Shown here piece after piece: positions 1 to 64,000 of a stretch of 64,000 nt of DNA (the stretch's first letter is position 1; each line of letters opens with the position of its first letter). The position numbers were made by a program, and so were the translations under genes. Source of the stretch: Rhodococcus oxybenzonivorans (GTDB taxonomy: Bacteria; Actinomycetota; Actinomycetes; Mycobacteriales; Mycobacteriaceae); the NCBI RefSeq assembly GCF_003130705.1, contig NZ_CP021354.1, positions 124,001-188,000 on the forward strand. The letters run 5' to 3'. Below the pieces are notes generated by a model. The model was given only the letters and a program-made list of their open reading frames with translations, was not told the DNA's origin and did no database searches.

Positions 1-1
1 C

Positions 2-232
2 CGCATCTTCGCCGCACGCGAGACCACCGTTGCCCGACACATCCAAAAGCTGCGTCTGCAGCACGCCCGCCGGCTCCTGGTCTCACCGGAGAGCTGTCAC
101 ATGGGGGTGGCTGAGGTCGGGCGTCGCTGCGGCTTCAGTTCGCCATCGCACTTCTCCAAGGCTTTCCGTGCCTACTTCGGCGTTACGCCGACCGAGGACC
201 GCCGTGCCGGATCGCTGCCGACGGCCGACTGA
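2..232 (+). CDS. AraC-family transcriptional regulator, C-terminal end (partial)
   Basis: An open frame enters from the window edge and stops at 230-232. Its 76 residues match the second helix-turn-helix of AraC/XylS regulators: a recognition-helix region reading GRRCGFSSPSHFSKAFRAYF is followed by the usual FGVTP motif near the end. The first HTH is only partly present and the ligand-binding domain lies outside the window, so the effector is unknown. No partner gene is adjacent: the next real gene starts at 464 on the same strand. Partial because of the window edge, not visibly damaged. Confidence 0.85.
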   Translation, partial: RIFAARETTVARHIQKLRLQHARRLLVSPESCHMGVAEVGRRCGFSSPSHFSKAFRAYFGVTPTEDRRAGSLPTAD

Positions 233-463
233 GATGTAACCGGGCGAGCGCGAGAGCTCCAGCCGACGGGCATCTCCGCCCAAGACATGGATGTGGGATC
301 GCGAGGCACCTGCTCGGTCTGTTTAAGTCGACTGCCGGCGACATCACCCCACCTAGTGCGGCGTGACGTAATTAGTTGACGGTCAGGGCGAGAGCGTCTG
401 GCTCTCCACGTATTTCTCTCGCTTCGGCGAGGAAACTTCCACGGCTTCCATAGTCCCGATTAG

Positions 464-769
464 ATGGGAATTCCGATGAAATCTTGTGAATATCGGCGCT
501 GGCGCCATAGGCGTCGCGCCGCTTGGATCGAAGCTCACCGCAAGCATCCTGACACCGAAGTTGAGCATCTCATCGAGTTCGCCATCAGGTGGGCGCCATT
601 TGGAGGCGCTACCGAGGAGGAAGTGCTCGTGCGCTTCGGAATGACAACGCGCCGGTTCATCGAGCGATTGTGGCAGGTCATCCCTGAATCGAACTGTGTC
701 CAAGACGAAATTCGCATTCTGGCGAGCGCGTACCCGCACAACCGCCGAACCGGCGCCACAGGTGCCTGA
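464..769 (+). CDS. Small DUF3263-like protein
   Basis: A 101-residue protein. Residues 30-75 (LIEFAIRW, FGGATEEEV, RFGMTTRRFIERLW) resemble the actinobacterial DUF3263 family, small helical proteins of unknown function in which a DFxxRW segment is followed by an FGLSxxRYYQ-like segment. A second member occurs at 36443-36670. The first 25 residues are very arginine-rich; an internal ATG at codon 5 could be the true start. It stands alone between an AraC fragment and an IS3 remnant beginning 21 bp downstream. Family assignment is from remembered motif pattern only. Confidence 0.5.
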   Translation: MGIPMKSCEYRRWRHRRRAAWIEAHRKHPDTEVEHLIEFAIRWAPFGGATEEEVLVRFGMTTRRFIERLWQVIPESNCVQDEIRILASAYPHNRRTGATGA

Positions 770-790
770 CGGTCCAGGCTCGCGGCAACT

Positions 791-1827
791 TGAATCGTCC
801 CGGTTTGATGCGCACCTTCTTTCTCGGGAAGGTGATCCTTATGCCGATGTCTATCCAGCCGAGGTGCGGGAGAAGGCCGTGCGCTGGTGTCGAACACCGT
901 GACGAGTACGCCTCGGAGTACGAGGCGATCCGTACGATCGCCGAGCGGATGTCGCTGAAGACGGAGACGGTGCGGGTGTGGGTCCGTAAGGCCGAGGCGG
1001 CGGGTGGCGGCACCCCCGGCTGCGGCGGCATCGGAGGCTGAGGCCGAACTGCGGGCTTTGCGGCGGAAGAACGCCGAGCTCGAGAAGACCATCGAAATAT
1101 TTATCGCTGCAACGTCTTTCTTCGCGCGGGAGTGCGACCCGCCACGCAAGTGATCTGCCGGTTCATCGCCGAACACCGCGATCAGTTCTTCGGTCGTACC
1201 GATCTGCCGGGTGCTCACCGAGCACGGGTACACGATCGCCCCGAGAACCTTCGACACCTGGCGCAGCCGGCCGTTGTCGAAACGGGCATTGTGGGACGTC
1301 ACCATCACCGCGGTGCCGGCCTCCTACTTGGTCGAGCGGGACGAGCACGGTCGACGCACCCGGAGTCCGCTATACGGCTCGTCGAAGATGTGGGCCCCCT
1401 GCGCCGTCAGGGCATCGAGGTGGCCCGCTACACCGGCGAACGGCTCGTGCGCGTCAACGGGTCGCGCGGTACCAGCAGGGCGAAGAGGGTCCGCCCCACC
1501 GTGCCGGAACCGTCGGCGCCGCGGCCGCCGGATCTGATCGACCGGAACTTCCGGGTCGACCGGCCCGACGCGTTCTATGTTGTGGACCTCACGTACGTCC
1601 GGATTGTGTCCGGCTTCGCGTACACGGCGTTCGCCATCGATGGGTTCGCCGGCACGATCGTCGGTTGGGAGGTGTCGACGCCGAAGGAGACCGCGATCGC
1701 GGCGCGGGCGGTGAACAAGGCCTGCACCTTGCGGGCTATGCAGGTAACCCATCGCGCGGAAACACCATTCACCACAGTGACGCGCGATCCACACCGGGCA
1801 CCTCTTCCAGGGCGCCGTTCGGTGTCG
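791..1827 (+). mobile_element. Decayed IS3-family element, 3' end deleted
   Basis: The left end begins TGAATCGTCC, matching the terminal repeat of the intact IS3 copy at 12323-13677 (opposite orientation). The orfA counterpart starts at 841 but a base is missing in the start region, and further indels follow (MPNVYPAEV is broken into another frame). OrfB homology runs in pieces from about 1132 to 1800 (RNFRVDRPDAFYVVDLTYV is recognisable) and stops around the second catalytic aspartate. Roughly the last 370 bp and the right terminal repeat are missing. The remnant abuts the stop codon of the dioxygenase gene at 1828. The exact 3' boundary (about 1795-1827) is uncertain. Confidence 0.85.
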
Positions 1828-2754
1828 TCACGCTTCCGTCGGGGCGAGGACGATGTCGAAACGGACCCGGCTCCAGGTGCCATCAATTGTTCGGCCATCG
1901 GGAGTAGGTGTACCGACGGGCTGCTGCTCGAACTCCTTGATAAGGGACTGCTTGACACCGAACACCGAATCGTCCCACAAGATTGCGTCGCCGGCGGGGA
2001 AGATGTGGGTTACCAGTGTGCGCCAACCCTCATGCGCGACCATGAAGTGCAGGTGCGAGGCCCGCAGAGGAGAACGGCCGACCGTGGCAAGCATTTGTCC
2101 GACGGGCCCGTCATCAGGGATCGGATACGGCGTCGGAGTCAGGGCCCAGAACCGGTAGTCACCATTCGTGTCGGTGTACAGATGGCCGCGGCCGGACCTT
2201 TTGCCGGCGTCGTACTGAACGTCGTAGAGGCCCTCCTCATCGGCCTCCCAGACCTCGATGCGCGCGCCGGGCACCGGTAGCCCGCCGGTGTCGGTGACAC
2301 TTCCTTCGACCCAGCAGGCCTCACCCGGGGCACCGAAGGCGACGTCTCCGCCGAGTTCGACGCGCGGACTGTCCTCGACGAAGAAGGGACCGAACACGGT
2401 CGCCTCGGTGGCGTCTTGGTACGCCGTGTTGTTGATGTTGATCGTCTGCATCGAGGCGCCGAGAACGTCGGAGAGCAGTACGAACTCCTGACGAACATCA
2501 TCGGTTATGTGGCCCGCCTGGGTAAGGAAATCGATCGCCGCACCCCACTCTGCCTCGGTCAGACGCACGTCGCGGATGAATGAATGCAGATGCTTAACCA
2601 GCGAGACCATGACCTGTTTGAGTCGGGGATCCGGTGTGCGGTCGAAGGACTGCACGACCTTCTCGACCAATGTGTCCTCGACGGCCCGCTGCTCCGGGGT
2701 GACGTCGCGCTCGATGTTGCCGCGCGCAGCGTCGTTGACAAAGCTTCTGGGCAT
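1828..2754 (-). CDS. Hydroxyquinol (intradiol) 1,2-dioxygenase
   Basis: A 308-residue intradiol dioxygenase. The N-terminal helical dimerisation region (about residues 20-105) precedes the beta-sandwich catalytic domain. Iron ligands are visible as Tyr in GLYDVQY (about 180), Tyr in GDYRFWAL (about 214) and two His in RASHLHFMV (about 240). Length and the maleylacetate reductase neighbour favour hydroxyquinol over catechol as substrate: cleavage of 1,2,4-trihydroxybenzene gives maleylacetate, the substrate of the gene at 2789-3868. It is the last gene of a three-gene minus-strand operon, 34 bp after its neighbour. Its stop codon sits directly against an IS3 remnant, so the C-terminus may have been altered. 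Chlorocatechol dioxygenase is the alternative. Confidence 0.88.
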
Positions 2755-2788
2755 CTCGATCTTCCTTCTTTTCGGTCTCTGATGCTGC

Positions 2789-3868
2789 TCAGGCCGACTG
2801 GTCGCCGGCCCAGGCCGCGTCGAGCAAGGCTGTGAGGCCTTCCTCGGTAACGGGGGCCGGGTTATTCGTCGGGATCACCTCGAGGATCCTGGCCGCAGCT
2901 TCGGCAATTCCATCCTGCGGCATGCCGTAGTCGCGCAGCGCTCTCGGCGCGTCCAGCGAGGCATACAGGTGAGCCAGGCCCACGACGGCCGTCTTGCTGT
3001 CCAGCGCAGTGGCGACCCGGTCGTCAGCGTCGGGCGCGTGGGGCGAATTGAAGGCCAACACATGTGGGAGCACCACAGCGTGAGTCTGCGCGTGCGGCAG
3101 ATTGAACATGCCACCCAGCACGTGACAGATCTTGTGGTGCATTCCCGAGCCTGCCGAGGCGAAGGACACCGCGGCGAGGTACGCGCCGTAGAGAGTCTGC
3201 TCGATTCCCTCGATGCTGCCCGAGTCCGAAGCCACCAGGGGAAGCCCTGCTGCGAGTCCACGGATACCCTCCTGCGCCAGGGCACGGTCGATTGGATCCG
3301 CGTTCGGTCCCCACATCGAGTCGACTCCGTGGGCGAGGGCGTTCAGTCCGCTGGCCACCGCCATGGGCCCAGGCATGGTGGCGAGCAATGCGGCGTCGTA
3401 CACGACAGCGCGAGGAAGCACTCGGGCGTCGACACCGGTGGTTTTCGCGGTTCCCTCCGTTATTCCCCAGACATGTGTGGCCTCCGAGCCCGCGTACGTC
3501 GTGGGCACCGCGACGATCGGTAGACCGATCGTCAGCGCCACCGCTTTGGCCAGTCCGACCGCCGACCCTCCCCCGACCGACACCAACGCGTCGGCACCAG
3601 CTGCCACGGCCGCTTCCCGGGCACGCTCGGCCACCTCGACGGGCACATGCATCACCACCTCCTCGTGATGATGCACTACCGGCGCCTGCTGGGTGATCGC
3701 GTCCGCGAGCGAGCGCTCCCGGGCGGAGGCGATCAGCATGACTTTAGTGGCGCCGATCGCCGCGAGTTCTTCGGCGACCGCAGCGCAGGCATGGTGAGCT
3801 GCGAACGTCACCCTCTGCGCGCGGGACTCGTGGGTGAACTGCATCGGCGCGGCCCTTTCCGAATTCAT
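2789..3868 (-). CDS. Maleylacetate reductase (iron-type alcohol dehydrogenase family)
   Basis: A 359-residue protein of the iron-containing alcohol dehydrogenase/maleylacetate reductase family, the usual length. The nucleotide-binding glycine motif [11 protein letters not shown] lies near residue 100, followed by [12 protein letters not shown] and, near 240, the conserved [13 protein letters not shown] region. It reduces maleylacetate to 3-oxoadipate with NAD(P)H, feeding the beta-ketoadipate route. It lies between the monooxygenase (46 bp upstream) and the dioxygenase (34 bp downstream) on the same strand, so co-transcription is likely. An internal ATG at codon 9 is a possible alternative start. 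Confidence 0.88.
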
Positions 3869-3914
3869 GCTTGGCAGGCCTCACCGACACGGATCGGCTG
3901 GTCCACGAGTGCAT

Positions 3915-5132
3915 TCACTGCGTCGGAGCCGATTCTACGAGCGAGAAGAAGACCCACCGTGAACCCTCGGCGAGGCCCGCGAGTTGTCGACCACACTGCT
4001 GAAGCACTCCGGGGCCGGAGCTCATGTGTTGGGTACCTGCATGCATGTCACGGAAGTACCGCTGCAGGTCCCCCTCGCGCAAGGCAGTCGTTCCCGCCCA
4101 CTTGTACACGGTCATACAGACGTCGTGTGCGGTCCACGTAGCGTTGTTGAGCGACAGTCGGGTCAGACTCTCCTGGTGTGTCGAGAGCGGCTCACCACGG
4201 TTGATGGTTTCCTCATTGTCGGCCCAAGTCTGCATGAGAAAAGCCCGAGCACCCCGGAGTTTGGCCTCCGCCTGCGCGTACTCTGCGTAGAACTGGTCCG
4301 TCGTCGTCCCGTCTCCAGCGCGCTGCGACTTCACCTTGGCCAGCTTTCGCATCTCCTCGAGCAAGCGTTTTCCCATCCCGAGCGCCCAACCCCCGTGCTG
4401 GATGCCCGACATATTCGCCAGGCCGACCTCGTAGATCGCGCCGCCGTGGAGCGGCGTCTTCGTGGTCACCTCGTAGACGTAGGCGTCGGGAACAAACACG
4501 TCCTCGACGGTGTAGTCATCGGAGCTGGTGGCCCGAAGTCCCATCACATCCCAGTTGTCGACCATCGTGCACTCGGACTTCGGCAGCGTAAAGATGAGCG
4601 GGCGACCCATCTCGTCAACAGCTGCTGTGTGGATCATGTCGGCGAGCTGCGAACCGGACGCGAAATGCCACTGGCCACTGAGCCGGTAGCCGCCCTCAAC
4701 CTTTCTCGCCTGACCGAACTTGGTTCCCTGCCCTGCCATCAACGGATAATCGGAACCGGAGAACAGCTCCCGGGTGGCCTCGTCCCCTAGGTATGCGGCG
4801 GTCGTGCCGGTGATCATCTGCAGAACCATGACAACCCATCCAGTTGCGGCGTCCATCTCGGTGATGCGTTCGATCACGGCGACAACCTGGCGCGGCGAGA
4901 ACTCCAAACCGCCGACCTCGACCGGCACACCAATGTCGAAAACGCGAGCCGATTTGAGCGCCTCGATCGTGCTGGGGGCAAGTCGTCCCTCGATGTCATG
5001 CTGTGCACCATTCGCTCGGACCGTCTCCTCGATCGAATCCAGTCGCGCCATCATCTCGTCGAACCGGTCGCTGACGTGCAGGCGTCCTCGCCTGTCCAGA
5101 TGCTCGGACGGAGCGTGTGCCACTGCGGTCAT
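3915..5132 (-). CDS. Acyl-CoA-dehydrogenase-fold flavin monooxygenase, oxygenase component
   Basis: A 405-residue protein with the N-terminal helical, middle beta and C-terminal helical domains of the HsaA/HpaB-like two-component monooxygenases: SGQWHFASGSQLADM (about 155-170), the MGLRATSSDDYTVEDVFVPD block, and a C-terminal RYFRDMHAGTQHMSSGP. Such oxygenases hydroxylate phenols with FADH2 or FMNH2 from a separate reductase. As first gene of an operon with hydroxyquinol dioxygenase and maleylacetate reductase, it probably hydroxylates a resorcinol- or hydroquinone-like phenol to hydroxyquinol (inference). No flavin reductase is adjacent; hsaB at 26.5 kb or a host reductase would have to serve. 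The start has a good ribosome-binding site (AGGAAGGCAGGA). Confidence 0.78.
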   Translation of the reverse strand: MTAVAHAPSEHLDRRGRLHVSDRFDEMMARLDSIEETVRANGAQHDIEGRLAPSTIEALKSARVFDIGVPVEVGGLEFSPRQVVAVIERITEMDAATGWVVMVLQMITGTTAAYLGDEATRELFSGSDYPLMAGQGTKFGQARKVEGGYRLSGQWHFASGSQLADMIHTAAVDEMGRPLIFTLPKSECTMVDNWDVMGLRATSSDDYTVEDVFVPDAYVYEVTTKTPLHGGAIYEVGLANMSGIQHGGWALGMGKRLLEEMRKLAKVKSQRAGDGTTTDQFYAEYAQAEAKLRGARAFLMQTWADNEETINRGEPLSTHQESLTRLSLNNATWTAHDVCMTVYKWAGTTALREGDLQRYFRDMHAGTQHMSSGPGVLQQCGRQLAGLAEGSRWVFFSLVESAPTQ

Positions 5133-5231
5133 CGTCCTGCCTTCCTGTCGAGGTCCCGCCCTTGTCGAACGGCTTCAGGTTCGAGTCCACTGCAGAGATC
5201 AGGGCGAGGGGCCGTCGGGGACGAACGCGTC

Positions 5232-5255
5232 TGTCCTCGGACACCGTGATGTCCG
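5232..5255. promoter_or_regulatory. Nested inverted repeats upstream of the hydroxyquinol operon
   Basis: TGTCC-TC-GGACA (5232-5243) overlaps CGGACA-N6-TGTCCG (5238-5255), so TGTCC/GGACA half-sites occur three times, about 100 bp upstream of the monooxygenase start at 5132. The arrangement suits a dimeric repressor or activator site for the minus-strand operon. No regulator gene of its own is adjacent, and function is inferred from symmetry and position only. Confidence 0.4.
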
Positions 5256-5394
5256 TCTCAGACAAGGGCGGCGCATGCCTGGAATCGACATTGCTAACCA
5301 CCCGGCCCTCAGCCGACCAGCGTGAATTTGTCGCCCTCTTCTATGAGCTTGTCTCGTGTGGATGAAGTGACCCGTGGGATATATCGTGACGCGT

Positions 5395-5659
5395 TAAATG
5401 GGTCGTCACTGCGGTTGGTGCCGGATGCGTTGTTGGAGATCCCGCGCGGCCGCAGGGAGGTGGCAGTGCACCGGTGGATGATCGGACGGTGTTCACCGCG
5501 ATCGTGTACGTGCTGACCAGTGGATGTGCGTGGCGGCATCTGCCGCCGGCGTTCGGGGTCACCGTTCCTAGGGCACCGAGGGTTCGCCGCCTGGGCGGCG
5601 GCCGGGTGTTCGAGACCCGTCGTCTGTTCGAGGCTAGCTTCGTGAACTGTGACGCTTGA
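5395..5659 (+). pseudogene. IS5-family transposase, N-terminal fragment
   Basis: Reading frames around 5395-5640 encode LVPDALLEIP followed, after a frame change, by DDRTVFTAIVYVLTSGCAWR and HLPPAFGVTVP, the characteristic N-terminal block of IS5-type transposases. The sequence then runs into a degenerate copy of the RRFAAW region and ends. The DDE catalytic core is absent and at least two frameshifts are present, so this is an inactive scrap between the hydroxyquinol operon and the P450 operon. Confidence 0.75.
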
Positions 5660-5859
5660 CACTCTGTAGGAAAAATGTGAATGTAATGGCACATGCGCAT
5701 TGGGTGAGTCCCTCGTGATTTGCCCGATTCCGGCTCAGATCCACTGCCGCGGAACGGCGTTCTCGCATCGACCGGGCCGACGCGCACGCCGTGTTCCGCC
5801 ACATCGCAGGACGTGCCTACTCCGTGCACGTCACTGACCTACGTACAGAAAGAGCGTCT

Positions 5860-7047
5860 GTGACTATTACCGACCTGGCTCTGCCGTCTACTGATATCGA
5901 TCCCTTCTCGGACGAGGCACTCGCCGACCCGTATCCGGTCTACAAACAACTCCGGGACCTGGGGCCGCTCGTCGAATTGACTCAACACGGTGTTGTCGCG
6001 CTATCCCGCCACGCGCAAGTGGTGGACGCCCTCACTGACTCACAGACTTTCTCATCGGCGGATGGCGTTGGGCTGAATGACTTGTCGAACAGCGCTTTTC
6101 AAAACACCCTCATCGGATCCGACCCTCCGGAGCACACTCGGTGGCGAGCGGTTCTGGCCGAACGTCTCGCACCCCGGTCGCTTCGCGAGCTGAAGACCGA
6201 CGTCGTGACCAGGGTGGACGAATACGTCGCGGACCTGGTGTCACGAGGCTCTTTCGACGCGATCGCGGACTTGGCACGCGCAGTACCGGTCGCAGTTGTC
6301 CTGGACTTGTTGGGGTTCCCTCAGGAAGGACGCGATCAACTGTTGGGGTGGGCCGAACGTTTCGGTGACATCAACGGTCCCGCCAACGAACGGATGCGCG
6401 CAGCTCTACCCGCGGTAGATGAGCTCTTCGGTTGGTTGGCGACCACCTGCACTCGCGACCGGATGATCCCTGGGGGTTTTGCCACTACCATTCACGAAGC
6501 CGCCGAGCGCGGCGATATCCCTGAAGACGCGGTAGTCCCACTCATGTCTAGCTACGCACTGCCGGCCATGGACACCACCATCAGCGCCATCGGCAGTGCA
6601 GTTCAGCTGTTTGTCGAAAACCCGGACCAATGGGAAGCACTACGCGAGAATCCGGCACTAATTCCCGGTGCGTTCAATGAGGTGATTCGGTTGGAGTCCC
6701 CGATTCAAGCGTTCTCCCGGGTCACCCGGCGAACCTACGCAACAGAGGGCTTTTCAATACCTGAGAACGTCCGAGTAGTCGTCCTCTACGGCGCCGCGAA
6801 CCGGGATGAGCGGAAATACCCTGACCCCGATCGATTCGATGTCCGGCGCGAAAATGTCGACCATGTCGCGTTCGGTCTAGGAACCCACGCGTGCCCGGGC
6901 CAGGGTCTTGCACGGATGGAAGCTCACGCGGTCCTGGAGTCACTCACCCGACGCGTCAGAACATGGGAATCCGCAGGGGAACCGCGACGGAGATTCACAA
7001 ACATCACGCGCTCTCTCGACCGGTTACCGGTTGTGGTCCATCAATGA
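5860..7047 (+). CDS. Cytochrome P450 (class I)
   Basis: A 395-residue soluble bacterial P450. Visible motifs are the I-helix oxygen-activation region LPAMDTTISAIGSA (about 233), the ExxR motif in EVIRLESP (about 278), and the haem-thiolate loop FGLGTHACPGQGLARMEA (about 343-360) with its conserved cysteine. The GTG at 5860 is preferred because AGAAAGAG precedes it and VTITDLALPSTDIDPF resembles normal P450 N-termini; the frame is open further upstream. The ferredoxin starts 20 bp downstream and the reductase overlaps the ferredoxin, giving a complete electron chain in one operon. Substrate is not deducible; the broken AraC gene at 9.3 kb may have been its regulator. Confidence 0.93.
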   Translation: MTITDLALPSTDIDPFSDEALADPYPVYKQLRDLGPLVELTQHGVVALSRHAQVVDALTDSQTFSSADGVGLNDLSNSAFQNTLIGSDPPEHTRWRAVLAERLAPRSLRELKTDVVTRVDEYVADLVSRGSFDAIADLARAVPVAVVLDLLGFPQEGRDQLLGWAERFGDINGPANERMRAALPAVDELFGWLATTCTRDRMIPGGFATTIHEAAERGDIPEDAVVPLMSSYALPAMDTTISAIGSAVQLFVENPDQWEALRENPALIPGAFNEVIRLESPIQAFSRVTRRTYATEGFSIPENVRVVVLYGAANRDERKYPDPDRFDVRRENVDHVAFGLGTHACPGQGLARMEAHAVLESLTRRVRTWESAGEPRRRFTNITRSLDRLPVVVHQ

Positions 7048-7067
7048 GCTTCAGAAAGGATCAGGAA

Positions 7068-7262
7068 ATGCCTCAGATACGCGCGGACAGAGAAAAGTGC
7101 GAGGGTTACGGAAACTGTGTGATGGCCGCTCCCGAACTCGTCGATCTGGATGACGATGGGGTGGTCGTAGTGATAAGGGAACGAGTCGACGAGGTCGATG
7201 TCGGGAAAGCGGAGAGCGCCGCACGTGCATGTCCGGTGAATGCGTTACGGGTGGACAGATGA
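7068..7262 (+). CDS. P450-type [3Fe-4S]/[4Fe-4S] ferredoxin
   Basis: A 64-residue ferredoxin with the actinobacterial P450-partner signature: CEGYGNCVMAAPEL near residues 10-23 and a second cluster ligand in ARACPVNAL near the C-terminus. The second position of the usual CxxC pair is glycine (CEGYGNC), typical of [3Fe-4S] P450 redox partners. It carries electrons from the downstream reductase to the P450. The ATG at 7068 follows AGAAAGGA; its stop overlaps the reductase start in ATGA, implying translational coupling. Confidence 0.93.
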   Translation: MPQIRADREKCEGYGNCVMAAPELVDLDDDGVVVVIRERVDEVDVGKAESAARACPVNALRVDR

Positions 7263-8515
7263 GCGGCAAGGCGCTGATCGTTGGTTCCTCCGTGGCGGGC
7301 ATTCGCACGGCTCAGTCGCTCCGCACGGAGGGTTGGCTCGGCCGCATCATCGTCGTAGGCGGCGAACCCCACCTGCCGTACGATCGGCCACCACTGTCGA
7401 AACATATGTTGACCGATCGTACTGAAATCTCGCCCACACCACTGCTGACCAAGCACGAAGCGACGTCGGACAACATCGAACTCTTGCTCGGTACACCAGC
7501 AGTCGGTCTGGACACGACTGCGAAACGAGTTGCGCTAGAGGATCATCGAGAGGTGCCCTACGACCATTTGATCATCGCAACCGGGGCTTCGGCGCGTCCA
7601 TCACCGTGGGGGCAGATGCCTGGACTTCACGTGTTGCGTGGGCTCGACGACTGCCTGGGGCTGAGAAAGGCGCTTCACGGCGATGCCTCGGCCGGCTCCG
7701 GTCATCTGGTTGTCATTGGAGCAGGGTTCATCGGTTCCGAGGTGGCGGCGGCGGCACGGGCGCTCAACCTGAGAGTCTCGATCGTGGCTCCTTCTGCCGC
7801 CCCGCTGGTTCAAAGTCTGGGTCCTGAGGTGGGAATGAAGTTGACCGAGCTTCATCAGCGTCACTCCGTGGAGACATATTTCGGCTGCGCGGTCTCATCT
7901 CTGACTTCGTCCACAGACGGAATCCACGTACAGCTCGACAACGGTACAGAGTTGTCCGCAACTTCGGTCGTGGTGGGAATCGGCGCAACGCCGAATGTGG
8001 AGTGGCTCAAGGACTCAGGTCTCACACTCGGCGATGGAGTGATGTGTGACGAACAAGGGCGGGCAAGCGGCAGACCCGACATCTCTGCTGTCGGCGATGT
8101 GGCTTGCTGGACTATGCCCCAGGCGCTCGCTTCACGCCGGGGCGAGCACTGGACCCGTGCGGTGGAGCAGGCTAACTTGGTGAGTCGGCGACTCTGTGGC
8201 AATTCGATCGAAGACACAGATCGGCACGTGGATTATGTCTGGAGCGATCTTCATGACTGGAAGATCCAGATAGTCGGCCAGCCCAGACATTGCTGTCGAA
8301 GTGAGATTGTCGGAGAATTCAACGGAGCCCACACGAAGGTGGCCGTCCTGTACTCCGACGAAGAACAGCGCCTTGTCGGCGGCTTCATCGTCAACTGGCC
8401 GCGAGCGACGCTTCTTCTGCGAAAAGCAACAGAGCAACGGTCGAATGCGCGCGCAGCGCGCGCGTTGATAGATGCCGGCATTCCGCACAACTCCGGGTCC
8501 AACGTCTGTCGTTGA
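7259..8515 (+). CDS. NAD(P)H-dependent ferredoxin reductase (FAD)
   Basis: A 418-residue flavoprotein of the rhodocoxin/putidaredoxin-reductase type. The FAD dinucleotide fold begins at residue 4 (ALIVGSSVAGIRTAQSL), the NAD-binding fold near 153 reads VIGAGFIGSEVAAAARAL, and the second FAD motif near 275 reads PDISAVGDVA. A C-terminal Reductase_C-like domain follows (HDWKIQIVGQP). It passes electrons from NADH to the ferredoxin at 7068. Its ATG overlaps the ferredoxin stop, closing a self-sufficient three-component P450 system. Confidence 0.93.
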   Translation: MSGKALIVGSSVAGIRTAQSLRTEGWLGRIIVVGGEPHLPYDRPPLSKHMLTDRTEISPTPLLTKHEATSDNIELLLGTPAVGLDTTAKRVALEDHREVPYDHLIIATGASARPSPWGQMPGLHVLRGLDDCLGLRKALHGDASAGSGHLVVIGAGFIGSEVAAAARALNLRVSIVAPSAAPLVQSLGPEVGMKLTELHQRHSVETYFGCAVSSLTSSTDGIHVQLDNGTELSATSVVVGIGATPNVEWLKDSGLTLGDGVMCDEQGRASGRPDISAVGDVACWTMPQALASRRGEHWTRAVEQANLVSRRLCGNSIEDTDRHVDYVWSDLHDWKIQIVGQPRHCCRSEIVGEFNGAHTKVAVLYSDEEQRLVGGFIVNWPRATLLLRKATEQRSNARAARALIDAGIPHNSGSNVCR

Positions 8516-8881
8516 GAGATCCCACTGAAATAGGACCTTTCGGTTGGACATGTCGGGCATTCGCGCGGTGTGGTCAGCCATGCCTCCAGAATTTTCTCCT
8601 GACCGAAGCATCGTGCGACGCTCGATAACCCATCGTCTCTCTCAAATCGAACTCCACCGTATCGATCCGCAGCAGTGTTGCTCAACGGATGAGTCGATCT
8701 CCTTCAGGCACTTTGTCCTCGCAGCGCACAGACTCACAGTTGCTCACACTCTCGTCATAGACGCAACAATCGGTCTTCGTCCGGCTGTTTCCCCATCGTC
8801 CTGTCCGCCCAGTTCGTGAGTAACACGACGTGGAGACATCGGCCCCGTCATCAGGGAGTTATTGTTCGCCGTGACGTGGGA
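8516..8881. other. 366-bp gap without a recognisable gene
   Basis: Between the ferredoxin reductase and the truncated hydrolase. Short frames exist on both strands but none has a ribosome-binding site, coding bias or family resemblance that I can support. It is noticeably less GC-rich than its neighbours. I see no convincing terminator or operator. Confidence 0.5.
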
Positions 8882-9262
8882 TCAGTCCGATGCTTGCAGA
8901 AATTTTTCGATGATCGGGGCGGACTGCTCCGGACTGTCGAGGAGCAGTAGATGGCCTGCCTGCTTCAGGACTCGCAGGTCCGAGTTGCGAATCAGGCGTT
9001 TGAGTATGTGTTGGTTTCCGACCTTGACGATCGGGTCGTCGTCCCCTGCGACGATCAAGGTCGGTTGGGAGATGCGCGATGCGAGTGGGAATGTGGAGAA
9101 GGTACCGGACGCGAGGAGCTGGAATGCATATCCTGCCCAGCTTGGCGGATGGTGCAGGCGGCGGGCTACCTCCGCCTCCACGAGTGATGGGTCGTGCCGG
9201 AAGCGGCCGCCGTAGGTATCGGGAGCGATGCTGGCAAGGTACTCAGCTCGACAGCGCGTTGC
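8882..9262 (-). pseudogene. Alpha/beta hydrolase, C-terminal fragment
   Basis: The minus-strand frame ending at 8882 carries the C-terminal half of an alpha/beta hydrolase of the PHA-depolymerase-like type: EYLASIAPDTYGGRF, RRLHHPPSWAGYAFQLLAS, then PTLIVAGDDDPIV with the acid residue and AGHLLLLDSPE with the catalytic histidine. The N-terminal half with the nucleophile-elbow serine is missing; upstream of about 9262 the frame no longer resembles the family, although it stays open to 9391. The AraC gene starts nearby on the other strand. Non-functional as a hydrolase. Confidence 0.75.
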
Positions 9263-9333
9263 TTCAGCTACGTGAGTTTGAGACCGCGGTCTCCAAAACG
9301 TGTGCACCGGTGAGAATCTCGCCCAGTCACTCG

Positions 9334-10199
9334 ATGTCGCGGTTTCGCTATTCGATCGAGGCAACCAGCGTCGAAGAGATCGTCGTGGCACGAGTGAGTT
9401 CTAGCTCTGCCGTCACCGTGAACAGGAGTGATGAGCTCATCAACTCCTCTGATACTGACTATGTCAAGATCAGTTGGCAACGGGCGGGGACTAGTTGGAT
9501 TCGTCAGGGAAAGCGCGCATGCCGGGCGTTGCCGGGGAGTATTGTTGCCTATCGGACGGGGACACCCTACGAGATCGAGTGCGACGCAGGTGGCGGGTAC
9601 TGGAGTGCTGTGATCGTTGCGATCCCGGTGGATCGGCTAGGGCGAGACAGTGGGACGATCTGCGCTCAGGCGCTTATCGCACGGCCGTCGTTGACAGGGC
9701 TAACCAGATCACTGTCCTTGTTTGCCGATGACTTGACCCGCTGCGCTTCGTCCCCCCGGCTGGCTCTCCAAGTTCGGCCGCGCACCTTGCAGATGCGCTG
9801 GCAAGCCTCGCTGTTGGTGCATTCTCTGAGCCCTCGACGGTTTCGAGTATCCCCCAAGAGCGGCTTGTCTCACGTATACGTGCATATTGCTTGGCGAATC
9901 TCGATGATCCGGACCTCTGCGTGGGATCGATAGCCAGGGCGGTGGGCGTATCCGCGCGGCAAGTACATAAGGCGTGTGCAGCACAGGGCTTCTCAGTTGT
10001 GGCGTGGGTGCGACGAGAACGTCTAGATCGAATCAGTCGTGATCTCACGGACGCGTCTCTGCGTAACCGAAGTGTGGCTGCGATCGCCGCCCGGTGGGGG
10101 ATTCTGGATTCTGATCACCTCGGGCGCCAGCTCAAGCGCCTTTACGGGCAGTCGGCGTCGGAGATGCGACGGCATGCACGGGAAACATACCTCGTCTGA
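9334..10199 (+). pseudogene. AraC-family regulator split by a frameshift in a C6 run
   Basis: The first frame (from ATG 9334, or GTG 9310) encodes an AraC-binding-like domain (RFRYSIEATSVEEIVVARVS, GSIVAYRTGTPYEIE, LSLFADDLTRCASS). At the run of six C at 9752-9757 the coding continues in another frame: AGSPSSAAHLADALASLAVG, then LANLDDPDLCVGSIARAVGV (first HTH) and RSVAAIAARWGILDSDHLGR (second HTH), ending at 10199. One additional C would restore a full-length regulator of about 290 residues. Either a true mutation or a homopolymer sequencing error. It sits 0.8 kb after the P450 operon, its most likely former target. Confidence 0.8.
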
Positions 10200-10400
10200 G
10201 ACTAACGCTCGCCAAGAACCGAACCGTCGAACGGCGTGAGGACCTTCATCTGCGACAAGGCCTGGCCCGGGCACCACGCCGCGAGCGACGCGATGGGTGC
10301 TGCTCAGGCCAAGGAGAGTTCCACACGCCCAGAGGCAACCTGGACAAGAGTCGCGCAGGGATGTCTCCGGCCTGATTTCGAATGGGCGTCACAGGACATG

Positions 10401-11027
10401 TCATCTCGACAAGAGTTGCTTGGCGATCACGATGCGTTGGATCTGATTGGTTCCTTCGTAGATCTGGGTGATCTTCGCGTCGCGCGTCAATCGCTCGACC
10501 GGAAAGCCGCGTGTGTATCCGGCACCACCAAGCAGCTGGATCGCGTCCACCGTCACTTGCATCGCGGTATCGGAAGCGAAGGTCTTCGCGTAGCTCGACG
10601 CTAGTGTCCTGTCTGGGGCGCCATGCTCGAATTTGGTAGCCGCCGCATACACTAGGCGTCTCGCTACCTCAATTCTCATCGCCATGTCGATCCGCTCGGC
10701 CGGTAGGCGGCCTCTTCGGTAGTCGGCGCGGCGGTTGGCCCCCCACTGCCCGATGTTGAATCCGTCGATGGTGTCGCGTTGACGTGCGTTGCTGGTGCCG
10801 TGGTCGGCGACGAAGCGGTGAAGGTGCGTGATGCCGGCCTCAAACGCGGCGTCGAGCACATTCCACTGCCAGTCGGGGAACTCGGTCTCGATGCGCTCGG
10901 CCCGCGCCGTCGACAGTCGGCCTAACCAATGGTCGGTGCGGCGGCTGCCGACCCAGGCGCCGGCTCCCCCAGCCGGAGATGTGAACTCGATATCGCTCTG
11001 CGACAGTGGTGTTCGTGGCGCGTCCAT
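10401..11027 (-). CDS. Chimeric ORF: helicase-associated domains fused to acyl-CoA dehydrogenase C-terminus
   Basis: A continuous 208-residue frame from ATG 11027 (the frame is open to 11213). Residues about 20-115 look like helicase-associated (HA) repeats: WVGSRRTDHWLGRLSTARAE, then a second repeat from EFPDWQWNVLDAAFEAGITH to FNIGQWGANRRADYRRG and RLPAERID. From about 10690 the frame switches without a break to the acyl-CoA dehydrogenase C-terminal helical domain: MAMRIEVARRLVYAAATKFE, the LLGGAGYTRGFPVERLTRDA block and IYEGTNQIQRIVIAKQLL. The dehydrogenase lacks its N-terminal and middle domains and cannot be catalytic. The fusion most likely arose by recombination; expression is uncertain. 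Confidence 0.65.
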   Translation of the reverse strand: MDAPRTPLSQSDIEFTSPAGGAGAWVGSRRTDHWLGRLSTARAERIETEFPDWQWNVLDAAFEAGITHLHRFVADHGTSNARQRDTIDGFNIGQWGANRRADYRRGRLPAERIDMAMRIEVARRLVYAAATKFEHGAPDRTLASSYAKTFASDTAMQVTVDAIQLLGGAGYTRGFPVERLTRDAKITQIYEGTNQIQRIVIAKQLLSR

Positions 11028-11338
11028 GGCCGTGGAGGATCGGTCGATCTGATGTATACGATGCCGTATGCAGTACTTTACTTGACAAAATATAAATACC
11101 GACGCGCGAAATTGGTTGGCTGGCAGCGCGCACGGGATGCCGCCGCACATCACACCAGCCACAAAGAGCAGGGTAGCGTGATCCGTCGCTACCTCATCTG
11201 GCGGAACAAGCATCCCGCCGACGAACGGCTATGCAAGGTCGTCATAGGGCGAACGTTTGTTGATGAGCATCAGGGGTCCGTCCGAGGCGCCCCGTCGAGG
11301 TCGACTCGCCCATCCCTCAGGGCGGGCGCGTGCTGCGT
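11028..11338. other. 311-bp gap without a recognisable gene
   Basis: Lies between two minus-strand ORFs. The stretch 11047-11100 is unusually AT-rich for this window and could hold the promoter of the chimeric ORF, but I cannot assign -35/-10 boxes with correct spacing. The open frames crossing it have no family resemblance. Confidence 0.4.
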
Positions 11339-12136
11339 TCAGGCCGCGAGGAAGACGTACGCCGTCATCGGGGCGGTGACCGGCCCCGGGCCCAGCCGGG
11401 CCGTCATCTCCTCGATGACGGTGGCCCGGATGGCCGGTCCGTCGCCGCGCTCTTCAACGGCCGCGCGCACCGGTGTCCCGCTGAGGTATCCGGTAGCGAG
11501 GTCGGTGGTCGACGGGGCCCGGCCCTGAAGCGTCAGCTCCTGCTCGTCCTCGACGGCGAACCCGGCGGCTGCCAGATCAGCGGCCACGACAGCGGGGTCG
11601 GCGTAGCCGTGGGGAACCGTCTGGAAGAACCGTGGCGGATCGGCCGGAAAGGCCCGCTCCAGCCCGGCCTGCAGCGCGACTTCGAAGGCGTGCGTCCTGA
11701 GTGGGCCCCAGGTGTTGAACAGGAACCGGCTGTTCGGGGCCAGCACCCGGTGGACCTCGGTGAAGGCCTCGATGCGGTCGGGAAAAAACATCACGCCGAA
11801 CTGGCAGACCACCAGGTCGAAGCTTCCGTCTCGGAACGGCAGCCGTTGCGCGTCGGCCTGCCGCCACACCGCGCCCGGGGCCCGGGTCGACCCGAACGCG
11901 ACCATGGCCTCGTTCAGGTCGGTGGCCGTCACCTCGGCCGAGGGTACTGCTGCGAGCAGGTCCGCTGTCAACACGCCCGTCCCCGCCGCGAGTTCGAGGA
12001 TTCGCCGAGGGTGGAGTGCGGCCGCCCGGGCGGTCAGGTCGTCGGCGAAGGGCCGGAAGACGACCGGCACGAGGTACTGCTCGTAGGCTTCCGGCATGGA
12101 TTCTGACCATCGCCGGTCGGCATTGATTCCTGTCAC
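11339..12136 (-). CDS. SAM-dependent class I methyltransferase
   Basis: About 265 residues with a Rossmann methyltransferase fold: motif I as ILELAAGTGVLTADLL, the acidic residue after strand 2 in EVTATDLNEAMV, motif II/III as LPFRDGSFDLVVCQFGVMFF, and a following HRVLAPNSRFLFNTWG. The family typically begins with an ADRRWSxSMPEAY segment, visible here (INADRRWSESMPEAYEQY), which favours the GTG at 12136; the frame is open to 12229. Acceptor substrate unknown. No neighbour suggests a pathway; an IS3 element lies about 190 bp upstream. Confidence 0.8.
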   Translation of the reverse strand: MTGINADRRWSESMPEAYEQYLVPVVFRPFADDLTARAAALHPRRILELAAGTGVLTADLLAAVPSAEVTATDLNEAMVAFGSTRAPGAVWRQADAQRLPFRDGSFDLVVCQFGVMFFPDRIEAFTEVHRVLAPNSRFLFNTWGPLRTHAFEVALQAGLERAFPADPPRFFQTVPHGYADPAVVAADLAAAGFAVEDEQELTLQGRAPSTTDLATGYLSGTPVRAAVEERGDGPAIRATVIEEMTARLGPGPVTAPMTAYVFLAA

Positions 12137-12352
12137 CTGATGACGGTAGCGCCGTGTCAGGAAACCTCTTCCCTTTTCCGCCAGGGTTGCCAACATCGGC
12201 GCAATCAGCCCCGGCTCGGCATCGCCCATCCGCTGATTGTCGGCCCCGACGAGCCCTTATCCATGGTGATTGTCTTCCTGCGTGACAGTGAAGCCGGTGG
12301 CTTTCCGTCGCCGGGGCAGTAGTGAACCATCCCGGGTCCGATGCACACACTG

Positions 12353-13333
12353 TTATTTGTGTGCGACCGGTTGATCGGCACGTTCTGCAGCGTAGTACCT
12401 GGCCTCGTACTCGGTGGGTGGGATCCGCCCAAGGCGGTGCATCAGCCGGTCGGTGTTGTACCAGTGCACCCACGCCGAGGTGGCCTCCTCGACGTCGCTG
12501 ACGGTGCGTAGCGGCCCGATGCGGAACGGGGAGTCGTCGGCGATGCACTCGGCCTTGTAGAGCCCGACCGTCGTCTCGGCGAGGGCGTTGTCGAAGGCGT
12601 CGGCCACCGACCCGATCGACGGCAGCAGTCCCTGCAGGAACAAGGTCTCCCCGAAGCGCAGAGCCGTATATTGCGACCCCGCGTCGCTGTGGTGAATAGT
12701 GTTTCCGCGCAATGGGTTACCTTGCATCGTCCGCAAGGTGCAGGCCTGGTTCACCGCCCGCTGCACGAACGCGGTCTCCTTCGACGTCGACACCTCCCAA
12801 CCGACGATCGTGCCGGCGAACGCATCGATGACGAACGCCGTGTACGCGAAGCCGGACACCATCCGGACGTACGTGAAGTCCGCGACATAGAGCGCGTCGG
12901 GCCGATCGACCCGGAAGTTCCGGTCGACCAGATCCGGCGGCCGCGGCGCCGACGGCTCCGGCACGGTGGTGCGGACCCTCTTCGCCCTGCTGGCACCGCG
13001 CCACCCGTTGACGCGCATGAGCCGTTCGACGGTGCAGCGGGCCACCTCGATGCCCTGACGGCGCAGGTGGGCCCACATCTTCAACGAGCCGTACAGCGAC
13101 TCCGGCCTGCGTCGACCGTGCTCGTCCCGCTCGACGTAGTAGGAGGCCAGCACCGCGGTGATGGTGGCGTCCCACAATGCCCGTTTCGACAACGGCCGGC
13201 TGCGCCAGGCGTAGAAGGTTCTCGGGGCGATCGTGCACCCGTGCTCGGTGAGCACCCGGCAGATCGGTACGACCCCGAACTGATCGCGGTGTTCGGCGAT
13301 GAACCGGCAGATCACTTGCGTGGCGGGTCGCAC
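12353..13333 (-). CDS. IS3-family transposase OrfB (DDE catalytic subunit)
   Basis: A 326-residue open frame. The HTH_21-like N-terminal part (FIAEHRDQFGVVPICRVL, GLYGSLK-like ESLYGSLKMWAHLRRQG) precedes an integrase core with the catalytic triad: D in LYVADFTYV, D in TIHHSDAGSQYTAL and E in FDNALAETTVGLYKAE. It overlaps OrfA by 22 bp in a different frame, so it is probably made as an OrfAB fusion by programmed frameshifting as in other IS3 elements, although I cannot identify a standard slippery heptamer. Confidence 0.92.
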   Translation of the reverse strand: MRPATQVICRFIAEHRDQFGVVPICRVLTEHGCTIAPRTFYAWRSRPLSKRALWDATITAVLASYYVERDEHGRRRPESLYGSLKMWAHLRRQGIEVARCTVERLMRVNGWRGASRAKRVRTTVPEPSAPRPPDLVDRNFRVDRPDALYVADFTYVRMVSGFAYTAFVIDAFAGTIVGWEVSTSKETAFVQRAVNQACTLRTMQGNPLRGNTIHHSDAGSQYTALRFGETLFLQGLLPSIGSVADAFDNALAETTVGLYKAECIADDSPFRIGPLRTVSDVEEATSAWVHWYNTDRLMHRLGRIPPTEYEARYYAAERADQPVAHK

Positions 13334-13626
13334 TCCCGCGCGAAGAAAGACGTTGCAGCCTTCAATATTTCGATGGTCTTCTCGAGCTCGGCGTTCTTCC
13401 GCCGCAAAGCCCGCAGTTCGGCCTCAGCCTCCGATGCCGACGCAGCCGGGGTGCCGCCACCCGCCGCCTCGGCCTTGCGGACCCACACCCGCACCGTCTC
13501 CGTCTTCAGGGACATCCGCTCGGCGATCGTACGGATCGCCTCGTACTCCGAGGCGTACTCGTCACGGTGTTCGAGGACCAGGCGCACGGCCTTCTCCCGC
13601 ACCTCGGCTGGATAGACATTCGGCAT
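13312..13626 (-). CDS. IS3-family transposase OrfA (HTH and leucine zipper)
   Basis: A 104-residue protein starting at the ATG of MPNVYPAEVREKAVRLVLEH. The helix-turn-helix region follows (YEAIRTIAERMSLKTETVRV), then a coiled-coil segment ELRALRRKNAELEKTIEILK typical of IS3 OrfA dimerisation zippers, ending CDPPRK. It binds the terminal repeats and multimerises with OrfB. The corresponding region of the copy at 791 carries a one-base deletion right after its start. Confidence 0.92.
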   Translation of the reverse strand: MPNVYPAEVREKAVRLVLEHRDEYASEYEAIRTIAERMSLKTETVRVWVRKAEAAGGGTPAASASEAEAELRALRRKNAELEKTIEILKAATSFFARECDPPRK

Positions 13627-13719
13627 AAGGATCACCTTCCCAAGAAAGAAGGTGTGCATCAAACTCGGGACGATTCAGTAGTGTCGGCCTGGCTGAAACC
13701 GGAGAAAGGGAGTGCACAC

Positions 13720-14031
13720 GTGGCGCGGAAAACGGTCGTGGAGCTGGACGACGACCTCGACGGCACTGTCATCGAGGCCGGCGAGGGCGAGCACATCACC
13801 TTCTCGGTGAACGGTGTCGACTACGAGATCGACCTCGAGACGAAGAACGCCCGAGAATTCCTCAAGACGATGGACTTCTACATCGAACATGCCACCAAGA
13901 TCGGGAGCCGCAGGCGCCGCCGGACCGCAAAGGCCGGCTTGACTGATGGTCAGGCGCGGCGCGAGGAACCACTTTTCGTATCCAATCTGGTTGCGCGGTC
14001 GGGGCGCCCAAGGCGGGAAGCCGCGGACTGA
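13720..14031 (+). CDS. lsr2: Lsr2-type nucleoid protein lacking its C-terminal DNA-binding domain
   Basis: A 103-residue protein from GTG 13720, preceded by GGAGAAAGGG. Residues 1-60 are a clear Lsr2 dimerisation domain (MARKTVVELDDDLDGTVIEA, ITFSVNGVDYEIDLETKNAR, FYIEHATKIGSRRRRR). Lsr2 proteins normally continue with a linker and a helical DNA-binding domain ending in the AT-rich-DNA hook RGRIP. Here the last 35 residues after the RRRRR stretch match nothing in that domain and contain no such hook. A matching orphan domain lies at 21944-22057. A truncated Lsr2 could still oligomerise with full-length Lsr2 and act as an antagonist (inference). An IS3 element sits immediately upstream and may affect its promoter. 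Confidence 0.85.
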   Translation: MARKTVVELDDDLDGTVIEAGEGEHITFSVNGVDYEIDLETKNAREFLKTMDFYIEHATKIGSRRRRRTAKAGLTDGQARREEPLFVSNLVARSGRPRREAAD

Positions 14032-14221
14032 GCACAGTACGCCTCGACGACCACCCGATCGGGTAGTTAGCGGGTATACCCCGAAAGGGGAGCGTGCTAT
14101 CCGGCTGGGGGAGTGATCCTTTGGTGGGAGTGCTCGGACGTGATGGATGCGTGTGGAGGCCGGATACCTGCTGCGTAGCGACGGGATAGGACTGCGGGCT
14201 GAGGCCGGCTTCAGAGGCTGG

Positions 14222-15232
14222 CTACGCAGTGAGATCGATGATGATCTTGCCTGGTTGGCCGTTGGAGAACGAGTCCACGAAGGCGGCCGGCAGCTGTTCG
14301 AATCCGGGCAATACCGATTGCACGGCCTCCAACTGTCCGGAACTGATCAGTTCGCTGAGCGTGGCTTCAACCTCTGCTGCTCGGTCCATGTAGTCGAGCA
14401 CGATGAATCCTTGTGTAAGGACTCGCTTGGTGAGAAGCTGTCCGAAATTGCTTGGTCCGGCGGGTCGCTCGGTCAAGTTGTAGCCGTCGATCAGGCCACA
14501 CAACGCGATGTGCGCGTGGTTGTTGAGTCGGGTGATCGATGCGTCGAACATCCGGCCTCCCGAGTTTTCGAAGAGGCGGTCGATGCCGTCCGGTGTTGCC
14601 GCCTCGAGCTGGTCCTTCCAATCAGGGGCCTTGCGATCGATGACGGCGGCGGCGCCGAGTCGGGCGACCATCGAGCACTTCTCGGCGCCTCCTGCGATGC
14701 CGACAACATGAGCGCCCGCCAGCTTCGCGAGCTGGACGGCCACGCTTCCGACTGCGCCAGAGGCGCCGGAGATCAAGACGGTGCGCCCTGGTTCCGGCCG
14801 CAGGATGTCGCATATCCCGGCCCACGCGGTCAGGCCCGTCATCCCGAGGATTCCGAGGTAGTGCTCCAAGGGAACGTCCTCGCGTGATGGGATCCGGTCC
14901 CAGTCGGTACCGGGCGAGCTGACGACTTGGCGCCGTTGCCAGCCGACGAAGCCACGCACAATGTCGCCCACGGTGAAGTTGCTGTTGCGTGAGGCGGTCA
15001 CGCGTGCCAGACCGAAAGCGCGTACTGGCTCTCCGATGGCGACTGGCGGAAGATAACTCGGTCGGTCGTCGAGCCAGCCCCTGATGGCCGGATCGATCGA
15101 GATGAAGAGGGTCTCGAGTGCGACGTCGCCGGCCTCGAGTTCGGGCAGGGCGACGTCCACCACACGGAAGTCTTCCACGCTCACGTGCCCGTGGGGGCGC
15201 TGCGCCAGGACGATCTGTTGTGATGAATTCAC
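14222..15232 (-). CDS. NADPH-dependent MDR-family oxidoreductase (alkenal reductase-like)
   Basis: About 336 residues of the zinc-independent medium-chain dehydrogenase/reductase type related to prostaglandin/alkenal reductases. N-terminal substrate domain with LPELEAGDVALETLFISIDP and MTGLTAWAGICDI; cofactor motif ISGASGAVGSVAVQLAKLAG near 150; GGAEKC near 180. These enzymes usually reduce activated C=C double bonds with NADPH. GTG 15232 is preferred since AAGGAG lies 9 bp upstream. A paralogue lies at 37607-38641. It is divergent from the deacetylase-ligase genes, with which it probably forms one pathway under the AraC regulator at 18.1 kb. Confidence 0.85.
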   Translation of the reverse strand: MNSSQQIVLAQRPHGHVSVEDFRVVDVALPELEAGDVALETLFISIDPAIRGWLDDRPSYLPPVAIGEPVRAFGLARVTASRNSNFTVGDIVRGFVGWQRRQVVSSPGTDWDRIPSREDVPLEHYLGILGMTGLTAWAGICDILRPEPGRTVLISGASGAVGSVAVQLAKLAGAHVVGIAGGAEKCSMVARLGAAAVIDRKAPDWKDQLEAATPDGIDRLFENSGGRMFDASITRLNNHAHIALCGLIDGYNLTERPAGPSNFGQLLTKRVLTQGFIVLDYMDRAAEVEATLSELISSGQLEAVQSVLPGFEQLPAAFVDSFSNGQPGKIIIDLTA

Positions 15233-15387
15233 GGTGTGCTTCTCCTTCGTCACCACCGACGGTAGAAGTCATGACAACGCGAAACTTGGCCCGATGCGCA
15301 CGGGGTTCGACGAGCGCGCACAGCGCGCATTTCAATGACGGATGCGTGTGCGCCTGATGAAAGCAGGTGCGCGCAAACAGCCAAGAC

Positions 15388-15401
15388 GTGACGTCCGTCA
15401 C
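15388..15401. promoter_or_regulatory. Palindromic operator candidate GTGACG-TC-CGTCAC
   Basis: A perfect 6+6 inverted repeat in the 236-bp region between the divergent MDR gene (start 15232) and the deacetylase gene (start 15469), 67 bp before the latter. Position and symmetry suggest a regulator site. AraC-type proteins such as the one at 18.1 kb more often use direct repeats, so the binding protein is uncertain. Confidence 0.4.
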
Positions 15402-15468
15402 TTCATAGGGTCGGTGACAAATGGGCTTCGCGCCGAGGAGCCCTCCTGGAAGATCCGGAGTCAACGCA

Positions 15469-16437
15469 ATGAATGACACACGCGCCGACCGACCTCTCGA
15501 GATTGCGGTCACGATCGATGACTTCGTCCTGTGGGACGGCGTTCCCATGCCGGACGAGACCACTCCCACTGACATCACGCGTTCTGTGGCGAAAACGCTG
15601 AACGACTACGGACTTGCGGGAACCTACGGCTTCTCTCACACATACCGGCTCGAGAACGAGCCAGAGCAAATCGAGGCCTTCGAGGCGTGGGCCGAAGCGG
15701 GCCATCACCTGGGCAACCACACTCACCAGCACGCTCCACTGCGCTGGATGCCCGACGCGGCATTCCGACGCGATTTTGAGACTGCCGAGAAGTACATCGG
15801 TCATCTGATCGACGCCGCACCGTCGAAGTACTTCCGGTACCCCATGGACATGTCGTCAGGATCGGAACGACGTCGAGGGGAAGTCGAGAATTACCTCGCA
15901 GATCTCGGGTACCGCACCGCCCCGATCACGAGTTGGTTCAGTGATTTCGCGTTCATCATGCCGTACTTCCGCGCGATGACTCTTGGTGACAAGGACGTGC
16001 AGAAGCAGGTACGCGACCTGCATGTGTCGACCGCGGTCGACATGCTCTACCAGCACGCGGACACCGCGCGAACCTTGTTCGGTGCCGACGCCCCTCTCAT
16101 CTGGCTCGTACACGGCACCCCGATCTCTCGTGACACCCTCGCCCCGATCCTCGAGGCCTTCCTCGGGCGTGGCGTGGAGTTCGTGACCCTCGATGAGGCG
16201 ATGAAGCATCCGGTGAACTTCGGGAAGCCGCCGTGTAATGAGAGCTTCACCAACCAGCTTCAGAGGTTCGCGCTTGCTGCGGGCGTGCCGAAACCTGAAC
16301 TCGACGTCGAGCGGCTAGCCGAGATCCTGAACCTTGCGCCCATTCCCGGCCTCGACACGATGGCGACCTACGAAGAGCGCATGTTCAAGCCGTTGGCGAA
16401 GCGGGTGGGAGCGAAGTACGACTGGGATTGGTCCTGA
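15469..16437 (+). CDS. Polysaccharide deacetylase-like (NodB-fold) hydrolase
   Basis: A 322-residue cytoplasmic protein (no signal peptide) with the NodB homology fold: the metal/catalytic aspartates in IAVTIDDFVLWD (residues about 9-20) and the metal-binding histidines in HHLGNHTHQHAPLRWM (about 80-95). Such soluble members also include allantoinase-like amide hydrolases, so a C-N bond-cleaving or deacetylating role in catabolism is more likely than cell-wall editing (inference). The start is the ATG after GATCCGGAGTC. The acyl-CoA ligase starts 44 bp after its stop codon, arguing for one operon. Confidence 0.8.
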   Translation: MNDTRADRPLEIAVTIDDFVLWDGVPMPDETTPTDITRSVAKTLNDYGLAGTYGFSHTYRLENEPEQIEAFEAWAEAGHHLGNHTHQHAPLRWMPDAAFRRDFETAEKYIGHLIDAAPSKYFRYPMDMSSGSERRRGEVENYLADLGYRTAPITSWFSDFAFIMPYFRAMTLGDKDVQKQVRDLHVSTAVDMLYQHADTARTLFGADAPLIWLVHGTPISRDTLAPILEAFLGRGVEFVTLDEAMKHPVNFGKPPCNESFTNQLQRFALAAGVPKPELDVERLAEILNLAPIPGLDTMATYEERMFKPLAKRVGAKYDWDWS

Positions 16438-16481
16438 GTCGGCAGTCCACATTCACAACGTCATTATCTGAAAGCAGGATC

Positions 16482-18002
16482 ATGCTCAACCTGGCCACCA
16501 TGCTTGCCGACACTGCTCGACGCACTCCCAGCAGAACCGCTGTCATCGAAGGGGACCGCGCCCTTACCTTCGGTGAGATCGATGCGGCTGCGAACAGTGT
16601 GGCCCGTTTTCTTCTCTCACGGGGATTGCGCCCAGGCGACCGCGTCGCCTTGACGATCGCGAATGTTGTCGAGTTTCCGATCGTCTACTTCGGCATCCTC
16701 AAGGCCGGTGGAGCCGTCGTGCCGCTCAACACGATGCTCAAGCGGGAGGAGGTTGCCTACCACCTCCGTGACTCGGGCGCGACGGCATACTTCTGTACCG
16801 TGCCGGGTCTCGGCGACGAGGCGTGGCGCGGTTTCCAGGACGTCGAATCCTGCGAGCATCTGGTCACTCTTGGCCCCGCGTTGCTCGATGAGCCAGGCGT
16901 GGGAACAATCTTGGCGGACGTAGTGGCCGAACACCCCGCGGAAGACGTCCTGCAGGTGACCGAGGCAACGGACACGGCGGTGGTCCTGTACACGAGCGGG
17001 ACGACCGGCCAGCCGAAGGGCGCGGAGCTCACCCACGCCAATATGGTCCTCAACGCCATCGGGCATAACCAACTGCTCGACGCCCGAGCCGACGACGTAC
17101 ATTTGGTCACTCTTCCGCTCTTCCACTCGTTCGCGCAGACCGTACAGCTGAACGCCGGTTTCGCAATGGGCGCCACCCTGGTCCTGCTGCCACGATTCGA
17201 CGCAGCTCAGGCCCTGGCATTGATGACACAGCACCGGATAACGGTCTTCGCCGGGGTTCCGACGATGTACTGGGCCCTGCTCAACAAGGCCGCTGACGGA
17301 ATAGACGTCGATCTGGCCGGGCTCCTGCGAATCGCGCTTTCCGGCGCAGCTGCCATGCCCGTCGATGTGCTGGAGCGGTTCAGGGATGTCTTCGGTGTCG
17401 GGATCCGGGAGGGCTACGGACTCTCCGAAACCAGTCCGACCGTCATGTTCAACCCGCTCGACCAACCGAACCGGTCGGGGTCGATCGGCACACCGATCTG
17501 GGGAGTAGAGGTCAAGCTCATCGACGATCAGTGGAACGAAGTCCCCGCCGGTGAGCCAGGAGAACTCGCCGTGCGTGGATACAACGTGATGAAGGGATAC
17601 CTGGGGCGGCCCGAGGCGACACAGGCGGTGATCCGGGACGGCTGGTTCCGCACGGGCGATATCGCAACGCGAGACGAGGATGGCTACTACTTCATCGTCG
17701 ATCGCGCCAAGGACTTGATCGTGCGGGGAGGCTTCAACGTCTATCCGCGCGAGCTCGAGGAGGTGATCATCGGCCATCCAGAGGTCAGCCTCGTGGCCGT
17801 CGTCGGAATCCCCGACGAGCGAATCGGTGAGGAAGTGAAAGCCTTCGTCATCCGCGAGCCCGGGTCGGAGTTGAAGGAAGAAGATCTGATCGGCTGGTCA
17901 CGGGAACGGTTGGCGGCTTACAAGTACCCGCGCCTGGTCGAGTTCAGGGACACCTTACCGATGAACGCGACAGGAAAGCTCCTCAAGCGGGCTCTGCGAT
18001 GA
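16482..18002 (+). CDS. Acyl-CoA ligase (AMP-forming)
   Basis: A 506-residue ANL-superfamily enzyme. Motifs: P-loop [18 protein letters not shown] (about 165), adenylate motif [12 protein letters not shown] (about 308), [17 protein letters not shown] (about 388), hinge DRAKDLIVRGGFNVYPREL, and C-terminal catalytic lysine in NATGKLLKRAL. It makes an acyl-CoA from a carboxylic acid, ATP and CoA, probably the product of the upstream hydrolase. The ATG at 16482 is preceded by GAAAGCAGGA. It is closely related to the ligase at 47573. The stop codon is followed within 8 bp by a hexanucleotide repeat. Confidence 0.93.
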   Translation: MLNLATMLADTARRTPSRTAVIEGDRALTFGEIDAAANSVARFLLSRGLRPGDRVALTIANVVEFPIVYFGILKAGGAVVPLNTMLKREEVAYHLRDSGATAYFCTVPGLGDEAWRGFQDVESCEHLVTLGPALLDEPGVGTILADVVAEHPAEDVLQVTEATDTAVVLYTSGTTGQPKGAELTHANMVLNAIGHNQLLDARADDVHLVTLPLFHSFAQTVQLNAGFAMGATLVLLPRFDAAQALALMTQHRITVFAGVPTMYWALLNKAADGIDVDLAGLLRIALSGAAAMPVDVLERFRDVFGVGIREGYGLSETSPTVMFNPLDQPNRSGSIGTPIWGVEVKLIDDQWNEVPAGEPGELAVRGYNVMKGYLGRPEATQAVIRDGWFRTGDIATRDEDGYYFIVDRAKDLIVRGGFNVYPRELEEVIIGHPEVSLVAVVGIPDERIGEEVKAFVIREPGSELKEEDLIGWSRERLAAYKYPRLVEFRDTLPMNATGKLLKRALR

Positions 18003-18009
18003 TCACGCC

Positions 18010-18045
18010 GTTGGCGTTGGCGTTGGCGTTGGCGTTGGCGTGGGC
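18010..18045 (+). repeat. Tandem hexanucleotide repeat (GTTGGC)5
   Basis: Five perfect GTTGGC units at 18010-18039 and a sixth imperfect unit (GTGGGC) lie just after the ligase stop codon and about 70 bp before the AraC gene start. Such a repeat can change copy number by slippage; here it would alter spacing in the leader of the regulator gene rather than a reading frame. Confidence 0.9.
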
Positions 18046-18112
18046 GCCAGCGCGCGCTAGCGTCGACTCTGGCACGAGTCGCAGTTTCTGCATACCGGTG
18101 TGAGAAGGTGTG

Positions 18113-19066
18113 GTGGCCTTGTATTCCGTCGATACGTTGCGCAGCAACGAGCACGACCAGCGCGAGCGCGGTGATTGGTGGCGCGATCAGGTCTCGTCGA
18201 TCCACTGTCCGATGGCCTTCTCCCTCGCGGACAACTACCAGGGAACCCTTCAGCATCAACATTCGGACACGTACCAGCTAATTCGCTGGTGGGGCGAAGC
18301 GGAGGTCCTTTCCCGCACGGCAGCCGACATCCGTCGACATCCACACGGCGCCTACGAACTGCTCATACCGGTCCAGGGTGAAGTAATCCTCGAGCAGAAT
18401 CGTCGTGAAGCCACGATCACACCGGCGGTCATGGCCCTCACGTCGCTGGACACCGCGACCGTTCTGCGCCACGGTGATGGCTTTTCCTCTGTCGCGTTCG
18501 TGATTCCACGTGACCGGATCGAGGCGCGGGTGCCGACATTGCCTCACACCGGCACCGTGCTCGATGCAACATCGGGACTGGGACGCATCGTTGTCGACGT
18601 GGTCCGTAGTCTGCGCAGGGAGCGGGACCAGCTCACCGGTGGTCAATTCGACGCGATCGCCGACCGAATCGTCGATCTCGTGGCACTCGCCTACAACGCA
18701 GACACGGCCGGCCCGTCCGTCGACGTTCAGGAAGGGTTGGTCACCGCCATCCGGCGCTTTGTTCGAGAGAATGCGCGCGACCCGAACCTCACAGGCGCCG
18801 TGGTCGCGACGCGTCTCGGCTGGTCGCTCCGGCACGTTCAGGCCCAATTGCAGCGGATCGGGACAACACCGTCGGACCTCATCCGAGAGGAGCGTCTGGC
18901 GTTGGCCCGGTTGCGTCTTCAGGACCGTGGCTGGAGCCACCAGAGCGTGACTCAGGTGGCATACTCCTCAGGATTCGGCGACCTCAGCACTTTCAGTAAT
19001 GCGTACCGGCGGGCCTTCGGTGAGCGCCCGTCCGACACACGTTCTGCCGGATCCGAACACGACTGA
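18113..19066 (+). CDS. AraC-family transcriptional activator (AraC-binding-like domain)
   Basis: About 317 residues. The N-terminal half is an AraC-binding-like sensor (LIRWWGEAEVLSRTAADIRR, YELLIPVQGEVILEQNRREA); the C-terminal part has two HTH motifs: GAVVATRLGWSLRHVQAQLQ and SVTQVAYSSGFGDLSTFSNA with YRRAFGERPS. The arrangement is that of NphR-type activators of aromatic catabolism. GTG 18110 and GTG 18113 are both possible; AGAAGG at 18103-18108 fits the second better. Same strand as the ligase and downstream of it, so the probable regulator of the 14.2-18 kb cluster. Confidence 0.87.
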   Translation: MALYSVDTLRSNEHDQRERGDWWRDQVSSIHCPMAFSLADNYQGTLQHQHSDTYQLIRWWGEAEVLSRTAADIRRHPHGAYELLIPVQGEVILEQNRREATITPAVMALTSLDTATVLRHGDGFSSVAFVIPRDRIEARVPTLPHTGTVLDATSGLGRIVVDVVRSLRRERDQLTGGQFDAIADRIVDLVALAYNADTAGPSVDVQEGLVTAIRRFVRENARDPNLTGAVVATRLGWSLRHVQAQLQRIGTTPSDLIREERLALARLRLQDRGWSHQSVTQVAYSSGFGDLSTFSNAYRRAFGERPSDTRSAGSEHD

Positions 19067-19069
19067 TTC

Positions 19070-19125
19070 AGCAGACCCGTGGGTCGGCTCGAGCGTGAGG
19101 ACCGGGCCCGCCCGCCGGGTCTGCT
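19070..19125 (+). terminator. Stem-loop after the AraC gene
   Basis: AGCAGACCCG (19070-19079) pairs perfectly with CGGGTCTGCT (19116-19125); GC-rich sequence in the loop allows an inner stem. It begins three bases after the AraC stop codon. No T-run follows, so termination is plausible but not proven. Confidence 0.5.
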
Positions 19126-19205
19126 CATGGTTTGCTGCGCGCGGTGCAAGGGGAGTGCGTTGCCCCCCCAAGATATGACGTCAATGCGTTCCTAGCGTAG
19201 ATAGT

Positions 19206-19358
19206 ATGAATAGTGCAACGACCTACGAAGTGCGACCGGAATTCGACTCCCTCTTCTCTGTCGCCGGAACGACCGCCGTCGTAACCGGTGGCTCACGAGG
19301 GATCGGCGCCATGATCGCCCGCGGCCTGGCACTGGGCGGTGCCCACGTTGTCGAAGCG
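19206..19358 (+). pseudogene. SDR-family dehydrogenase, N-terminal fragment
   Basis: From ATG 19206 the frame encodes an SDR N-terminus with an intact cofactor motif (TTAVVTGGSRGIGAMIARGL), then stops resembling the family after GGAHVV at about 19358, where IS6-transposase sequence on the opposite strand begins. The catalytic YxxxK region is gone. The frame stays open to 19454 by chance. Confidence 0.85.
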
Positions 19359-19570
19359 TTTCATCGCCCGCTCCCACTGTCAGGTCGGCTGATGGGAATT
19401 CTCTGCCCGGTTGTTCAAGTACTTGGATCGGCGATGCTCGACCGAGGCCAGTAACTCGCGGTGGGCGGTGCTGTAGCTGGTCAGCTTGTCGGTAACGATC
19501 ACACGAGGCACATGTTGCATGTCCTTGATCTGGCCACGAATGCCCACATCGATCCAGACTGGCCGTAAAT
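19355..19570 (-). pseudogene. IS6-family transposase fragment
   Basis: The minus strand encodes RPVWIDVGIRGQIKDMQHVP, VIVTDKLTSYSTAHRELLAS, VEHRRSKYLNNRAENSHQPT, the C-terminal catalytic part of an IS6-type transposase (conserved D of VTDK and E of NRAENSHQP). A stop codon follows QPT, where functional members continue RRRER, and both ends are missing. It replaced the 3' part of the SDR gene at 19206. Confidence 0.85.
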
Positions 19571-19726
19571 CCCGTCCTCCTGTTACCCAGTGCCTGGTGT
19601 GATGGTGTCGTTCTGGACCCCCAGACACCCGTGCTGGCAGGTATGGGCGTACTCGGTACCTCGGCCGGCGAAACCCCCGGCGGGGATCCCTGCAACCCTC
19701 CCGCTACCGATGCGCTAGAAATAGGC

Positions 19727-20368
19727 GTGAATTCCGAGCAGGTAGTCGGTGGCGGTGAGCCGCAGCGGGTGGGCAGTTTCCGGTTCCTTCTCGCCGGCCA
19801 GCGGTGGGAGTGGTCCGACACCGTCGCCCGCATGCACGGATACCAACCCGGTGAGGTCGAGCCGACCACCGAATTGTTGCTCTCCCACAAACATCCCGAG
19901 GACCACCCGCAGGTCGCCCGGGTTCTCGATCGGATGGTCACCGAAGCGGAACCGTTCAGCAGTAAACACCGCATTGTCGATACCTCCGGCAAGATCCGCC
20001 AGGTCGTCGTCGTCGGTACCCGTCTGCACGACGACACCGGCCAGGTGATCGGCACGACCGGGTTCTACATCGACATCACCGATTCCCACACCAGCGATGT
20101 GAAGGACTCGGTCGATGAAGTGGTCGCCGAACTCGCGCAGTCACGAGCGGTGATCGAGCAGGCCAAGGGTGCGCTGATGCTGGTCTACGGCATTTCCGCA
20201 GACCGAGCGTTCGACATTCTCGCCTGGCGATCCCAGGACACCAACACCCGGCTGCGCACGATCGCCGAATCGTTCGTCGCCGGCCTTGCCGACCTCGACC
20301 CTGACGAGGCCGGGATCCGCCACCGCGTCGATCACCTGCTGCTGACCGTGCACAGCCGCGGCCGCTGA
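19727..20368 (+). CDS. PAS-ANTAR signalling protein (RNA-binding antiterminator type)
   Basis: A 213-residue protein from GTG 19727; the frame is open further upstream. A PAS-fold sensor (residues about 15-110: FRFLLAGQRWEWSDTVARMH, HRIVDTSGKIRQVVVVGTR, GTTGFYIDITD) is followed by a C-terminal ANTAR domain (about 125-200: LAQSRAVIEQAKGALMLVYG, AFDILAWRSQDTNTRLRTIA). ANTAR domains bind paired hexaloop RNA hairpins and prevent transcription termination, here presumably in response to a PAS ligand. It is not linked to an obvious target operon and is flanked by gene fragments. Confidence 0.87.
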   Translation: MNSEQVVGGGEPQRVGSFRFLLAGQRWEWSDTVARMHGYQPGEVEPTTELLLSHKHPEDHPQVARVLDRMVTEAEPFSSKHRIVDTSGKIRQVVVVGTRLHDDTGQVIGTTGFYIDITDSHTSDVKDSVDEVVAELAQSRAVIEQAKGALMLVYGISADRAFDILAWRSQDTNTRLRTIAESFVAGLADLDPDEAGIRHRVDHLLLTVHSRGR

Positions 20369-20667
20369 CCGCTGCCCGGCGACCGCGGCGGTGACAACAC
20401 CGGTGGGGTGTGGGTGGTGGGCGGTGCGGGCCGAGGCTCATGGTGGGCTCTGCACGCGCGGACTTCCGCTGAACGCGGTGGGGAGGAGAGAGACAGCGAT
20501 GCTGCAGCTGCCCCCGGAATGATCATCCGTTTACGAAAAGCCGGGGCGCAGAGGCAGTAGTTTCGGCAGGCGCCGTATGCGCGAACGTGCCGGTCAGCGT
20601 TCGACATACGGTTCTCGCGCGAGCGTTCGCAACCCCTGCTCACGAGGGATTCAGTTGGCTTGCGCGA

Positions 20668-20691
20668 TGCCCCGGCCATGAGGCCGGGGCA
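20668..20691 (-). terminator. Perfect 10-bp GC hairpin
   Basis: TGCCCCGGCC-ATGA-GGCCGGGGCA forms an uninterrupted 10-bp stem with a 4-nt loop, 19 bp beyond the stop of the minus-strand gene ending at 20710. Position fits a terminator for that gene. The rest of 20369-20709 shows no supported gene. Confidence 0.65.
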
Positions 20692-20709
20692 CCCGTCACA
20701 GTCACAATT

Positions 20710-20985
20710 TCAGGGGCGGCGTGTCGGGTCGGTCCCGACGTTGGTGCGCACGGTCGGGTCGTTTCGACGCTTGAGTCCGGCGAGACCCAGCAGGCCCGCG
20801 AGGCCCAGGAGCCCCCACAGCCCGGTCTTGTCGCTGCCTTCGTCGCTGTCACTGTGCTCGTCCTGCGCTTGCTGCGCCACGACAGAGGTGCTGGGTGCGG
20901 CTTCGGGAGCGGTGGCATGGGCTACGCCGACGCCACCGAACGTGATCGCGGTAGCGGTAAAGGTGGCGACAATGGTCTTGCGCAT
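20710..20985 (-). CDS. Secreted WGxxGxxG-type small membrane-anchor protein
   Basis: A 91-residue protein with ribosome-binding site CAGGAG. Residues 1-27 are a signal peptide (MRKTIVATFTATAITFGGVG, cleavage near AHA-TAP). An acidic low-complexity segment (QQAQDEHSDSDEGSDKT) follows, then the motif WGLLGLAGLLGLAGLKRR, a short glycine/leucine helix closed by basic residues. This pattern resembles WGxxGxxG-type C-terminal sorting or anchoring tails; in known tripartite systems the tail is recognised by a dedicated protease, which I do not see here. The last 18 residues after KRR are unusual for such tails. The longer upstream open frame lacks coding features. Confidence 0.7.
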   Translation of the reverse strand: MRKTIVATFTATAITFGGVGVAHATAPEAAPSTSVVAQQAQDEHSDSDEGSDKTGLWGLLGLAGLLGLAGLKRRNDPTVRTNVGTDPTRRP

Positions 20986-21587
20986 CGTGTCTCCTGGTAG
21001 TTCGGATGTAGCGAGAGCCTCGGTCCGGCTTCGCGGACCATCGCTGGAGTTCCCTGTACCCGAAGCAGGTTCCGCGAAAACACCACCCGTGCGTGCACAT
21101 CGATGCGTACGGCTACCCGGTGACGATCCGATCGGCAGTTCGCTCGATCGACGCGGCACACAGTGGCGATGTGCTGACTGTTCTGTTGCACTGACACCCC
21201 GCCCCTTTCGGACGCGCTCGCACGAATCGGCGGCCCAAGCTCCCGCCAGGTGTCGCCGGCTTCTCACGTGGTGGACCTTGGAGTCTCGGTTCGCACTTGG
21301 GATCGCGCCCATGAATGATCCCACCGACTTCAGCGTGGATCGGTCCCTCACCGGCGGTGTCGGACGCTGTCCGCTGGGATACCACGTTCTTTAGACGTGC
21401 CCGATATTCCGGAGTACCGGTCGTGTCCAGGCCAGGTCGGTTCAGCAAAGAGCCGGCCTGGCCGCCCCGCCGCATCGTGTCAGGCGTCCATCAACGGTCG
21501 GTGGGTGTTTCAGCCGGGCGCGGGGGACGCCAACCGCGCGCAGACCGACGACCTCGTCCAAAAGGTCATGGGTAGGGGCGAATACCA
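20986..21587. other. 600-bp gap without a recognisable gene
   Basis: Several open frames on both strands cross this stretch, but none has a supported start or family resemblance. The first part must include the promoter of the WGxxGxxG gene. A plus-strand frame at 21397-21651 has no motif I recognise. Confidence 0.4.
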
Positions 21588-21881
21588 CTACCGAGCCCGA
21601 GGACAGAACTTGGTGTCGTCACGCATTGACCCCAGTGAGTTGTCCACATAATCGAGGCGGACGGCGACACCGAGGACTGCTTTGTATCCGAGTGGATTGA
21701 GCAGTGAGTTGTTGCTCGGGGATGCGGCCTCGACGATGTTGCCGAGGACGAATTGCAGGCGTTCGCGGTCCCGCCAGTCCAAGTTGGCGTCGGTCAGCAG
21801 CAGGTCCAGCGGTGCGGCTAATTCCTCGGCCTCGGTGTCGACAATTGTCGAGTCGGTCATATCGGATTCTTCATCGAGCAC
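21588..21881 (-). pseudogene. PHA-synthase-like fragment
   Basis: Within a 97-residue frame, residues about 21-70 (LTDANLDWRDRERLQFVLGN, then EAASPSNNSLLNPLGYKAVL) resemble the N-terminal part of poly(3-hydroxyalkanoate) synthases just before the catalytic domain. The sequence leaves the family at about 21670 and no lipase-like box or catalytic cysteine follows. The remainder of the frame is unrelated, so this is a rearranged fragment. Confidence 0.6.
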
Positions 21882-21943
21882 ACCACCCGGGTCGGTGGCC
21901 GCAAACGAGGTTCGGATCGTCCCGTAGTCCAGAACGCCCCGGT

Positions 21944-22057
21944 GCGGCGGAAGGGAAAGCCGGGAAGATCCGCGCCTGGGCGGCCGAACAGAACTATGAC
22001 ATTTCTTCGCGCGGAGGCGTTCCCACCGAGGTCGAGCGGGCGTTCCGGGAAGCCTAA
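21944..22057 (+). pseudogene. Orphan Lsr2 C-terminal DNA-binding domain
   Basis: The last 37 codons of an otherwise meaningless frame read KAGKIRAWAAEQNYDISSRG followed by GVPTEVERAFREA and a stop. This is the Lsr2 C-terminal domain (IREWAxxNGYxVSxRGRIPxxVxxAY pattern). The central RGR hook has become RGG, which would weaken minor-groove binding. No start codon or ribosome-binding site is linked to it. The complementary N-terminal half, ending at the same boundary, is at 13720-14031. Confidence 0.8.
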
Positions 22058-22112
22058 TGACATCCAGTAGTGCGCATCTAGTGTGGATTAGCTGTGACGC
22101 AGGGGTTTGACG

Positions 22113-22250
22113 GTGAGTAAAACCGACACAGGAAATACGAAATCCCGTGATTGGCTGCTGTCCAGGGTGCTGGATTTGCGCGTGGGCCTGGTCCTAGGTG
22201 CTCTCATTCTTCTGCTGGCGGTCATCGGGGCGTCGAACGGTCCAGGGCGG
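22113..22250 (+). pseudogene. ABC sugar-transporter permease, N-terminal fragment
   Basis: From GTG 22113 the frame encodes a short basic N-terminus and one strong membrane segment (RVGLVLGALILLLAVIGAS) as in RbsC-type permeases, then becomes arginine/glycine-rich and loses resemblance near 22250, where acyl-CoA dehydrogenase sequence begins in another frame. The assignment rests on one helix and is weak. Confidence 0.35.
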
Positions 22251-22284
22251 TTACTGCGATCGTGGCGGTCGCTTCTCGGTGTCG

Positions 22285-23199
22285 GGATCAGGGAACGATG
22301 CTGGCGCGAATGTCGCGCTAGCCGGCGCACCGGTGGCCGCCCACTGGGTCGGAGACCGCCAGATCGCCCCGTCCCTGCTCAAGTACGGCACCGAAGGGCA
22401 ACGCCACGCTTTCCTGCCGGGCATCGTGCGCGGCGAGCGGTTCTTCGCGATCGGCATGAGCGAGCCCGACTCGGGCTCGGACCTGGCAAGTGCGCGTACA
22501 CGCGCCGTTCGCGTCGAGGACGGCTGGCGGATCACCGGGACCAAAGTGTGGACCTCGGGTGCACACCGCTCCCACGCGCTCATGCTGCTCGCCCGAACCT
22601 CCCCGGTGGACCCGGAGCACCGGCACGCCGGTCTCAGCCAGTTCATCGTCGATCTGGACAGTCCCGGTCTGACCATCAGCCCGATTCACTGGATGAACGG
22701 TGAGCACCACTTCAACGAGGTCTCCCTCGACGAGGTCTTCGTTCCCGACGACCGTGTCTTCGGGGAGATCGGCAACGGCTGGAAACAGGTGACCTCCGAG
22801 CTCGGATTCGAGCGCAGCGGTCCCGAGCGGACACTGTCCACCTTCCCGGTGCTCGCCGGACTCGCCGACCGGATGGGGCGGGGGGAACTGCCTGCCGACC
22901 CCGCCCTGGGCCGGCTGGTCGCGCGCATCACCGGTGCCCGGCAGATGTCGGCCGCCGTCGCCGGACAGCTGCAGCGCCATCTTCCCGCCGACGTAGCGGC
23001 CGCCGTCGTGAAGGTACTGGGCACCACCACCGAAGGCGACATTGCGGACCTCGCGGACCTGCACTGTGACGACACCACGGACCCGGGGTTTCGCGACCTG
23101 GTCCAGACCGCGGTCGACCATCGGCCCGGGTTCACCATCCGGGGCGGAACCAACGAGATACTTCGCGGCGTGATCGCCCGAGAATTGGGGTTGCGATGA
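22285..23199 (+). pseudogene. Acyl-CoA dehydrogenase, 5'-truncated (FAD-binding subunit)
   Basis: The frame carries the middle and C-terminal domains of an acyl-CoA dehydrogenase: AAHWVGDRQIAPSLLKYGTE, FFAIGMSEPDSGSDLASART, the GGTNEILRGVIARELG C-terminal signature. The N-terminal helical domain is missing, replaced by unrelated sequence upstream of about 22285; the frame remains open from 22198, so a hybrid protein could be translated. The C-terminal domain is also shorter than in single-chain enzymes. It overlaps the next gene in ATGA, the layout of heteromeric acyl-CoA dehydrogenases such as the steroid side-chain ChsE pairs. Truncation probably inactivates it. Confidence 0.75.
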
Positions 23200-24110
23200 C
23201 CATCACGACCGGCCAGGTCGACCAAGACCTGGTCACCTTGATGAACGACGTGTTCGGCGACTACGCCGAACACCACCCGACATCGACGGACACCACCCTC
23301 GACCGGGAATTCTGGCGCCGTCTCGACGATCTCGGGCTCATACGACTCACCGGCCCCGAGGAGAGCGGTGGCAGCGGCGCCGACTGGCACACCGCCGCCG
23401 AACTGCTCTCCGCCGCTGTCCGGCACACCGTCCGCGTCCCTCTGGCCGAGCACGACCTGCTGGCCTGCGTCGTGACCGTGTTCGAGTCCGGCGGAAAATG
23501 GTTGGTCGCGGACGTTCCCGTCGGAGACCTCGACGTCACGCCGGGCGCGAACTCCGTGGGCGAACCCCGGGACGACATCGCCGTGGACGTCAGCACCCTC
23601 GCGGCGACGGAGGCCCCCGACGGACTGATCGACCGGCTGCGCCTGAAATCGGCGCTGGTGCGGGCGATCCAGGTCTGTGCCGCCTTGGATCAGACCCTCG
23701 AGCTGACCGTGCACCACGCCGGCGTCCGAACCCAGTTCGGGCGGTCGCTGTCCCGATTCCAGGCCGTGCAACACCTCATCGCGGACATGGCCGCCGAGGC
23801 CGCGCTCGCCCGCACGTCCACCGAAGCCGCGCTCACCGCCGCGGTCGCCACCGACTGGGCCGGTGCGAACGTTCCCTTCCTTGTCGCGACCGCACGCTCC
23901 TGCACCGGTCACGGCGCCTCGGTCGTCGTCCGCAACGCCCACCAGGTGCACGGCGCGATCGGCACCACCCGCGAGCACCAACTGCACCACTTCACCCGCC
24001 CCGCCCTCACATGGCGGGCAGAGTTCGGCTCCGTCCAACACTGGGACGACCAAGTCGCGCAGGCCGCGCTCAACGCCCGAGATGATCTGTGGGGACTGAT
24101 CACTCGTTGA
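23196..24110 (+). CDS. Acyl-CoA dehydrogenase-like second subunit
   Basis: A 304-residue acyl-CoA dehydrogenase-fold protein whose N-terminal half is degenerate and whose C-terminal domain keeps GVRTQFGRSLSRFQAVQHLI, ATARSCTGHGASVVVRNAHQ and VHGAIGTTREHQLHHFTRP. Such short partner subunits form alpha2beta2 dehydrogenases with the upstream gene, acting on CoA esters of bulky (for example steroid side-chain) acids. Its ATG overlaps the previous stop. Because the partner at 22285 has lost its N-terminal domain, the pair may be non-functional even though this gene is intact. Confidence 0.78.
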   Translation: MTITTGQVDQDLVTLMNDVFGDYAEHHPTSTDTTLDREFWRRLDDLGLIRLTGPEESGGSGADWHTAAELLSAAVRHTVRVPLAEHDLLACVVTVFESGGKWLVADVPVGDLDVTPGANSVGEPRDDIAVDVSTLAATEAPDGLIDRLRLKSALVRAIQVCAALDQTLELTVHHAGVRTQFGRSLSRFQAVQHLIADMAAEAALARTSTEAALTAAVATDWAGANVPFLVATARSCTGHGASVVVRNAHQVHGAIGTTREHQLHHFTRPALTWRAEFGSVQHWDDQVAQAALNARDDLWGLITR

Positions 24111-24160
24111 CCCGGCTGCCCCCTGGGCACGTCGAACCACGGGCTGCGGCCGAACAACGA

Positions 24161-24203
24161 AACCGCCGTCACAACGGACGACATGTCCGTTGCGACGGCG
24201 GTT
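24161..24203 (+). terminator. Long hairpin after the acyl-CoA dehydrogenase pair
   Basis: AACCGCCGTCACAACGGAC (24161-24179) pairs with GTCCGTTGCGACGGCGGTT (24185-24203): a 19-bp stem with one mismatch and a 5-nt loop, 51 bp after the stop at 24110. A strong factor-independent-like terminator without a clear T-run. Confidence 0.75.
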
Positions 24204-24299
24204 CAGCTGGACGTCAAGGGAACAGCCGCAAGTCAAACGTTCCAGCAGGACTGACTCAGTGCGGGACCTTGCGCCACGCGCTTTCGCTGATCACCCTCT

Positions 24300-24590
24300 T
24301 GTTGCAGGACCATCACACCTTGCGCGAAAGCACGCGAGCTGTAACAGATCGCCGAGGATTCCCGAGGAGGCCAGTCGGGAGTGGTCGTCGACCGCATGAT
24401 GCAGGAAGGCGTAGCCGCGGCCTTGCTTCTTGTTGCGAACTTGCGATGTCCCTCACCGTCGGGAATGCGGCTGAGCGTTTTGATGTCGACGTGGACAAGG
24501 TCACCTGGCCTGGGCATACGGTAGCGCCGTAGGACCGCCTCGAGGGTGGATCTGGCGAGGACGTTGACGACGCCAGCAGCGCTGACCGGA
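24300..24590 (-). pseudogene. IS481-family transposase, internal fragment
   Basis: The minus strand reads RRYRMPRPGDLVHVDIKTLS, RIPDGEGHRKF, then in a shifted frame GRGYAFLHHAVDDHSRLASS, the core of IS481 transposases around the first two catalytic aspartates. N- and C-terminal parts are missing and the frame is broken. A second IS481 remnant, lacking exactly the middle part, is at 40950-41259. Confidence 0.8.
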
Positions 24591-24889
24591 TGATGGTTGG
24601 ACAGGACGCCGCCGTTGACGTGGAGGCCGAGCCCGACCGTTGGCTCCGGTTCGACCGGACAGGCTCGCGGGATGGCTGGCGTGACATGGCGGCCTTCGCC
24701 GAGCGGCAGCACGATGCGGCGCTGCGGGAGCGGCTGGAGCGGGCGATCGAGGGCAAGGGCGCGTTCGGCAGGTTCCGCGACCTCGTCCACCAGGCGAGCC
24801 TCGCCGACCAGTGGTACGCCTTCGCCACCGACCGCCAACTGGGTCGTGCCCGCGAGTTCCTCGCCGACAAGGGCATCCGCGTGGGCTGA
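24590..24889 (+). pseudogene. UPF0158-like protein, C-terminal fragment
   Basis: A 99-residue frame reading VEAEPDRWLRFDRTGSRDGW, MAAFAERQHDAALRERLERA, EGKGAFGRFRDLVHQASLAD and QWYAFATDRQLGRAREFLAD. This matches the C-terminal part of the UPF0158 family (function unknown); intact members are longer and begin upstream. The first residues overlap IS481 debris, which presumably truncated it. Confidence 0.6.
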
Positions 24890-24948
24890 CGGGCACCCCA
24901 CGCGGTGCCACCAGTGGTGTGACCCGTTACATCGGTCTGTAATTCTCT

Positions 24949-25450
24949 TCAGATCACTTGGCGGATGGGATTGACCGGGGCTCCGACCGCCCCGGTCACG
25001 GGCAGCGGTGCGGCGGTGAGGAAAGAAGTCGTAGACGCCGTCGGCGGCGCAGTCCGTTGTGAGGCCGTCAAGGTCCCACATTTCCCCGATGAATAGACCC
25101 ATGTGTGGGATAGCCACCTGATGATGGGGCTGGAAAGCGACTCGAATTCGTCGGGGCGTACCTCGAGACCTCACGTATCGGGGTGATGCGGGCGATCTCG
25201 GTGCCGGGTAGCCAGTCTGCGGTGGTGAAGGACAGTTCGGGTGCGGGCCCGCCGGCGTAGTCGCCCCAGCAGTCTCGCCGTGCCCGGGTGTAGTGGTCGG
25301 TCCGGACCAGAAGCAGGGTCACCACGACCGACCGGGAAGAGTCGCGCTGCGCGGAGATTGTGGCCTCGAGGTGTTCGGCTGGCACTGTGCTGAGGGTGCC
25401 GCGCACCCACCGGAAATCCGCGAGAAGCCGGTCTCGAGGCGTCCAACACG
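24949..25450 (-). pseudogene. Cyclase-family (kynurenine-formamidase-like) gene, broken
   Basis: Pieces in different minus-strand frames give VVTLLLVRTDHYTRARRDCW, GDYAGGPAPELSFTTADWL, then QVAIPHMGLFIGEMWDLDGL, TTDCAADGVYDFF and finally LTAAPLPVTGAVGAPVNPIR, the order of a PF04199-type cyclase C-terminal half. One extra T in the run after DFF and at least one other indel break it, and the metal-binding HxGTHxDxPxH region is absent. It ends 162 bp before the IclR gene on the other strand. Confidence 0.65.
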
Positions 25451-25611
25451 AGAGAAGTAGCGCCCGACTCCGCTCGCGGGCCCCTGGGTGATCACACCCC
25501 CGGGTCGTTGCCGGTCTCCTTCCCCGCACCGCGGACAGCTGTTAGTATTTTAAGAATTCATTTCAGTTTTAGTCTGGTGCACGCTTGTGACCAGGATATT
25601 TGGAGGCGTCG

Positions 25612-26505
25612 ATGACTGTCATCGATTCAGGCAATGCACCGTCGGTACCTGCCGCGAAGAAGGAGGTGCCGCCGTCGATGGTGGAACGGATGACGCTGAT
25701 CCTCGACGCGTTCGACGGCCGGACCTGCCGCCTGACCCTGGAGGAAGTGGCGTGCCGGACCCGGCTGCCGCGATCGACCGTGCACCGCATCCTCGACCAG
25801 CTGGTGCGCCTGGACTGGGTGAATCACGCCAGCTTCGGTTATTGCCTCGGCCGTCGAGCGATGGGTGTGGGCGGCGGCGACAACGGGCACGGCCAGATCC
25901 GGGCGGCCGCGGCGCCGCTGCTCCACGACCTGCACATGCAGACCGGAATGGTCGTGCACCTCACGGTGCTGGATGGTGGGGACAGCCTCTACCTCGACAA
26001 GGTCGGCGGCCGAATGGCGGCCGCGCTGCCGTCCAAGGTGGGCGGGCGGGTTCCCGCCTACACGACGGCCGGCGGCAAGGCGATGCTGGCGTGGGTGGAC
26101 CCCGAGGAGGTCGACAGCCTGTACGGGCAGCGTCTCGACCGGAGCACGGACCGCACCATCAGCGAGCTCACCACCCTCCATCAGGAACTCAACCGAATCC
26201 GGCAGCGCCGCGGTCTCGCATTCGAGCGCGGTGAGGCGGTTCGCGGCGTGGGCTGTGTCGGTGTCGCGGTCCGGAGCTCCGACGGCCCGGTCGCCGGTAT
26301 CTCGCTGTGCGGAGATGCCCGGACTGTGCAGCTCGAGCGAGTGGCGCCCCTCGTCGTCGACGCCGCCCGGGCCGTCACGCGGGCTCTGCATCCCGAACCC
26401 GTGACGCCGCGCCGCGCCCGCCGGACCGCGGAGATACCGGAAACCTCCTGGTCCACCGAGGCGCTCGACCAGCTGCTGTCGGTGCAATCGGGGCAATGGC
26501 TGTAG
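25612..26505 (+). CDS. IclR-family transcriptional regulator of the steroid cluster
   Basis: A 297-residue IclR protein. Winged HTH at residues about 20-80 (MVERMTLILDAFDGRTCRLT, LEEVACRTRLPRSTVHRILD); effector domain beyond with GMVVHLTVLDGGDSLYLDKV, VPAYTTAGGKAMLAW and GVGCVGVAVRSSDGPVAGIS. The ATG at 25612 follows TTTGGAGG; the frame opens earlier at TTG 25600. It is convergent with hsaB and next to the hsaDE operon, so it is the natural candidate regulator, although steroid clusters more often use TetR-type KstR proteins. The effector would be a ring-degradation intermediate (inference). Confidence 0.88.
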   Translation: MTVIDSGNAPSVPAAKKEVPPSMVERMTLILDAFDGRTCRLTLEEVACRTRLPRSTVHRILDQLVRLDWVNHASFGYCLGRRAMGVGGGDNGHGQIRAAAAPLLHDLHMQTGMVVHLTVLDGGDSLYLDKVGGRMAAALPSKVGGRVPAYTTAGGKAMLAWVDPEEVDSLYGQRLDRSTDRTISELTTLHQELNRIRQRRGLAFERGEAVRGVGCVGVAVRSSDGPVAGISLCGDARTVQLERVAPLVVDAARAVTRALHPEPVTPRRARRTAEIPETSWSTEALDQLLSVQSGQWL

Positions 26506-26507
26506 CG

Positions 26508-26553
26508 CCCGTGCGCGGTTGACGAGTCTCGAGACTCGTCACGCGCGCACGGG
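26508..26553. terminator. Bidirectional terminator between IclR gene and hsaB
   Basis: A perfect 22-bp palindrome at 26520-26541 (core GAGTCTCGAGACTC) is extended by outer arms CCCGTGCGCG / CGCGCGCACGGG, forming a long stem between two convergent genes. The hsaB stop codon lies inside it. A related hairpin with the same GAGACTCGTCA arm lies in the operon at 33863-33925. Confidence 0.85.
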
Positions 26554-27075
26554 ACGGGGTACGGCGCCCAGCCCGAACCTCCCCCGGAAGAACACCAACG
26601 GGCGCTCGTCGCTGACCGATTCGAGGCCGAGGACCCTCCCGATCACGATGTCGTGGTCGCCGGCGGTGTGCACCGACTGCACGTCTGCGTGCACGCGCAT
26701 CAGTACGCCGGGGAGCGAGGGCGTCGCCCACGGCGACCTCTCCCAGTCGAGTCCGTCGAATTTTTCGCCGCGGCTGGAGCCGAAGCGCATGCAGACGTCG
26801 GTCTGATTCTCGTGCAGAACATTGACGGTGAAGCGCCCCGACTCCTGGATTCGTGGCCAGGCGCGCCCGCGATGATCGGCGCAGAACAGGATCAGCGGAG
26901 GCGCCAGCGACACCGAAGCGAACGACTGGCAGGTGAATCCGACCGGACCGTCGGCGTCGAGTCCGGTCACCACCGTGACGCCACTCGCGAAATGGCCGAG
27001 ATTGCGCCGCATTTCGTCGGGGGTGGGTGCGGCGATCTGCGTGCCGAGTTCGGGCCACGTCGGTTCGGTTGGCAT
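26539..27075 (-). CDS. hsaB: Flavin reductase component of 3-HSA monooxygenase
   Basis: A 178-residue flavin reductase domain protein: LGHFASGVTVVTGLDADGPV, GFTCQSFASVSLAPPLILFC, RFTVNVLHENQ, GDHDIVIGRVLGL. It supplies reduced flavin to HsaA (32682) for ring-A hydroxylation of 3-hydroxy-9,10-seconandrost-1,3,5(10)-triene-9,17-dione. The start is preceded by GGAGGTGG. It is transcribed divergently from the hsaD operon across a 196-bp region containing GGTGATCACC. It is the only flavin reductase in the window, although there are three candidate oxygenase partners (3915, 32682, 61054). Confidence 0.85.
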   Translation of the reverse strand: MPTEPTWPELGTQIAAPTPDEMRRNLGHFASGVTVVTGLDADGPVGFTCQSFASVSLAPPLILFCADHRGRAWPRIQESGRFTVNVLHENQTDVCMRFGSSRGEKFDGLDWERSPWATPSLPGVLMRVHADVQSVHTAGDHDIVIGRVLGLESVSDERPLVFFRGRFGLGAVPRPVRA

Positions 27076-27113
27076 CGGACCACCTCCACATCGTTTGCGA
27101 CACCGACTGATTC

Positions 27114-27123
27114 GGTGATCACC
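27114..27123. promoter_or_regulatory. Palindrome GGTGATCACC in the hsaB-hsaD divergent promoter
   Basis: A perfect 10-bp palindrome set within TCGGTGATCACCACCGA, 38 bp upstream of hsaB and about 150 bp upstream of hsaD. It is the only clear dyad in this intergenic region, so a candidate operator for the IclR regulator. Confidence 0.4.
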
Positions 27124-27271
27124 ACCGAGGTTAGGGACGCGGTCGGCAGGTCACGAACTGCCGTCTCGATCAGTGGAAGCCCCGGGCCGAGGCGTCGCCG
27201 GGACGGTGGACGTCTCGCTGACCGGGATCGCTTCTGTCCGAGCAGTGCACCCGCTGGCAACGTGATCGACC

Positions 27272-28147
27272 ATGACGACTGACTCGAGTTACGAGGGCAC
27301 CCTGAAGGAGCTGAACACCGACCTCGGCGTGCTTCGCTACCACGAGGCCGGCGACGGCCCGCCGCTCCTGCTGCTGCACGGCTCCGGCCCCGGCGTGACG
27401 GGATGGCGCAACTTTCGCGGCAACCTCGACGTCTTCGCCGAGCACTTCCGGACCTTCATTCTGGAGTTCCCCGGCTTCGGGGTCAGCGACGACTTCGGCG
27501 GGCACCCGATGCTCACGGCCACCGACGCAGTCCTCCGATTCCTCGACGGGCTCGGAATCGACGAGGTCGCACTCCTCGGGAACTCGATGGGCGGCATCGT
27601 CGCCACCCAGTTCGCCATCGCGCACCCCGACCGGGTCACCAAACTGATCACGATCGGCGGCATCGGCAAGAATCTCTTCAGCCCAGGTCCCGGTGAGGGC
27701 ATCAAACTCCTGATGGAGTTCACGGACGACCCCACCCGGGAACGGCTGATCGAGTGGCTGCATTCGATGGTGTTCGATCCCGCGATGGTCACCGAGGAAC
27801 TCATCGAGGAACGCTGGACACAGGCCACCGAACCCGATACCCTCGCCAGCGCCCGCAAGATGTACAGCCGGGCAGCGTTCGAGGCGAACACCCGGGCTGC
27901 CCTCGAGTCCGACGCCACGCCCTACTGGGCGCAGCTGCACAAGGTGAAAGCCCCCACCCTCCTCACGTGGGGCCGCGACGACCGGGTGAGCCCCGTGGAC
28001 ATGTCGATCATCCCGATGCGGTTGATCCCGAAGGCGGAACTCCACGTCTTGCCGAACTGCGGGCACTGGGCGATGATCGAGCAGAAGTCGGCGTTCGAGA
28101 GTGCCGTCCTCGCCTTCCTGCTCCGCAAGGAAGGTGGCGACCGATGA
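27272..28147 (+). CDS. hsaD: Meta-cleavage product hydrolase (4,9-DSHA hydrolase)
   Basis: A 291-residue alpha/beta hydrolase of the MCP-hydrolase class. HGSGPGVTGWRNFRGNL (oxyanion region, about 36-52), nucleophile elbow LLGNSMGGIVATQF with Ser near 110, acid residue in TWGRDDRVSP (about 234) and catalytic His in NCGHWAMIEQ (about 265). It cleaves the C-C bond of the HsaC ring-fission product to 9,17-dioxo-1,2,3,4,10,19-hexanorandrostan-5-oic acid and 2-hydroxyhexa-2,4-dienoate. First gene of the plus-strand operon; its stop overlaps the kstD start. Confidence 0.88.
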   Translation: MTTDSSYEGTLKELNTDLGVLRYHEAGDGPPLLLLHGSGPGVTGWRNFRGNLDVFAEHFRTFILEFPGFGVSDDFGGHPMLTATDAVLRFLDGLGIDEVALLGNSMGGIVATQFAIAHPDRVTKLITIGGIGKNLFSPGPGEGIKLLMEFTDDPTRERLIEWLHSMVFDPAMVTEELIEERWTQATEPDTLASARKMYSRAAFEANTRAALESDATPYWAQLHKVKAPTLLTWGRDDRVSPVDMSIIPMRLIPKAELHVLPNCGHWAMIEQKSAFESAVLAFLLRKEGGDR

Positions 28148-29847
28148 GCGCCGGCTCGCAGATCTTCGACACCACCGTCGATTTCCTCGTGGTCGGCAGC
28201 GGGGGCGGCGGAATGGCCGCCGCGATCACCGCCGCGCACCGCGGGCTCGACACCCTCGTGATCGACAAGGGCGCGACGTTCGGTGGGTCCACCGCGATCT
28301 CCGGTGGCGGAATCTGGATCCCGAACGCCCCGACCCTACGCGAGAAGGGCGTCGTCGACTCCCGCGAGTCGATTCGCCGCTACCTCGACATCATCACCGA
28401 GGGCCGGGTGGCGGCAGACCGACTCGACGCGTTCGTCGACAAGGGCCCCGAGCTGATGGAACTGCTCGACCGCAGTCCGCACATGAAGCTCTACTGGGTG
28501 AAGGGCTACTCCGACTACCACCCCGAGTACGACGGCGGCCGACCCCTCGGGCGGACCATCGAATGCAAGCCCTTCGACACGAGAGCACTGCAGGACGACG
28601 AGCGGTACCAGCGGCCGAATAGCATGAAGGGCCCGCTCGGACTGTGGGTGACGTCCAAGGACTACCACGACCTCGCCATGGTGAAGCGCACCTGGAAGGG
28701 ACGCAAGGCGTCGCTGGTGGCGGCCTGGCGAGTGGCGTCCAACGTGATTCGTCGTCGTCACATGGCGACCGGTGGACGCGCACTGGTGGCCAGGATGCGC
28801 ATGGTCCTCAAAGATGCCGGTGTTCCGCTGTGGCTGCAGACGTCGATGACGGAACTGATCGTCGACGACAGCGGCGTTGTCGTGGGAGTGGTCGCGGAGC
28901 GCGACGGCAATACCGTCCGGATCGGTGCAAAACGCGGGGTGCTCCTCGCGACCGGCGGCTTCGAACACAACGAAGACATGCGCGCCGAATACCTGCCCAA
29001 GCACGGTGTCGCGAACATAAGCGCCGGAGCCAAGGAGAACACCGGCGACGGTATCCTCGCGGGCCAGAACCTCGGCGCGGCAGTTGATCTCATGGACGAT
29101 GCGTGGTGGATGCCGTCGGTGATGCATCCCATGGGCGCCGTGATCCCGCTGGTGTCCGAGCGGTGCATTCCGCCGTCCGTGATCGTGAACGGCCGCGGCG
29201 AACGCTTCACCAACGAGTCGTCGCCCTATGTCAACTTCGTGCACGATCAGCTCGACGGCGGCCATGTACCCGCCTGGTTCGTGATGGACTCCAAGGCGAA
29301 GTCGCGTTACCCGTTCGCGCAGGTTCTGCCGGGTGTGCCTTTCCCCCAGGGCTTTTACGACTCCGGTGTGGTGCACAAAGCCGACACCCTGCGCGACCTC
29401 GCGGATCAGATCGGCGTGAAGGCCGACACTCTGGTGGCGACGGTCGACCGGTTCAACGGCTTCGCGCGCACCGGCAGGGACGAGGACTTCGGCCGCGGTG
29501 ACAGCGCGTACGACCGGTACTACGGCGACCCGACGATGAAGAACCCGTGCCTCGACGAGATCACCCAGGGCCCCTTCTACGCCATCCGTTGCGAGGCCGG
29601 CGACCTGGGCACCAAGGGTGGACTCGTCACCGACGCCGACGCGCGGGTACTCCGCGAGAACGGTTCGGCCATTGACGGCTTGTACGCCACCGGCAACACC
29701 TCGGCCTCGGTGATGGGCAACGAATACGCCGGTGCGGGCGCGACCATCGGTCCCGCCATGGTGTTCGGCTACATCGCCGCGCAGCACGCCGCCCAGGCCG
29801 GTGGCTTGCGGCGAGAGACTCGCTCACATGCGGGCGAGGTGGCCTGA
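28144..29847 (+). CDS. kstD: 3-ketosteroid delta1-dehydrogenase (KstD-like flavoprotein)
   Basis: A 567-residue FAD-binding dehydrogenase with the KstD layout: FAD motif FLVVGSGGGGMAAAITAAHR at residues 13-32, then GGSTAISGGGIWIP, an internal FAD motif GVLLATGGFEHNEDMR, and C-terminal GLYATGNTSASVMGNEYAGA. It introduces the C1-C2 double bond of 3-ketosteroids, which with 9alpha-hydroxylation opens ring B. Start ATG overlaps the hsaD stop and its stop overlaps the hsaE start. A second family member lies at 62251. A 3-keto-5alpha- or delta4-dehydrogenase specificity cannot be excluded. Confidence 0.87.
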   Translation: MSAGSQIFDTTVDFLVVGSGGGGMAAAITAAHRGLDTLVIDKGATFGGSTAISGGGIWIPNAPTLREKGVVDSRESIRRYLDIITEGRVAADRLDAFVDKGPELMELLDRSPHMKLYWVKGYSDYHPEYDGGRPLGRTIECKPFDTRALQDDERYQRPNSMKGPLGLWVTSKDYHDLAMVKRTWKGRKASLVAAWRVASNVIRRRHMATGGRALVARMRMVLKDAGVPLWLQTSMTELIVDDSGVVVGVVAERDGNTVRIGAKRGVLLATGGFEHNEDMRAEYLPKHGVANISAGAKENTGDGILAGQNLGAAVDLMDDAWWMPSVMHPMGAVIPLVSERCIPPSVIVNGRGERFTNESSPYVNFVHDQLDGGHVPAWFVMDSKAKSRYPFAQVLPGVPFPQGFYDSGVVHKADTLRDLADQIGVKADTLVATVDRFNGFARTGRDEDFGRGDSAYDRYYGDPTMKNPCLDEITQGPFYAIRCEAGDLGTKGGLVTDADARVLRENGSAIDGLYATGNTSASVMGNEYAGAGATIGPAMVFGYIAAQHAAQAGGLRRETRSHAGEVA

Positions 29848-30632
29848 TGCTGAGCGAACGGCAGAGGCTGGATGCGGCCCGGTCGCTGAGGGACGCCGAA
29901 CGGGACCGGGCACCCATCGAACCGCTCACCGCGACCTACCCGGACATCGACGTGGTCGACGCCTACGAGATCGCGCTGCTGAACATCCGCGGGCGACTCG
30001 AGGCGGGGGAGACGGTGTACGGCCACAAGGTCGGGCTGTCTTCCGAGGTCATGCAGAAGATGATGGGCGTCGACGAGCCCGACTACGGACACCTGCTGTC
30101 GAGCATGGTGTACGCCGAGGGAACCCCGATCGACACCGCCCGGTTCTGTTATCCGCGCATCGAGGTGGAGATCGGTTACGTGCTGGGCGAGACGCTGCCA
30201 GGGGAGTGGTGCACCGAGGAGGACGTTCTCGCGGCCACCGAATACATCGTTCCCAGTATCGAACTCATCGACTCGCGTATCACGGACTGGAAGATCGGGC
30301 TGGCCGACACCATCGCCGACAACGCGTCATCGGCGGGAGCGATCCTCGGCGCCGGACGGGTGGAGCCGTCGAGGGTGGACATCGGCGCCATCTCGGCCGT
30401 GCTCTTCCAGGGTGACGAGGAGATTGCCGGCGGCGAGGCGTCGGCGGTGCTCGGCAACCCGACGAAGGCCGTGGCCTGGCTGGCACGGAAGGTCGCGAGT
30501 TTCGGAGTGCGACTCGAGGCCGGCCACGTAATCCTGCCCGGCTCGTGCACCCGGGCGATCGATGCCCGTCCCGGTGACGTATTCCGCGCCGACTTCAGTG
30601 ACATCGGCTCCGTATCAGTAGAATTCAAGTAA
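29847..30632 (+). CDS. hsaE: 2-hydroxypenta/hexa-2,4-dienoate hydratase
   Basis: A 261-residue hydratase of the MhpD/BphH family: [20 protein letters not shown] (about 55-75), [52 protein letters not shown] near the C-terminus. It adds water to 2-hydroxyhexa-2,4-dienoate released by HsaD, giving the 4-hydroxy-2-oxo acid for HsaF. ATG overlaps the kstD stop, and hsaG starts 10 bp after its stop. Confidence 0.9.
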
Positions 30633-30642
30633 GGGCGAAATT

Positions 30643-31545
30643 GTGACCAAGGCTCTCGCCGCGATCGTCGGATCCGGCAACATCGGCACCGACCTCCTGT
30701 ACAAGCTCCTGCGTTCGGACATCATCGAACCGCGTTGGATGATCGGTGTCGATCCGGACAGTGAGGGACTGAAGCGTGCGGCCGATCGGGGCGTGGTCGC
30801 CAGCGCCGACGGTGTCGACTGGCTGCTCGCCCAGGACGAGCGCCCCGACATCGTTTTCGAGGCCACGTCCGCCTACGTGCACCGGGTGAACGCCCCGCGC
30901 TACCGGGAACTGGGCATCCAGGCGGTCGATCTCACGCCCGCCGCGCTCGGTCCCGCGGTCGTGCCGGCCGTCAACATGGGCGAACACCGGACTGCGCCCA
31001 ACGTCAACCTCATCACCTGCGGCGGCCAGGCCACCATCCCGATGGTGTACGCCGTCTCCCGGATCACCGAGGTGGCCTACGCCGAGATCGTCGCCAGCGT
31101 GGCGTCGCCGTCCGCCGGACCGGGTACTCGCGCCAACATCGATGAATTCACGATCACCACGAGTCGGGGCATCGAGACGATCGGCGGAGCGAAGAAGGGC
31201 AAGGCCATCATCATCCTGAATCCGGCCGAGCCGCCGATGTTCATGAAGGACACCGTGTTCTGCGCTATTCCCGCCGACGCCGACCGGGACGCGATCAGCG
31301 CGTCGATCCACGACGTCGTGTCGTCCGTGCAGTCCTACGTGCCCGGTTACCGCCTGCGCGCCGAGCCGCAGTTCGACGACCCGACACCGATCAGTGGTGG
31401 GCTCGCCCGGGTCGGCATCTTCCTCGAGGTGGAGGGCGCCGGCGACTTCCTGCCGCCGTACTCGGGCAACCTCGACATCATGACCGCCGCCGCCACCAAG
31501 GTGGGCGAGAGCTTCGCGACGCAGATCCTCGGCGCGAGCGTCTGA
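30643..31545 (+). CDS. hsaG: Acylating acetaldehyde/propionaldehyde dehydrogenase
   Basis: A 300-residue member of the BphJ/DmpF family from GTG 30643. NAD-binding start [18 protein letters not shown], catalytic cysteine in [16 protein letters not shown] (about residue 127), and [19 protein letters not shown]. It oxidises the aldehyde from HsaF to an acyl-CoA while channelling it inside an HsaF-HsaG complex. Position between hsaE and hsaF is the standard order. Confidence 0.92.
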
Positions 31546-31582
31546 ACGCGTCCGTTACCACTCACTCTTCGAAGGAATACCG

Positions 31583-32641
31583 ATGCCTTACAGCGCCGAT
31601 CTCGACATCCGGGTGACGGACTCGTCCCTGCGCGACGGTTCCCATGCCAAGCGGCACCAGTTCACCGTCGACCACGTCCGCTCCATCGTCGGGGCACTCG
31701 ATGCCGCCGGCGTTCCCGTCATCGAGGTCACCCACGGTGACGGGCTCGGCGGTTCCTCGTTCAACTACGGCTTCAGCCACACCCCGGAGCAGGAGCTGAT
31801 CAAGGCCGCAGTGGAGACGGCGAAGCAGGCCCAGATCGCGTTCCTCATGCTCCCCGGGCTGGGTGTCCAGTCCGACATCCGGGAGGCCGCCGACAACGGT
31901 GCGCGCATCTGCCGCATCGCGACCCACTGCACGGAGGCCGACATCTCCGTCCAGCACTTCGGGCTCGCCCGCGACCTCGGGCTCGAAACCGTCGGCTTCC
32001 TGATGATGTCGCACAGCCAGCCGCCCGAAGCGCTCGCGATGCAGGCCCGGATCATGGCCGACGCCGGCTGCCAATGCGTCTACGTGGTGGACTCGGCGGG
32101 TGCGCTCATCATGAACGGTGTCAGCGACCGGGTCGCCGCGCTGGTGTCCGAGCTGGGGGACGACGCACAGGTCGGCTTCCACGGACATGAGAACCTCGGC
32201 CTCGGCGTCGCCAACTCCGTGCTCGCCGTCGAAGCCGGCGCGTTGCAGATCGACGGGTCCACCCGGCGCTTCGGCGCAGGCGCGGGTAACACTCCGGTCG
32301 AGGCCTTCGCTGCCGTCACCGAGAAGCTCGGAATCCGCACCGGCATCGACACTCTGAAGATCATCGACGCCGCCGAGGACGTGGTGCGGCCGATCATGGA
32401 CGACGATTGCCTTCTCGACCGGCTGTCCCTCACGATGGGATACGCGGGCGTCTACTCGAGCTTCCTCAAGCACGCCGATGCGCACGCCCGCCGGTACGGG
32501 GTGTCCGGTGCGGAAATCCTCATCGAGGCCGGCCGCCGCAAATTGATCGGCGGGCAGGAGGACCAGCTGATCGAAATCGCGCTCGGTCTCGCGGACCGGC
32601 AGGCCGCGAGCGCCGCTGTTGCCGAGAAGAAGTCCGCCTAG
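31583..32641 (+). CDS. hsaF: 4-hydroxy-2-oxoacid aldolase
   Basis: A 352-residue DmpG/BphI-type aldolase. Metal/substrate region [20 protein letters not shown] at residues 12-31, [17 protein letters not shown], metal-binding histidines in [16 protein letters not shown] (about 200), and a C-terminal communication domain. It splits 4-hydroxy-2-oxohexanoate into pyruvate and propanal, which passes to HsaG. Preceded by TTCGAAGGAA and 37 bp from hsaG. Confidence 0.93.
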
Positions 32642-32681
32642 GCGCCTGACCGGGTGCCGAAACCAGAAAGCCGAGATCATC

Positions 32682-33860
32682 ATGGGTCAGGTTCTTGACA
32701 GGATCGAACAGTTCGCGGACGAACTCCGCGCGGAAGGCGCCGAAGGTGACAAGCTGATGCGCCTGTCGGACACCTCCGCCAAGCGGTTGCGCGACTCCGG
32801 GGTGATGCGGATGCTGCAACCCAAGGAGTACGGCGGCCACGAAGCCCATCCGCGCGAATTCGCGGAGACCGCGATGGGGATCGGTGCCATCGACGGCGCA
32901 GCCGGGTGGGTCAGCGGCATCGTCGGCGTCCACCCGTGGGAACTGGCGTTCTTCGACCGCAAGGCCCAGGACGAGGTGTGGGGCGCAGACCCCGACATGT
33001 GGATGGCCTCCCCGTACGCGCCGATGGGTGTCGCCGTGCCGACCGAGGGTGGCTACGTCCTCAACGGACGCTGGTCGTTCTCGTCGGGCACCGACCACTG
33101 CGGCTGGATCATGATCGGCGCCGCAGTCGGTGATGCCGACGGTAACCGGGTGATGCCGCCGAAGATCCTGCACGTGCTCCTGCCCCGCTCGGACTACGAC
33201 ATCGACCAGGACAGCTGGAACGTCGTGGGCCTGCGCGGCACCGGGTCGAAGGATCTGATCGTGAAGGACACGTTCATTCCGCAGCACCGGACGCTGCAGG
33301 CGGACAAGGTGTTCGACGGGTCCGCGCCGAAGGAGTTCGGACGTACCCAGACGCTCTACAACTTCCCGTTCTCGTGCATCTTCCCGCTCGGGATCACCTC
33401 CTCGCTGATCGGCATCGCCGAAGGCGCGCTGGCGTGCCACCTCAACGCGCAACGCGAACGCGTCACCGTCTCCGGCACCGCCATCAAAGAAGATCCATAC
33501 GTACTGTTCGCGATCGGCGAGGCGGCCGCGGAAATCGCGGCGTCCCGCGCAGCCGTTCTCGAGACGGTCGACCGGTTCTGGGACATGACGGAAAAGGGGC
33601 AGGACGTCACGTTCGAGCTGCGTGCCATCGGCAGGCGCACCCAGACAGCGGCCGCCTGGCGTGCGGTCCGAGCAGTCGACGAAATCTTCGCCCGCTCGGG
33701 CGGCGGTGCGCTGCAGCTCAGCACGCCGATGCAGCGATTCTGGCGCGACGCCCACGCCGGACTCTCCCACGCCATCCACGTGCCGGGGTCCATCTACCAC
33801 TCTTCCGCACTCACCCAGCTCGGCGGCGAACCGCAGGGTGTGCACCGCTCCATGATCTAG
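32682..33860 (+). CDS. hsaA: 3-HSA hydroxylase, oxygenase component
   Basis: A 392-residue flavin-dependent oxygenase with acyl-CoA dehydrogenase fold: RMLQPKEYGGHEAHPREFAE, GWVSGIVGVHPWELAFFDRK, NGRWSFSSGTDHCGW, GLRGTGSKDLIVKDTFIPQH and C-terminal RFWRDAHAGLSHAIHVPGS. With HsaB it hydroxylates 3-HSA at C4, giving the catechol 3,4-DHSA for HsaC. ATG 32682 is the first plausible start, 41 bp after hsaF. A second HsaA-like gene is at 61054. A large hairpin separates it from hsaC. Confidence 0.9.
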   Translation: MGQVLDRIEQFADELRAEGAEGDKLMRLSDTSAKRLRDSGVMRMLQPKEYGGHEAHPREFAETAMGIGAIDGAAGWVSGIVGVHPWELAFFDRKAQDEVWGADPDMWMASPYAPMGVAVPTEGGYVLNGRWSFSSGTDHCGWIMIGAAVGDADGNRVMPPKILHVLLPRSDYDIDQDSWNVVGLRGTGSKDLIVKDTFIPQHRTLQADKVFDGSAPKEFGRTQTLYNFPFSCIFPLGITSSLIGIAEGALACHLNAQRERVTVSGTAIKEDPYVLFAIGEAAAEIAASRAAVLETVDRFWDMTEKGQDVTFELRAIGRRTQTAAAWRAVRAVDEIFARSGGGALQLSTPMQRFWRDAHAGLSHAIHVPGSIYHSSALTQLGGEPQGVHRSMI

Positions 33861-33862
33861 GC

Positions 33863-33925
33863 GCTCCGCGCCCGTGAGTGGTTAAGGAGTCCAGAGACTC
33901 GTCAACCACTCACGGGTGGCGGAGC
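33863..33925 (+). terminator. Large hairpin inside the steroid operon (hsaA-hsaC)
   Basis: Three stacked arms: GCTCCGC/GCGGAGC (33863-33869 with 33919-33925), CCCGTGAGTGGTT/AACCACTCACGGG (33871-33883 with 33904-33916) and GAGTC/GACTC around a CAGA loop. It starts two bases after the hsaA stop and ends 23 bp before hsaC. It could terminate or attenuate read-through, or stabilise the upstream mRNA. Its inner arm resembles the terminator at 26508-26553. Confidence 0.8.
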
Positions 33926-33948
33926 CGCCCCCAGGAAAGGGATTCTCC

Positions 33949-34860
33949 ATGACAGACATTCGAGGACTCGGCTACCTCCGGATCCAGACGACGGACGTGC
34001 CGCGCTGGCGCGAGTTGGTGGTGGACGGGCTGGGCATGGCGGTGGGTTCCGGCCCCGAGCCGGACGGCCTGTACCTGCGACTCGACGAGCGGCGTGCCCG
34101 ACTGATCGTGCTGCCCGGCAAGAAGGACAAGGCTTTGGCCGTGGGGTGGGAGGTGCGCGACCAGTTCGCCCTGCAACGGGTGCGTGAGCAGGTCGAGAAG
34201 TCGGGTGTCGCCGTCGACGTTCTGTCCGAGGACGAGGCACGGTACCGCGATGCCGAGCAGGTCATCGCGTTCGACGACCCGTCCGGGACGCGGGTGGAAG
34301 TGTTCTTCGGGCCGGTTCTCGACCACAGTCCGGTGGTCACCCCCCACGGTGGCCGGTTCGTCACCGGCGCACAGGGGCTGGGACATGTGGTGCTCCCGAC
34401 CCCGGCGTTCGAGGAGGCCTACACGTTCTACACCGAGGTGCTCGGTTTCCTGCCGCGCGGTGCCATCCGCCTCGGGCCGCCCGACGCCCCCGGTCCCGCC
34501 CGCCGGGTCCGGTTCATGGGAGTCAATCAGCGCCACCACAGTCTCGCGCTTTGCCCGGCGCCGCACGGCGGCGAACCAGGCATGGTGCATCTGATGACGG
34601 AGGTCGACACCCTCGACGCCGTCGGCCAGGCGCTCGACCGGCTCGGCAAGCTAGGATTCTCGATCTCCTCGACACTGGGCCGCCACACGAATGATCGGAT
34701 GGTCTCGTTCTATGTGCGGGCTCCCGGCGGTTGGGACCTCGAGTTCGGCACCGAGGGCATGCTCGTGGACGAAACATATTACACCGCTGAGGAAATCACC
34801 GCCGACAGCTACTGGGGCCACGACTGGTCCGGGTCCGAACCACTGGCAGCGTTCTCATGA
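33949..34860 (+). CDS. hsaC: Extradiol dioxygenase (3,4-DHSA dioxygenase)
   Basis: A 303-residue two-domain type I extradiol dioxygenase. Iron ligands fit His in GLGHVVLPTPAFEEAY (about 143), His in NQRHHSLALCPAPHG (about 200-205) and Glu in GWDLEFGTEGMLVDET (about 265-280). It performs meta-cleavage of the ring-A catechol 3,4-DHSA to 4,9-DSHA. Preceded by CCAGGAAAGGG after the large hairpin. Its stop overlaps the ATG of the lipase gene. Confidence 0.92.
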   Translation: MTDIRGLGYLRIQTTDVPRWRELVVDGLGMAVGSGPEPDGLYLRLDERRARLIVLPGKKDKALAVGWEVRDQFALQRVREQVEKSGVAVDVLSEDEARYRDAEQVIAFDDPSGTRVEVFFGPVLDHSPVVTPHGGRFVTGAQGLGHVVLPTPAFEEAYTFYTEVLGFLPRGAIRLGPPDAPGPARRVRFMGVNQRHHSLALCPAPHGGEPGMVHLMTEVDTLDAVGQALDRLGKLGFSISSTLGRHTNDRMVSFYVRAPGGWDLEFGTEGMLVDETYYTAEEITADSYWGHDWSGSEPLAAFS

Positions 34861-36011
34861 ACTCGGCGCGTACCGGGTTCGGGGCGGTGGCGGCTCTCGT
34901 CGTGCTCACCGGCGCTGCGTGCTCGACCGAGCCCTCCGAGACGACGACGGACCCGGATGTGCTCCGGGCGGGCCAATTGCTCACGTCCAGTGCGGTGACC
35001 GATGCTCCGGCCTTGCCGAGGGCCGCCCGCAACGAGCTGATCACCTACACCTCGCAGGACGTGAACGGTGATCCCGTGGTGGTGTCGGGCACCGTCGCAT
35101 TGCCGCGCACACCGGCACCCGAGGGCGGGTACCCGGTGATCAGCTGGGCGCACGGCACCACCGGTGTGGCCGACGCCTGCGCGCCGTCGGCGGACTTCCC
35201 GGGCGGCCCCACCCACGCTTATCTGACCGAGGTCGACGCCTCCCTCGACGACTGGGTCGAGCAGGGTTTCGTCGTGGTCCGCACCGACTACCACGGGCTG
35301 GGTACGCCGGGTATTCATCCGTATGTCAACGGTGACACCGAGGTCAACGCCGTCGTCGACATCGTGCGGGCCGCGCGTGAGTTGGATCCGTCGGTCGGCT
35401 CGCAGTGGTTCGTGGTCGGGCACAGTCAGGGTGGGCAGGCGGCGCTGTTCACTGCCGCCCAGGCCGGGGAGCGGGCACCGGAACTCGAGCTGAAGGGTGC
35501 GGTGGCGATCGCGCCGGGCAGCGGCCTCGACCAGACACCTCAGTACTTCCGGTCCGGTGTGCCCGGTATCGAAGCGGCGGAGGCGTTCCTACCGCTGATT
35601 CTTCTCGGGGCGCAGGCTGCGGACCCATCCATCGACCCGTCGGCATTGCTGACCGAGCAGGCCCAGCCCCTGCTCGCCGCCGCGCGGACCGGCTGCCTCG
35701 ACGACATTCGCAAGGTGCCACCGGTACCCGCCGGGCAGGTTTTCCGTCCGGACGCCGATCTGGGGCCGCTCACGGAGTTCCTGACGCGTCAGGAGCCCTC
35801 GCAGGTGGACGTCCGGGTTCCGACGCTGGTCACGCAGAGCTCCGGTGACAGGGTGGTGGCCAAGCCGTCGACAGATCTGATGGTGAAGACGTTGCGGGAC
35901 AGGGGGAATGAACTCGAGTACGTGACTTACGAGGGTGCGGACCACCGGGCAACCATCGGGGCTTCGCAGGCCGACGCACAGGATTTCGTCAACGGCATCC
36001 TGGACCGCTGA
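34857..36011 (+). CDS. Secreted lipoprotein lipase/esterase
   Basis: A 384-residue protein with a lipoprotein signal peptide: basic MNSARTG, hydrophobic core and lipobox LTGAAC, giving lipidated Cys at about residue 22. The body is a secretory-lipase-type alpha/beta hydrolase (LIP family): ISWAHGTTGVADACAPS, nucleophile elbow VVGHSQGGQAALF with Ser near 187, PTLVTQSSGDRVVAKPST (acid) and GADHRATIG (His). Anchored outside the cell, it may release steroids from esters (inference from position at the end of the hsa operon). ATGA overlap with hsaC implies coupling. Its 3' end is duplicated at 55231-55426. Confidence 0.85.
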   Translation: MNSARTGFGAVAALVVLTGAACSTEPSETTTDPDVLRAGQLLTSSAVTDAPALPRAARNELITYTSQDVNGDPVVVSGTVALPRTPAPEGGYPVISWAHGTTGVADACAPSADFPGGPTHAYLTEVDASLDDWVEQGFVVVRTDYHGLGTPGIHPYVNGDTEVNAVVDIVRAARELDPSVGSQWFVVGHSQGGQAALFTAAQAGERAPELELKGAVAIAPGSGLDQTPQYFRSGVPGIEAAEAFLPLILLGAQAADPSIDPSALLTEQAQPLLAAARTGCLDDIRKVPPVPAGQVFRPDADLGPLTEFLTRQEPSQVDVRVPTLVTQSSGDRVVAKPSTDLMVKTLRDRGNELEYVTYEGADHRATIGASQADAQDFVNGILDR

Positions 36012-36123
36012 GATGCCGGGTCTTGACACCACGACCGTCACGGAAGTGTTGACAACCGGCTGGTGATGGCCTGGGGGTAGACGGGTGACTACCGACGACC
36101 CTGCCCCCGACGACCGCGACGCG
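35816..36123 (+). repeat. Direct repeat, left copy (lipase end plus start of PEP-enzyme gene)
   Basis: About 308 bp matching 55231-55537 with roughly 14 substitutions and 3 single-base indels (about 95% identity by eye). It contains the last 65 codons of the lipase gene, the intergenic 73 bp, and the GTG start plus first 13 codons of the gene found at 55499. After 36123 the copy ends: codons following DDPAPDDRDA no longer match, so a truncated start of the PEP-utilising gene is left here. Confidence 0.93.
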
Positions 36124-36442
36124 CACGAAACCAGTGTCATGCCGTTGGGCGCTGGTTTCTGTAGGTTTTCGCGATCGGGAATGGGAGCCCCCGTTGCTTC
36201 CGATCTGCCTGCGCTACCGGCTGCGGTTGCAGACTCGATCTCCCGGTTGCGGGCAGTTGCCCTTCTCCGACACCACCTGGTTCGGCACCCATTGCCCGCC
36301 CAGCTGGTCGGGAGTTGCCGTGCAGTCACGGTTGATTTGGGGTCTATGGGTGTGCCGATGCGGGCGGTTGCAGTGGGCGCCATACGTTGCGGGCGCCAGG
36401 CGGCCAGTTCGCCACAATGCTGCTGCGTCGGCTTTCACGCTG
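36124..36442. other. Gap following the left direct repeat, no recognisable gene
   Basis: The frame continuing from the truncated PEP-enzyme start (GTG 36085) stays open to 36594 but its residues have no resemblance to the gene at 55499 or any family I know. This is the junction between the steroid operon and the inserted DNA. Confidence 0.45.
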
Positions 36443-36670
36443 TCATCGCGGTTCTTGAAACGACGTTAACTTCGCGAGGCAGTGTTCCCGAAGTTGCTGT
36501 CTCATGGTCAGGTCGAGGTCGGAGGCGAGTCGCTTTTCCACCATCCACAGCACGCGTTGGTAGAAAACTCTGGGGGGAATTCCGAACTCAGTGAAGATGT
36601 AATCGTCACCGCCACCATAGCCGCTCCACCGTAGGGCGAAGCCCAACAACGCATGGTCGTAGGTATCCAT
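36443..36670 (-). CDS. Small DUF3263-like protein
   Basis: From ATG 36670 a 75-residue protein: MDTYDHALLGFALRWSGYGG, FTEFGIPPRVFYQRVLWMVE, then a helical tail. It matches the pattern of the protein at 464-769 (LIEFAIRW/FGMTTRRFIERLW), with F-x-RW followed by an FGI-PxxFYQ segment, as in the DUF3263 family. The same frame stays open upstream into transposase debris (to 36988), so the native start could have been lost. Function unknown. Confidence 0.55.
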   Translation of the reverse strand: MDTYDHALLGFALRWSGYGGGDDYIFTEFGIPPRVFYQRVLWMVEKRLASDLDLTMRQQLREHCLAKLTSFQEPR

Positions 36671-36799
36671 TCGGTTCTCCGTGGTGTCGATCTCGGTCGG
36701 CGTTAACGAGAATGAGGGCGACCGTGACTTAGCCTGCTGGTCGGCGCGACCGATGTGTTGCGTCGTCCCTCGGGGAGGCGAATTAGTCAACGTCTTGTT

Positions 36800-36988
36800 C
36801 GTGGCCTTGTTCACCTTTTCCCAGGTCCGCAGCGTCTCGCCGCTGATGCCGAGGTCCGAGGCCACGGCCCCGTAGATACGAGTGCCGCCTGCACGATACA
36901 AAGCGACCGCGTCCCCGGCGGAACTCCTACGGACCATTGTCGGGGTGTCCACTCCCAGGGGGAGTAGAACCAGGCGGGGTGTTCGCAT
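36800..36988 (-). pseudogene. Transposase OrfA-like N-terminal fragment
   Basis: Upstream of and in frame with the DUF3263-like gene: AGDAVALYRAGGTRIYGAVA followed by SDLGISGETLRTWEKVNKAT, the helix-turn-helix block of IS3-type OrfA proteins. The zipper and all downstream parts are missing. It forms an artificial in-frame fusion with the next gene. Confidence 0.7.
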
Positions 36989-37000
36989 GGGACGTTAGTC

Positions 37001-37606
37001 TCAGTACACGGTTCCCACTATCTCCGGCAGGCCCTGGTTGATGGCGGCGTTGGCGGGAGGGAGTTCTTTTGCTACAGCCTCAGTAGTGCCCCGACTTTTG
37101 CCTCGCCGACGGAACGTACTTTGTGGACTACTCCACGCGGGCACCGGCATGGCACTCGACCCCACCGTTGACTGCAGGTTCGGGGCACGCAGTGCAGAGA
37201 TGGGCAGGCCCCGAATCCGGTATGTGGCCAGTCCCGTACGCAATAATCGTGGCCTCACCGCTCGGCTCATATGACCCGACGGGGTTGCGGCCTGAGCTAG
37301 TGCCACCGAATACCACGACGACTTCGACCGTGCCGCCACCCGATGGTTCGCCACCCCACAAATGGACCGCGTCGCGGCCCATTTGTCGAGTCAAGCCTAT
37401 GAGGCGCCAGCAAGCGGAAGAACACCATGAAGCCGAGGTAATCGATTGCCGCACTGAGGATCGTCCAAGAGGACCGGTGCGAAGCGGCGCCGGGTGGCTC
37501 GAGTGCTCAACCGCCAGCCGAGCAGGGCATCGCCGGGCAAGTCGATGAGGGAGAAGCGCGCCAGGCGCGACTTGACTGGTACGCCCAGCCATCTACCGTC
37601 GTTCGG
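37001..37606. other. 600-bp stretch without a recognisable gene
   Basis: Minus-strand frames here (37001-37354 and 37128-37592) are open but resemble no family I know; one has an ordinary-looking C-terminal segment and may be the debris of a real gene. An inverted repeat CAAATGG/CCATTTG (37359-37385) is the only clear structure. Confidence 0.35.
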
Positions 37607-38641
37607 TTAGTCGGTGATCACCTTGACCACGACCTTCCCTTTGTTCTCGCCGGCGAGACTGCGGTTGAGGGTATGTCTCGCATGCTCCAGACCGTCGACC
37701 ACGGTCTCCGCGGAGCGCAGCGTGCCGGCACTGAGAGCCAGCGACAGCTGTCCAATGATCTCTGCGTACCGATCCACGTGATCGAAAACGATGAACCCTC
37801 GCAAAGTTGCCCGCTGCATAAGCAGCTGACTGACATTACGTAGGCCGCGTTGGGCGTTATCTCCATTATAGTCGTTGTACTCGGAAACCAGCCCGCAGAG
37901 CGTGATTCGCGCCCCGATGTTCAGTCGGCCGAAAACGTGGTCCATGATCTCGCCGCCAACATTTTCGAAGTCCACGTCGATACCTTCAGGTGTGGCGTCG
38001 TCGAGTTGCTTCTGCCAGTCACCAGCATGTCGGTCAATACAAGCGTCGAACCCCAACTCCTCCACCAGGTATCGACATTTCTCGGCGCCACCTGCGATAC
38101 CGACCACTCGGGCACCCCGACGCTTTGCGAGCTGACCTGCAATAGAGCCCACTGCTCCGGCCGCGGCGGATACGAAGAAAGTCTCTCCCGGTCGAGGATC
38201 ACCGAACTCAACGCCGAGGTACGCCGATATTCCGGTGTGGCCCATGACTCCGACGAACGCGGGGAGGGGGGCCGGTAGCGGATCGGGTAGGACTGTGAAT
38301 GACATGTCCTCAGTCGCTGCATCAGCGACGCAATAGTCCTGCCAGCCCGTCAATCCCACAACAAACGAGCCGACAGGAAGATCGTCACGTCGGCTGGCGA
38401 CGACCCGTCCCACACCGGCCCCGCGCATGACGGCGTTCAATTCGACCGGGGGGATATAGGAACGCATCGCACTCATCCACACACGATTTGTGGGGTCGAC
38501 CGACAAGTAGTGCGTTCGGATCAGCGCTTGCCCATCAAGGATATCGGCAACCGGCTCTTCCAACCATTCTAAATTTTCGGCAGTTACTTCCCCCTCCGGA
38601 CGACTCCGCAATCGGTAGAGCCGGTTGGTCAAAGTACTCAT
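37607..38641 (-). CDS. NADPH-dependent MDR-family oxidoreductase (alkenal reductase-like)
   Basis: A 344-residue paralogue of the enzyme at 14222: LIRTHYLSVDPTNRVWMS, GVMGHTGISAYLGVEFG, cofactor motif SAAAGAVGSIAGQLAKRRGA, VGIAGGAEKC and C-terminal GENKGKVVVKV. Reduction of conjugated C=C bonds is the family activity. ATG 38641 follows AAGGAGATGTG. It is read from the minus-strand promoter at 38751-38789, one of four promoters with the shared dyad, so it belongs to the island regulon. Confidence 0.87.
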   Translation of the reverse strand: MSTLTNRLYRLRSRPEGEVTAENLEWLEEPVADILDGQALIRTHYLSVDPTNRVWMSAMRSYIPPVELNAVMRGAGVGRVVASRRDDLPVGSFVVGLTGWQDYCVADAATEDMSFTVLPDPLPAPLPAFVGVMGHTGISAYLGVEFGDPRPGETFFVSAAAGAVGSIAGQLAKRRGARVVGIAGGAEKCRYLVEELGFDACIDRHAGDWQKQLDDATPEGIDVDFENVGGEIMDHVFGRLNIGARITLCGLVSEYNDYNGDNAQRGLRNVSQLLMQRATLRGFIVFDHVDRYAEIIGQLSLALSAGTLRSAETVVDGLEHARHTLNRSLAGENKGKVVVKVITD

Positions 38642-38750
38642 CACATCTCCTTAAGGGGCGCATAAATGCCAAAGCGGAATGCCTCTCGAGCCCGCCGGAA
38701 TGCGGCTTCGCGGGCACTCTGTCCCGTCGCTCATTGGGCCGACCACCCTG

Positions 38751-38789
38751 AGATTAGACTCACAGTTGATCATAGTCAACACTCTGTCC
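38751..38789 (-). promoter_or_regulatory. Promoter with overlapping operator for the MDR gene
   Basis: On the minus strand TTGACT (38774-38779), 17-bp spacer, TAATCT (38751-38756). The dyad GACAGAGTGTTG overlaps the -35 box (the 15-mer GGACAGAGTGTTGAC is 38775-38789). Spacer end and -10 (ACTGTGAGTC-TAATCTCA) are identical to the cupin promoter at 42444-42482. Leader about 105 nt. Confidence 0.75.
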
Positions 38790-38821
38790 ACAGTGCGGTG
38801 GAGGGTCGGCCGAATAGCGTT

Positions 38822-38860
38822 CGACACACTGTTGACTATCACCGACAGGACGGGCATTCT
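38822..38860 (+). promoter_or_regulatory. Promoter with overlapping operator for the SnoaL-DUF3237 pair
   Basis: CGACACACTGTTGAC (38822-38836) contains the dyad CGACA-CAC-TGTTG... in the form shared with three other sites, with -35 TTGACT (38832-38837), 17-bp spacer and weak -10 CATTCT (38855-38860). It lies about 58 bp before the GTG at 38918. Confidence 0.65.
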
Positions 38861-38917
38861 TTGAGGCTACGGCGGCTGGCACATCAGTCGTCGCCAGAGC
38901 CCACCAAGGAGGCGACT

Positions 38918-39400
38918 GTGAGTACACAAGCGGAGAATCGCAAGGTAGTGAATGGTTTTTGGGGCGACCTCGATAGCGGGCCGCCGACCGGGAAAGAGCT
39001 GGAGGCTTGGAAAGACTGGTTCGCGGAAGATGCTGTTTGGGAGATGCCGTTCGCCCCTGAGCCGCTCGCGAAGTCGGTCCCCGGCCGCCAACTCATCGGC
39101 CACTTCATCGACTGGTTCTTCAAGTCCGTGCCCGACCTGAAGATCGACTCGCTGGTGGTGCACGACACGACAGATCCCGAGCTGTTTGTGCTCGAGCTAC
39201 ACGGAGAGGCGACCGTGAGGCAGAACGGAAACGTGTACGCGAACACGTACTGCACACACATGCGAATCAGAGGCGGCAAGGTGGTCTTGATTCGCGAATA
39301 CTTCGATCCAAATATCGTCGAACAAGCCTTCGGCGTCGAAGTCATTGCGGAGGGTATGTCCCATGTGATGGCAGCCGCAGGCCTGGAGGTAAGCAAGTGA
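38918..39400 (+). CDS. SnoaL-like (NTF2-fold) protein
   Basis: A 160-residue protein from GTG 38918, preceded by a perfect AAGGAGG at 38907-38913. The NTF2-like alpha+beta fold is indicated by WKDWFAEDAVWEMPFAPEP, GRQLIGHFIDWFFKSVPDLK and YCTHMRIRGGKVVLIREYFD. Members include hydratases, isomerases and small-molecule binding proteins; the conserved acidic residues of the pocket cannot be assigned confidently. The downstream DUF3237 gene overlaps its stop (GTGA), so the two work together. Confidence 0.82.
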   Translation: MSTQAENRKVVNGFWGDLDSGPPTGKELEAWKDWFAEDAVWEMPFAPEPLAKSVPGRQLIGHFIDWFFKSVPDLKIDSLVVHDTTDPELFVLELHGEATVRQNGNVYANTYCTHMRIRGGKVVLIREYFDPNIVEQAFGVEVIAEGMSHVMAAAGLEVSK

Positions 39401-39858
39401 AGCTCATCCCGGAATTTTCGTACACCGCAGAACTCGCTGCGCCGCAGGTCGTCGGTCCTGGGCCGTACGGCGTGCGGCAGGTCCTCCCCGTTACCGGCGG
39501 CACTGTAACGGGTGATCGACTGAGCGGTACAGCAGCCATCGGCGGCGGTGACTGGCTCCTGGCTGGAGATGACGGATTCGGACGGCTGGATGTGCGCGCA
39601 CAGTTCAATACCGACGACGGTGCCGTCATCTACATGAGCTACCAGGGCCTGGTTGAGGTGACCGAAGCCGCTGCAGCCGCCTTGACCGGCGGGGACTCGA
39701 GCACGAACTTCGGCGACCACTACTTTGTCACTACTCCGCGCCTCGAGTGCGGGGACGATAGGTACGGCTGGGTCAACCAGACTATCTTCGTGGGGCAAGG
39801 GCGAATTACACCCGGACCCGTCATCGAGTTTCAGGTCTTTCGCGTAGGCCTGCAGTAG
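39397..39858 (+). CDS. DUF3237 family protein
   Basis: A 153-residue beta-barrel protein: LIPEFSYTAELAAPQVVGPG, GTVTGDRLSGTAAIGGGDWL, DVRAQFNTDDGAVIYMSYQG, WVNQTIFVGQGRI. DUF3237 (UPF0311) proteins have no established activity but recur in catabolic clusters with SnoaL-like proteins and dehydrogenases, as here. GTG overlaps the preceding stop. A strong hairpin follows. Confidence 0.83.
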   Translation: MKLIPEFSYTAELAAPQVVGPGPYGVRQVLPVTGGTVTGDRLSGTAAIGGGDWLLAGDDGFGRLDVRAQFNTDDGAVIYMSYQGLVEVTEAAAAALTGGDSSTNFGDHYFVTTPRLECGDDRYGWVNQTIFVGQGRITPGPVIEFQVFRVGLQ

Positions 39859-39877
39859 GAGGAACCGGGACTGCAGC

Positions 39878-39921
39878 CGGCGGGCCGCACATCACATGTA
39901 AGTGTGAGGTGCGGCCCGCCG
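39878..39921 (+). terminator. Strong hairpin ending the SnoaL-DUF3237 operon
   Basis: CGGCGGGCCGCACATCACA (39878-39896) pairs with TGTGAGGTGCGGCCCGCCG (39903-39921) with one mismatch, a 19-bp stem with a 6-nt loop, 19 bp after the stop at 39858. Confidence 0.85.
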
Positions 39922-40034
39922 CTCTCGGGCGAAGTTGGAAAGCGTGGCATTGACCGCCAAGTAAGCCACGCCGCCTCTTAGCGAAACCGAGCCGCTGTGA
40001 TGGGTGATGACGGCGTAGCTAGTTGTTGCGGGTC

Positions 40035-40880
40035 ATGACGTTGTATTGGACGTCGACGGACTTGACTTGGCAGAAGCTGGCCAAGGAACTTGCGTCCGCC
40101 GATGTCTGTCTCGGCGTGTTCTCGCCGGTGCTCGGGAAGGGGGGCGCTGTACGAGCGTTCCGGCCATCTGAGCAAATTCAGTCAGGACATGTTCCCCGCC
40201 ATGCGCATGGACGGCGACGAGCTGATGCTGCGGCCAGCGAACTGTCCTCATCACGCGTTGATCTATGCATCGACTCAACACTCATATCGTGAACTGCCCC
40301 TTGGATTCAACGAGCTCGCCTCCATGTTCCGAGCCGACGTTCCGGTGTTGTATCTGGTTTGAGTCGCGTCCGGCAGATCAACCTCGACCACACTCACGTC
40401 TTCTGCAGACCGGACCGGGTCCTCCACTAAGCTGAACTTGGGCTGCGGGCAGCACTGCGTGCTCAGGAACTCTTGGGGCTTCCCGTCGATTAAGTCCGAC
40501 TGTCGACGAGAGACAACTCCTCGACATGGCTCGGCACCGAGGCCCAGAGGGAGCATGCCCAGGAGAACCTTCGCACCGCCGGGCAGTCTGTCCTTGACGA
40601 GCATGGACTGAAATTGGCCGAAGCCCCGGGTGAGGCTGCGTTTTACGCCCAAACTCGATCTACAGGTTCAGGACGAACGCGGCCGTGAGGAAACCACTGC
40701 CACCGTGCAACTCGACTTCAATCAGCCCCAACGATTCGGTCTCACCTATGTCGGCGCAGACGGCGGCGAACACCGCCCCGTCATGATCCACCGAGGAACG
40801 GTTGGGTCGATGGAGCGCGTCACTGCAGCACTGCTCGAACGGTATGCAGGCCGCCTCCCGTTCTGGACATTCTCGAGCTG
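40035..40880 (+). pseudogene. thrS: Degenerate threonyl-tRNA synthetase
   Basis: Scattered over several frames are segments of the class II catalytic core: ALYERSGHLSKFSQDMFPAM, RMDGDELMLRPANCPHHALI, SYRELPLGFNELASMFRA, then [108 protein letters not shown]. This order matches ThrRS. At least two in-frame stops and several indels are present, and both the N-terminal domains and the anticodon-binding domain are missing. An extra, decayed copy in an accessory region is unexpected. Confidence 0.85.
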
Positions 40881-40949
40881 ATGGATGACGCCTACCTCAA
40901 CCGCCGAACAGTCCTCGACTGGTCGATCTGAAGGGGCACACAGTCGCTC

Positions 40950-41259
40950 GGCGGTACCGGGCGTTCGATCGCGAGACGGCAGCCCAGCCACCTCTGCGTC
41001 AAAGCTGACGCCGACTCGTCGAAAGCTGCCGCACGCACCCAATCACCCACGTCGCTACCGAAATGGGCATCTCCCGTACCCGTCACCAGTTCATCCGGCC
41101 CTACACCCACAACACAATGGCAAGGTCGAGCGCTACAACCGGATTCTCCCCGAGGGGTTCCTCCACTCCCGCGACTGGATCAGCGAAACCCAACGACCAG
41201 AGGCCGTCGTCGTATGGAACGTCCGCTATAACTACCGTCGACCCCACGCTTCAGATCAC
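40950..41259 (+). pseudogene. IS481-family transposase with internal deletion
   Basis: N-terminal residues RRLVESCRTHPITHVATEMG (IS481 HTH region) run, after a deletion of the central part and a frame change, into the C-terminus: PALHPQHNGKVERYNRILPE, ISETQRPEAVVVWNVRYNYR, RPHASDHLAQQPRQP. The catalytic aspartates are lost and only the final E region remains. It abuts the stop codon of the hydrolase at 41260. Confidence 0.8.
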
Positions 41260-42198
41260 CTAGCGCAGCAACCTAGACAACCCTTCCGCGAAGCCAGTAA
41301 TAGCACGCTTTCCCTCATCCACCACGCCGGCTAGTAGAAAGAAGCTGTGAGGCATGCCCGCATACTCGCGCTGGACGACTGCAACGCCCGAAGCCTGCAA
41401 TTTAGATGCATATCGACTGGCATCATCTGAGACTGGGTCAATCTCTGCGTTGACGATGAGCGCAGGCGGGGCGTTGTTCAGATTCGTACTGAACAACGGC
41501 GAGACTTCCGGCGACTCCCGAAGCCCCACGTCGGGCACGTACTGATCGATACACCATTCGAGTGCGGCACGCGAAAGAAGAGGCGCCGACCCGTATCGGT
41601 TCACAGAGTCACTACTCGAGGTCAGATCCAGCACTGGGCACAGAAGCCCCTGCGCCTTGACCGATGCACCGTAAGTACGTGCACTGAGAATCGCTGCGGT
41701 CGCCGCAGCGAGCATCCCCCCAGAGGAGTCTCCAGCAACGGCCAGCGCCTCGCCATCAATTCTCAGCTCGTCAGAACGATCGGCTACCCAGCAAAAAGAT
41801 TCGATCGCATCTGCGTGAGCGCTTGGATAGGTGTTTTCGGGCGCAAGGCGATACGCCACCGAGATCACGCGGAGAGCGCCCTGGACGCTCAACTCGCGAC
41901 ACAGTCGGTCATGAGACTCGAGGCCGCCCCTGACGAAACCGCCACCGTGGAAGTACACGACACCCGGCATTGCTGTGGTTGCGCCTTTCGGAGAGTAACT
42001 CCGGGCCTTCACTACCCTTCCGCGGAGGGGAATCTCTAAGTCCCTCACATCGCAATGTGGATTGAGATCACCCGCCAAGCCGATCAACTTTTCGCCGACC
42101 GCCCTGTAAGCGGCGATGGATACTTCCCACGGCTGCGCCGGCGGGTTCGTTGACAGGGATGCCAGCAACTCGAGTACCTGAGGGTGCAGATTACTCAT
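41260..42198 (-). CDS. HSL-family alpha/beta hydrolase (esterase)
   Basis: A 312-residue hormone-sensitive-lipase-type esterase. Oxyanion motif VVYFHGGGFVRGG (about 78-90), nucleophile elbow VAGDSSGGMLAAAT with Ser near 152, acid residue in NAEIDPVSDD (about 250) and catalytic His in GMPHSFFLLAG (about 280). ATG 42198 (MSNLHPQVLELL) is preferred over the longer frame to 42327, because the divergent promoter region lies within that extension. It hydrolyses esters or lactones. Its 3' end borders IS481 debris. Confidence 0.87.
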   Translation of the reverse strand: MSNLHPQVLELLASLSTNPPAQPWEVSIAAYRAVGEKLIGLAGDLNPHCDVRDLEIPLRGRVVKARSYSPKGATTAMPGVVYFHGGGFVRGGLESHDRLCRELSVQGALRVISVAYRLAPENTYPSAHADAIESFCWVADRSDELRIDGEALAVAGDSSGGMLAAATAAILSARTYGASVKAQGLLCPVLDLTSSSDSVNRYGSAPLLSRAALEWCIDQYVPDVGLRESPEVSPLFSTNLNNAPPALIVNAEIDPVSDDASRYASKLQASGVAVVQREYAGMPHSFFLLAGVVDEGKRAITGFAEGLSRLLR

Positions 42199-42326
42199 GA
42201 ATGTCCTGCATAGATGTTCGTCGCGGCACCTACGCGCTCTCGTAGCGAACTCACCAGTCGTCTCCTCCACAGCCGCTGTCAGATGCGTACGACCCTCGAC
42301 TAGTCGGGGCACACGCCGGTGTGTCA

Positions 42327-42365
42327 ACTCTGCACTTAGCGTTGGCGTTCGTCAACATAGTGTCG
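42327..42365 (-). promoter_or_regulatory. Promoter with overlapping operator for the HSL hydrolase
   Basis: Minus-strand CGACACTATGTTGAC (42351-42365) holds the dyad CGACA-CTA-TGTTG merged with -35 TTGACG (42350-42355). A 17-bp spacer leads to a poor -10 CAGAGT (42327-42332), suggesting that it needs an activator or that the true -10 is offset. Confidence 0.55.
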
Positions 42366-42443
42366 AGTAATGCGCACCGGCGGTCTTCCCAGCACTGGCC
42401 CGCCCCGCTATCGCCAGCTCTGAGCTGCCGGTTTTCGATTAAC

Positions 42444-42482
42444 CGACATAGTGTTGACTCTTCTCGACTGTGAGTCTAATCT
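42444..42482 (+). promoter_or_regulatory. Promoter with overlapping operator for the cupin-dehydrogenase operon
   Basis: CGACATAGTGTTGAC (42444-42458) contains the dyad CGACA-TAG-TGTTG; TTGACT (42454-42459), 17-bp spacer, TAATCT (42477-42482), about 60 bp before the cupin ATG. The spacer-end and -10 sequence is identical to that at 38751-38789. Confidence 0.75.
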
Positions 42483-42541
42483 CAAAAATGTCCGAGCCGT
42501 GACGTCACTCATCACCACGGCAAGCAACGAAAGGGACCCTC

Positions 42542-43105
42542 ATGGTCACGAAGTCCGATGTCGACCAGATTCAACCCACGACAAACCGAGACGGCGAGAG
42601 CTACGTCTCCCACCGCAGCGATGTGCATTTCAACATGACCGGCGACTTCATGACCGGTGTGGATTTCTGGATTCATGCGACCGGTGAAACCACCAATGGT
42701 CAGCTGATCATCATCGAGACCAACTGGGTCCGCGGAACCGAGCCGGTCTGGCACATCCATCACCGCGAAGAGGAAGGCTTCTTCGTGATGGACGGTGAAA
42801 TCAAGATCCACACCGAAGCCGGGTCCTACAATGCAGGAGCAGGTCAATTCGTGTGGGGGCGTAAGGATCAGCGGCATACCTACGAGGTAGTCGGAGAAGA
42901 GGCGAGGATTCTTGTGATCTTCGTTCCGGGTCCCGAGAGCAGCGGATTCGAACCTGGCGGCGGCATCGACAAGTACTTCTACGAAGCGCGCGATCGCGAA
43001 TTGCGCACTCCGGAACAGCTAGCCGCAGAGGTTGAGAATCTCAAGACGAACTATGGCTTGGAGATGTTCCCAGAGTTGCCGCACCCCCGGGACGCCAAAG
43101 CTTAA
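42542..43105 (+). CDS. Cupin-domain protein
   Basis: A 187-residue single-cupin protein. Cupin motif 1 reads EPVWHIHHREEEGFFVMDGE with two histidines and a glutamate placed as metal ligands (about 62-75); motif 2 with GAGQFVWGRKDQRHTYEVVG supplies the last histidine (about 110-115). Such proteins act as dioxygenases, isomerases or sugar/steroid-like binders; no substrate can be named. Preceded by CGAAAGGGACC. First gene of a run cupin-MMSDH-VOC-SDR under the shared promoter. Confidence 0.82.
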   Translation: MVTKSDVDQIQPTTNRDGESYVSHRSDVHFNMTGDFMTGVDFWIHATGETTNGQLIIIETNWVRGTEPVWHIHHREEEGFFVMDGEIKIHTEAGSYNAGAGQFVWGRKDQRHTYEVVGEEARILVIFVPGPESSGFEPGGGIDKYFYEARDRELRTPEQLAAEVENLKTNYGLEMFPELPHPRDAKA

Positions 43106-43152
43106 GCGGCCACAAAGCAATCAACTCGCCTCTTCGTGACTATGGAGTTTCT

Positions 43153-44661
43153 GTGACTACAAACGATGTCCATCTTGCAACGGTGCCGCACTGGATCGCT
43201 GGCGCCCCCTCCGGCTCGACGAACGGGCGGAGGTCGGAGGTTGTCGATCCAGCCACGGGTCACGTACTGAGGCTTGTTGAGCTGGGAGGCGCTGCTGTCG
43301 TCGACGCGGCTGTCACCAGCGCCCGAAGCGCTGCGGGGGCCTGGGCTTCGACCCCGGCCCCCGTCCGCGCGACCACTCTCCACCGCTTCCGCGCCCTGAT
43401 GCTTGAACACAGTGAAGAGCTTGCATCGATCATCACCTCGGAGCAGGGGAAAACCCTCGCAGACGCGAGAGGGGAGGTCGCCCGTTCTGTCGAAGCTGTC
43501 GAAGTTGCGATATCTGTAGTACAGCACCTCAAAGGTGAGTACGCAGAACAGGTCTCCAGAGGAGTCGACACATACTCGTTCCGCCAGCCGCTCGGAGTGT
43601 GTGCTGGTATCACCCCATTCAACTTCCCCATCATGGTGCCGGTGTCAATGTTCGCGGCTGCGATCGCCTGCGGTAACTCGTTCGTGCTCAAACCGAGCGA
43701 GAGGGTGCCATCCGCCTCGGTGCGGCTAGCGCAACTGCTCGCCGAAGCCGAGCTACCCGACGGTGTCTTCAACGTCGTGCACGGTGGCGTTGACGCGGTG
43801 AACGCGTTGATCGAACACCCGGACGTCGCTGCCATTTCCTTTGTGGGCTCCACGCCGGTTGCGCGTGAGATCTACAGCCGATCCGCCGCTGCCGGCAAGA
43901 AGGTTCAGGCACTGGGTGGAGCGAACAACCATATGGTCGTCATGCCTGACGCCGACCTGGACGCAGCGGCGGACGCGCTGGCGTCGGCTGCATACGGCGC
44001 CGCCGGTCAGCGATGCATGGCCGTGCCCATCGCGGTAGCGGTGGGAGAAGTCGCGGACGAGCTAGTTGCCAAGACCGCTGAGCGGGCCACAGCCTTCCGT
44101 ACCGGACCGGGGAATGTGGAAGGCACCGACATGGGGCCGCTCATCTCAGAGGTCGCCATCGAACGAGTCAGAGGTGCGTTGGAGGCGGCACCTAGCCAAG
44201 GCGCAAATGTCGTCGTAGACGGCCGTGTCAACCTAACGTCCGAGGCCGGCTATTTTATCGGCCCGAGCTTAGTCGACAACGTAAGCGTCGACAGCGACCT
44301 CTATCAGAAGGAGGTGTTCGGACCGATTCTGAGTGTGGTGCGCGTCGATGATCTCGACGAAGCACTTCGCATTGTGAACGCCAGCCCATATGGCAATGGT
44401 GCGACCATCTTCACCGCAAGTGGAGTGGCCGGTCGCCGGTTCGCTCACAGCGTCCAGGCCGGAAGCGTTGGGATCAACGTTCCCATTCCAGTTCCGATCT
44501 CTTGGTTCGGATTCGGAGGTTGGGGCGACTCGCGATTTGGCGATGACGGCCTCAACTACGATGCATATCGCTTCTACACCAAGTCCAAGGTGGTCACCCA
44601 ACGTTGGACTGAACCCCGAATGGGCGTGTCTCCTCATTTCGTCGCCGCGAGGCATCAATGA
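43153..44661 (+). CDS. Methylmalonate-semialdehyde dehydrogenase-like (CoA-acylating) ALDH
   Basis: A 502-residue aldehyde dehydrogenase from GTG 43153. ITPFNFPIMVPVSMFAAAIA (cofactor/active-site Asn), LKPSERVPSASVRLAQLLAE, ISFVGSTPVAREIYSRSAAA, and catalytic cysteine in AAYGAAGQRCMAVPIAVAVG near residue 286. Closest to MmsA, which converts methylmalonate semialdehyde plus CoA to propionyl-CoA without a separate ligase step. A related branched semialdehyde could be the substrate here. It is 47 bp after the cupin gene and overlaps the VOC gene by 4 bp. Confidence 0.9.
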   Translation: MTTNDVHLATVPHWIAGAPSGSTNGRRSEVVDPATGHVLRLVELGGAAVVDAAVTSARSAAGAWASTPAPVRATTLHRFRALMLEHSEELASIITSEQGKTLADARGEVARSVEAVEVAISVVQHLKGEYAEQVSRGVDTYSFRQPLGVCAGITPFNFPIMVPVSMFAAAIACGNSFVLKPSERVPSASVRLAQLLAEAELPDGVFNVVHGGVDAVNALIEHPDVAAISFVGSTPVAREIYSRSAAAGKKVQALGGANNHMVVMPDADLDAAADALASAAYGAAGQRCMAVPIAVAVGEVADELVAKTAERATAFRTGPGNVEGTDMGPLISEVAIERVRGALEAAPSQGANVVVDGRVNLTSEAGYFIGPSLVDNVSVDSDLYQKEVFGPILSVVRVDDLDEALRIVNASPYGNGATIFTASGVAGRRFAHSVQAGSVGINVPIPVPISWFGFGGWGDSRFGDDGLNYDAYRFYTKSKVVTQRWTEPRMGVSPHFVAARHQ

Positions 44662-45128
44662 CGATGATCAATCGCTCCCCATCCTCGCCTTCCGAAGATG
44701 CTCGGGAAGGAAGCGCTCCGCGGCTGGATCATGTGGGGATACTTGTCCGCGACCTCGAGTTGGCCACCACTCGTTGGCAGAGCAGATTCAACGTCAGCAT
44801 CGCGCATACTTTCGAGGCACCCTCTCTCGCCATCCGCGCGACGTTTCTCGCCATAGCGTCGGCCAATATCGAGCTGTACACCATCGACGATCCAAAGGTT
44901 CTCGATCTCGCGCTGGGCCGAGCCTCGGCAAAGCTCGACCACATTGCGTTGCGGTTCGACGGAAACGCGCGAGAGCTCGATCTCGCTGGATGCACGATCC
45001 GCGGGCCCGGACGACCGGACCCGATCGGAGCTCCTTTCCTCATCGCCGACTCAGAGCATGTATGGACGGAGCCACCTGGAATCGACGTACTGCTACAGCT
45101 CATAACCCCGACCGAAAGCACACTATAG
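44658..45128 (+). CDS. VOC-superfamily (glyoxalase/epimerase-like) protein
   Basis: A 156-residue protein with two betaalphabetabetabeta modules: APRLDHVGILVRDLELATTR (metal His at 17), AIASANIELYTID (Glu), KLDHIALRF (His) and GIDVLLQLI near the C-terminus. The pattern His-Glu-His fits methylmalonyl-CoA epimerase-type VOC enzymes, a suitable partner of the MMSDH whose stop it overlaps (ATGA). Racemisation or lyase chemistry on a CoA-ester is possible; not proven. Confidence 0.8.
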   Translation: MTMINRSPSSPSEDAREGSAPRLDHVGILVRDLELATTRWQSRFNVSIAHTFEAPSLAIRATFLAIASANIELYTIDDPKVLDLALGRASAKLDHIALRFDGNARELDLAGCTIRGPGRPDPIGAPFLIADSEHVWTEPPGIDVLLQLITPTESTL

Positions 45129-45301
45129 CGCTGCGAACGCTGCCTCCCGAGTGCCTTCCACCATTTGTGAATGTGGGGTGAGAAACCGGGACCAGAACTG
45201 CACCGCGAGTTGGCAATTCCATGTACACAAGCGGTCACCCGGTACGCCGATCGACCGGGAAGCACAACCAATCCGATTCACACTCACAAGAGGAGAGACC
45301 A

Positions 45302-46171
45302 ATGGGACGCATGGACGGAAAGGTCGCCCTGGTAACAGGTGCGGCACGTGGAATGGGACGGGCGCACGCAATCCGGCTCGCTGAGGAGGGCGCCAATATC
45401 CTCGCCATCGACTGTCCGCCGGACACCGGGCTCCCGTACCCGACCGGATCAGCTGATGACCTCCAGATCACAGTTAAAGAGGTAGAAGCACTGGGACGAC
45501 GAATCATTGCACACGAGGGAGATGTCCGGAAGCAGTCGTCGCTCGACAAACTGGTTGCTGATGGCGTCAAGGCATTCGGTGGTCTGGACGTTGCGGTCGC
45601 CAACGCCGGGATCTGGACCGTACACCCGTTCCACGATATCCCTGAAGACGAGTTCACAGCTGTTCTGGACGTCAATATCACCGGAGTGTGGCGCACCTTG
45701 AAGGCAGTGTCGCCGGCGATCAAGGAACGGGGCGGCGGTTCAATCATCGTTACCTCTTCCGGCAACGGCGTGGAGGGATCACCCCATTACGCCCACTATG
45801 TCGCGTCGAAGCACGGCGTTATAGGGCTGGCGAAAAGCGCTGCGCTCGAGTTCGGTCAGTACGGAATTCGAGTCAATATCTTGCTCCCAGGGCCGACTGA
45901 TACTCCAGCCCTCGACTGGCAGGGCGGATATGATCTCTGTGCAGGTAAAGGGCCCGGTCAGGGTGTGAAAGAAGACCTTGAAGGCGCGAAGTACTGGTCT
46001 ACCCTTCGCGATGTCGGGTTGCTCCCACCACGGGCCATGAGCGAAGCGGTGCTTTGGCTCGCGTCCGACGAGTCTCGTTGGACAACCGGACTCGAGATGC
46101 ACGTTGACGGTGGCCATATGCTTATGCCAGGACTGAATATGGCAAAGATGGCCGCCGATCAACCGCAGTAA
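45302..46171 (+). CDS. Mycofactocin-type SDR oxidoreductase
   Basis: A 289-residue SDR. Cofactor motif VALVTGAARGMGRAHAIRLA, then the insertion LAIDCPPDTGLPYPTGSADD and LQITVKEVEALGRRIIAHEG typical of the mycofactocin-coupled subfamily, NAGIW at about 100 and catalytic YVASK (HYVASKHGVIGLAKSAALEF) near 178. These enzymes hold NAD tightly and pass electrons to mycofactocin, so the reaction would be an alcohol oxidation that depends on the host's mft genes, which are not in this window. Start ATG after AGAGGAGAGACC. Confidence 0.87.
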   Translation: MGRMDGKVALVTGAARGMGRAHAIRLAEEGANILAIDCPPDTGLPYPTGSADDLQITVKEVEALGRRIIAHEGDVRKQSSLDKLVADGVKAFGGLDVAVANAGIWTVHPFHDIPEDEFTAVLDVNITGVWRTLKAVSPAIKERGGGSIIVTSSGNGVEGSPHYAHYVASKHGVIGLAKSAALEFGQYGIRVNILLPGPTDTPALDWQGGYDLCAGKGPGQGVKEDLEGAKYWSTLRDVGLLPPRAMSEAVLWLASDESRWTTGLEMHVDGGHMLMPGLNMAKMAADQPQ

Positions 46172-46315
46172 CAACTCGACGTACCTTCAACTGGAAGAGA
46201 ACACACTTCCTGAAGGCCCGCATTTTCCATGCGAGACAAAGCTGAATAGAACAAATCGATCGCAGCGAACCGGTTCTTTTAACCAGTTCGCTGCGATTGC
46301 ACTGAACGACCCGAA

Positions 46316-46990
46316 CTAATCGCTCTTCGAACGGCCTCTCCATTCCAAACCAAATACCGTTCTGAGCCACACTGTGGTGACCGTCTCAACCATGTCTTCG
46401 GTGCGAATTGCATTCTCGCTTCGCATGCTCATAAGTCCCAGGTTTCGTTCGCCCATCCACATTAGCGCTGCCGCCAGTGAACGAGCCGGTGGCCCATCAA
46501 TAGCCACACCCGTAGCTCTGTCGCGCTCGATCGCAGCGGCCGCGGCATCGATAAAGCGACCCAGTATTTTGTCCCACTGGGCCTGCAAAGTGGGTTCGGC
46601 CGCCGCTGCATCACCGACCTCGCGGAGTACATGTCCATGCCGCTCCCACACGACCATGACCTCCGACACTGCATGCTCAATGGCAGCCTCTGGAGAAATT
46701 CCAGGAGGTCGCTCGAAGATCATCGATGATGCAGTGAACACATCGGCAGTCACACTCGATAGAAGCGCCGAGAGAACCTGCCATTTAGATTCGAAATAGA
46801 AATAGAAGGATGAACGCGACAACCCCGCCCTCTTGGCAAGGTCGTCGATCGACACGTTTCGTAACGGCTCGGTGCGCAGAATCTCGTAAGCACCCTCGAG
46901 GATTGCTTGCTCGCGCATGTCACCCTTGAGATTGCGCCTACCAGTCCGAGGTTCGGATGCGTTGAGACCGTTTGAGAACGAAGTCGCCAT
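46316..46990 (-). CDS. TetR-family transcriptional regulator
   Basis: A 224-residue TetR regulator. HTH at residues about 28-70: REQAILEGAYEILRTEPLRN, VSIDDLAKRAGLSRSSFYFY, FESKWQVLSALLSS. The remaining helices form the ligand-binding and dimerisation domain. Convergent with the SDR gene and divergent from the acyl-CoA ligase at 47573. The palindromic operators C(G/A)ACAnnnTGTTG at four island promoters have the symmetry expected for a TetR dimer, making this the best candidate regulator, likely released by a CoA-ester (inference). Confidence 0.88.
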   Translation of the reverse strand: MATSFSNGLNASEPRTGRRNLKGDMREQAILEGAYEILRTEPLRNVSIDDLAKRAGLSRSSFYFYFESKWQVLSALLSSVTADVFTASSMIFERPPGISPEAAIEHAVSEVMVVWERHGHVLREVGDAAAAEPTLQAQWDKILGRFIDAAAAAIERDRATGVAIDGPPARSLAAALMWMGERNLGLMSMRSENAIRTEDMVETVTTVWLRTVFGLEWRGRSKSD

Positions 46991-47572
46991 GGCTACAGAC
47001 TAGGCTAGATCAACCTGCAAATGTAGCCGGGGGCATGACGTCCGTACACGATATGCACCGCAGCATCGCCCGAGACGGCCGCTCGGATTGCACGGCAGTT
47101 CGGTAAAACAATCGGGGCGAATTTCCAGGTACGTCTTGACCAAGTTGGCATGCCGATCCGACTTAATGTTCATGTAGCAAGTCGACGACTGGTGCGAAAT
47201 TGGTGACGCGGCACCCATTACGCGATTCGACCCACGTCAGCCCATGAGCCTTGCGTGCAGGGCTCGTGGCCCGCACGAGCGTCACCCATCGACGGCACAG
47301 CGCCACGTCGACCCTCCTCCCCGTTACATAGGCAAACATCTGGCTAAGTATCTCGACTGCACGTTGATCATACTCGACACATCGTCTATATTGTACGTAC
47401 GTGAACCGCGACGGGCAATGTTCATCGGCACGCCCGCGCAACCCGCTCGCGGGGTATCTCGTAACTCGTAATTCAGGTCGGTTCGCTCACTTGCGCGACG
47501 GTCCCTCATGTCCCGAAGCGCCGGCGCATCCGTAGCCTCCTGACGCCACGCCAATCCAGGAGAAGTCGTTCG
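46991..47572. other. 580-bp divergent intergenic region, no supported gene
   Basis: Between the TetR gene and the acyl-CoA ligase. It has lower GC content than the surroundings and no credible ORF. GGCTACA/TGTAGCC arms flank the TetR start region, and GTACGTAC occurs at 47393-47400. Contains the promoter described at 47364-47392. Confidence 0.5.
47364..47392 (+). promoter_or_regulatory. Sigma70-like promoter upstream of the acyl-CoA ligase
   Basis: TTGATC (47364-47369), 17-bp spacer, TATATT (47387-47392): the best -10 match in the window. The spacer contains CTCGACACATCG, half of the island dyad. The leader to ATG 47573 would be about 170 nt. Confidence 0.6.
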
Positions 47573-49090
47573 ATGTCATCAAATCTCGCAAACAATCTCG
47601 TCGAGACTGCTCGGCAACTAGGCGATCGACCCGCGATCCGGCTTGATGAAACCACCTTGAATTACTCAGAGTTCCACCGTGCCGCTGCGGCAGTGGCGGG
47701 CGACCTGCATTCGCGAGGTATTCGATCCGGCGATCGGGTCGGTATCGTACTGCCGAACGTCCCTGCGTTTCCGATCATCTTCTACGGGATTCTGATGGCG
47801 GGCGCCGTCGCAGTTCCGATCAACCCCATGCTCAAGGACCGGGAGATCACATATTACTTGGAAGACTCTGGGATGGCTCTCATCTATGGCTCGCGATCTC
47901 GCGGGGAGCTGGTTGCGAAAGCCGCACTAGCAAAGAAGATTCCCGCGCTCTTGGTCGACGACCGTGGTCCGAGTGACGCTGATCTGACCGGGAACCCGAT
48001 CAATGAACCTGTGGAGCGTAGCCGCGACGACACCGCAGTTCTTCTCTATACCTCTGGGACGACGGGAAGTCCTAAGGGAGCGGAACTCACTCACGAGAAT
48101 ATGTCGACCAATGCTTCGACGACTGCCGAGACTCTGATTCGAACCGGGCCCAATGACGTCATCTTGGGGTGCCTGCCACTGTTCCACGTGTTCGGCCTAA
48201 CCTGTGGACTGAATGCCGCGGTGAAGTCAGGAGCCCTCCTGACTCTGATCCCCAAGTTCGATGCGGAATCAGCCCTGCGTGTCCTGATTCGAGATGAGGT
48301 TACAGTCCTCGAAGGGGTCCCCACCATGTACTCCGCGATGCTCAACTCTCCTGACGCCGACTCCGCCGAGCTATCCCATCTCCGCTGCTGCATCGTAGGG
48401 GGAGCGCCGATGCCTGTCGAGGTCCTCAAAGCGTTCGAACGAAAGTTCGAATGCGAGATATACGAGGGGTACGGACTTTCTGAAACCGCACCCATTGCTT
48501 GCTTCAACCAACCCGGATACCCGCGCAAAGCTGGCACGATCGGGATTCCCGTGCGCGGATGCACGCTGCGACTAGTCGACGACGACGACAACGAAATTGT
48601 CGGCTGTGATGAGGCAGGAGAAATCCAAATCCGCGGTGAGAACGTGATGAAGGGATACTGGGCTCGTCCGGCTGCCACCGCGGAGGCCATAAGCGACGGC
48701 TGGTTCCGCACAGGAGACATCGCCACACGAGATAGCGATGGCTACTACAGCATCGTTGATCGAAAAAAGGACATCATTATTCGAGGTGGTTACAACGTGT
48801 ACCCACGCGAAGTGGAAGAGGTTTTGTACGAGCATCCAGCTGTTGCCGAGGCAGCTGTTATAGGTATCAAACACACGCATCTCGGGGAACAAATCGGAGC
48901 TGCCGTATCACTCAAACGCGGAGAGCAGGTCGAGCCGTCTGAGATAATCGAGTTCGTTCGCGCCAGGCTCGCCGCGTACAAGTACCCCCGGCAGATTTGG
49001 TTTGTCCCCAGCCTCCCAAAAGGACCGACCGGCAAAATTCTTCGCAGGCAAGTTGAGCCGCCCGCCGTAGTCTCTCAACAGTTGACGTAG
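47573..49090 (+). CDS. Acyl-CoA ligase (AMP-forming)
   Basis: A 505-residue ANL enzyme closely similar in layout to the ligase at 16482: [20 protein letters not shown] (about 162), [15 protein letters not shown] (about 300), [40 protein letters not shown] and C-terminal [12 protein letters not shown] with the catalytic lysine. It activates a carboxylate to its CoA ester and may feed the MMSDH/VOC enzymes. ATG is preceded by CCAGGAGAAG. The last gene of the island before the IS607-type element. Confidence 0.92.
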
Positions 49091-49199
49091 TCTCTGATAC
49101 CTCCTAATCCTGTCTGCTACTCTCCGTTTCATGTGAATGGGTGAGGCCGCGGTGTAGCTGAAGTGTCAGTCGTGGGAGTTCGCAAGGCCGCGTCGGAAG

Positions 49200-49720
49200 G
49201 CCGCTTGCCCTCACGGGGTACAGGGTTCCGGTCAATGAGTCTTCGATCGCGCTGACCTCGACGCCTATCTCGGCCGATCTGCCCCTGACCAGGTTTCGGT
49301 CGACCGGGTGGAAGCGTTGTACTGCCGGGTGTCCGGCTCGACTGGGCGGGAGTCCTCGCTCGCCAATCAGGAGAAGATGTTGCGCGAGAGCGCCTGCGGG
49401 GTCGTGTATCGGGTGTAGAAGGATCGCGGTTCGGGTGTGCGGGAAACGTGGGCAGGGTTGGACCGGATGCTCGACGACGCTGCCAACGGTCACTTTCACG
49501 GTGGTGCGGGTGGTGTGGTGGGGATCGGTTGGCCAGGTTCGGTGTCGCGTGGATCGAAAGGTATTTGTCGGTGGTCGGGGTTACGGTCGAGGTCCTGCGG
49601 GAGCATGGCGACACATCGGTGGGGGAAGAGTTGATCGATGACTTCATGGCGTTGCTGGCGTCGTTGTCGGGCCGGTTCTATCAGTCGCGGTCGAGGCTGA
49701 ATCAATGCCGTCTTCTCGGC
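49200..49720 (+). pseudogene. IS607-type serine recombinase (TnpA), inactivated
   Basis: Segments: VRKAASEGRLPSRG (MerR-like HTH remnant), ALYCRVSGSTGRESSLANQE (resolvase strand with catalytic Ser region RVSGSTGR), MLRESACGVVYRV, a TAG stop at 49416-49418 where related proteins have Tyr (RVYKDRG), KDRGSGVRETWAGLDRMLDD, and in another frame DRLARFGVAWIERYLSVVGV, LIDDFMALLASLSGRFYQSR. One nonsense codon and at least two single-base indels (one an extra G near 49530) make it non-functional. Confidence 0.85.
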
Positions 49721-49752
49721 CGATGCGGCAGCACGGTTTGCGGGGTAACCCG

Positions 49753-50355
49753 ATGAAGACGGTGGACACGCAGAAGCGGCAGCGAAGAGAAGTGGTCCGC
49801 GCCGATCGCGCGCTGTGCCGGGTGCGGGTCGCGGGCTGGCCCGGAATTCGCGGGCACTACATCGCTGCTGCGATGCGTGCCAACGACACTGCCACACCGC
49901 TGGACATCAAGACCGCCACGCGTGGGGTCGGTGGCACCGAACCAGCGCGGGACTGGTTCGCCGAACTGCTCGCCGAGAAAGCGGCCCGCACCGCGCACCG
50001 CGCACCGCACCGCAGCGCAGCGAAGAAAGCTCAGCCCCTCACAGACGCACAGGCGGAAAAGCTCCGCACCGACCTGGTGTATCAGCTACTCGACGCCGGG
50101 AAGCTGCGGCTCAACGACGACGAGATGGTCCCCGTCGACGACATCGTGTTCCGGGCGTCGAAAGACCTCGGCAAGGGAGCGGCAGCGGAGGAACTGTGTG
50201 CGGGGGAACTGTCGGAGTTGCGGGTGGTCGGAGTGAACCCCCACGATGACCGGTGGGTGGACGCTGGACCTTGCGACGGAACGGGGGGTTCCTGCTGTCG
50301 GAAGAATGAGGCACCGCGCGCATCGCTGACTGTGGTACTCGGCGGGGCGAGGTGA
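49753..50355 (+). CDS. Unknown middle ORF of the IS607-type element
   Basis: A 200-residue protein starting MKTVDTQKRQRREVVRADRA. I do not recognise it. It is basic at the N-terminus, has an Ala/His/Arg-rich stretch near residue 90, then a helical-looking acidic segment AQAEKLRTDLVYQLLDAGKL and NDDEMVPVDDIVFRASKDLG. A pair of cysteines (GGSCCRKNE) occurs near the end. Its stop overlaps the GTG start of the TnpB-like gene in GTGA, so the two are translated together, suggesting a function in the element's transposition or guide-RNA biology (inference). Confidence 0.6.
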   Translation: MKTVDTQKRQRREVVRADRALCRVRVAGWPGIRGHYIAAAMRANDTATPLDIKTATRGVGGTEPARDWFAELLAEKAARTAHRAPHRSAAKKAQPLTDAQAEKLRTDLVYQLLDAGKLRLNDDEMVPVDDIVFRASKDLGKGAAAEELCAGELSELRVVGVNPHDDRWVDAGPCDGTGGSCCRKNEAPRASLTVVLGGAR

Positions 50356-51560
50356 CCGTTGCCGAGGCCGGATTCACTGTGCCGCGTCAGTTCTCGTACA
50401 CCACCCGCCCGTACGCGGCGGTCGACGACGCTACCGGCGCCTCGCTCGGGCTCGACGACATCGATATTCGTGTGCGGTGGCTGCTCGAGTTGATCGGCGC
50501 CGCGCAATCGGAGTTGGTGTTCCGGTTGTGGCAACCGGCCACCGTCGATGCCCTTACCGCCGGCCGTGACAGCCAAGGCCGGAAGCTCCCGATGCAGGGG
50601 CATGTCGCTGCGGCGCGTCTGGGGTGGAACCCGTCCTACCCGACCGGTGTGTACGTGCCCTCGCGCGTGACCCGGGTGGTCACCGCCCAGGCGGTCGGCA
50701 CTCTGCGTACCTTGGCGTACCGGGACAATGCCATCGGGTCGCTGTCGGCCAGGTTCGACCCCGTCACCGGCCGACTGACGCCGCCCACCACGGCTGGCGA
50801 GTGTGTGCCGTCGGGTTTCGCGCGCGGTGTGGTACGGCAGCTTGCTGCGCGCTCGCGCGGCACTGGAAGCGGGGGTGGTCCCACCACGCGGTTGCGGATC
50901 ACCGAACTGCAGAGTCCGCCGCGGACGTCGGTGATGGCGAGGCTTTCCGCCGCCGATCATCAACTCTCGCAGATCACCGTCGCAGACGGTGTGATGGTGT
51001 TGACGCTGAAACTTCCCACACATGAGGCCCCGACAGGTCGGGCGCAGTGGCGGCGGGTCCGGTTGATCGCCGCGATCCCACCGCACCTGCACAGCAGAGC
51101 AATCACGGAGTGGCATCTGCCGACTCTCGTCCTCGACCACCGAGGTGTGCTGCTGCGCTGCGCTGCCACAGAACAGATACCCACTGCTGATCTGAACGCG
51201 GCAACAACCGCGGTGGGAGTGGATTGGTCACCGGCCACCCTCGGTGCCGCCGCGATCGTCACCGAACGCCCGGACGGGTTGGTCTCGGATTACCGGGGCT
51301 TCACCTATGACGACCGGGGCCTGGGTATCAAGCTGGCCCGCCTGCAAGCGGAAGGTCAACGCCTGCACCGCAAGGCCGCACGACTGACGCGGCTCGCTGA
51401 GACCGCACCACCCGAGGTGCGCGCCGACCTGGAAGAGAAGATCGCGGTCCTCGACGCCCACCGCACCGCGGTTGGTGGGCCCGGCACGCCCGTCGCCAGG
51501 CGCGGCGCCACACGCAGGCCGACTGATCAACCGCACACCCTTCCGCGCCACACGAACTGA
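50352..51560 (+). CDS. TnpB-like RuvC nuclease, C-terminally truncated
   Basis: A 402-residue frame from GTG 50352. The N-terminal 280 residues are compatible with the recognition/wedge part of a TnpB-like protein; the RuvC-I strand reads AVGVDWSPATLGAAAIV with the catalytic Asp at 291, followed by the long helix KLARLQAEGQRLHRKAARLT. After about residue 375 (DAHRTAVG) the sequence becomes Pro/Arg/Thr-rich and ends without RuvC-II Glu, the zinc ribbon or the last RuvC Asp. So it cannot cut DNA but might still bind. The 3' truncation would also have removed any guide-RNA-encoding right end. Confidence 0.65.
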   Translation: MTVAEAGFTVPRQFSYTTRPYAAVDDATGASLGLDDIDIRVRWLLELIGAAQSELVFRLWQPATVDALTAGRDSQGRKLPMQGHVAAARLGWNPSYPTGVYVPSRVTRVVTAQAVGTLRTLAYRDNAIGSLSARFDPVTGRLTPPTTAGECVPSGFARGVVRQLAARSRGTGSGGGPTTRLRITELQSPPRTSVMARLSAADHQLSQITVADGVMVLTLKLPTHEAPTGRAQWRRVRLIAAIPPHLHSRAITEWHLPTLVLDHRGVLLRCAATEQIPTADLNAATTAVGVDWSPATLGAAAIVTERPDGLVSDYRGFTYDDRGLGIKLARLQAEGQRLHRKAARLTRLAETAPPEVRADLEEKIAVLDAHRTAVGGPGTPVARRGATRRPTDQPHTLPRHTN

Positions 51561-51879
51561 TCGACCGCAGCTGCGGGTCAGTATGGCGGGACGGGGTGGC
51601 GTGTCGATGTACCCTCCTCCGGCGGTTACCAGGCCACCCCGGTGTCCCCGCGAGTCGAGCTGCGCCGCGCCCCGCCCTGGATCGTTCTTTTGACCTGCTG
51701 GTCTTGGCGATCCTTATCGACGAAAGCCGGGGATCAACCCGCAGCTTCAACGTCCTGTCGGCCTTTCAGTCCTCACGACATCGAGGTGCGGCGTCGCCTA
51801 ACTCTGCGCGGGTCGAAGTTGGGACGAGTAACTTCGAGTGGGCAAACAATCGACACGGTTCGGCAATCCGAGGGCCTTC
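51561..51879. other. 319-bp gap without a recognisable gene
   Basis: Separates the truncated TnpB gene from the kinase gene. The open frames have no motif. The right end of the IS607-type element and the promoter of the kinase gene must lie here, but I cannot mark either. Confidence 0.4.
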
Positions 51880-54800
51880 ATGATGGAGTTTGATCCCTTC
51901 GCTACCCGTCCGGATGTGGCCGGGTCGGTCGTCGCGGACTTGGCGGCGGCTGGGTTCGTCGACGCCGCGGAAATCGGCCGCGGGGGCTTCGGGGTCGTGT
52001 ACCGCTGCCGGCAGCCCGCGCTCGATCGCACCGTGGCCGTGAAGGTGCTGACCGGGGACCTCGACGAGGACAGCCGTGCGCGATTTCTGCGTGAGCAGCG
52101 TGCCGCGGGCCGGCTGACCGGCCATCCCAACGTCGTCAACGTCCTGCAGGTCGGAGTCACCGAACACGACCGGCCGTACATTGTCATGCCCTTCTATGCC
52201 CCCGACTCTCTCGATGCACGCATCCGAAGACGGGGTCCGCTGACGCTGGAGGAGGTGCTGCGCGTGGGCGTCAAGATCGCCGGTGCCCTCGAAGCCGCGC
52301 ACGGCCTCGGCATCCTCCATCGCGACGTCAAGCCGGCCAATATCTTGCTCACCGATTACGGTGAGCCCGCGTTGACCGACTTCGGTATTGCGCACATCTC
52401 GGGCGGGTTCGAAACCACCGCCGGAGTTGTGACCGGATCGCCGGCCTTTACAGCACCCGAGGTCATTGCCGGTGGCGCACCGAGTCCGGCCGCCGATGTG
52501 TACGGTCTGGGCGCGACCGTGTTCGCCGCCGCCACCGGGCATGCTGCGTTCGAGCGCCGGAGTGGTGAGCAAATGGTCGCCCAGTTCGTCCGGATCACCA
52601 CCGCGCCGACGCCGGACCCGAGAGAGCACGGCATCGCCGACGATGTCAGCACCGTGATCGAGGCCGCGATGGCAATTGATCCTGCCGGTCGCCCATCCGT
52701 TGGGGAACTGGGCCAGCAGCTGCGGCGCCTGCAACACGAGCATGGCTTTCCGGTCGACGACATTGCCGGCCGCACGTTTCACGACGAAACCGACAACAGC
52801 GCCCCCAGTCACACGCCACCAACGCAACCATCCCACGATGATGCGCCGCGAGCCCCGCATCCGGGCCGCACCGGGGCGCTGCCGCTGGAGTTGACCAGCT
52901 TCATCGACCGTCGGGAGGAGACGGCGAAGGTCGCTAGCTTGCTGTCGACGGCCCGCATGGTGACCTTGACCGGGATGGGAGGGGTGGGCAAGACCCGACT
53001 GGCGCTGCGAGTCGCAGATCGAACGCAATCGCGTTTCGCTGATGGTGTGTTCCTGATCGAGCTGGGCGAGCTGCGCGACGACTCGCTTGTCGTCAACATG
53101 GTGGCGGATGCGCTGGGTCTCCGAGACCGAGCTGCGAGGCCACTTCTCGAGGTCCTCACGGAATTCCTTGCCCCGCACGAAGTGCTACTCGTTCTGGACA
53201 ACTGCGAGCAGGTGGTCGACGCGGTCGCGAAACTCTCCGAAGCGCTGCTCCGCACCAGCCCAGGCCTGCGGATGCTGCTGACCAGCCGGGAGCCGATCGG
53301 TATCAGCGGCGAAATAGCGCTACCGATCGCCCCGCTTGCGGTACCCGACGCCGACCATCTGCCGAGACGGTTGCCCGGCAACGACGCGTTGGCACTGTTC
53401 GCCGAGCGGGGCGCCGCGGTCATGCCCGGCTTTGAGGTCACCGGCGACAACAAGGTGACCATCGCCCGGATATGCCAGCGCCTCGACGGCCTGCCGTTGG
53501 CGATCGAGCTGGCCGCGGCGCGACTTCGGGCGATCTCCCCGGAGGAGATTCTGCAGCGACTCACCGACCGCTACCGGTTCCTGACTCGCGGACGCAGAGA
53601 CGCTCCGTCGCGGCAACAGACCCTGCGGATGTGCATCGACTGGAGCCATGACCTGTGCACACCCCTGGAACAACTGATGTGGGCTCGTCTGTCCATGTTC
53701 GCAGGTAGCTTCGAACTCAATGCGGCCGAGCAGATCTTCGGGCAGGACCCGACCGTTGACGATTTCCTGGACACCGTCACCTTTCTCGTCGACAAGTCGA
53801 TTCTCATTCGAGAGCAGTCGGCTCCGGTCGCTCGGTTCCGGATGCTCGAGACGGTGCGCGACTACGGTCGGGAGAAGGTCCGTTCCGGCGCCGACTACTC
53901 CGAGCTGCGCATCCGATACAGAAATTGGTACGTGCAGCTGTCCCTGGACGCCGAGGCTGACTGGGTCGGCCCGCGGCAACTCGAGTGGCTGACACGATTG
54001 GTCGCCGAACTGCCGAATTTACGACAGGCACACGAATATTGTCTCTCCGAAGACCCCGAGTCCGGGCTTGGCATGGCCGCAGCGCTGTTCCCTCTCTGGC
54101 TATCGCGCGGTTTGTTGACCGAAGGACGGCGCTGGATCGATCGACTATTGGCTCTGTCGCCCCGCACCGTAGGCGTTGACCGCGCTAAAGCAATACTCTG
54201 GGCCAGCGTGATGGCGGGAGTGCAGGGCGACCTGCAGGCCTCGACTATCCTCATCCACGCCGGACGGACGCTCGCCGATCGATCGGCCGATCCTCTGCTG
54301 CAGGCGCACATCGACCTTGCCGAAGGTTACCGGGCCCTGTACGGCGGCGACGTCGACTCTGCACAAGTCCATTTCGAAGCCGCACGACCAACCTACGCCG
54401 CCGTGCCGAGTGCACTTGCCCTCCACATCCTCTTGTTGCAGGGTCTCGGGTTCGCGTACGAGTTGCTCAATCACACGGAGCGCGCCATCGAATGTTACGA
54501 GAGTGCACTCGCGGTCACCGAAGAGCGCGGTGAAGCAGTGCATCGGTCGTATTTGCTGTGGGCCCTGGCCGTGGTGGTGTGGCGACACGCCAATACGGAG
54601 CGGGCGAAGGACCTACTCCAACAGGCACTTCGCGCTGCTCGGAAAGTCAATGAGCGGCTCGTCATCAGCATGTGCCTACAGGCACTCGCGTGGATCGCGG
54701 CCGAGGAAGGTGCTTTCGAACGAGCCGTAGTGTTGACCTCAGCTGCAGAGAACCTGAGCAATGCCATGGAGAGTTCCCCGATCTTCGTCTCTGGGTTGGT

Positions 54801-55158
54801 CCAGTACCGCGAGAGATATGAACGGGATACACGGAGGGAGCTGAGCGAAAAGGAATTTGCCGCAGCTCAAAGAAAAGGGAGCAAGCTGGGAGTGGAGTCC
54901 GCGGTCGCCTACGCACTCGGTGAGCAAAGTCCGGCGTCATACACACCGACCACTGGACAGGCCGGACCGACTAAGCGGGAGCGTGAGGTCGCCGAGCTGG
55001 TCGCCGAGGGGTTGACCAATCGAGAGATAGCGTCCCGCTTGACGATATCTGTGCGTACCGCACAGGGGCACATCGAACACCTTCTTGCCAAGCTGGGCTT
55101 CACCTCGCGTGCCCAGATCGCTGCATGGGTAGTGGAATCACGGCGAACCACGCCCTGA
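51880..55158 (+). CDS. PknK-like Ser/Thr kinase with NB-ARC ATPase, TPR and LuxR HTH
   Basis: About 1092 residues. Kinase domain at 20-270: GRGGFGVVYRC (P-loop), VAVKVL (Lys), ILHRDVKPANILL (catalytic Asp), LTDFGIAH, FTAPEV. ATPase at about 335-600: Walker A TLTGMGGVGKTRLALR, Walker B VLLVLDNCEQ, LLTSREPIG sensor, GLPLAIELAAARL. Helical TPR-like region about 670-1000. LuxR HTH at the end: TKREREVAELVAEGLTNREI, ASRLTISVRTAQGHIEHLLA. It is built like mycobacterial PknK, which phosphorylates itself and modulates transcription. ATG 51880 (or 51883) is chosen because homologues start at the EFDPF segment. No transmembrane segment. Confidence 0.9.
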   Translation: MMEFDPFATRPDVAGSVVADLAAAGFVDAAEIGRGGFGVVYRCRQPALDRTVAVKVLTGDLDEDSRARFLREQRAAGRLTGHPNVVNVLQVGVTEHDRPYIVMPFYAPDSLDARIRRRGPLTLEEVLRVGVKIAGALEAAHGLGILHRDVKPANILLTDYGEPALTDFGIAHISGGFETTAGVVTGSPAFTAPEVIAGGAPSPAADVYGLGATVFAAATGHAAFERRSGEQMVAQFVRITTAPTPDPREHGIADDVSTVIEAAMAIDPAGRPSVGELGQQLRRLQHEHGFPVDDIAGRTFHDETDNSAPSHTPPTQPSHDDAPRAPHPGRTGALPLELTSFIDRREETAKVASLLSTARMVTLTGMGGVGKTRLALRVADRTQSRFADGVFLIELGELRDDSLVVNMVADALGLRDRAARPLLEVLTEFLAPHEVLLVLDNCEQVVDAVAKLSEALLRTSPGLRMLLTSREPIGISGEIALPIAPLAVPDADHLPRRLPGNDALALFAERGAAVMPGFEVTGDNKVTIARICQRLDGLPLAIELAAARLRAISPEEILQRLTDRYRFLTRGRRDAPSRQQTLRMCIDWSHDLCTPLEQLMWARLSMFAGSFELNAAEQIFGQDPTVDDFLDTVTFLVDKSILIREQSAPVARFRMLETVRDYGREKVRSGADYSELRIRYRNWYVQLSLDAEADWVGPRQLEWLTRLVAELPNLRQAHEYCLSEDPESGLGMAAALFPLWLSRGLLTEGRRWIDRLLALSPRTVGVDRAKAILWASVMAGVQGDLQASTILIHAGRTLADRSADPLLQAHIDLAEGYRALYGGDVDSAQVHFEAARPTYAAVPSALALHILLLQGLGFAYELLNHTERAIECYESALAVTEERGEAVHRSYLLWALAVVVWRHANTERAKDLLQQALRAARKVNERLVISMCLQALAWIAAEEGAFERAVVLTSAAENLSNAMESSPIFVSGLVQYRERYERDTRRELSEKEFAAAQRKGSKLGVESAVAYALGEQSPASYTPTTGQAGPTKREREVAELVAEGLTNREIASRLTISVRTAQGHIEHLLAKLGFTSRAQIAAWVVESRRTTP

Positions 55159-55230
55159 CACACCGTGGTACGGACGCTCAGTCTCTACAGGCGCCAGGAA
55201 ATTCGTGACGTCGGTCGATGCGTTCCTCCA

Positions 55231-55537
55231 GGTTCCGACCCTGGTCACGCAGAGTTCCGGTGACAGGGTGGTGGCCAAGCCGTCGACAGATCTGATGGTG
55301 AAGACGTTGCGGGACAGGGGGAACGACCTCGAGTACGTGACGTACGAGGGTGCGGACCACCGGGCAACCATCGGGGCTTCGCAGGCGGACGCGCAGAATT
55401 TCGTCAACGGCATCCTGGACCGCTGAGGATGCCGGGCCTCGACACCACGACCGCCAAGGAAGTGTGACAACCGGCTGGTGATGGCCTGGGGTAGACGGGT
55501 GACTATCGACGACCCTGCACCCGACGACCGCGACGCG
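55231..55537 (+). repeat. Direct repeat, right copy (lipase 3' fragment plus start of PEP-enzyme gene)
   Basis: Matches 35816-36123 at about 95%. The part 55231-55426 encodes the last 65 residues of the secreted lipase (TLVTQSSGDRVVAKPSTD, HRATIGASQADAQNFVNGIL) without any upstream lipase sequence, so it is a gene fragment; a chance frame starts at 55205. Unlike the left copy, here the downstream gene continues intact past the repeat. Confidence 0.93.
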
Positions 55538-56559
55538 GATGCTCGAGCGGTGGTCCCCCTCGCGGAAGCGTCGGAGCGTTGCGGTGCCAAGGCCCGCAAC
55601 CTCGGCGTGCTGCTGCGTGCCGGATTCCGGGTGCCCAACGGATTCGTGATACCCGACCCGCTCGGAAATCCGGGGTGGGAGAGGGAGATCGTAGCCGCTC
55701 TCCGCCGTCTCGATCCGGGTCCGTTCGCCGTGCGCTCATCCGCCCTCGCGGAGGATGGCGTCGAGCGCTCCTTCGCGGGACAACTGGCCACGACGCTCGG
55801 GCTCACTACCACCGCCGAGGTGATTGAGGCGGTGTATCGCAGCGCCTCGTCGGGCTCCTCGCCCGAAGCGGTCGCCTACGCCGCGCGTACCGACCGGGAG
55901 GCTCCGACGTCGGCCGGGGTGATCGTGCAGGTGATGGCACGACCCGCGGCGGCCGGAGTTCTGTTCACCCGGCACCCGGTCACCGGGGCCGAGCAGGTGG
56001 TGATCGAGGCCGTACGGGGCTTGGGCGAGGCAGTCGTGGCCGGGACCGTCACTCCGGAGGCGTACCTGGTCGACGGTGCGCAGGTGCGGGTCGTGCGGCG
56101 TCGGGGCGCGCAGCTGCTGACCACTGCCCAGGCCCTCACCCTCGCGACTTTGGGACGCGATATCGAGAGACTGTTCGGGCGCCCGCAGGACATCGAGTGG
56201 GCGATCGACGGCGACGACATCTGGGTCCTGCAGGCCCGGCCGATCACGACCGCTGGCGCTACCGCACCGCCAGTGCGAGCAACACCCAGCGAGGTGGTAC
56301 TGACCGGGGTCGCAGCCAGCCCGGGCACCGGCCGTCGGGCCGGCGCGGATCATCGACAGCCTCGACGACTTCGCACGCTTTCGTGAAGACGACGTGCTGT
56401 CTGCTCGCGCACGCCGCGATCGTCGCCCGCGAATTCGGCATCCCGGCCGTCCTGGCGGCGGCGGGCGCCAGAACCACGCTGACGGAGGGCGGGCTGGTTC
56501 GCGTCGACGGAACCCACGGGCGCGTCGGTGTCGTCACCGAGAACACGGGGAGGAACTGA
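55499..56559 (+). pseudogene. PEP-utilising enzyme (PEP synthase/PPDK N-terminal type), frameshifted and deleted
   Basis: From GTG 55499: CGAKARNLGVLLRAGFRVPN, FAVRSSALAEDGVERSFAGQ, APTSAGVIVQVMARPAAAGV, LFTRHPVTGAEQVVIEAVRG, DIEWAIDGDDIWVLQARPIT, an ATP-grasp nucleotide-binding domain. Near 56335 a frameshift occurs (ARIIDSLDDFARFREDDV continues in another frame), and a further deletion joins this to LLAHAAIVAREFGIPAVLAA, removing most of the swivelling domain before its catalytic His region; the frame ends GVVTENTGRN at 56559. The phosphotransfer enzyme is therefore broken at its C-terminal domain. Confidence 0.8.
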
Positions 56560-57156
56560 TGTCGCACCGCACCCCATCGGACATCCTGGTGCTGCACGCC
56601 GTGCGGATCCTCGGCTACGCGGAGACCGCGCGCATTGCTGCCCGGTACGTCTTACCGGTAGAACTGGTCGCAGAGCACCTGCTCGATGCCGAAGCCCGGG
56701 TGGGTCACCCATACCGACTTCGCCGGGGACGGTGGCTGGTCTCTGACCGAAATCGGAAAGATCCACGGCGAGCGAGTGCTGACCGCCGAGCTCGATCAGT
56801 GCGGGTTTCGCAACGAGGTGGTCCAGGTGCACCAGGACTTCCTGCCGCACAACGCTGCTGTTGCGGATGCGTGTACCGCCTGGCAGTTGGCCGGAATGGG
56901 TCTCGGCGGGACGACTACGACCATCGACGAGACGATCACTCGGCTCGAGACTGCGGCGGACGCCCTGGCCGAACTCGAGACGCGCCTGGTCTCGGGCATG
57001 AACCGGTTCGCCGGCTATCACCGGCGGTTCGCCGGCCCCCTCGAGCGGGCGGGCACCGATCCGTCGTGGATCACGGCAACCGATCGCGACTCCTGCCACG
57101 GTGTCTGGTTCGAATTCCACGAAGACCTCATCGCTTCGCTCGGCCTGGTGCGATAA
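56559..57156 (+). pseudogene. Winged-helix (MarR-like) regulator with a frameshift
   Basis: ATG 56559 overlaps the preceding stop (TGATG). First frame: MSHRTPSDILVLHAVRILGY, ETARIAARYVLPVELVAEHL, LDAEARV. From about 56697, in another frame: GWVTHTDFAGDGGWSLTEIG, HGERVLTAELDQCGFRNEVV, TAADALAELETRLVSGMNRF, FEFHEDLIASLGLVR. Adding one base in the GCCCGGG stretch restores a continuous 198-residue protein with an N-terminal winged helix and a helical C-terminal half. It is translationally coupled to the PEP-enzyme gene, suggesting a regulator of that pathway. May be a sequencing error. Confidence 0.65.
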
Positions 57157-57167
57157 CAGGCCGAGTG

Positions 57168-57179
57168 CTGTTCGAACAG
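57168..57179. terminator. Short palindrome between convergent genes
   Basis: CTGTTCGAACAG is a perfect 12-bp palindrome in the 25-bp gap between the winged-helix gene and the minus-strand LtrA gene. It is short for a terminator, but nothing else separates the two convergent transcripts. Confidence 0.4.
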
Positions 57180-57181
57180 TC

Positions 57182-58417
57182 CTAGTACTCCTCGCGGCCA
57201 CTGGGCTCTGCGTGCCCGAGGGCGATGTCGAGCGCACGGGCTTCGTGCGCGTGACCGAGCAACTCGTACCCAACTACGGTGATGACAGGTGCCAGCATCA
57301 CCACGATCAGACACCACGCCATCGACATGCCTTGCGCCGCCAGCACCACTGCAAGCGCGATGGTGGCCGCGGTCAGGGCGAGGAGCAGGACGTGGAATGG
57401 GTCGGGCACCCGCAGCAAGTACGTGTACAGCAGGTACACGCCTGCGAGGAAGATCGCGACGGGCGCGGCAAGGGAGAGCACCGTCGCCGTCGCGCCGATG
57501 TGGGAGACGTCCTCGATGTAATACGCCGCCACGTGAAGTCCGGCCCCTACCGCGGCCAGTGACGCGAAGAGCGCGATGTGGCTGTAGCCCCAGACGAAGG
57601 ATCGGCTGCGGTATATCTCGAGCACCTCGGCCGACGGCAGAATGTAGTAAACCCACCACAGTCCGAACGTCAGTCCGATGCCGGCGCCAGCGACCAGGAT
57701 TGCGTCCAGTGTCCAGCCCTGGTGCTCCACGACGGCGGACAGAGAGGCCACCGTGCCGATCACGCCCTCACCGAGGGCAATGATGACGAGCAGGCCGTGA
57801 CGCTCGACGATGTGGTGTGCGTGCCAGGGTGTTCCGCCCTTGTACCGCTCGGCGATGACGGGACCACTGAGCTCGATCAGGATGAGTATCGCGCCGAGGC
57901 CGAACGCGTACTCGACTGTGAGGGGCGCGATCACCAGTCCGACCCAGCCGATCTGCGCGAGGACGAGCGTCGTGACGTATGTCAATGCGGCGGAACGATG
58001 CTCGGGATCGTGTTTGGTCGCGCGCAACCATTGGAACACCATGGCGACTCGCATAACGATGTACCCGGACACCATCACGGAATTGTCGAGTTCGACTCCG
58101 CGGTCGATCGACGCGAACATCGGGGGCATGCCGAGTGTCAGGATGACGACGCCGATCATCTGCACCATGGTCGTGACCCGGTAGATCCAGTCGTCGGTGT
58201 CGTAGGCGGAAGCGAACCAGGAGAAATTGATCCACGCCCAGATGATCGAGAACATCGCGAACGCGAATCCCGCCAGTCCGGCAGCGACGTGTCCTTCGGC
58301 GACGAGGTGCGCGAACTGATCCCCTGCGACCCCGAACGCGACAACGAACGTCAGATCGAACAGCAGCTCCAACGGTGTTGCCGCACGGTGTTCCTCGTGC
58401 GGATCACGGCCGGCCAT
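57182..58417 (-). CDS. ltrA: LtrA-family (low temperature requirement A) membrane protein
   Basis: About 411 residues with the LtrA signature at the start: HEEHRAATPLELLFDLTFVV, followed by about ten hydrophobic segments (for example FSIIWAWINFSWFASAYDTD, GLLVIIALGEGVIGTVASLS, LTFGLWWVYYILPSAEVLEI). Integral membrane protein of unknown activity, named from a Listeria cold-growth mutant. ATG 58417 (MAGRDPHEEHR) is preferred; the frame is open to 58612 with unlikely residues. No link to the steroid genes other than position. Confidence 0.9.
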   Translation of the reverse strand: MAGRDPHEEHRAATPLELLFDLTFVVAFGVAGDQFAHLVAEGHVAAGLAGFAFAMFSIIWAWINFSWFASAYDTDDWIYRVTTMVQMIGVVILTLGMPPMFASIDRGVELDNSVMVSGYIVMRVAMVFQWLRATKHDPEHRSAALTYVTTLVLAQIGWVGLVIAPLTVEYAFGLGAILILIELSGPVIAERYKGGTPWHAHHIVERHGLLVIIALGEGVIGTVASLSAVVEHQGWTLDAILVAGAGIGLTFGLWWVYYILPSAEVLEIYRSRSFVWGYSHIALFASLAAVGAGLHVAAYYIEDVSHIGATATVLSLAAPVAIFLAGVYLLYTYLLRVPDPFHVLLLALTAATIALAVVLAAQGMSMAWCLIVVMLAPVITVVGYELLGHAHEARALDIALGHAEPSGREEY

Positions 58418-58689
58418 TTTCTTTACCCGGTGGGCTAGGCCCGTGCTGTTCGCCGCCGGTCGGCCTGATGCATTCACAGTCCGGCCGCTACAGGGTTGCA
58501 TGCGGCAATGACAGTTCGATGAAGAAGTCGCATCACTCGTCTCCCGAGTCAAGGATGAAACCGTGCCGCAGGAGTTGTCGCACGACGCGACGAAACCGCC
58601 GTACGAGGGCAACGCCGTGGCCTGGGCTCTTCGTCGCTGAGACTACTCGTCTGCGGCGCAGCCGGCATCGTTTCGGTCGGCGCCCACCA
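58418..58689. other. Gap between LtrA and SDR genes
   Basis: 272 bp with no supported gene. It must contain the LtrA promoter on the minus strand and the 3' end of the kshA operon transcript. No clear hairpin seen. Confidence 0.4.
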
Positions 58690-59481
58690 TCACCCGCGAC
58701 CCAGCAGCCTCCGCATACCCGCGGCGGCACCCTGCACGAGGGTGTCGCGGGGGAATCCGCTCCGCTTCTGGGCTGCTTCGTAGTTGCCGCCCGCCACCCA
58801 GACGGGTCCGTCGGCTAGGTGTGCGAGTCCTTCACGCGCGACGTCTTCGGGTTCGGCGACGTTCATGCCGGGGAGGTCGAAGTTCAGTCCGGCCCGCACC
58901 ATCGCGGGGGTGCGGGTGACGCCCAGGACCAGTTCGAGTGCGTGGATGCCGAACGGTGCCAGTTCGAGCCACAGGCTTTCCGCGAAGATGCGCCCGAAGG
59001 CCTTCGACGCCGCGTAGATGCTCTGGTGTTCGGAACCCATATATCCGGCCAGCGACCCCACCAACATGATGCCGCCCCGCCCGCGTTCCTTCATTCTCGC
59101 GCCGAAGTGATGCGAAAGCTGCAGTTGCGACGTGATATTCAGGTCGATGACACCCTGAAATCCGGTCAGGTCGCCACTGACGAATTCGTGCCCGTAGCTG
59201 TTGGCCCCGGCGTTGAAGATCAGCAGGCCCACCTCGACGTCGTCGGTGTCGCTGCGGATGCGGTCGAAGGCGTCCGCCGAGAGGAGGTCGAGCGCGAGCG
59301 TGCGGACCTCCACACCGTTCGCGCGAACCTGCGCGGCCGTCTCCTCCAGTGGTTCCGGCTTGCGGGCGATGAGCACGAGATTGATTCCGGCGCGGCTCAG
59401 TTCGTCGGCGAAACCTGCGCCGACGCCCTCCGACCCGCCGGCGATCACGGCCCATGGCCCGTACTGGTGGGTGTCGATCAT
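58690..59481 (-). CDS. Short-chain dehydrogenase/reductase
   Basis: A 263-residue classical SDR. Cofactor motif AVIAGGSEGVGAGFADELSR, NAG at FNAGANSYGHEF (about 90), active-site Ser in MLVGSLAGYMG and YAASK (SIYAASKAFGRIFAESLWLE) near 155. ATG after AAAGGACACCCC. It is the third gene of the minus-strand kshA operon, 22 bp after the small CxxC protein, so an alcohol/ketone conversion on a steroid intermediate is probable. Position on the steroid skeleton is unknown. Confidence 0.87.
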   Translation of the reverse strand: MIDTHQYGPWAVIAGGSEGVGAGFADELSRAGINLVLIARKPEPLEETAAQVRANGVEVRTLALDLLSADAFDRIRSDTDDVEVGLLIFNAGANSYGHEFVSGDLTGFQGVIDLNITSQLQLSHHFGARMKERGRGGIMLVGSLAGYMGSEHQSIYAASKAFGRIFAESLWLELAPFGIHALELVLGVTRTPAMVRAGLNFDLPGMNVAEPEDVAREGLAHLADGPVWVAGGNYEAAQKRSGFPRDTLVQGAAAGMRRLLGRG

Positions 59482-59503
59482 GGGGTGTCCTTTCGAAGGA
59501 AAT

Positions 59504-59758
59504 TCAGGGGACGACGACAGGGGTGGGAACCGGATCGGGGTCGCGCACCGTGATGTCGCCCCGCTCCGCCGCTCGGACGATGGATGTGGTCAGTGCGTCA
59601 CAGCCCTTCCGGGGAGACCCGGGACGGCCGTCGCCGGAGCCGGCGATCTGGTGGCACCGGCCGCGAGCGAGGTCGTCCCACTGCACGGAGGTGTGCTCCC
59701 AGCTGTTCTTCTGGACCAGCACCCGCGCACCGCACTCAGCGCACTGCAGCGGCTGCAT
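59504..59758 (-). CDS. Small conserved CxxC protein in the kshA operon
   Basis: An 84-residue protein: QCAECGARVLVQKNSWEHTS and VQWDDLARGRCHQIA, then GCDALTTSIVRAAERGDI. The spaced cysteines (CAEC, later two single Cys) suggest a zinc-ribbon-like metal site rather than a ferredoxin. Its ATG lies within the last 23 bp of kshA in another frame, indicating coupled translation. I do not know a function; a role in KshA assembly or electron supply would fit the position (inference). Confidence 0.7.
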   Translation of the reverse strand: MQPLQCAECGARVLVQKNSWEHTSVQWDDLARGRCHQIAGSGDGRPGSPRKGCDALTTSIVRAAERGDITVRDPDPVPTPVVVP

Positions 59759-60899
59759 CGGATTCCAGCGCCTTTCGTGCGAGATTGTCTTCCACTTCCT
59801 TCTTCCACGATTCCACCGGGCGCGTGGTGTCGAGCTCGAACTCGAATCGTTCGGTCATCTGCGGTGTCACGTTGGCGGCGTCGACGTAGAACTGTTCGTA
59901 CCACCGGCGCAATTGGTAGACGGGGCCGTCTTCCTCGCACAGCAACGGGTTCTCGATGCGGGTCTTGTTCTTCCAGATCTCGATGTCCTGCTCGAATCCC
60001 TTGGCGATGAAGGTGCCGAAGTTCTTCGCCATCTCGGTGGCGGCATCACCCTCGAGTTCTTTCGACTTCTTGACGATGATCCCGTACTGCAGCACGAACT
60101 CGTCTGCGCTGACCGGATAGTGGCAGTTGATCAGGACGGAGTCGACGTAGTGGGTCTCGTACTGGTAGGTGAGGTCGTCGACCATGAACGACGGGCCGAA
60201 ATAGGTGGCATCCGAACGACTTCCCACCATCTTGGGTTGTCCGGAGGCGTGCGGGCGCATGTCCTCGCGGGCCTGGCCGCGCATGAACTGGCTGGCGACG
60301 TGGCCTTCGAAGACGTTCTTGAAATAGGTGGGGAACGAATAATGGACGTAGAAGAAGTGCGCCATGTCGACGATGTTGTCCACCACTTCACGACAATTCG
60401 TATTCACCGTGGTGCGGTACCAGACCCAGTCCGTCCAGTCGTCGTCGAGCGCCCCCTCGATTCGGGGAATCGTGACGTCGGCCGGCGGCGGGTTACCCTC
60501 CGGGTCGTTCCAGACGAACAGCATCCCGTCCTGATCGAGGGTGTGCCACGAGCGGGTACGAGCCAGCGGCGGTACGCGGCGGGCATACGGGATCTTCTTG
60601 CAGCGCCCATTGCTGCCCCAGCGCCAGTCGTGGAACGGACACGCGACCTCGTCACCCTTCACGGTGCCCTGGCTGAGGTCGCCGCCCATGTGCCGGCAGT
60701 AGCCGTCGAGTACGGCGAGTTCGCCAGCGCTGTCGGCAAAGACCACCAGTTTGGTGCCGAAGGCCTCGAGGGAATGCGGCTTGCCGTCCCGGAAATCCTG
60801 GGACAAACCGAGGCAATGCCAGCCGCGGGCGAATCGGGTCGGTGCAGCGCCCGCAACGATCTCGCGGACCTCGTCTCTGTCGGACTGCTGGGTGCTCAC
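59736..60899 (-). CDS. kshA: 3-ketosteroid 9alpha-hydroxylase, oxygenase component
   Basis: A 387-residue Rieske oxygenase. The [2Fe-2S] ligands are in YCRHMGGDLSQG and CPFHDWRWGSNG (residues about 67-110); the mononuclear iron site is in DNIVDMAHFFYVHYSFPTYF (about 175-195). C-terminal helices with WKNKTRIENPLLCEEDGPVY are typical of KshA. It inserts the 9alpha-OH that, with the delta1 bond from KstD, opens ring B. GTG 60899 follows AGGAGAGGA; the frame extends to 60947. The reductase KshB is not in the window. Confidence 0.9.
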   Translation of the reverse strand: MSTQQSDRDEVREIVAGAAPTRFARGWHCLGLSQDFRDGKPHSLEAFGTKLVVFADSAGELAVLDGYCRHMGGDLSQGTVKGDEVACPFHDWRWGSNGRCKKIPYARRVPPLARTRSWHTLDQDGMLFVWNDPEGNPPPADVTIPRIEGALDDDWTDWVWYRTTVNTNCREVVDNIVDMAHFFYVHYSFPTYFKNVFEGHVASQFMRGQAREDMRPHASGQPKMVGSRSDATYFGPSFMVDDLTYQYETHYVDSVLINCHYPVSADEFVLQYGIIVKKSKELEGDAATEMAKNFGTFIAKGFEQDIEIWKNKTRIENPLLCEEDGPVYQLRRWYEQFYVDAANVTPQMTERFEFELDTTRPVESWKKEVEDNLARKALESDAAAAVR

Positions 60900-61053
60900 G
60901 ATGCGTCCCGTCCTCTCCTGCTCGTTCGTACCTGTGGTGTTCAGCACGCTAGGTCAGTGGGCGGAGGCCGATCCGAGACGTCTCACTGGACGGGACCGGT
61001 TAGTGTGCGGTGGGTGTGCGCACGCTTCCCGTTGAGCGAGACGGTCGTCCACG

Positions 61054-62250
61054 GTGCCCGGATCGCGCAATACCCTTCCGCAGATGGTCAACGAGGTGCT
61101 GCTGTCGGTCCGTGAATTGCTGCCCATGATCGCGGAGCGCGCCGACAAGGTGGACGAATCGCGACGCGTGTCCGAACAGGTGATCCGCGAACTCGGGGAC
61201 GCCGGGATGTTCGCGATGCTGCAGCCCAAGCGATACGGGGGTGCGGAGTGCAATCCCGTTCACTTCTACGAGACGGTGCGTGCGATCTCGGGGGTCTGCG
61301 GATCGACGGGTTGGCTCGCGTCGGTGCTGGGTGTGCATCCGTGGCACCTGGCGCTGTTCGACGACCGCGCTCAGCGCGACGTGTGGGGACACGACAATTC
61401 GGTGCTGTTGTCGTCCGCGTACGCCCCCGTGGGGCGGCTGACGCCTGTGGACGGAGGCTATCGGCTGTCCGGTGACTGGCACTTCTCCTCGGGCTGCGAG
61501 CACGCGTCGTGGGCGCTGCTCGGGGCGATGGTGGTGGGAACGGAAGGTAAGCCGGTCGATTTCCTCACCGTGCTCGTACCGAGGTCGGATTACCGCATCC
61601 ACGACGTGTGGGACGTGGTCGGTATGCGGGGGACGGCCAGTAACGAGATCACCGTCGACGACTGTTTCGTGCCCGACTACCGGACCAAACGCAACTTCGA
61701 GACCGCGCAGTTACGGGGAGCGGGGCAGAAGGTGAACCGGGGACCGCTCTACCGCTTGCCGTTCGCCACCATCTTCACCACGGCCGTCACCGCCCCCGGT
61801 GTGGGTGTGGTGGCCGGCTGCTACGAGCGGTTCCTGACGGTGATGCGTGAACGCGTGCGTCTGAGCCTCGGGGGTGGCCGCTTCGTGGAGGACCAGTTCG
61901 CCCAGGTGTCGGTGGCCCGGGCGTCGTCCGAAATTGATGCAGCGATCCTGCAGATGGACCGTAACGTCCGTGAACTGTGGGAGCTCGCGGTCGCGGGTGA
62001 GGAACTTCCGATGGCGCTGCGGTTGAGAGTCCGTCGCGACCAGGTGCGGGCGACCGAGCGGGCGCTGGACGCGATCGACCTGCTCTTCAAGACGGCCGGG
62101 GCCAGCTCGTTGTCTCGGGGCAACGCGATCGAACGGGCCTGGCGCGACGCTCACGCGGGCAGCGTGCATGTGGCCAACGAACCCGAACGCGCCCTTGCAC
62201 TGTTCGGCAGGGGCGCGTTCGGACTTCCAGTGGAGGACAACCTCGTCTGA
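61054..62250 (+). CDS. HsaA-like flavin-dependent oxygenase (second copy)
   Basis: A 398-residue homologue of HsaA: FAMLQPKRYGGAECNPVHFY, GWLASVLGVHPWHLALFDDR, SGDWHFSSGCEHASWALLG, VGMRGTASNEITVDDCFVPD and AWRDAHAGSVHVANEPERAL. GTG 61054 or ATG 61084 may be the start; neither has a strong ribosome-binding site. Divergent from kshA across about 150 bp and convergent with the KstD-like gene, its stop only touching it. No cognate reductase is adjacent, so it would share HsaB. Substrate probably a modified ring-A phenol (inference). Confidence 0.85.
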   Translation: MPGSRNTLPQMVNEVLLSVRELLPMIAERADKVDESRRVSEQVIRELGDAGMFAMLQPKRYGGAECNPVHFYETVRAISGVCGSTGWLASVLGVHPWHLALFDDRAQRDVWGHDNSVLLSSAYAPVGRLTPVDGGYRLSGDWHFSSGCEHASWALLGAMVVGTEGKPVDFLTVLVPRSDYRIHDVWDVVGMRGTASNEITVDDCFVPDYRTKRNFETAQLRGAGQKVNRGPLYRLPFATIFTTAVTAPGVGVVAGCYERFLTVMRERVRLSLGGGRFVEDQFAQVSVARASSEIDAAILQMDRNVRELWELAVAGEELPMALRLRVRRDQVRATERALDAIDLLFKTAGASSLSRGNAIERAWRDAHAGSVHVANEPERALALFGRGAFGLPVEDNLV

Positions 62251-63789
62251 TCAGTTCCGCATGTGTTGCACTGCCCGGTAGGAGAACACCATTGCGGTGC
62301 CCAACGGGACCCCGGGACCGGGATAGAAGCGTCCGCTCAATGAGGCGCTGGTGTTCCCTGCCGCGTACAGCCCCTCGATCGGGCTGCCGTCCGCGCGAAG
62401 CACGCGGGAATCGGCGTCGGTGCGGACGCCACCCTTCGTGCCGAGATCGCTGAGGATGATGCGGGCAGCGTAGAACGGCCCCTGCGCGATCGGTCCGAGC
62501 GCCGGATTCGGTGGTGCATCGGCACCCGTTCCGGGCGGGCAGAAGAAGGCGTCGTAGGGATCCTCGCCGCGGTGGAACGCCTCGTCGACACCGTGCTTCG
62601 CGTAGTCGTTGAACTGTTCGACGCTGCGCCGAAGCGTGTCGGACGGGACGCCGATCTTCTCTGCGAGTTCCTCGATGGTGTCGGCGGTGACCCAGGTGCC
62701 CGCCTCGAGGTGCTGCTGCGCCGGAATCGACGGGATGGAGATGGCCGGCAGAACGGGGCCGCCCTCCCCGGAATCGAAGACCAGATAAGAGTTCGCACTC
62801 CGGTGTTCGATCATCGCGCGGCCGAACTGGTCGTACGGCAGCGACTCGTTGAGGTACCGCTCCCCGGTGTCGTCCACCAGGATTCCGCCTCGCACACCCA
62901 CCATGAAAGCGCCTGAGCCGTCCGGAAGTTCGACACCCGGGCACCACCAGGCCTCGTCGAGGAGTGCCGTGTCGGCGCCGACCTCCACGGCCGCCGTCAG
63001 CAGGTCGCCGGTGTTCGCCCCCCGCGGTCCCATGCTCCACTCGGCTCTGCCCGGTGTGCCGTTCTCGGTGCGCAGACCGGCGTTGCCCTCGATCCCTCCG
63101 GCAGCGAGGAGAACGCCGCGCCGCGCACGTATGAGGATCGGCTGCCCGGCCGCGTCGGTGGCCTCGGCACCCACGACACGACCGTCCTCGACGATCAGTG
63201 TGTGGGCCGCGGTCTCGGTGCGGAGCTCCGCATGCCCGGTTCCGTACAACGCCATCAGGAGACGCCCGATCAGCGCGCGGCCGCCGATCAGAGTTCCCTC
63301 GGGGTGCGGCTGCCCGGCGCGATCGACGTCGGCCTCCGGACGGATGACCTCACGGAGGTCACCGATCTCGTCGCCGGGCAGATCGAGAGGATTGATCGCG
63401 CGGCCGGCGTCCATGCGGCCCGGCGCCTTGTAGTAGTCGGGGAAGGGACGCCACTCGAAGTCGAGGTGCGGGTTCTGCTCGAGGAAGTCGACGACCTCAG
63501 GGGCGGTGGCGACGTACGCCTCCTGGCGTTCGACCTCGGAGTCGCCGACCACGGCGCGCAGATAGGTGCGAGCCAACTCGGTGGAGTCGCCGATGCCGGC
63601 GCGTTCCTGGACAGCTGTGCCCGGAAGCCAGACGGCGGCGCCCGAGTAGGCGGAGGTGCCGCCGAAGAGTGGAGTCTTCTCGAGGACGAGGGTGCGCAAT
63701 CCCTGCGCGGCGGCCGTATATGCGCCGGTCAGCGCGCCGCCGCCCGAGCCGACTACAAGAACGTCGCACTCCGTTGTCCAGTCCTGCAT
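62251..63789 (-). CDS. KstD-like FAD-dependent steroid dehydrogenase (second copy)
   Basis: A 512-residue flavoprotein from ATG 63789: FAD motif DVLVVGSGGGALTGAYTAAA, GGTSAYSGAAVWLPGT, GVLLAAGGIEGNAGLRTENG, KGGVRTDADSRVLRADGSPI and GLYAAGNTSASLSGRFYPGP. Shorter than the KstD at 28144 (567 residues), in the range of classical KstD. It may act on a different 3-ketosteroid or as a delta4-dehydrogenase. Convergent with the HsaA-like gene (stop codons adjacent at 62250/62251). Confidence 0.85.
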   Translation of the reverse strand: MQDWTTECDVLVVGSGGGALTGAYTAAAQGLRTLVLEKTPLFGGTSAYSGAAVWLPGTAVQERAGIGDSTELARTYLRAVVGDSEVERQEAYVATAPEVVDFLEQNPHLDFEWRPFPDYYKAPGRMDAGRAINPLDLPGDEIGDLREVIRPEADVDRAGQPHPEGTLIGGRALIGRLLMALYGTGHAELRTETAAHTLIVEDGRVVGAEATDAAGQPILIRARRGVLLAAGGIEGNAGLRTENGTPGRAEWSMGPRGANTGDLLTAAVEVGADTALLDEAWWCPGVELPDGSGAFMVGVRGGILVDDTGERYLNESLPYDQFGRAMIEHRSANSYLVFDSGEGGPVLPAISIPSIPAQQHLEAGTWVTADTIEELAEKIGVPSDTLRRSVEQFNDYAKHGVDEAFHRGEDPYDAFFCPPGTGADAPPNPALGPIAQGPFYAARIILSDLGTKGGVRTDADSRVLRADGSPIEGLYAAGNTSASLSGRFYPGPGVPLGTAMVFSYRAVQHMRN

Positions 63790-64000
63790 CGTCGTGTCCT
63801 CCGTTGGGGTGGGTGATGCCTGTGGGTGTTGACTGACGCCCAGTCGTGGCGTCCACGCAATCGCATTCGGGCGACGGAAGGCACCGCTGGTCCCACTCAC
63901 CGGACGCATTTCTGCGCCGTCGCGATCGAATGCCAGAATTGGGCTGGATCCGAGGCTGCTCGGGGAGAAGGGGATCGAGGGTGCCGAGAATCGCGGAGGT
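63790..64000. other. Upstream region of the KstD-like gene at the window edge
   Basis: 211 bp containing the promoter of the minus-strand KstD-like gene. The frame of that gene is open to 63909 but GCGTCCACGCAATCGC-type sequence there lacks coding character. I see no palindrome I would call an operator and no gene start towards the edge. Confidence 0.4.

What the first reader, a model, noticed from the sequence alone, without database searches (positions are those of the whole stretch)
38751..42482. Four island promoters share a 13-bp dyad fused to the -35 box
Two divergent promoter regions (38.75-38.86 kb and 42.33-42.48 kb) contain four copies of the 15-mer SGACAnnnTGTTGAC: GGACAGAGTGTTGAC, CGACACACTGTTGAC, CGACATAGTGTTGAC and CGACACTATGTTGAC. 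The core C(G/A)ACA-N3-TGTTG is a dyad, and its right half is the start of the -35 hexamer TTGAC. Two of the promoters also share an identical spacer end and -10 (GTGAGTC-TAATCT). This indicates one regulator controlling MDR, SnoaL-DUF3237, HSL hydrolase and cupin-MMSDH genes. The TetR protein at 46316 is the best candidate.
Basis: partly seen in the sequence, partly recalled or inferred. Interest (0 to 1): 0.75.

Follow-up and report, generated by a model that had tools for sequence, protein, structure and literature searches.

The report
EthR-like repressor's tandem operator regulon
Five promoters of a gene cluster in a soil bacterium carry the same pair of likely repressor landing sites, of the kind used by the known repressor EthR, so one EthR-like switch probably controls the whole cluster.

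Summary
The four 15-mers are real, lie where stated and are not chance. Each is a 15-bp dyad (TCRACRNNNYGTYGA, at most one departure in the window) whose last four bases start the -35 box. A second, weaker copy lies 21 bp downstream, reaching the -10; the -35/-10 spacer is 17 bp in all five. The combined 38-bp pattern occurs in the 8.0-Mb genome only at these five promoters, even with one mismatch allowed. Of 397 genomes of the order it is repeated only in the five that also hold the TetR gene. In 20 loci not used to build the pattern, 56 of 59 matches lie within 220 bp upstream of a cluster gene; the other three are one opposite-strand reading and two at contig ends. The TetR protein is the genome's only EthR_C protein; 30 of 30 EthR-type loci examined carry the same dyad, spaced 20 bp, and the published EthR repeat fits it. 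Best reading: a new EthR-related TetR repressor of a catabolic regulon. Binding, repression and inducer are untested.

The parts
38776..38790 (-). O1 dyad of the MDR promoter (TGGACAGAGTGTTGA); -35 TTGACT at 38774-38779
   Evidence: conserved in 3 plasmids with changes
38751..38769 (-). O2 half-dyad 21 bp downstream (38755-38769) and -10 TAATCT (38751-38756) of the MDR promoter
38821..38835 (+). O1 dyad of the SnoaL-DUF3237 promoter (TCGACACACTGTTGA, perfect); -35 TTGACT at 38832-38837
38842..38860 (+). O2 (38842-38856, weak right half) and -10 CATTCT (38855-38860) of the SnoaL-DUF3237 promoter
42352..42366 (-). O1 dyad of the alpha/beta hydrolase (HSL) promoter (TCGACACTATGTTGA, perfect); -35 TTGACG at 42350-42355
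42327..42345 (-). O2 (42331-42345) and weak -10 CAGAGT (42327-42332) of the HSL promoter
42443..42457 (+). O1 dyad of the cupin-MMSDH-VOC-SDR promoter (CCGACATAGTGTTGA); -35 TTGACT at 42454-42459
42464..42482 (+). O2 (TCGACTGTGAGTCTA, 42464-42478) and -10 TAATCT (42477-42482) of the cupin promoter
47353..47367 (+).
   Evidence: conserved in 3 plasmids
47374..47392 (+). Fifth O2 (TCGACACATCGTCTA, 47374-47388) and -10 TATATT (47387-47392)
46316..46990 (-). TetR-family regulator, TetR_N + EthR_C; proposed repressor of the five promoters
37607..38644 (-). Medium-chain dehydrogenase/reductase (best NCBIfam match curcumin reductase, below that model's cut-off)
38918..39400 (+). SnoaL-like protein
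   Evidence: start as annotated in pRHL2
39397..39858 (+). DUF3237 protein
41260..42198 (-). Alpha/beta hydrolase of the hormone-sensitive-lipase type
42542..43105 (+). Cupin, first gene of a four-gene run
43153..44661 (+). CoA-acylating methylmalonate-semialdehyde-dehydrogenase family protein
   Evidence: TIGR01722 above cut-off
44658..45128 (+). VOC/glyoxalase-like protein (weak Pfam match, below cut-off)
45299..46171 (+). Mycofactocin-coupled SDR (among its best solved relatives: carveol dehydrogenases)
   Evidence: (TIGR03971 above cut-off)
47573..49090 (+). Acyl-CoA ligase (AMP-binding)

Best explanation
The protein at 46316-46990 is an EthR-related TetR repressor. As dimers it binds a 15-bp dyad (TCRACRNNNYGTYGA) that overlaps the -35 box, and a weaker copy two helical turns (21 bp) downstream that reaches the -10, at five promoters of one catabolic cluster (MDR; SnoaL-DUF3237; hydrolase; cupin-MMSDH-VOC-SDR; acyl-CoA ligase). 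Bound repressor covers the promoter and blocks RNA polymerase; a pathway-derived hydrophobic or CoA-linked ligand in the EthR_C pocket would release it and switch all five on together. Shown here, by sequence only: sites, spacing, promoter register, conservation, specificity, co-occurrence with the TetR gene, and sameness of dyad type with EthR operators. Inferred: that this TetR is the binder, that it represses, the two-dimer stoichiometry, and the inducer.
For: Five of five promoters share O1, an O2 at 21 bp and 17-bp-spaced -35/-10 boxes. Own genome, 38-bp pattern with up to 1 mismatch: 6 matches, all at the island (five promoters, one also read on the opposite strand); backwards control 1. 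397 genomes, exact: 31 matches, 26 in the 5 genomes with the cluster and 5 single matches in 5 others; backwards control 9 single hits. TetR relatives at E<=1e-45 in 5 of 397, the same 5 genomes, as is the cupin. 20 loci not used to build the pattern: 59 strict matches in 361,524 bp, 56 within 220 bp upstream of a cluster gene, 1 opposite-strand reading, 2 at contig ends; 19 of 20 loci have at least one; the TetR gene is in 24 of 24 loci. With O1 picked regardless of O2, the dyad score at other offsets is highest at +21 (mean 7.17 of 12; next 6.46 at +3 and 6.09 at -3, which overlap O1 itself) in 112 gene-upstream windows, some sharing a promoter. TetR: EthR_C 5.3e-24, best solved relative EthR 1.3e-25, sole EthR_C protein of the genome at E<=1e-8. 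30 of 30 EthR-type loci examined hold a perfect dyad, tandem at 20 bp; 0 of 16 loci of other EthR_C proteins, with different recognition helices, do. The published EthR repeat TCAACG(T/A)NATGTCGA (passage of PMC9210681) fits the dyad.
Against: No binding, footprint or expression data. O2 is degenerate (its right half is poor at the SnoaL promoter). The hydrolase -10 (CAGAGT) is weak. In the 20 held-out loci, leading genes without even a relaxed match in 260 bp upstream: ACS 9 of 14, MDR 5 of 17 (one of them, L133, cut off by the locus end), cupin 3 of 17, HSL 2 of 9, SnoaL 1 of 19, MMSDH 1 of 1, and tetR itself 17 of 17. L152 has no strict match, only one a base off. The held-out loci are not all independent: two are Nocardia carnea strains (a third was used to build the pattern) and three are Mycolicibacterium peregrinum. 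The regulator does not fall in the EthR clade, and TetR proteins can also activate.
Confidence: 0.86

Rival explanations
1. The dyads are bound by a different regulator of the cell (another TetR, MarR, GntR or the kinase-LuxR protein at 51838), and the TetR gene merely neighbours the cluster.
For: TetR binding is unshown; other regulators lie in the window (IclR 25600, kinase-LuxR 51838).
Against: The TetR gene is in 24 of 24 related loci and in exactly the 5 of 397 genomes with repeated operators. A kinase relative at 40% identity or more was seen in 1 of 24 loci (L149, 52%; some loci end too early to tell), besides the 3 plasmids. The dyad is of the EthR type and this is the genome's only EthR_C protein.
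Confidence: 0.07
2. The TetR is an activator (or dual regulator) that uses O1 as a site next to the -35.
For: TetR-family activators exist (FasR is called one in the abstract listed). O1 reaches upstream of the -35.
Against: O1 includes the -35 and O2 covers the spacer up to the -10 at each of the five promoters, which should keep polymerase off; most have fair consensus boxes at 17 bp; EthR is a repressor (reference title; passage).
Confidence: 0.06
3. The shared sequence is only a core promoter type (sigma-A with an extended -35) or recent duplication of one promoter.
For: Part of the motif is the -35 box itself; the MDR and cupin promoters share a block around O2 and the -10.
Against: The left half-dyad and O2 stay while flanks change, across five genera; the arrangement is absent from the rest of the 8.0-Mb genome.
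Confidence: 0.03

Closest known systems
EthR of Mycobacterium tuberculosis and its 55-bp ethA-ethR operator
   Same: TetR_N + EthR_C; similar recognition helix (SR-x-x-FYFYF); the published 15-bp repeat TCAACG(T/A)NATGTCGA fits the same dyad; repeats in tandem.
   Different: Separate clade (100/99 support); dyads 21 bp apart instead of the 20 bp seen in EthR-type loci, the second one degenerate; five dispersed promoters of a catabolic cluster instead of one ethA-ethR spacer.
KstR, KstR2 and BkaR of mycobacteria (named as palindrome binders in a passage of PMC4482099; their regulons recalled)
   Same: A TetR repressor with one palindrome at promoters of a catabolic gene set.
   Different: Other palindromes and other TetR subfamilies (recalled); here the operator is a 21-bp tandem.
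QacR/RolR-type operators bound by pairs of dimers (passages of PMC9210681, and PMC4482099)
   Same: Two dimers proposed on one operator.
   Different: Those operators span 28-29 bp; here two separate dyads have centres 21 bp apart.

Membership tests
TetR family | N-terminal TetR HTH | tested here: met
   PF00440 2.2e-11, residues 30-76
EthR_C subfamily (PF21313) | EthR-type C-terminal domain above cut-off | tested here: met
   85.1 bits against cut-off 27
EthR proper | Falls inside the EthR clade | tested here: not met
   Own clade 100/99, EthR-type clade 100/99, 36-row tree; some long branches meet
EthR proper | Gene adjacent to a Baeyer-Villiger monooxygenase (ethA) | tested here: not met
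   Neighbours are an SDR and an acyl-CoA ligase
EthR-type operator | 15-bp dyad TCRACRNNNYGTYGA, which the published EthR repeat fits | tested here: met
   2 of 5 window O1 sites perfect (12 of 12 positions), 3 of 5 with one departure; repeat
EthR-type operator | Tandem dyads at 20 bp | tested here: not met
   Spacing is 21 bp here; 20 bp in the 30 EthR-type loci
EthR-type repressor | Cooperative binding as an octamer | not testable with these tools
   Needs purified protein
Sigma-A-type promoter | TTGACA-like and TATAAT-like boxes 16-18 bp apart | tested here: met
   TTGA and, 17 bp on, YANNNT in 37 of 37 aligned promoters; GT(T/C)GA was required when sites were picked, the -10 was not

The most novel reading that the evidence does not exclude
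EthR-related repressors keep one ancestral dyad code and are told apart by the spacing of dyads (20 bp for EthR, 21 bp here). Mycolicibacterium species that hold both regulators would run two networks on one dyad; the catabolic regulon described here would then point to the kind of ligand and role that EthR, whose physiological role is unknown, originally had.
Probability: 0.25. Interest if true: 0.68.

Novelty: new member of a known kind. Interest (0 to 1): 0.5.

Why it matters
It gives a regulator, its probable operator and a five-promoter target list for an uncharacterised catabolic cluster found in Rhodococcus, Mycolicibacterium, Nocardia, Williamsia and Pseudonocardia. It also suggests that the EthR operator code is used outside ethA-ethR, by a paralogous repressor with a different dyad spacing, which makes the question of EthR's natural function approachable in harmless soil bacteria.

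Tried and rejected
Other 15-mer matches in the genome as further regulon members: 8 of 12 exact matches lie off the island, all in stop-free frames of 170 codons or more, and none has the O2/-10 arrangement. The looser tandem pattern gave 10 exact genome matches; the 5 that are not cluster promoters (one at window 5965, in the P450 open frame; one just left of the window) lie in stop-free frames of 392 codons or more and lack the 38-bp arrangement. A second motif-like hit left of the window (contig 123414) is also in an open frame. Autoregulation of tetR: no dyad of score 11 or more between its start and 47353 in the window (one of score 10 at 47297), and no strict or relaxed match facing tetR in 17 of 17 held-out loci where it leads; in L106-L108 the ligase O1 lies 67, 70 and 88 bp upstream of tetR, so autoregulation stays open. 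More distant EthR_C proteins as operator sharers: 0 of 16 loci had a perfect dyad. Viral contigs: no relative of the TetR. Pathway: attempts to name the substrate from solved relatives and papers gave no answer; the SDR resembles carveol dehydrogenases, so an alicyclic or terpenoid substrate is a guess. Structure prediction of the TetR had not finished after seven collecting calls and is not used.

Caveats on counts: the 38-bp pattern was built from the window, the three plasmids and L106-L109, so only its absence elsewhere and the 20 held-out loci are tests. The 37 promoters leave out two more sites with A at position 1 (cupin of L107, hydrolase of L109) that I saw in the printed sequence; the ligase of L109 has no such site. 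In 'leading' means no cluster gene on the same strand within 300 bp upstream. The 112 windows include genes that share a promoter and loci used to build the pattern. For EthR, 30 loci (the best-scoring of the EthR_C matches) were examined, not all; I call them EthR-type from domain score and recognition helix and did not check for ethA beside them. For other EthR_C proteins 16 loci were examined; the tree used 36 of the 71 rows then in hand.
Full report
What was checked. The window is bases 124001-188000 of contig C1 of an 8,014,224-base genome in four contigs. The stretch 36500-49200 matches three Rhodococcus plasmids at 92-94% identity over 83-89% of its length: pRHL2 of R. jostii RHA1, an unnamed plasmid of R. 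koreensis R85 and pRho-VOC14-L of R. opacus VOC-14. All four reported 15-mers are present at the stated places. The exact 15-mer is listed 12 times in the genome, 4 of them here; the other 8 lie in stop-free frames of 170 codons or more. With one mismatch allowed the 15-mer alone has 148 matches against 61 for the backwards control, so the 15-mer by itself is not a good genome-wide marker.

Anatomy. O1 is a 15-bp dyad, TCRACRNNNYGTYGA, whose last four bases (TTGA) start the -35 box. In the window two O1 sites are perfect and three depart at one position. A second, weaker dyad O2 (CRAC-N5-G) has its centre 21 bp downstream and runs into the -10; the -35 and -10 are 17 bp apart. A fifth set lies at 47353-47392 before the acyl-CoA ligase gene and was not in the finding. 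In 37 promoters from eight replicons or loci (window, L033-L035, L106-L109), A35 and T39 of the -10 never vary although nothing at these places was required when the sites were picked; G2, A3, C4, A24, C25 and G31 never vary either, but A3 and C4 were required throughout and A24, C25 and G31 for most. Two further sites, with A at position 1 (cupin of L107, hydrolase of L109), are not in the 37.

Conservation. In the three plasmids the spacers have changed and shifted while O1, O2 and the boxes largely stay. The MDR O1 has changes in all three plasmids and the hydrolase O1 varies most, but keeps CGAC-N5-GTTGA in all four replicons.

Specificity. The 38-bp pattern GACNNNNNGTTGAYNNNNNNNNACNNNNNGKSYANNNT, up to one mismatch, occurs in the own genome 6 times: the five promoters, one read on both strands; backwards control 1. 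In 397 genomes of the order, exact, it occurs 31 times: 26 in five genomes, all within the cluster, and once each in five others; the backwards control gave 9 single hits, none in the five cluster genomes. Relatives of the cupin (E<=1e-40) and of the TetR (E<=1e-45) occur in 5 of 397 genomes each, the own one included, and these are the same five.

Test on loci not used to build the pattern. A scan of the genome-contig collection with the cupin alignment gave 24 loci; four of these (L132, L134, L135, L141) are genomes already used. In the other 20 (361,524 bp) there are 59 strict matches: 56 within 220 bp upstream of a cluster gene (SnoaL 18, cupin 14, MDR 11, hydrolase 5, ligase 4, DUF3237 4), 1 opposite-strand reading of such a site, and 2 at contig ends with no cluster gene left downstream. 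19 of 20 loci have at least one strict match; L152 has none, but a site one base off stands before its SnoaL gene. Shuffles of single bases of the same DNA gave none in 20 rounds. Gene order differs between genera, yet operators go with leading genes; in the Nocardia loci the ligase lies behind SnoaL-DUF3237 and has no match of its own. Against full coverage: leading genes without even a relaxed match are ACS 9 of 14, MDR 5 of 17 (one cut off by the locus end), cupin 3 of 17, hydrolase 2 of 9, SnoaL 1 of 19, MMSDH 1 of 1 and tetR 17 of 17. Five of the 20 loci are strains of two species (Nocardia carnea, of which another strain was used to build the pattern, and Mycolicibacterium peregrinum).

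The regulator. The protein at 46316-46990 has TetR_N and EthR_C domains; its best solved relative is EthR (1.3e-25). It is the only EthR_C protein of the genome at E<=1e-8. The TetR gene is in 24 of 24 cluster loci. In 30 EthR-type loci of other genomes (best-scoring EthR_C matches) the same dyad occurs perfectly at least once in 30 of 30 (26 of 30 twice), against none in 5 rounds of shuffles, mostly at a spacing of 20 bp. In 16 loci of other EthR_C proteins, whose recognition helices read differently (for example RSAFYFYFENK), no perfect dyad occurs. A passage in PMC9210681 (seen by term search) gives the published EthR operator: a 55-bp stretch bound by an octamer, with the direct repeat TCAACG(T/A)NATGTCGA. 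That repeat fits the dyad at every position. A 36-row tree puts the present regulators in their own clade (100/99) beside, not inside, the EthR-type clade (100/99); some joining branches are long.

Spacing. Choosing O1 by its own score only, the mean dyad score at other offsets is highest at +21 (7.17 of 12); most offsets lie between 2 and 5, and the next highest are 6.46 at +3 and 6.09 at -3, which overlap O1 itself (112 gene-upstream windows, some sharing a promoter). For EthR-type loci the peaks are at -20 and +20 (9.36 and 9.0; 56 perfect dyads). Genomes G249 and G289 hold both kinds of regulator, with 20-bp spacing at their EthR-type loci L098 and L095.

How it most likely works. Two repressor dimers sit side by side on the same face of the DNA, one over the -35 and one over the spacer and edge of the -10, and shut the promoter. 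A ligand made from the substrate of the pathway frees all five promoters together. The enzymes (acyl-CoA ligase, mycofactocin-coupled SDR akin to carveol dehydrogenases, CoA-acylating aldehyde dehydrogenase, hydrolase, MDR, cupin, SnoaL, DUF3237) suggest an alicyclic or terpenoid substrate, but this is a guess. Binding, repression and inducer are inferred.

What is known. No description of this cluster's regulator or operator appeared in the listings of searches of the open-licence library (some searches were no help either); most subscription papers are not held, and the EthR operator paper of 2004 was seen only through the passage and reference lists. PMC4482099 (passages) says that EthR's physiological role remains unknown and that its motif is larger and more complex than a plain palindrome.

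Verdict. It is a new member of a known kind: an EthR-related TetR repressor with its regulon. The 21-bp against 20-bp spacing on one dyad code is the most interesting part.

Noticed in passing
window 40000-41334: Between DUF3237 and the hydrolase lies a broken-up insert holding a class II tRNA-synthetase core fragment (Pfam tRNA-synt_2b, below cut-off; by eye threonyl-type) and an integrase-core fragment (rve_3); most of it is not found in the three plasmids, and the R. koreensis plasmid has only about 230 bp there.
   Followed up: partly
L106-L109, L132-L155: The cluster is rearranged from genus to genus (ligase moved, DUF3237 moved or apparently duplicated, MDR moved) while operators stay with leading genes.
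   Followed up: partly
L071-L100: EthR-type loci of several unnamed genera carry two to three tandem dyads, mostly at 20 bp: a clean operator consensus across genera.
   Followed up: yes
window 51838-55158: A 1106-residue protein with kinase, NB-ARC-like and LuxR-type DNA-binding parts follows the cluster in the window and in the three Rhodococcus plasmids.
   Followed up: no
window 29847-34860: A meta-cleavage-type aromatic or steroid-ring catabolic gene set (hydratase, acylating dehydrogenase, aldolase, monooxygenase, dioxygenase; named by eye from the translations); an IclR regulator lies at 25600.
   Followed up: no
window 38712-38725: Another GGACAGAGTG stretch lies downstream of the MDR -10 on the minus strand; only partly kept in the plasmids.
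   Followed up: no
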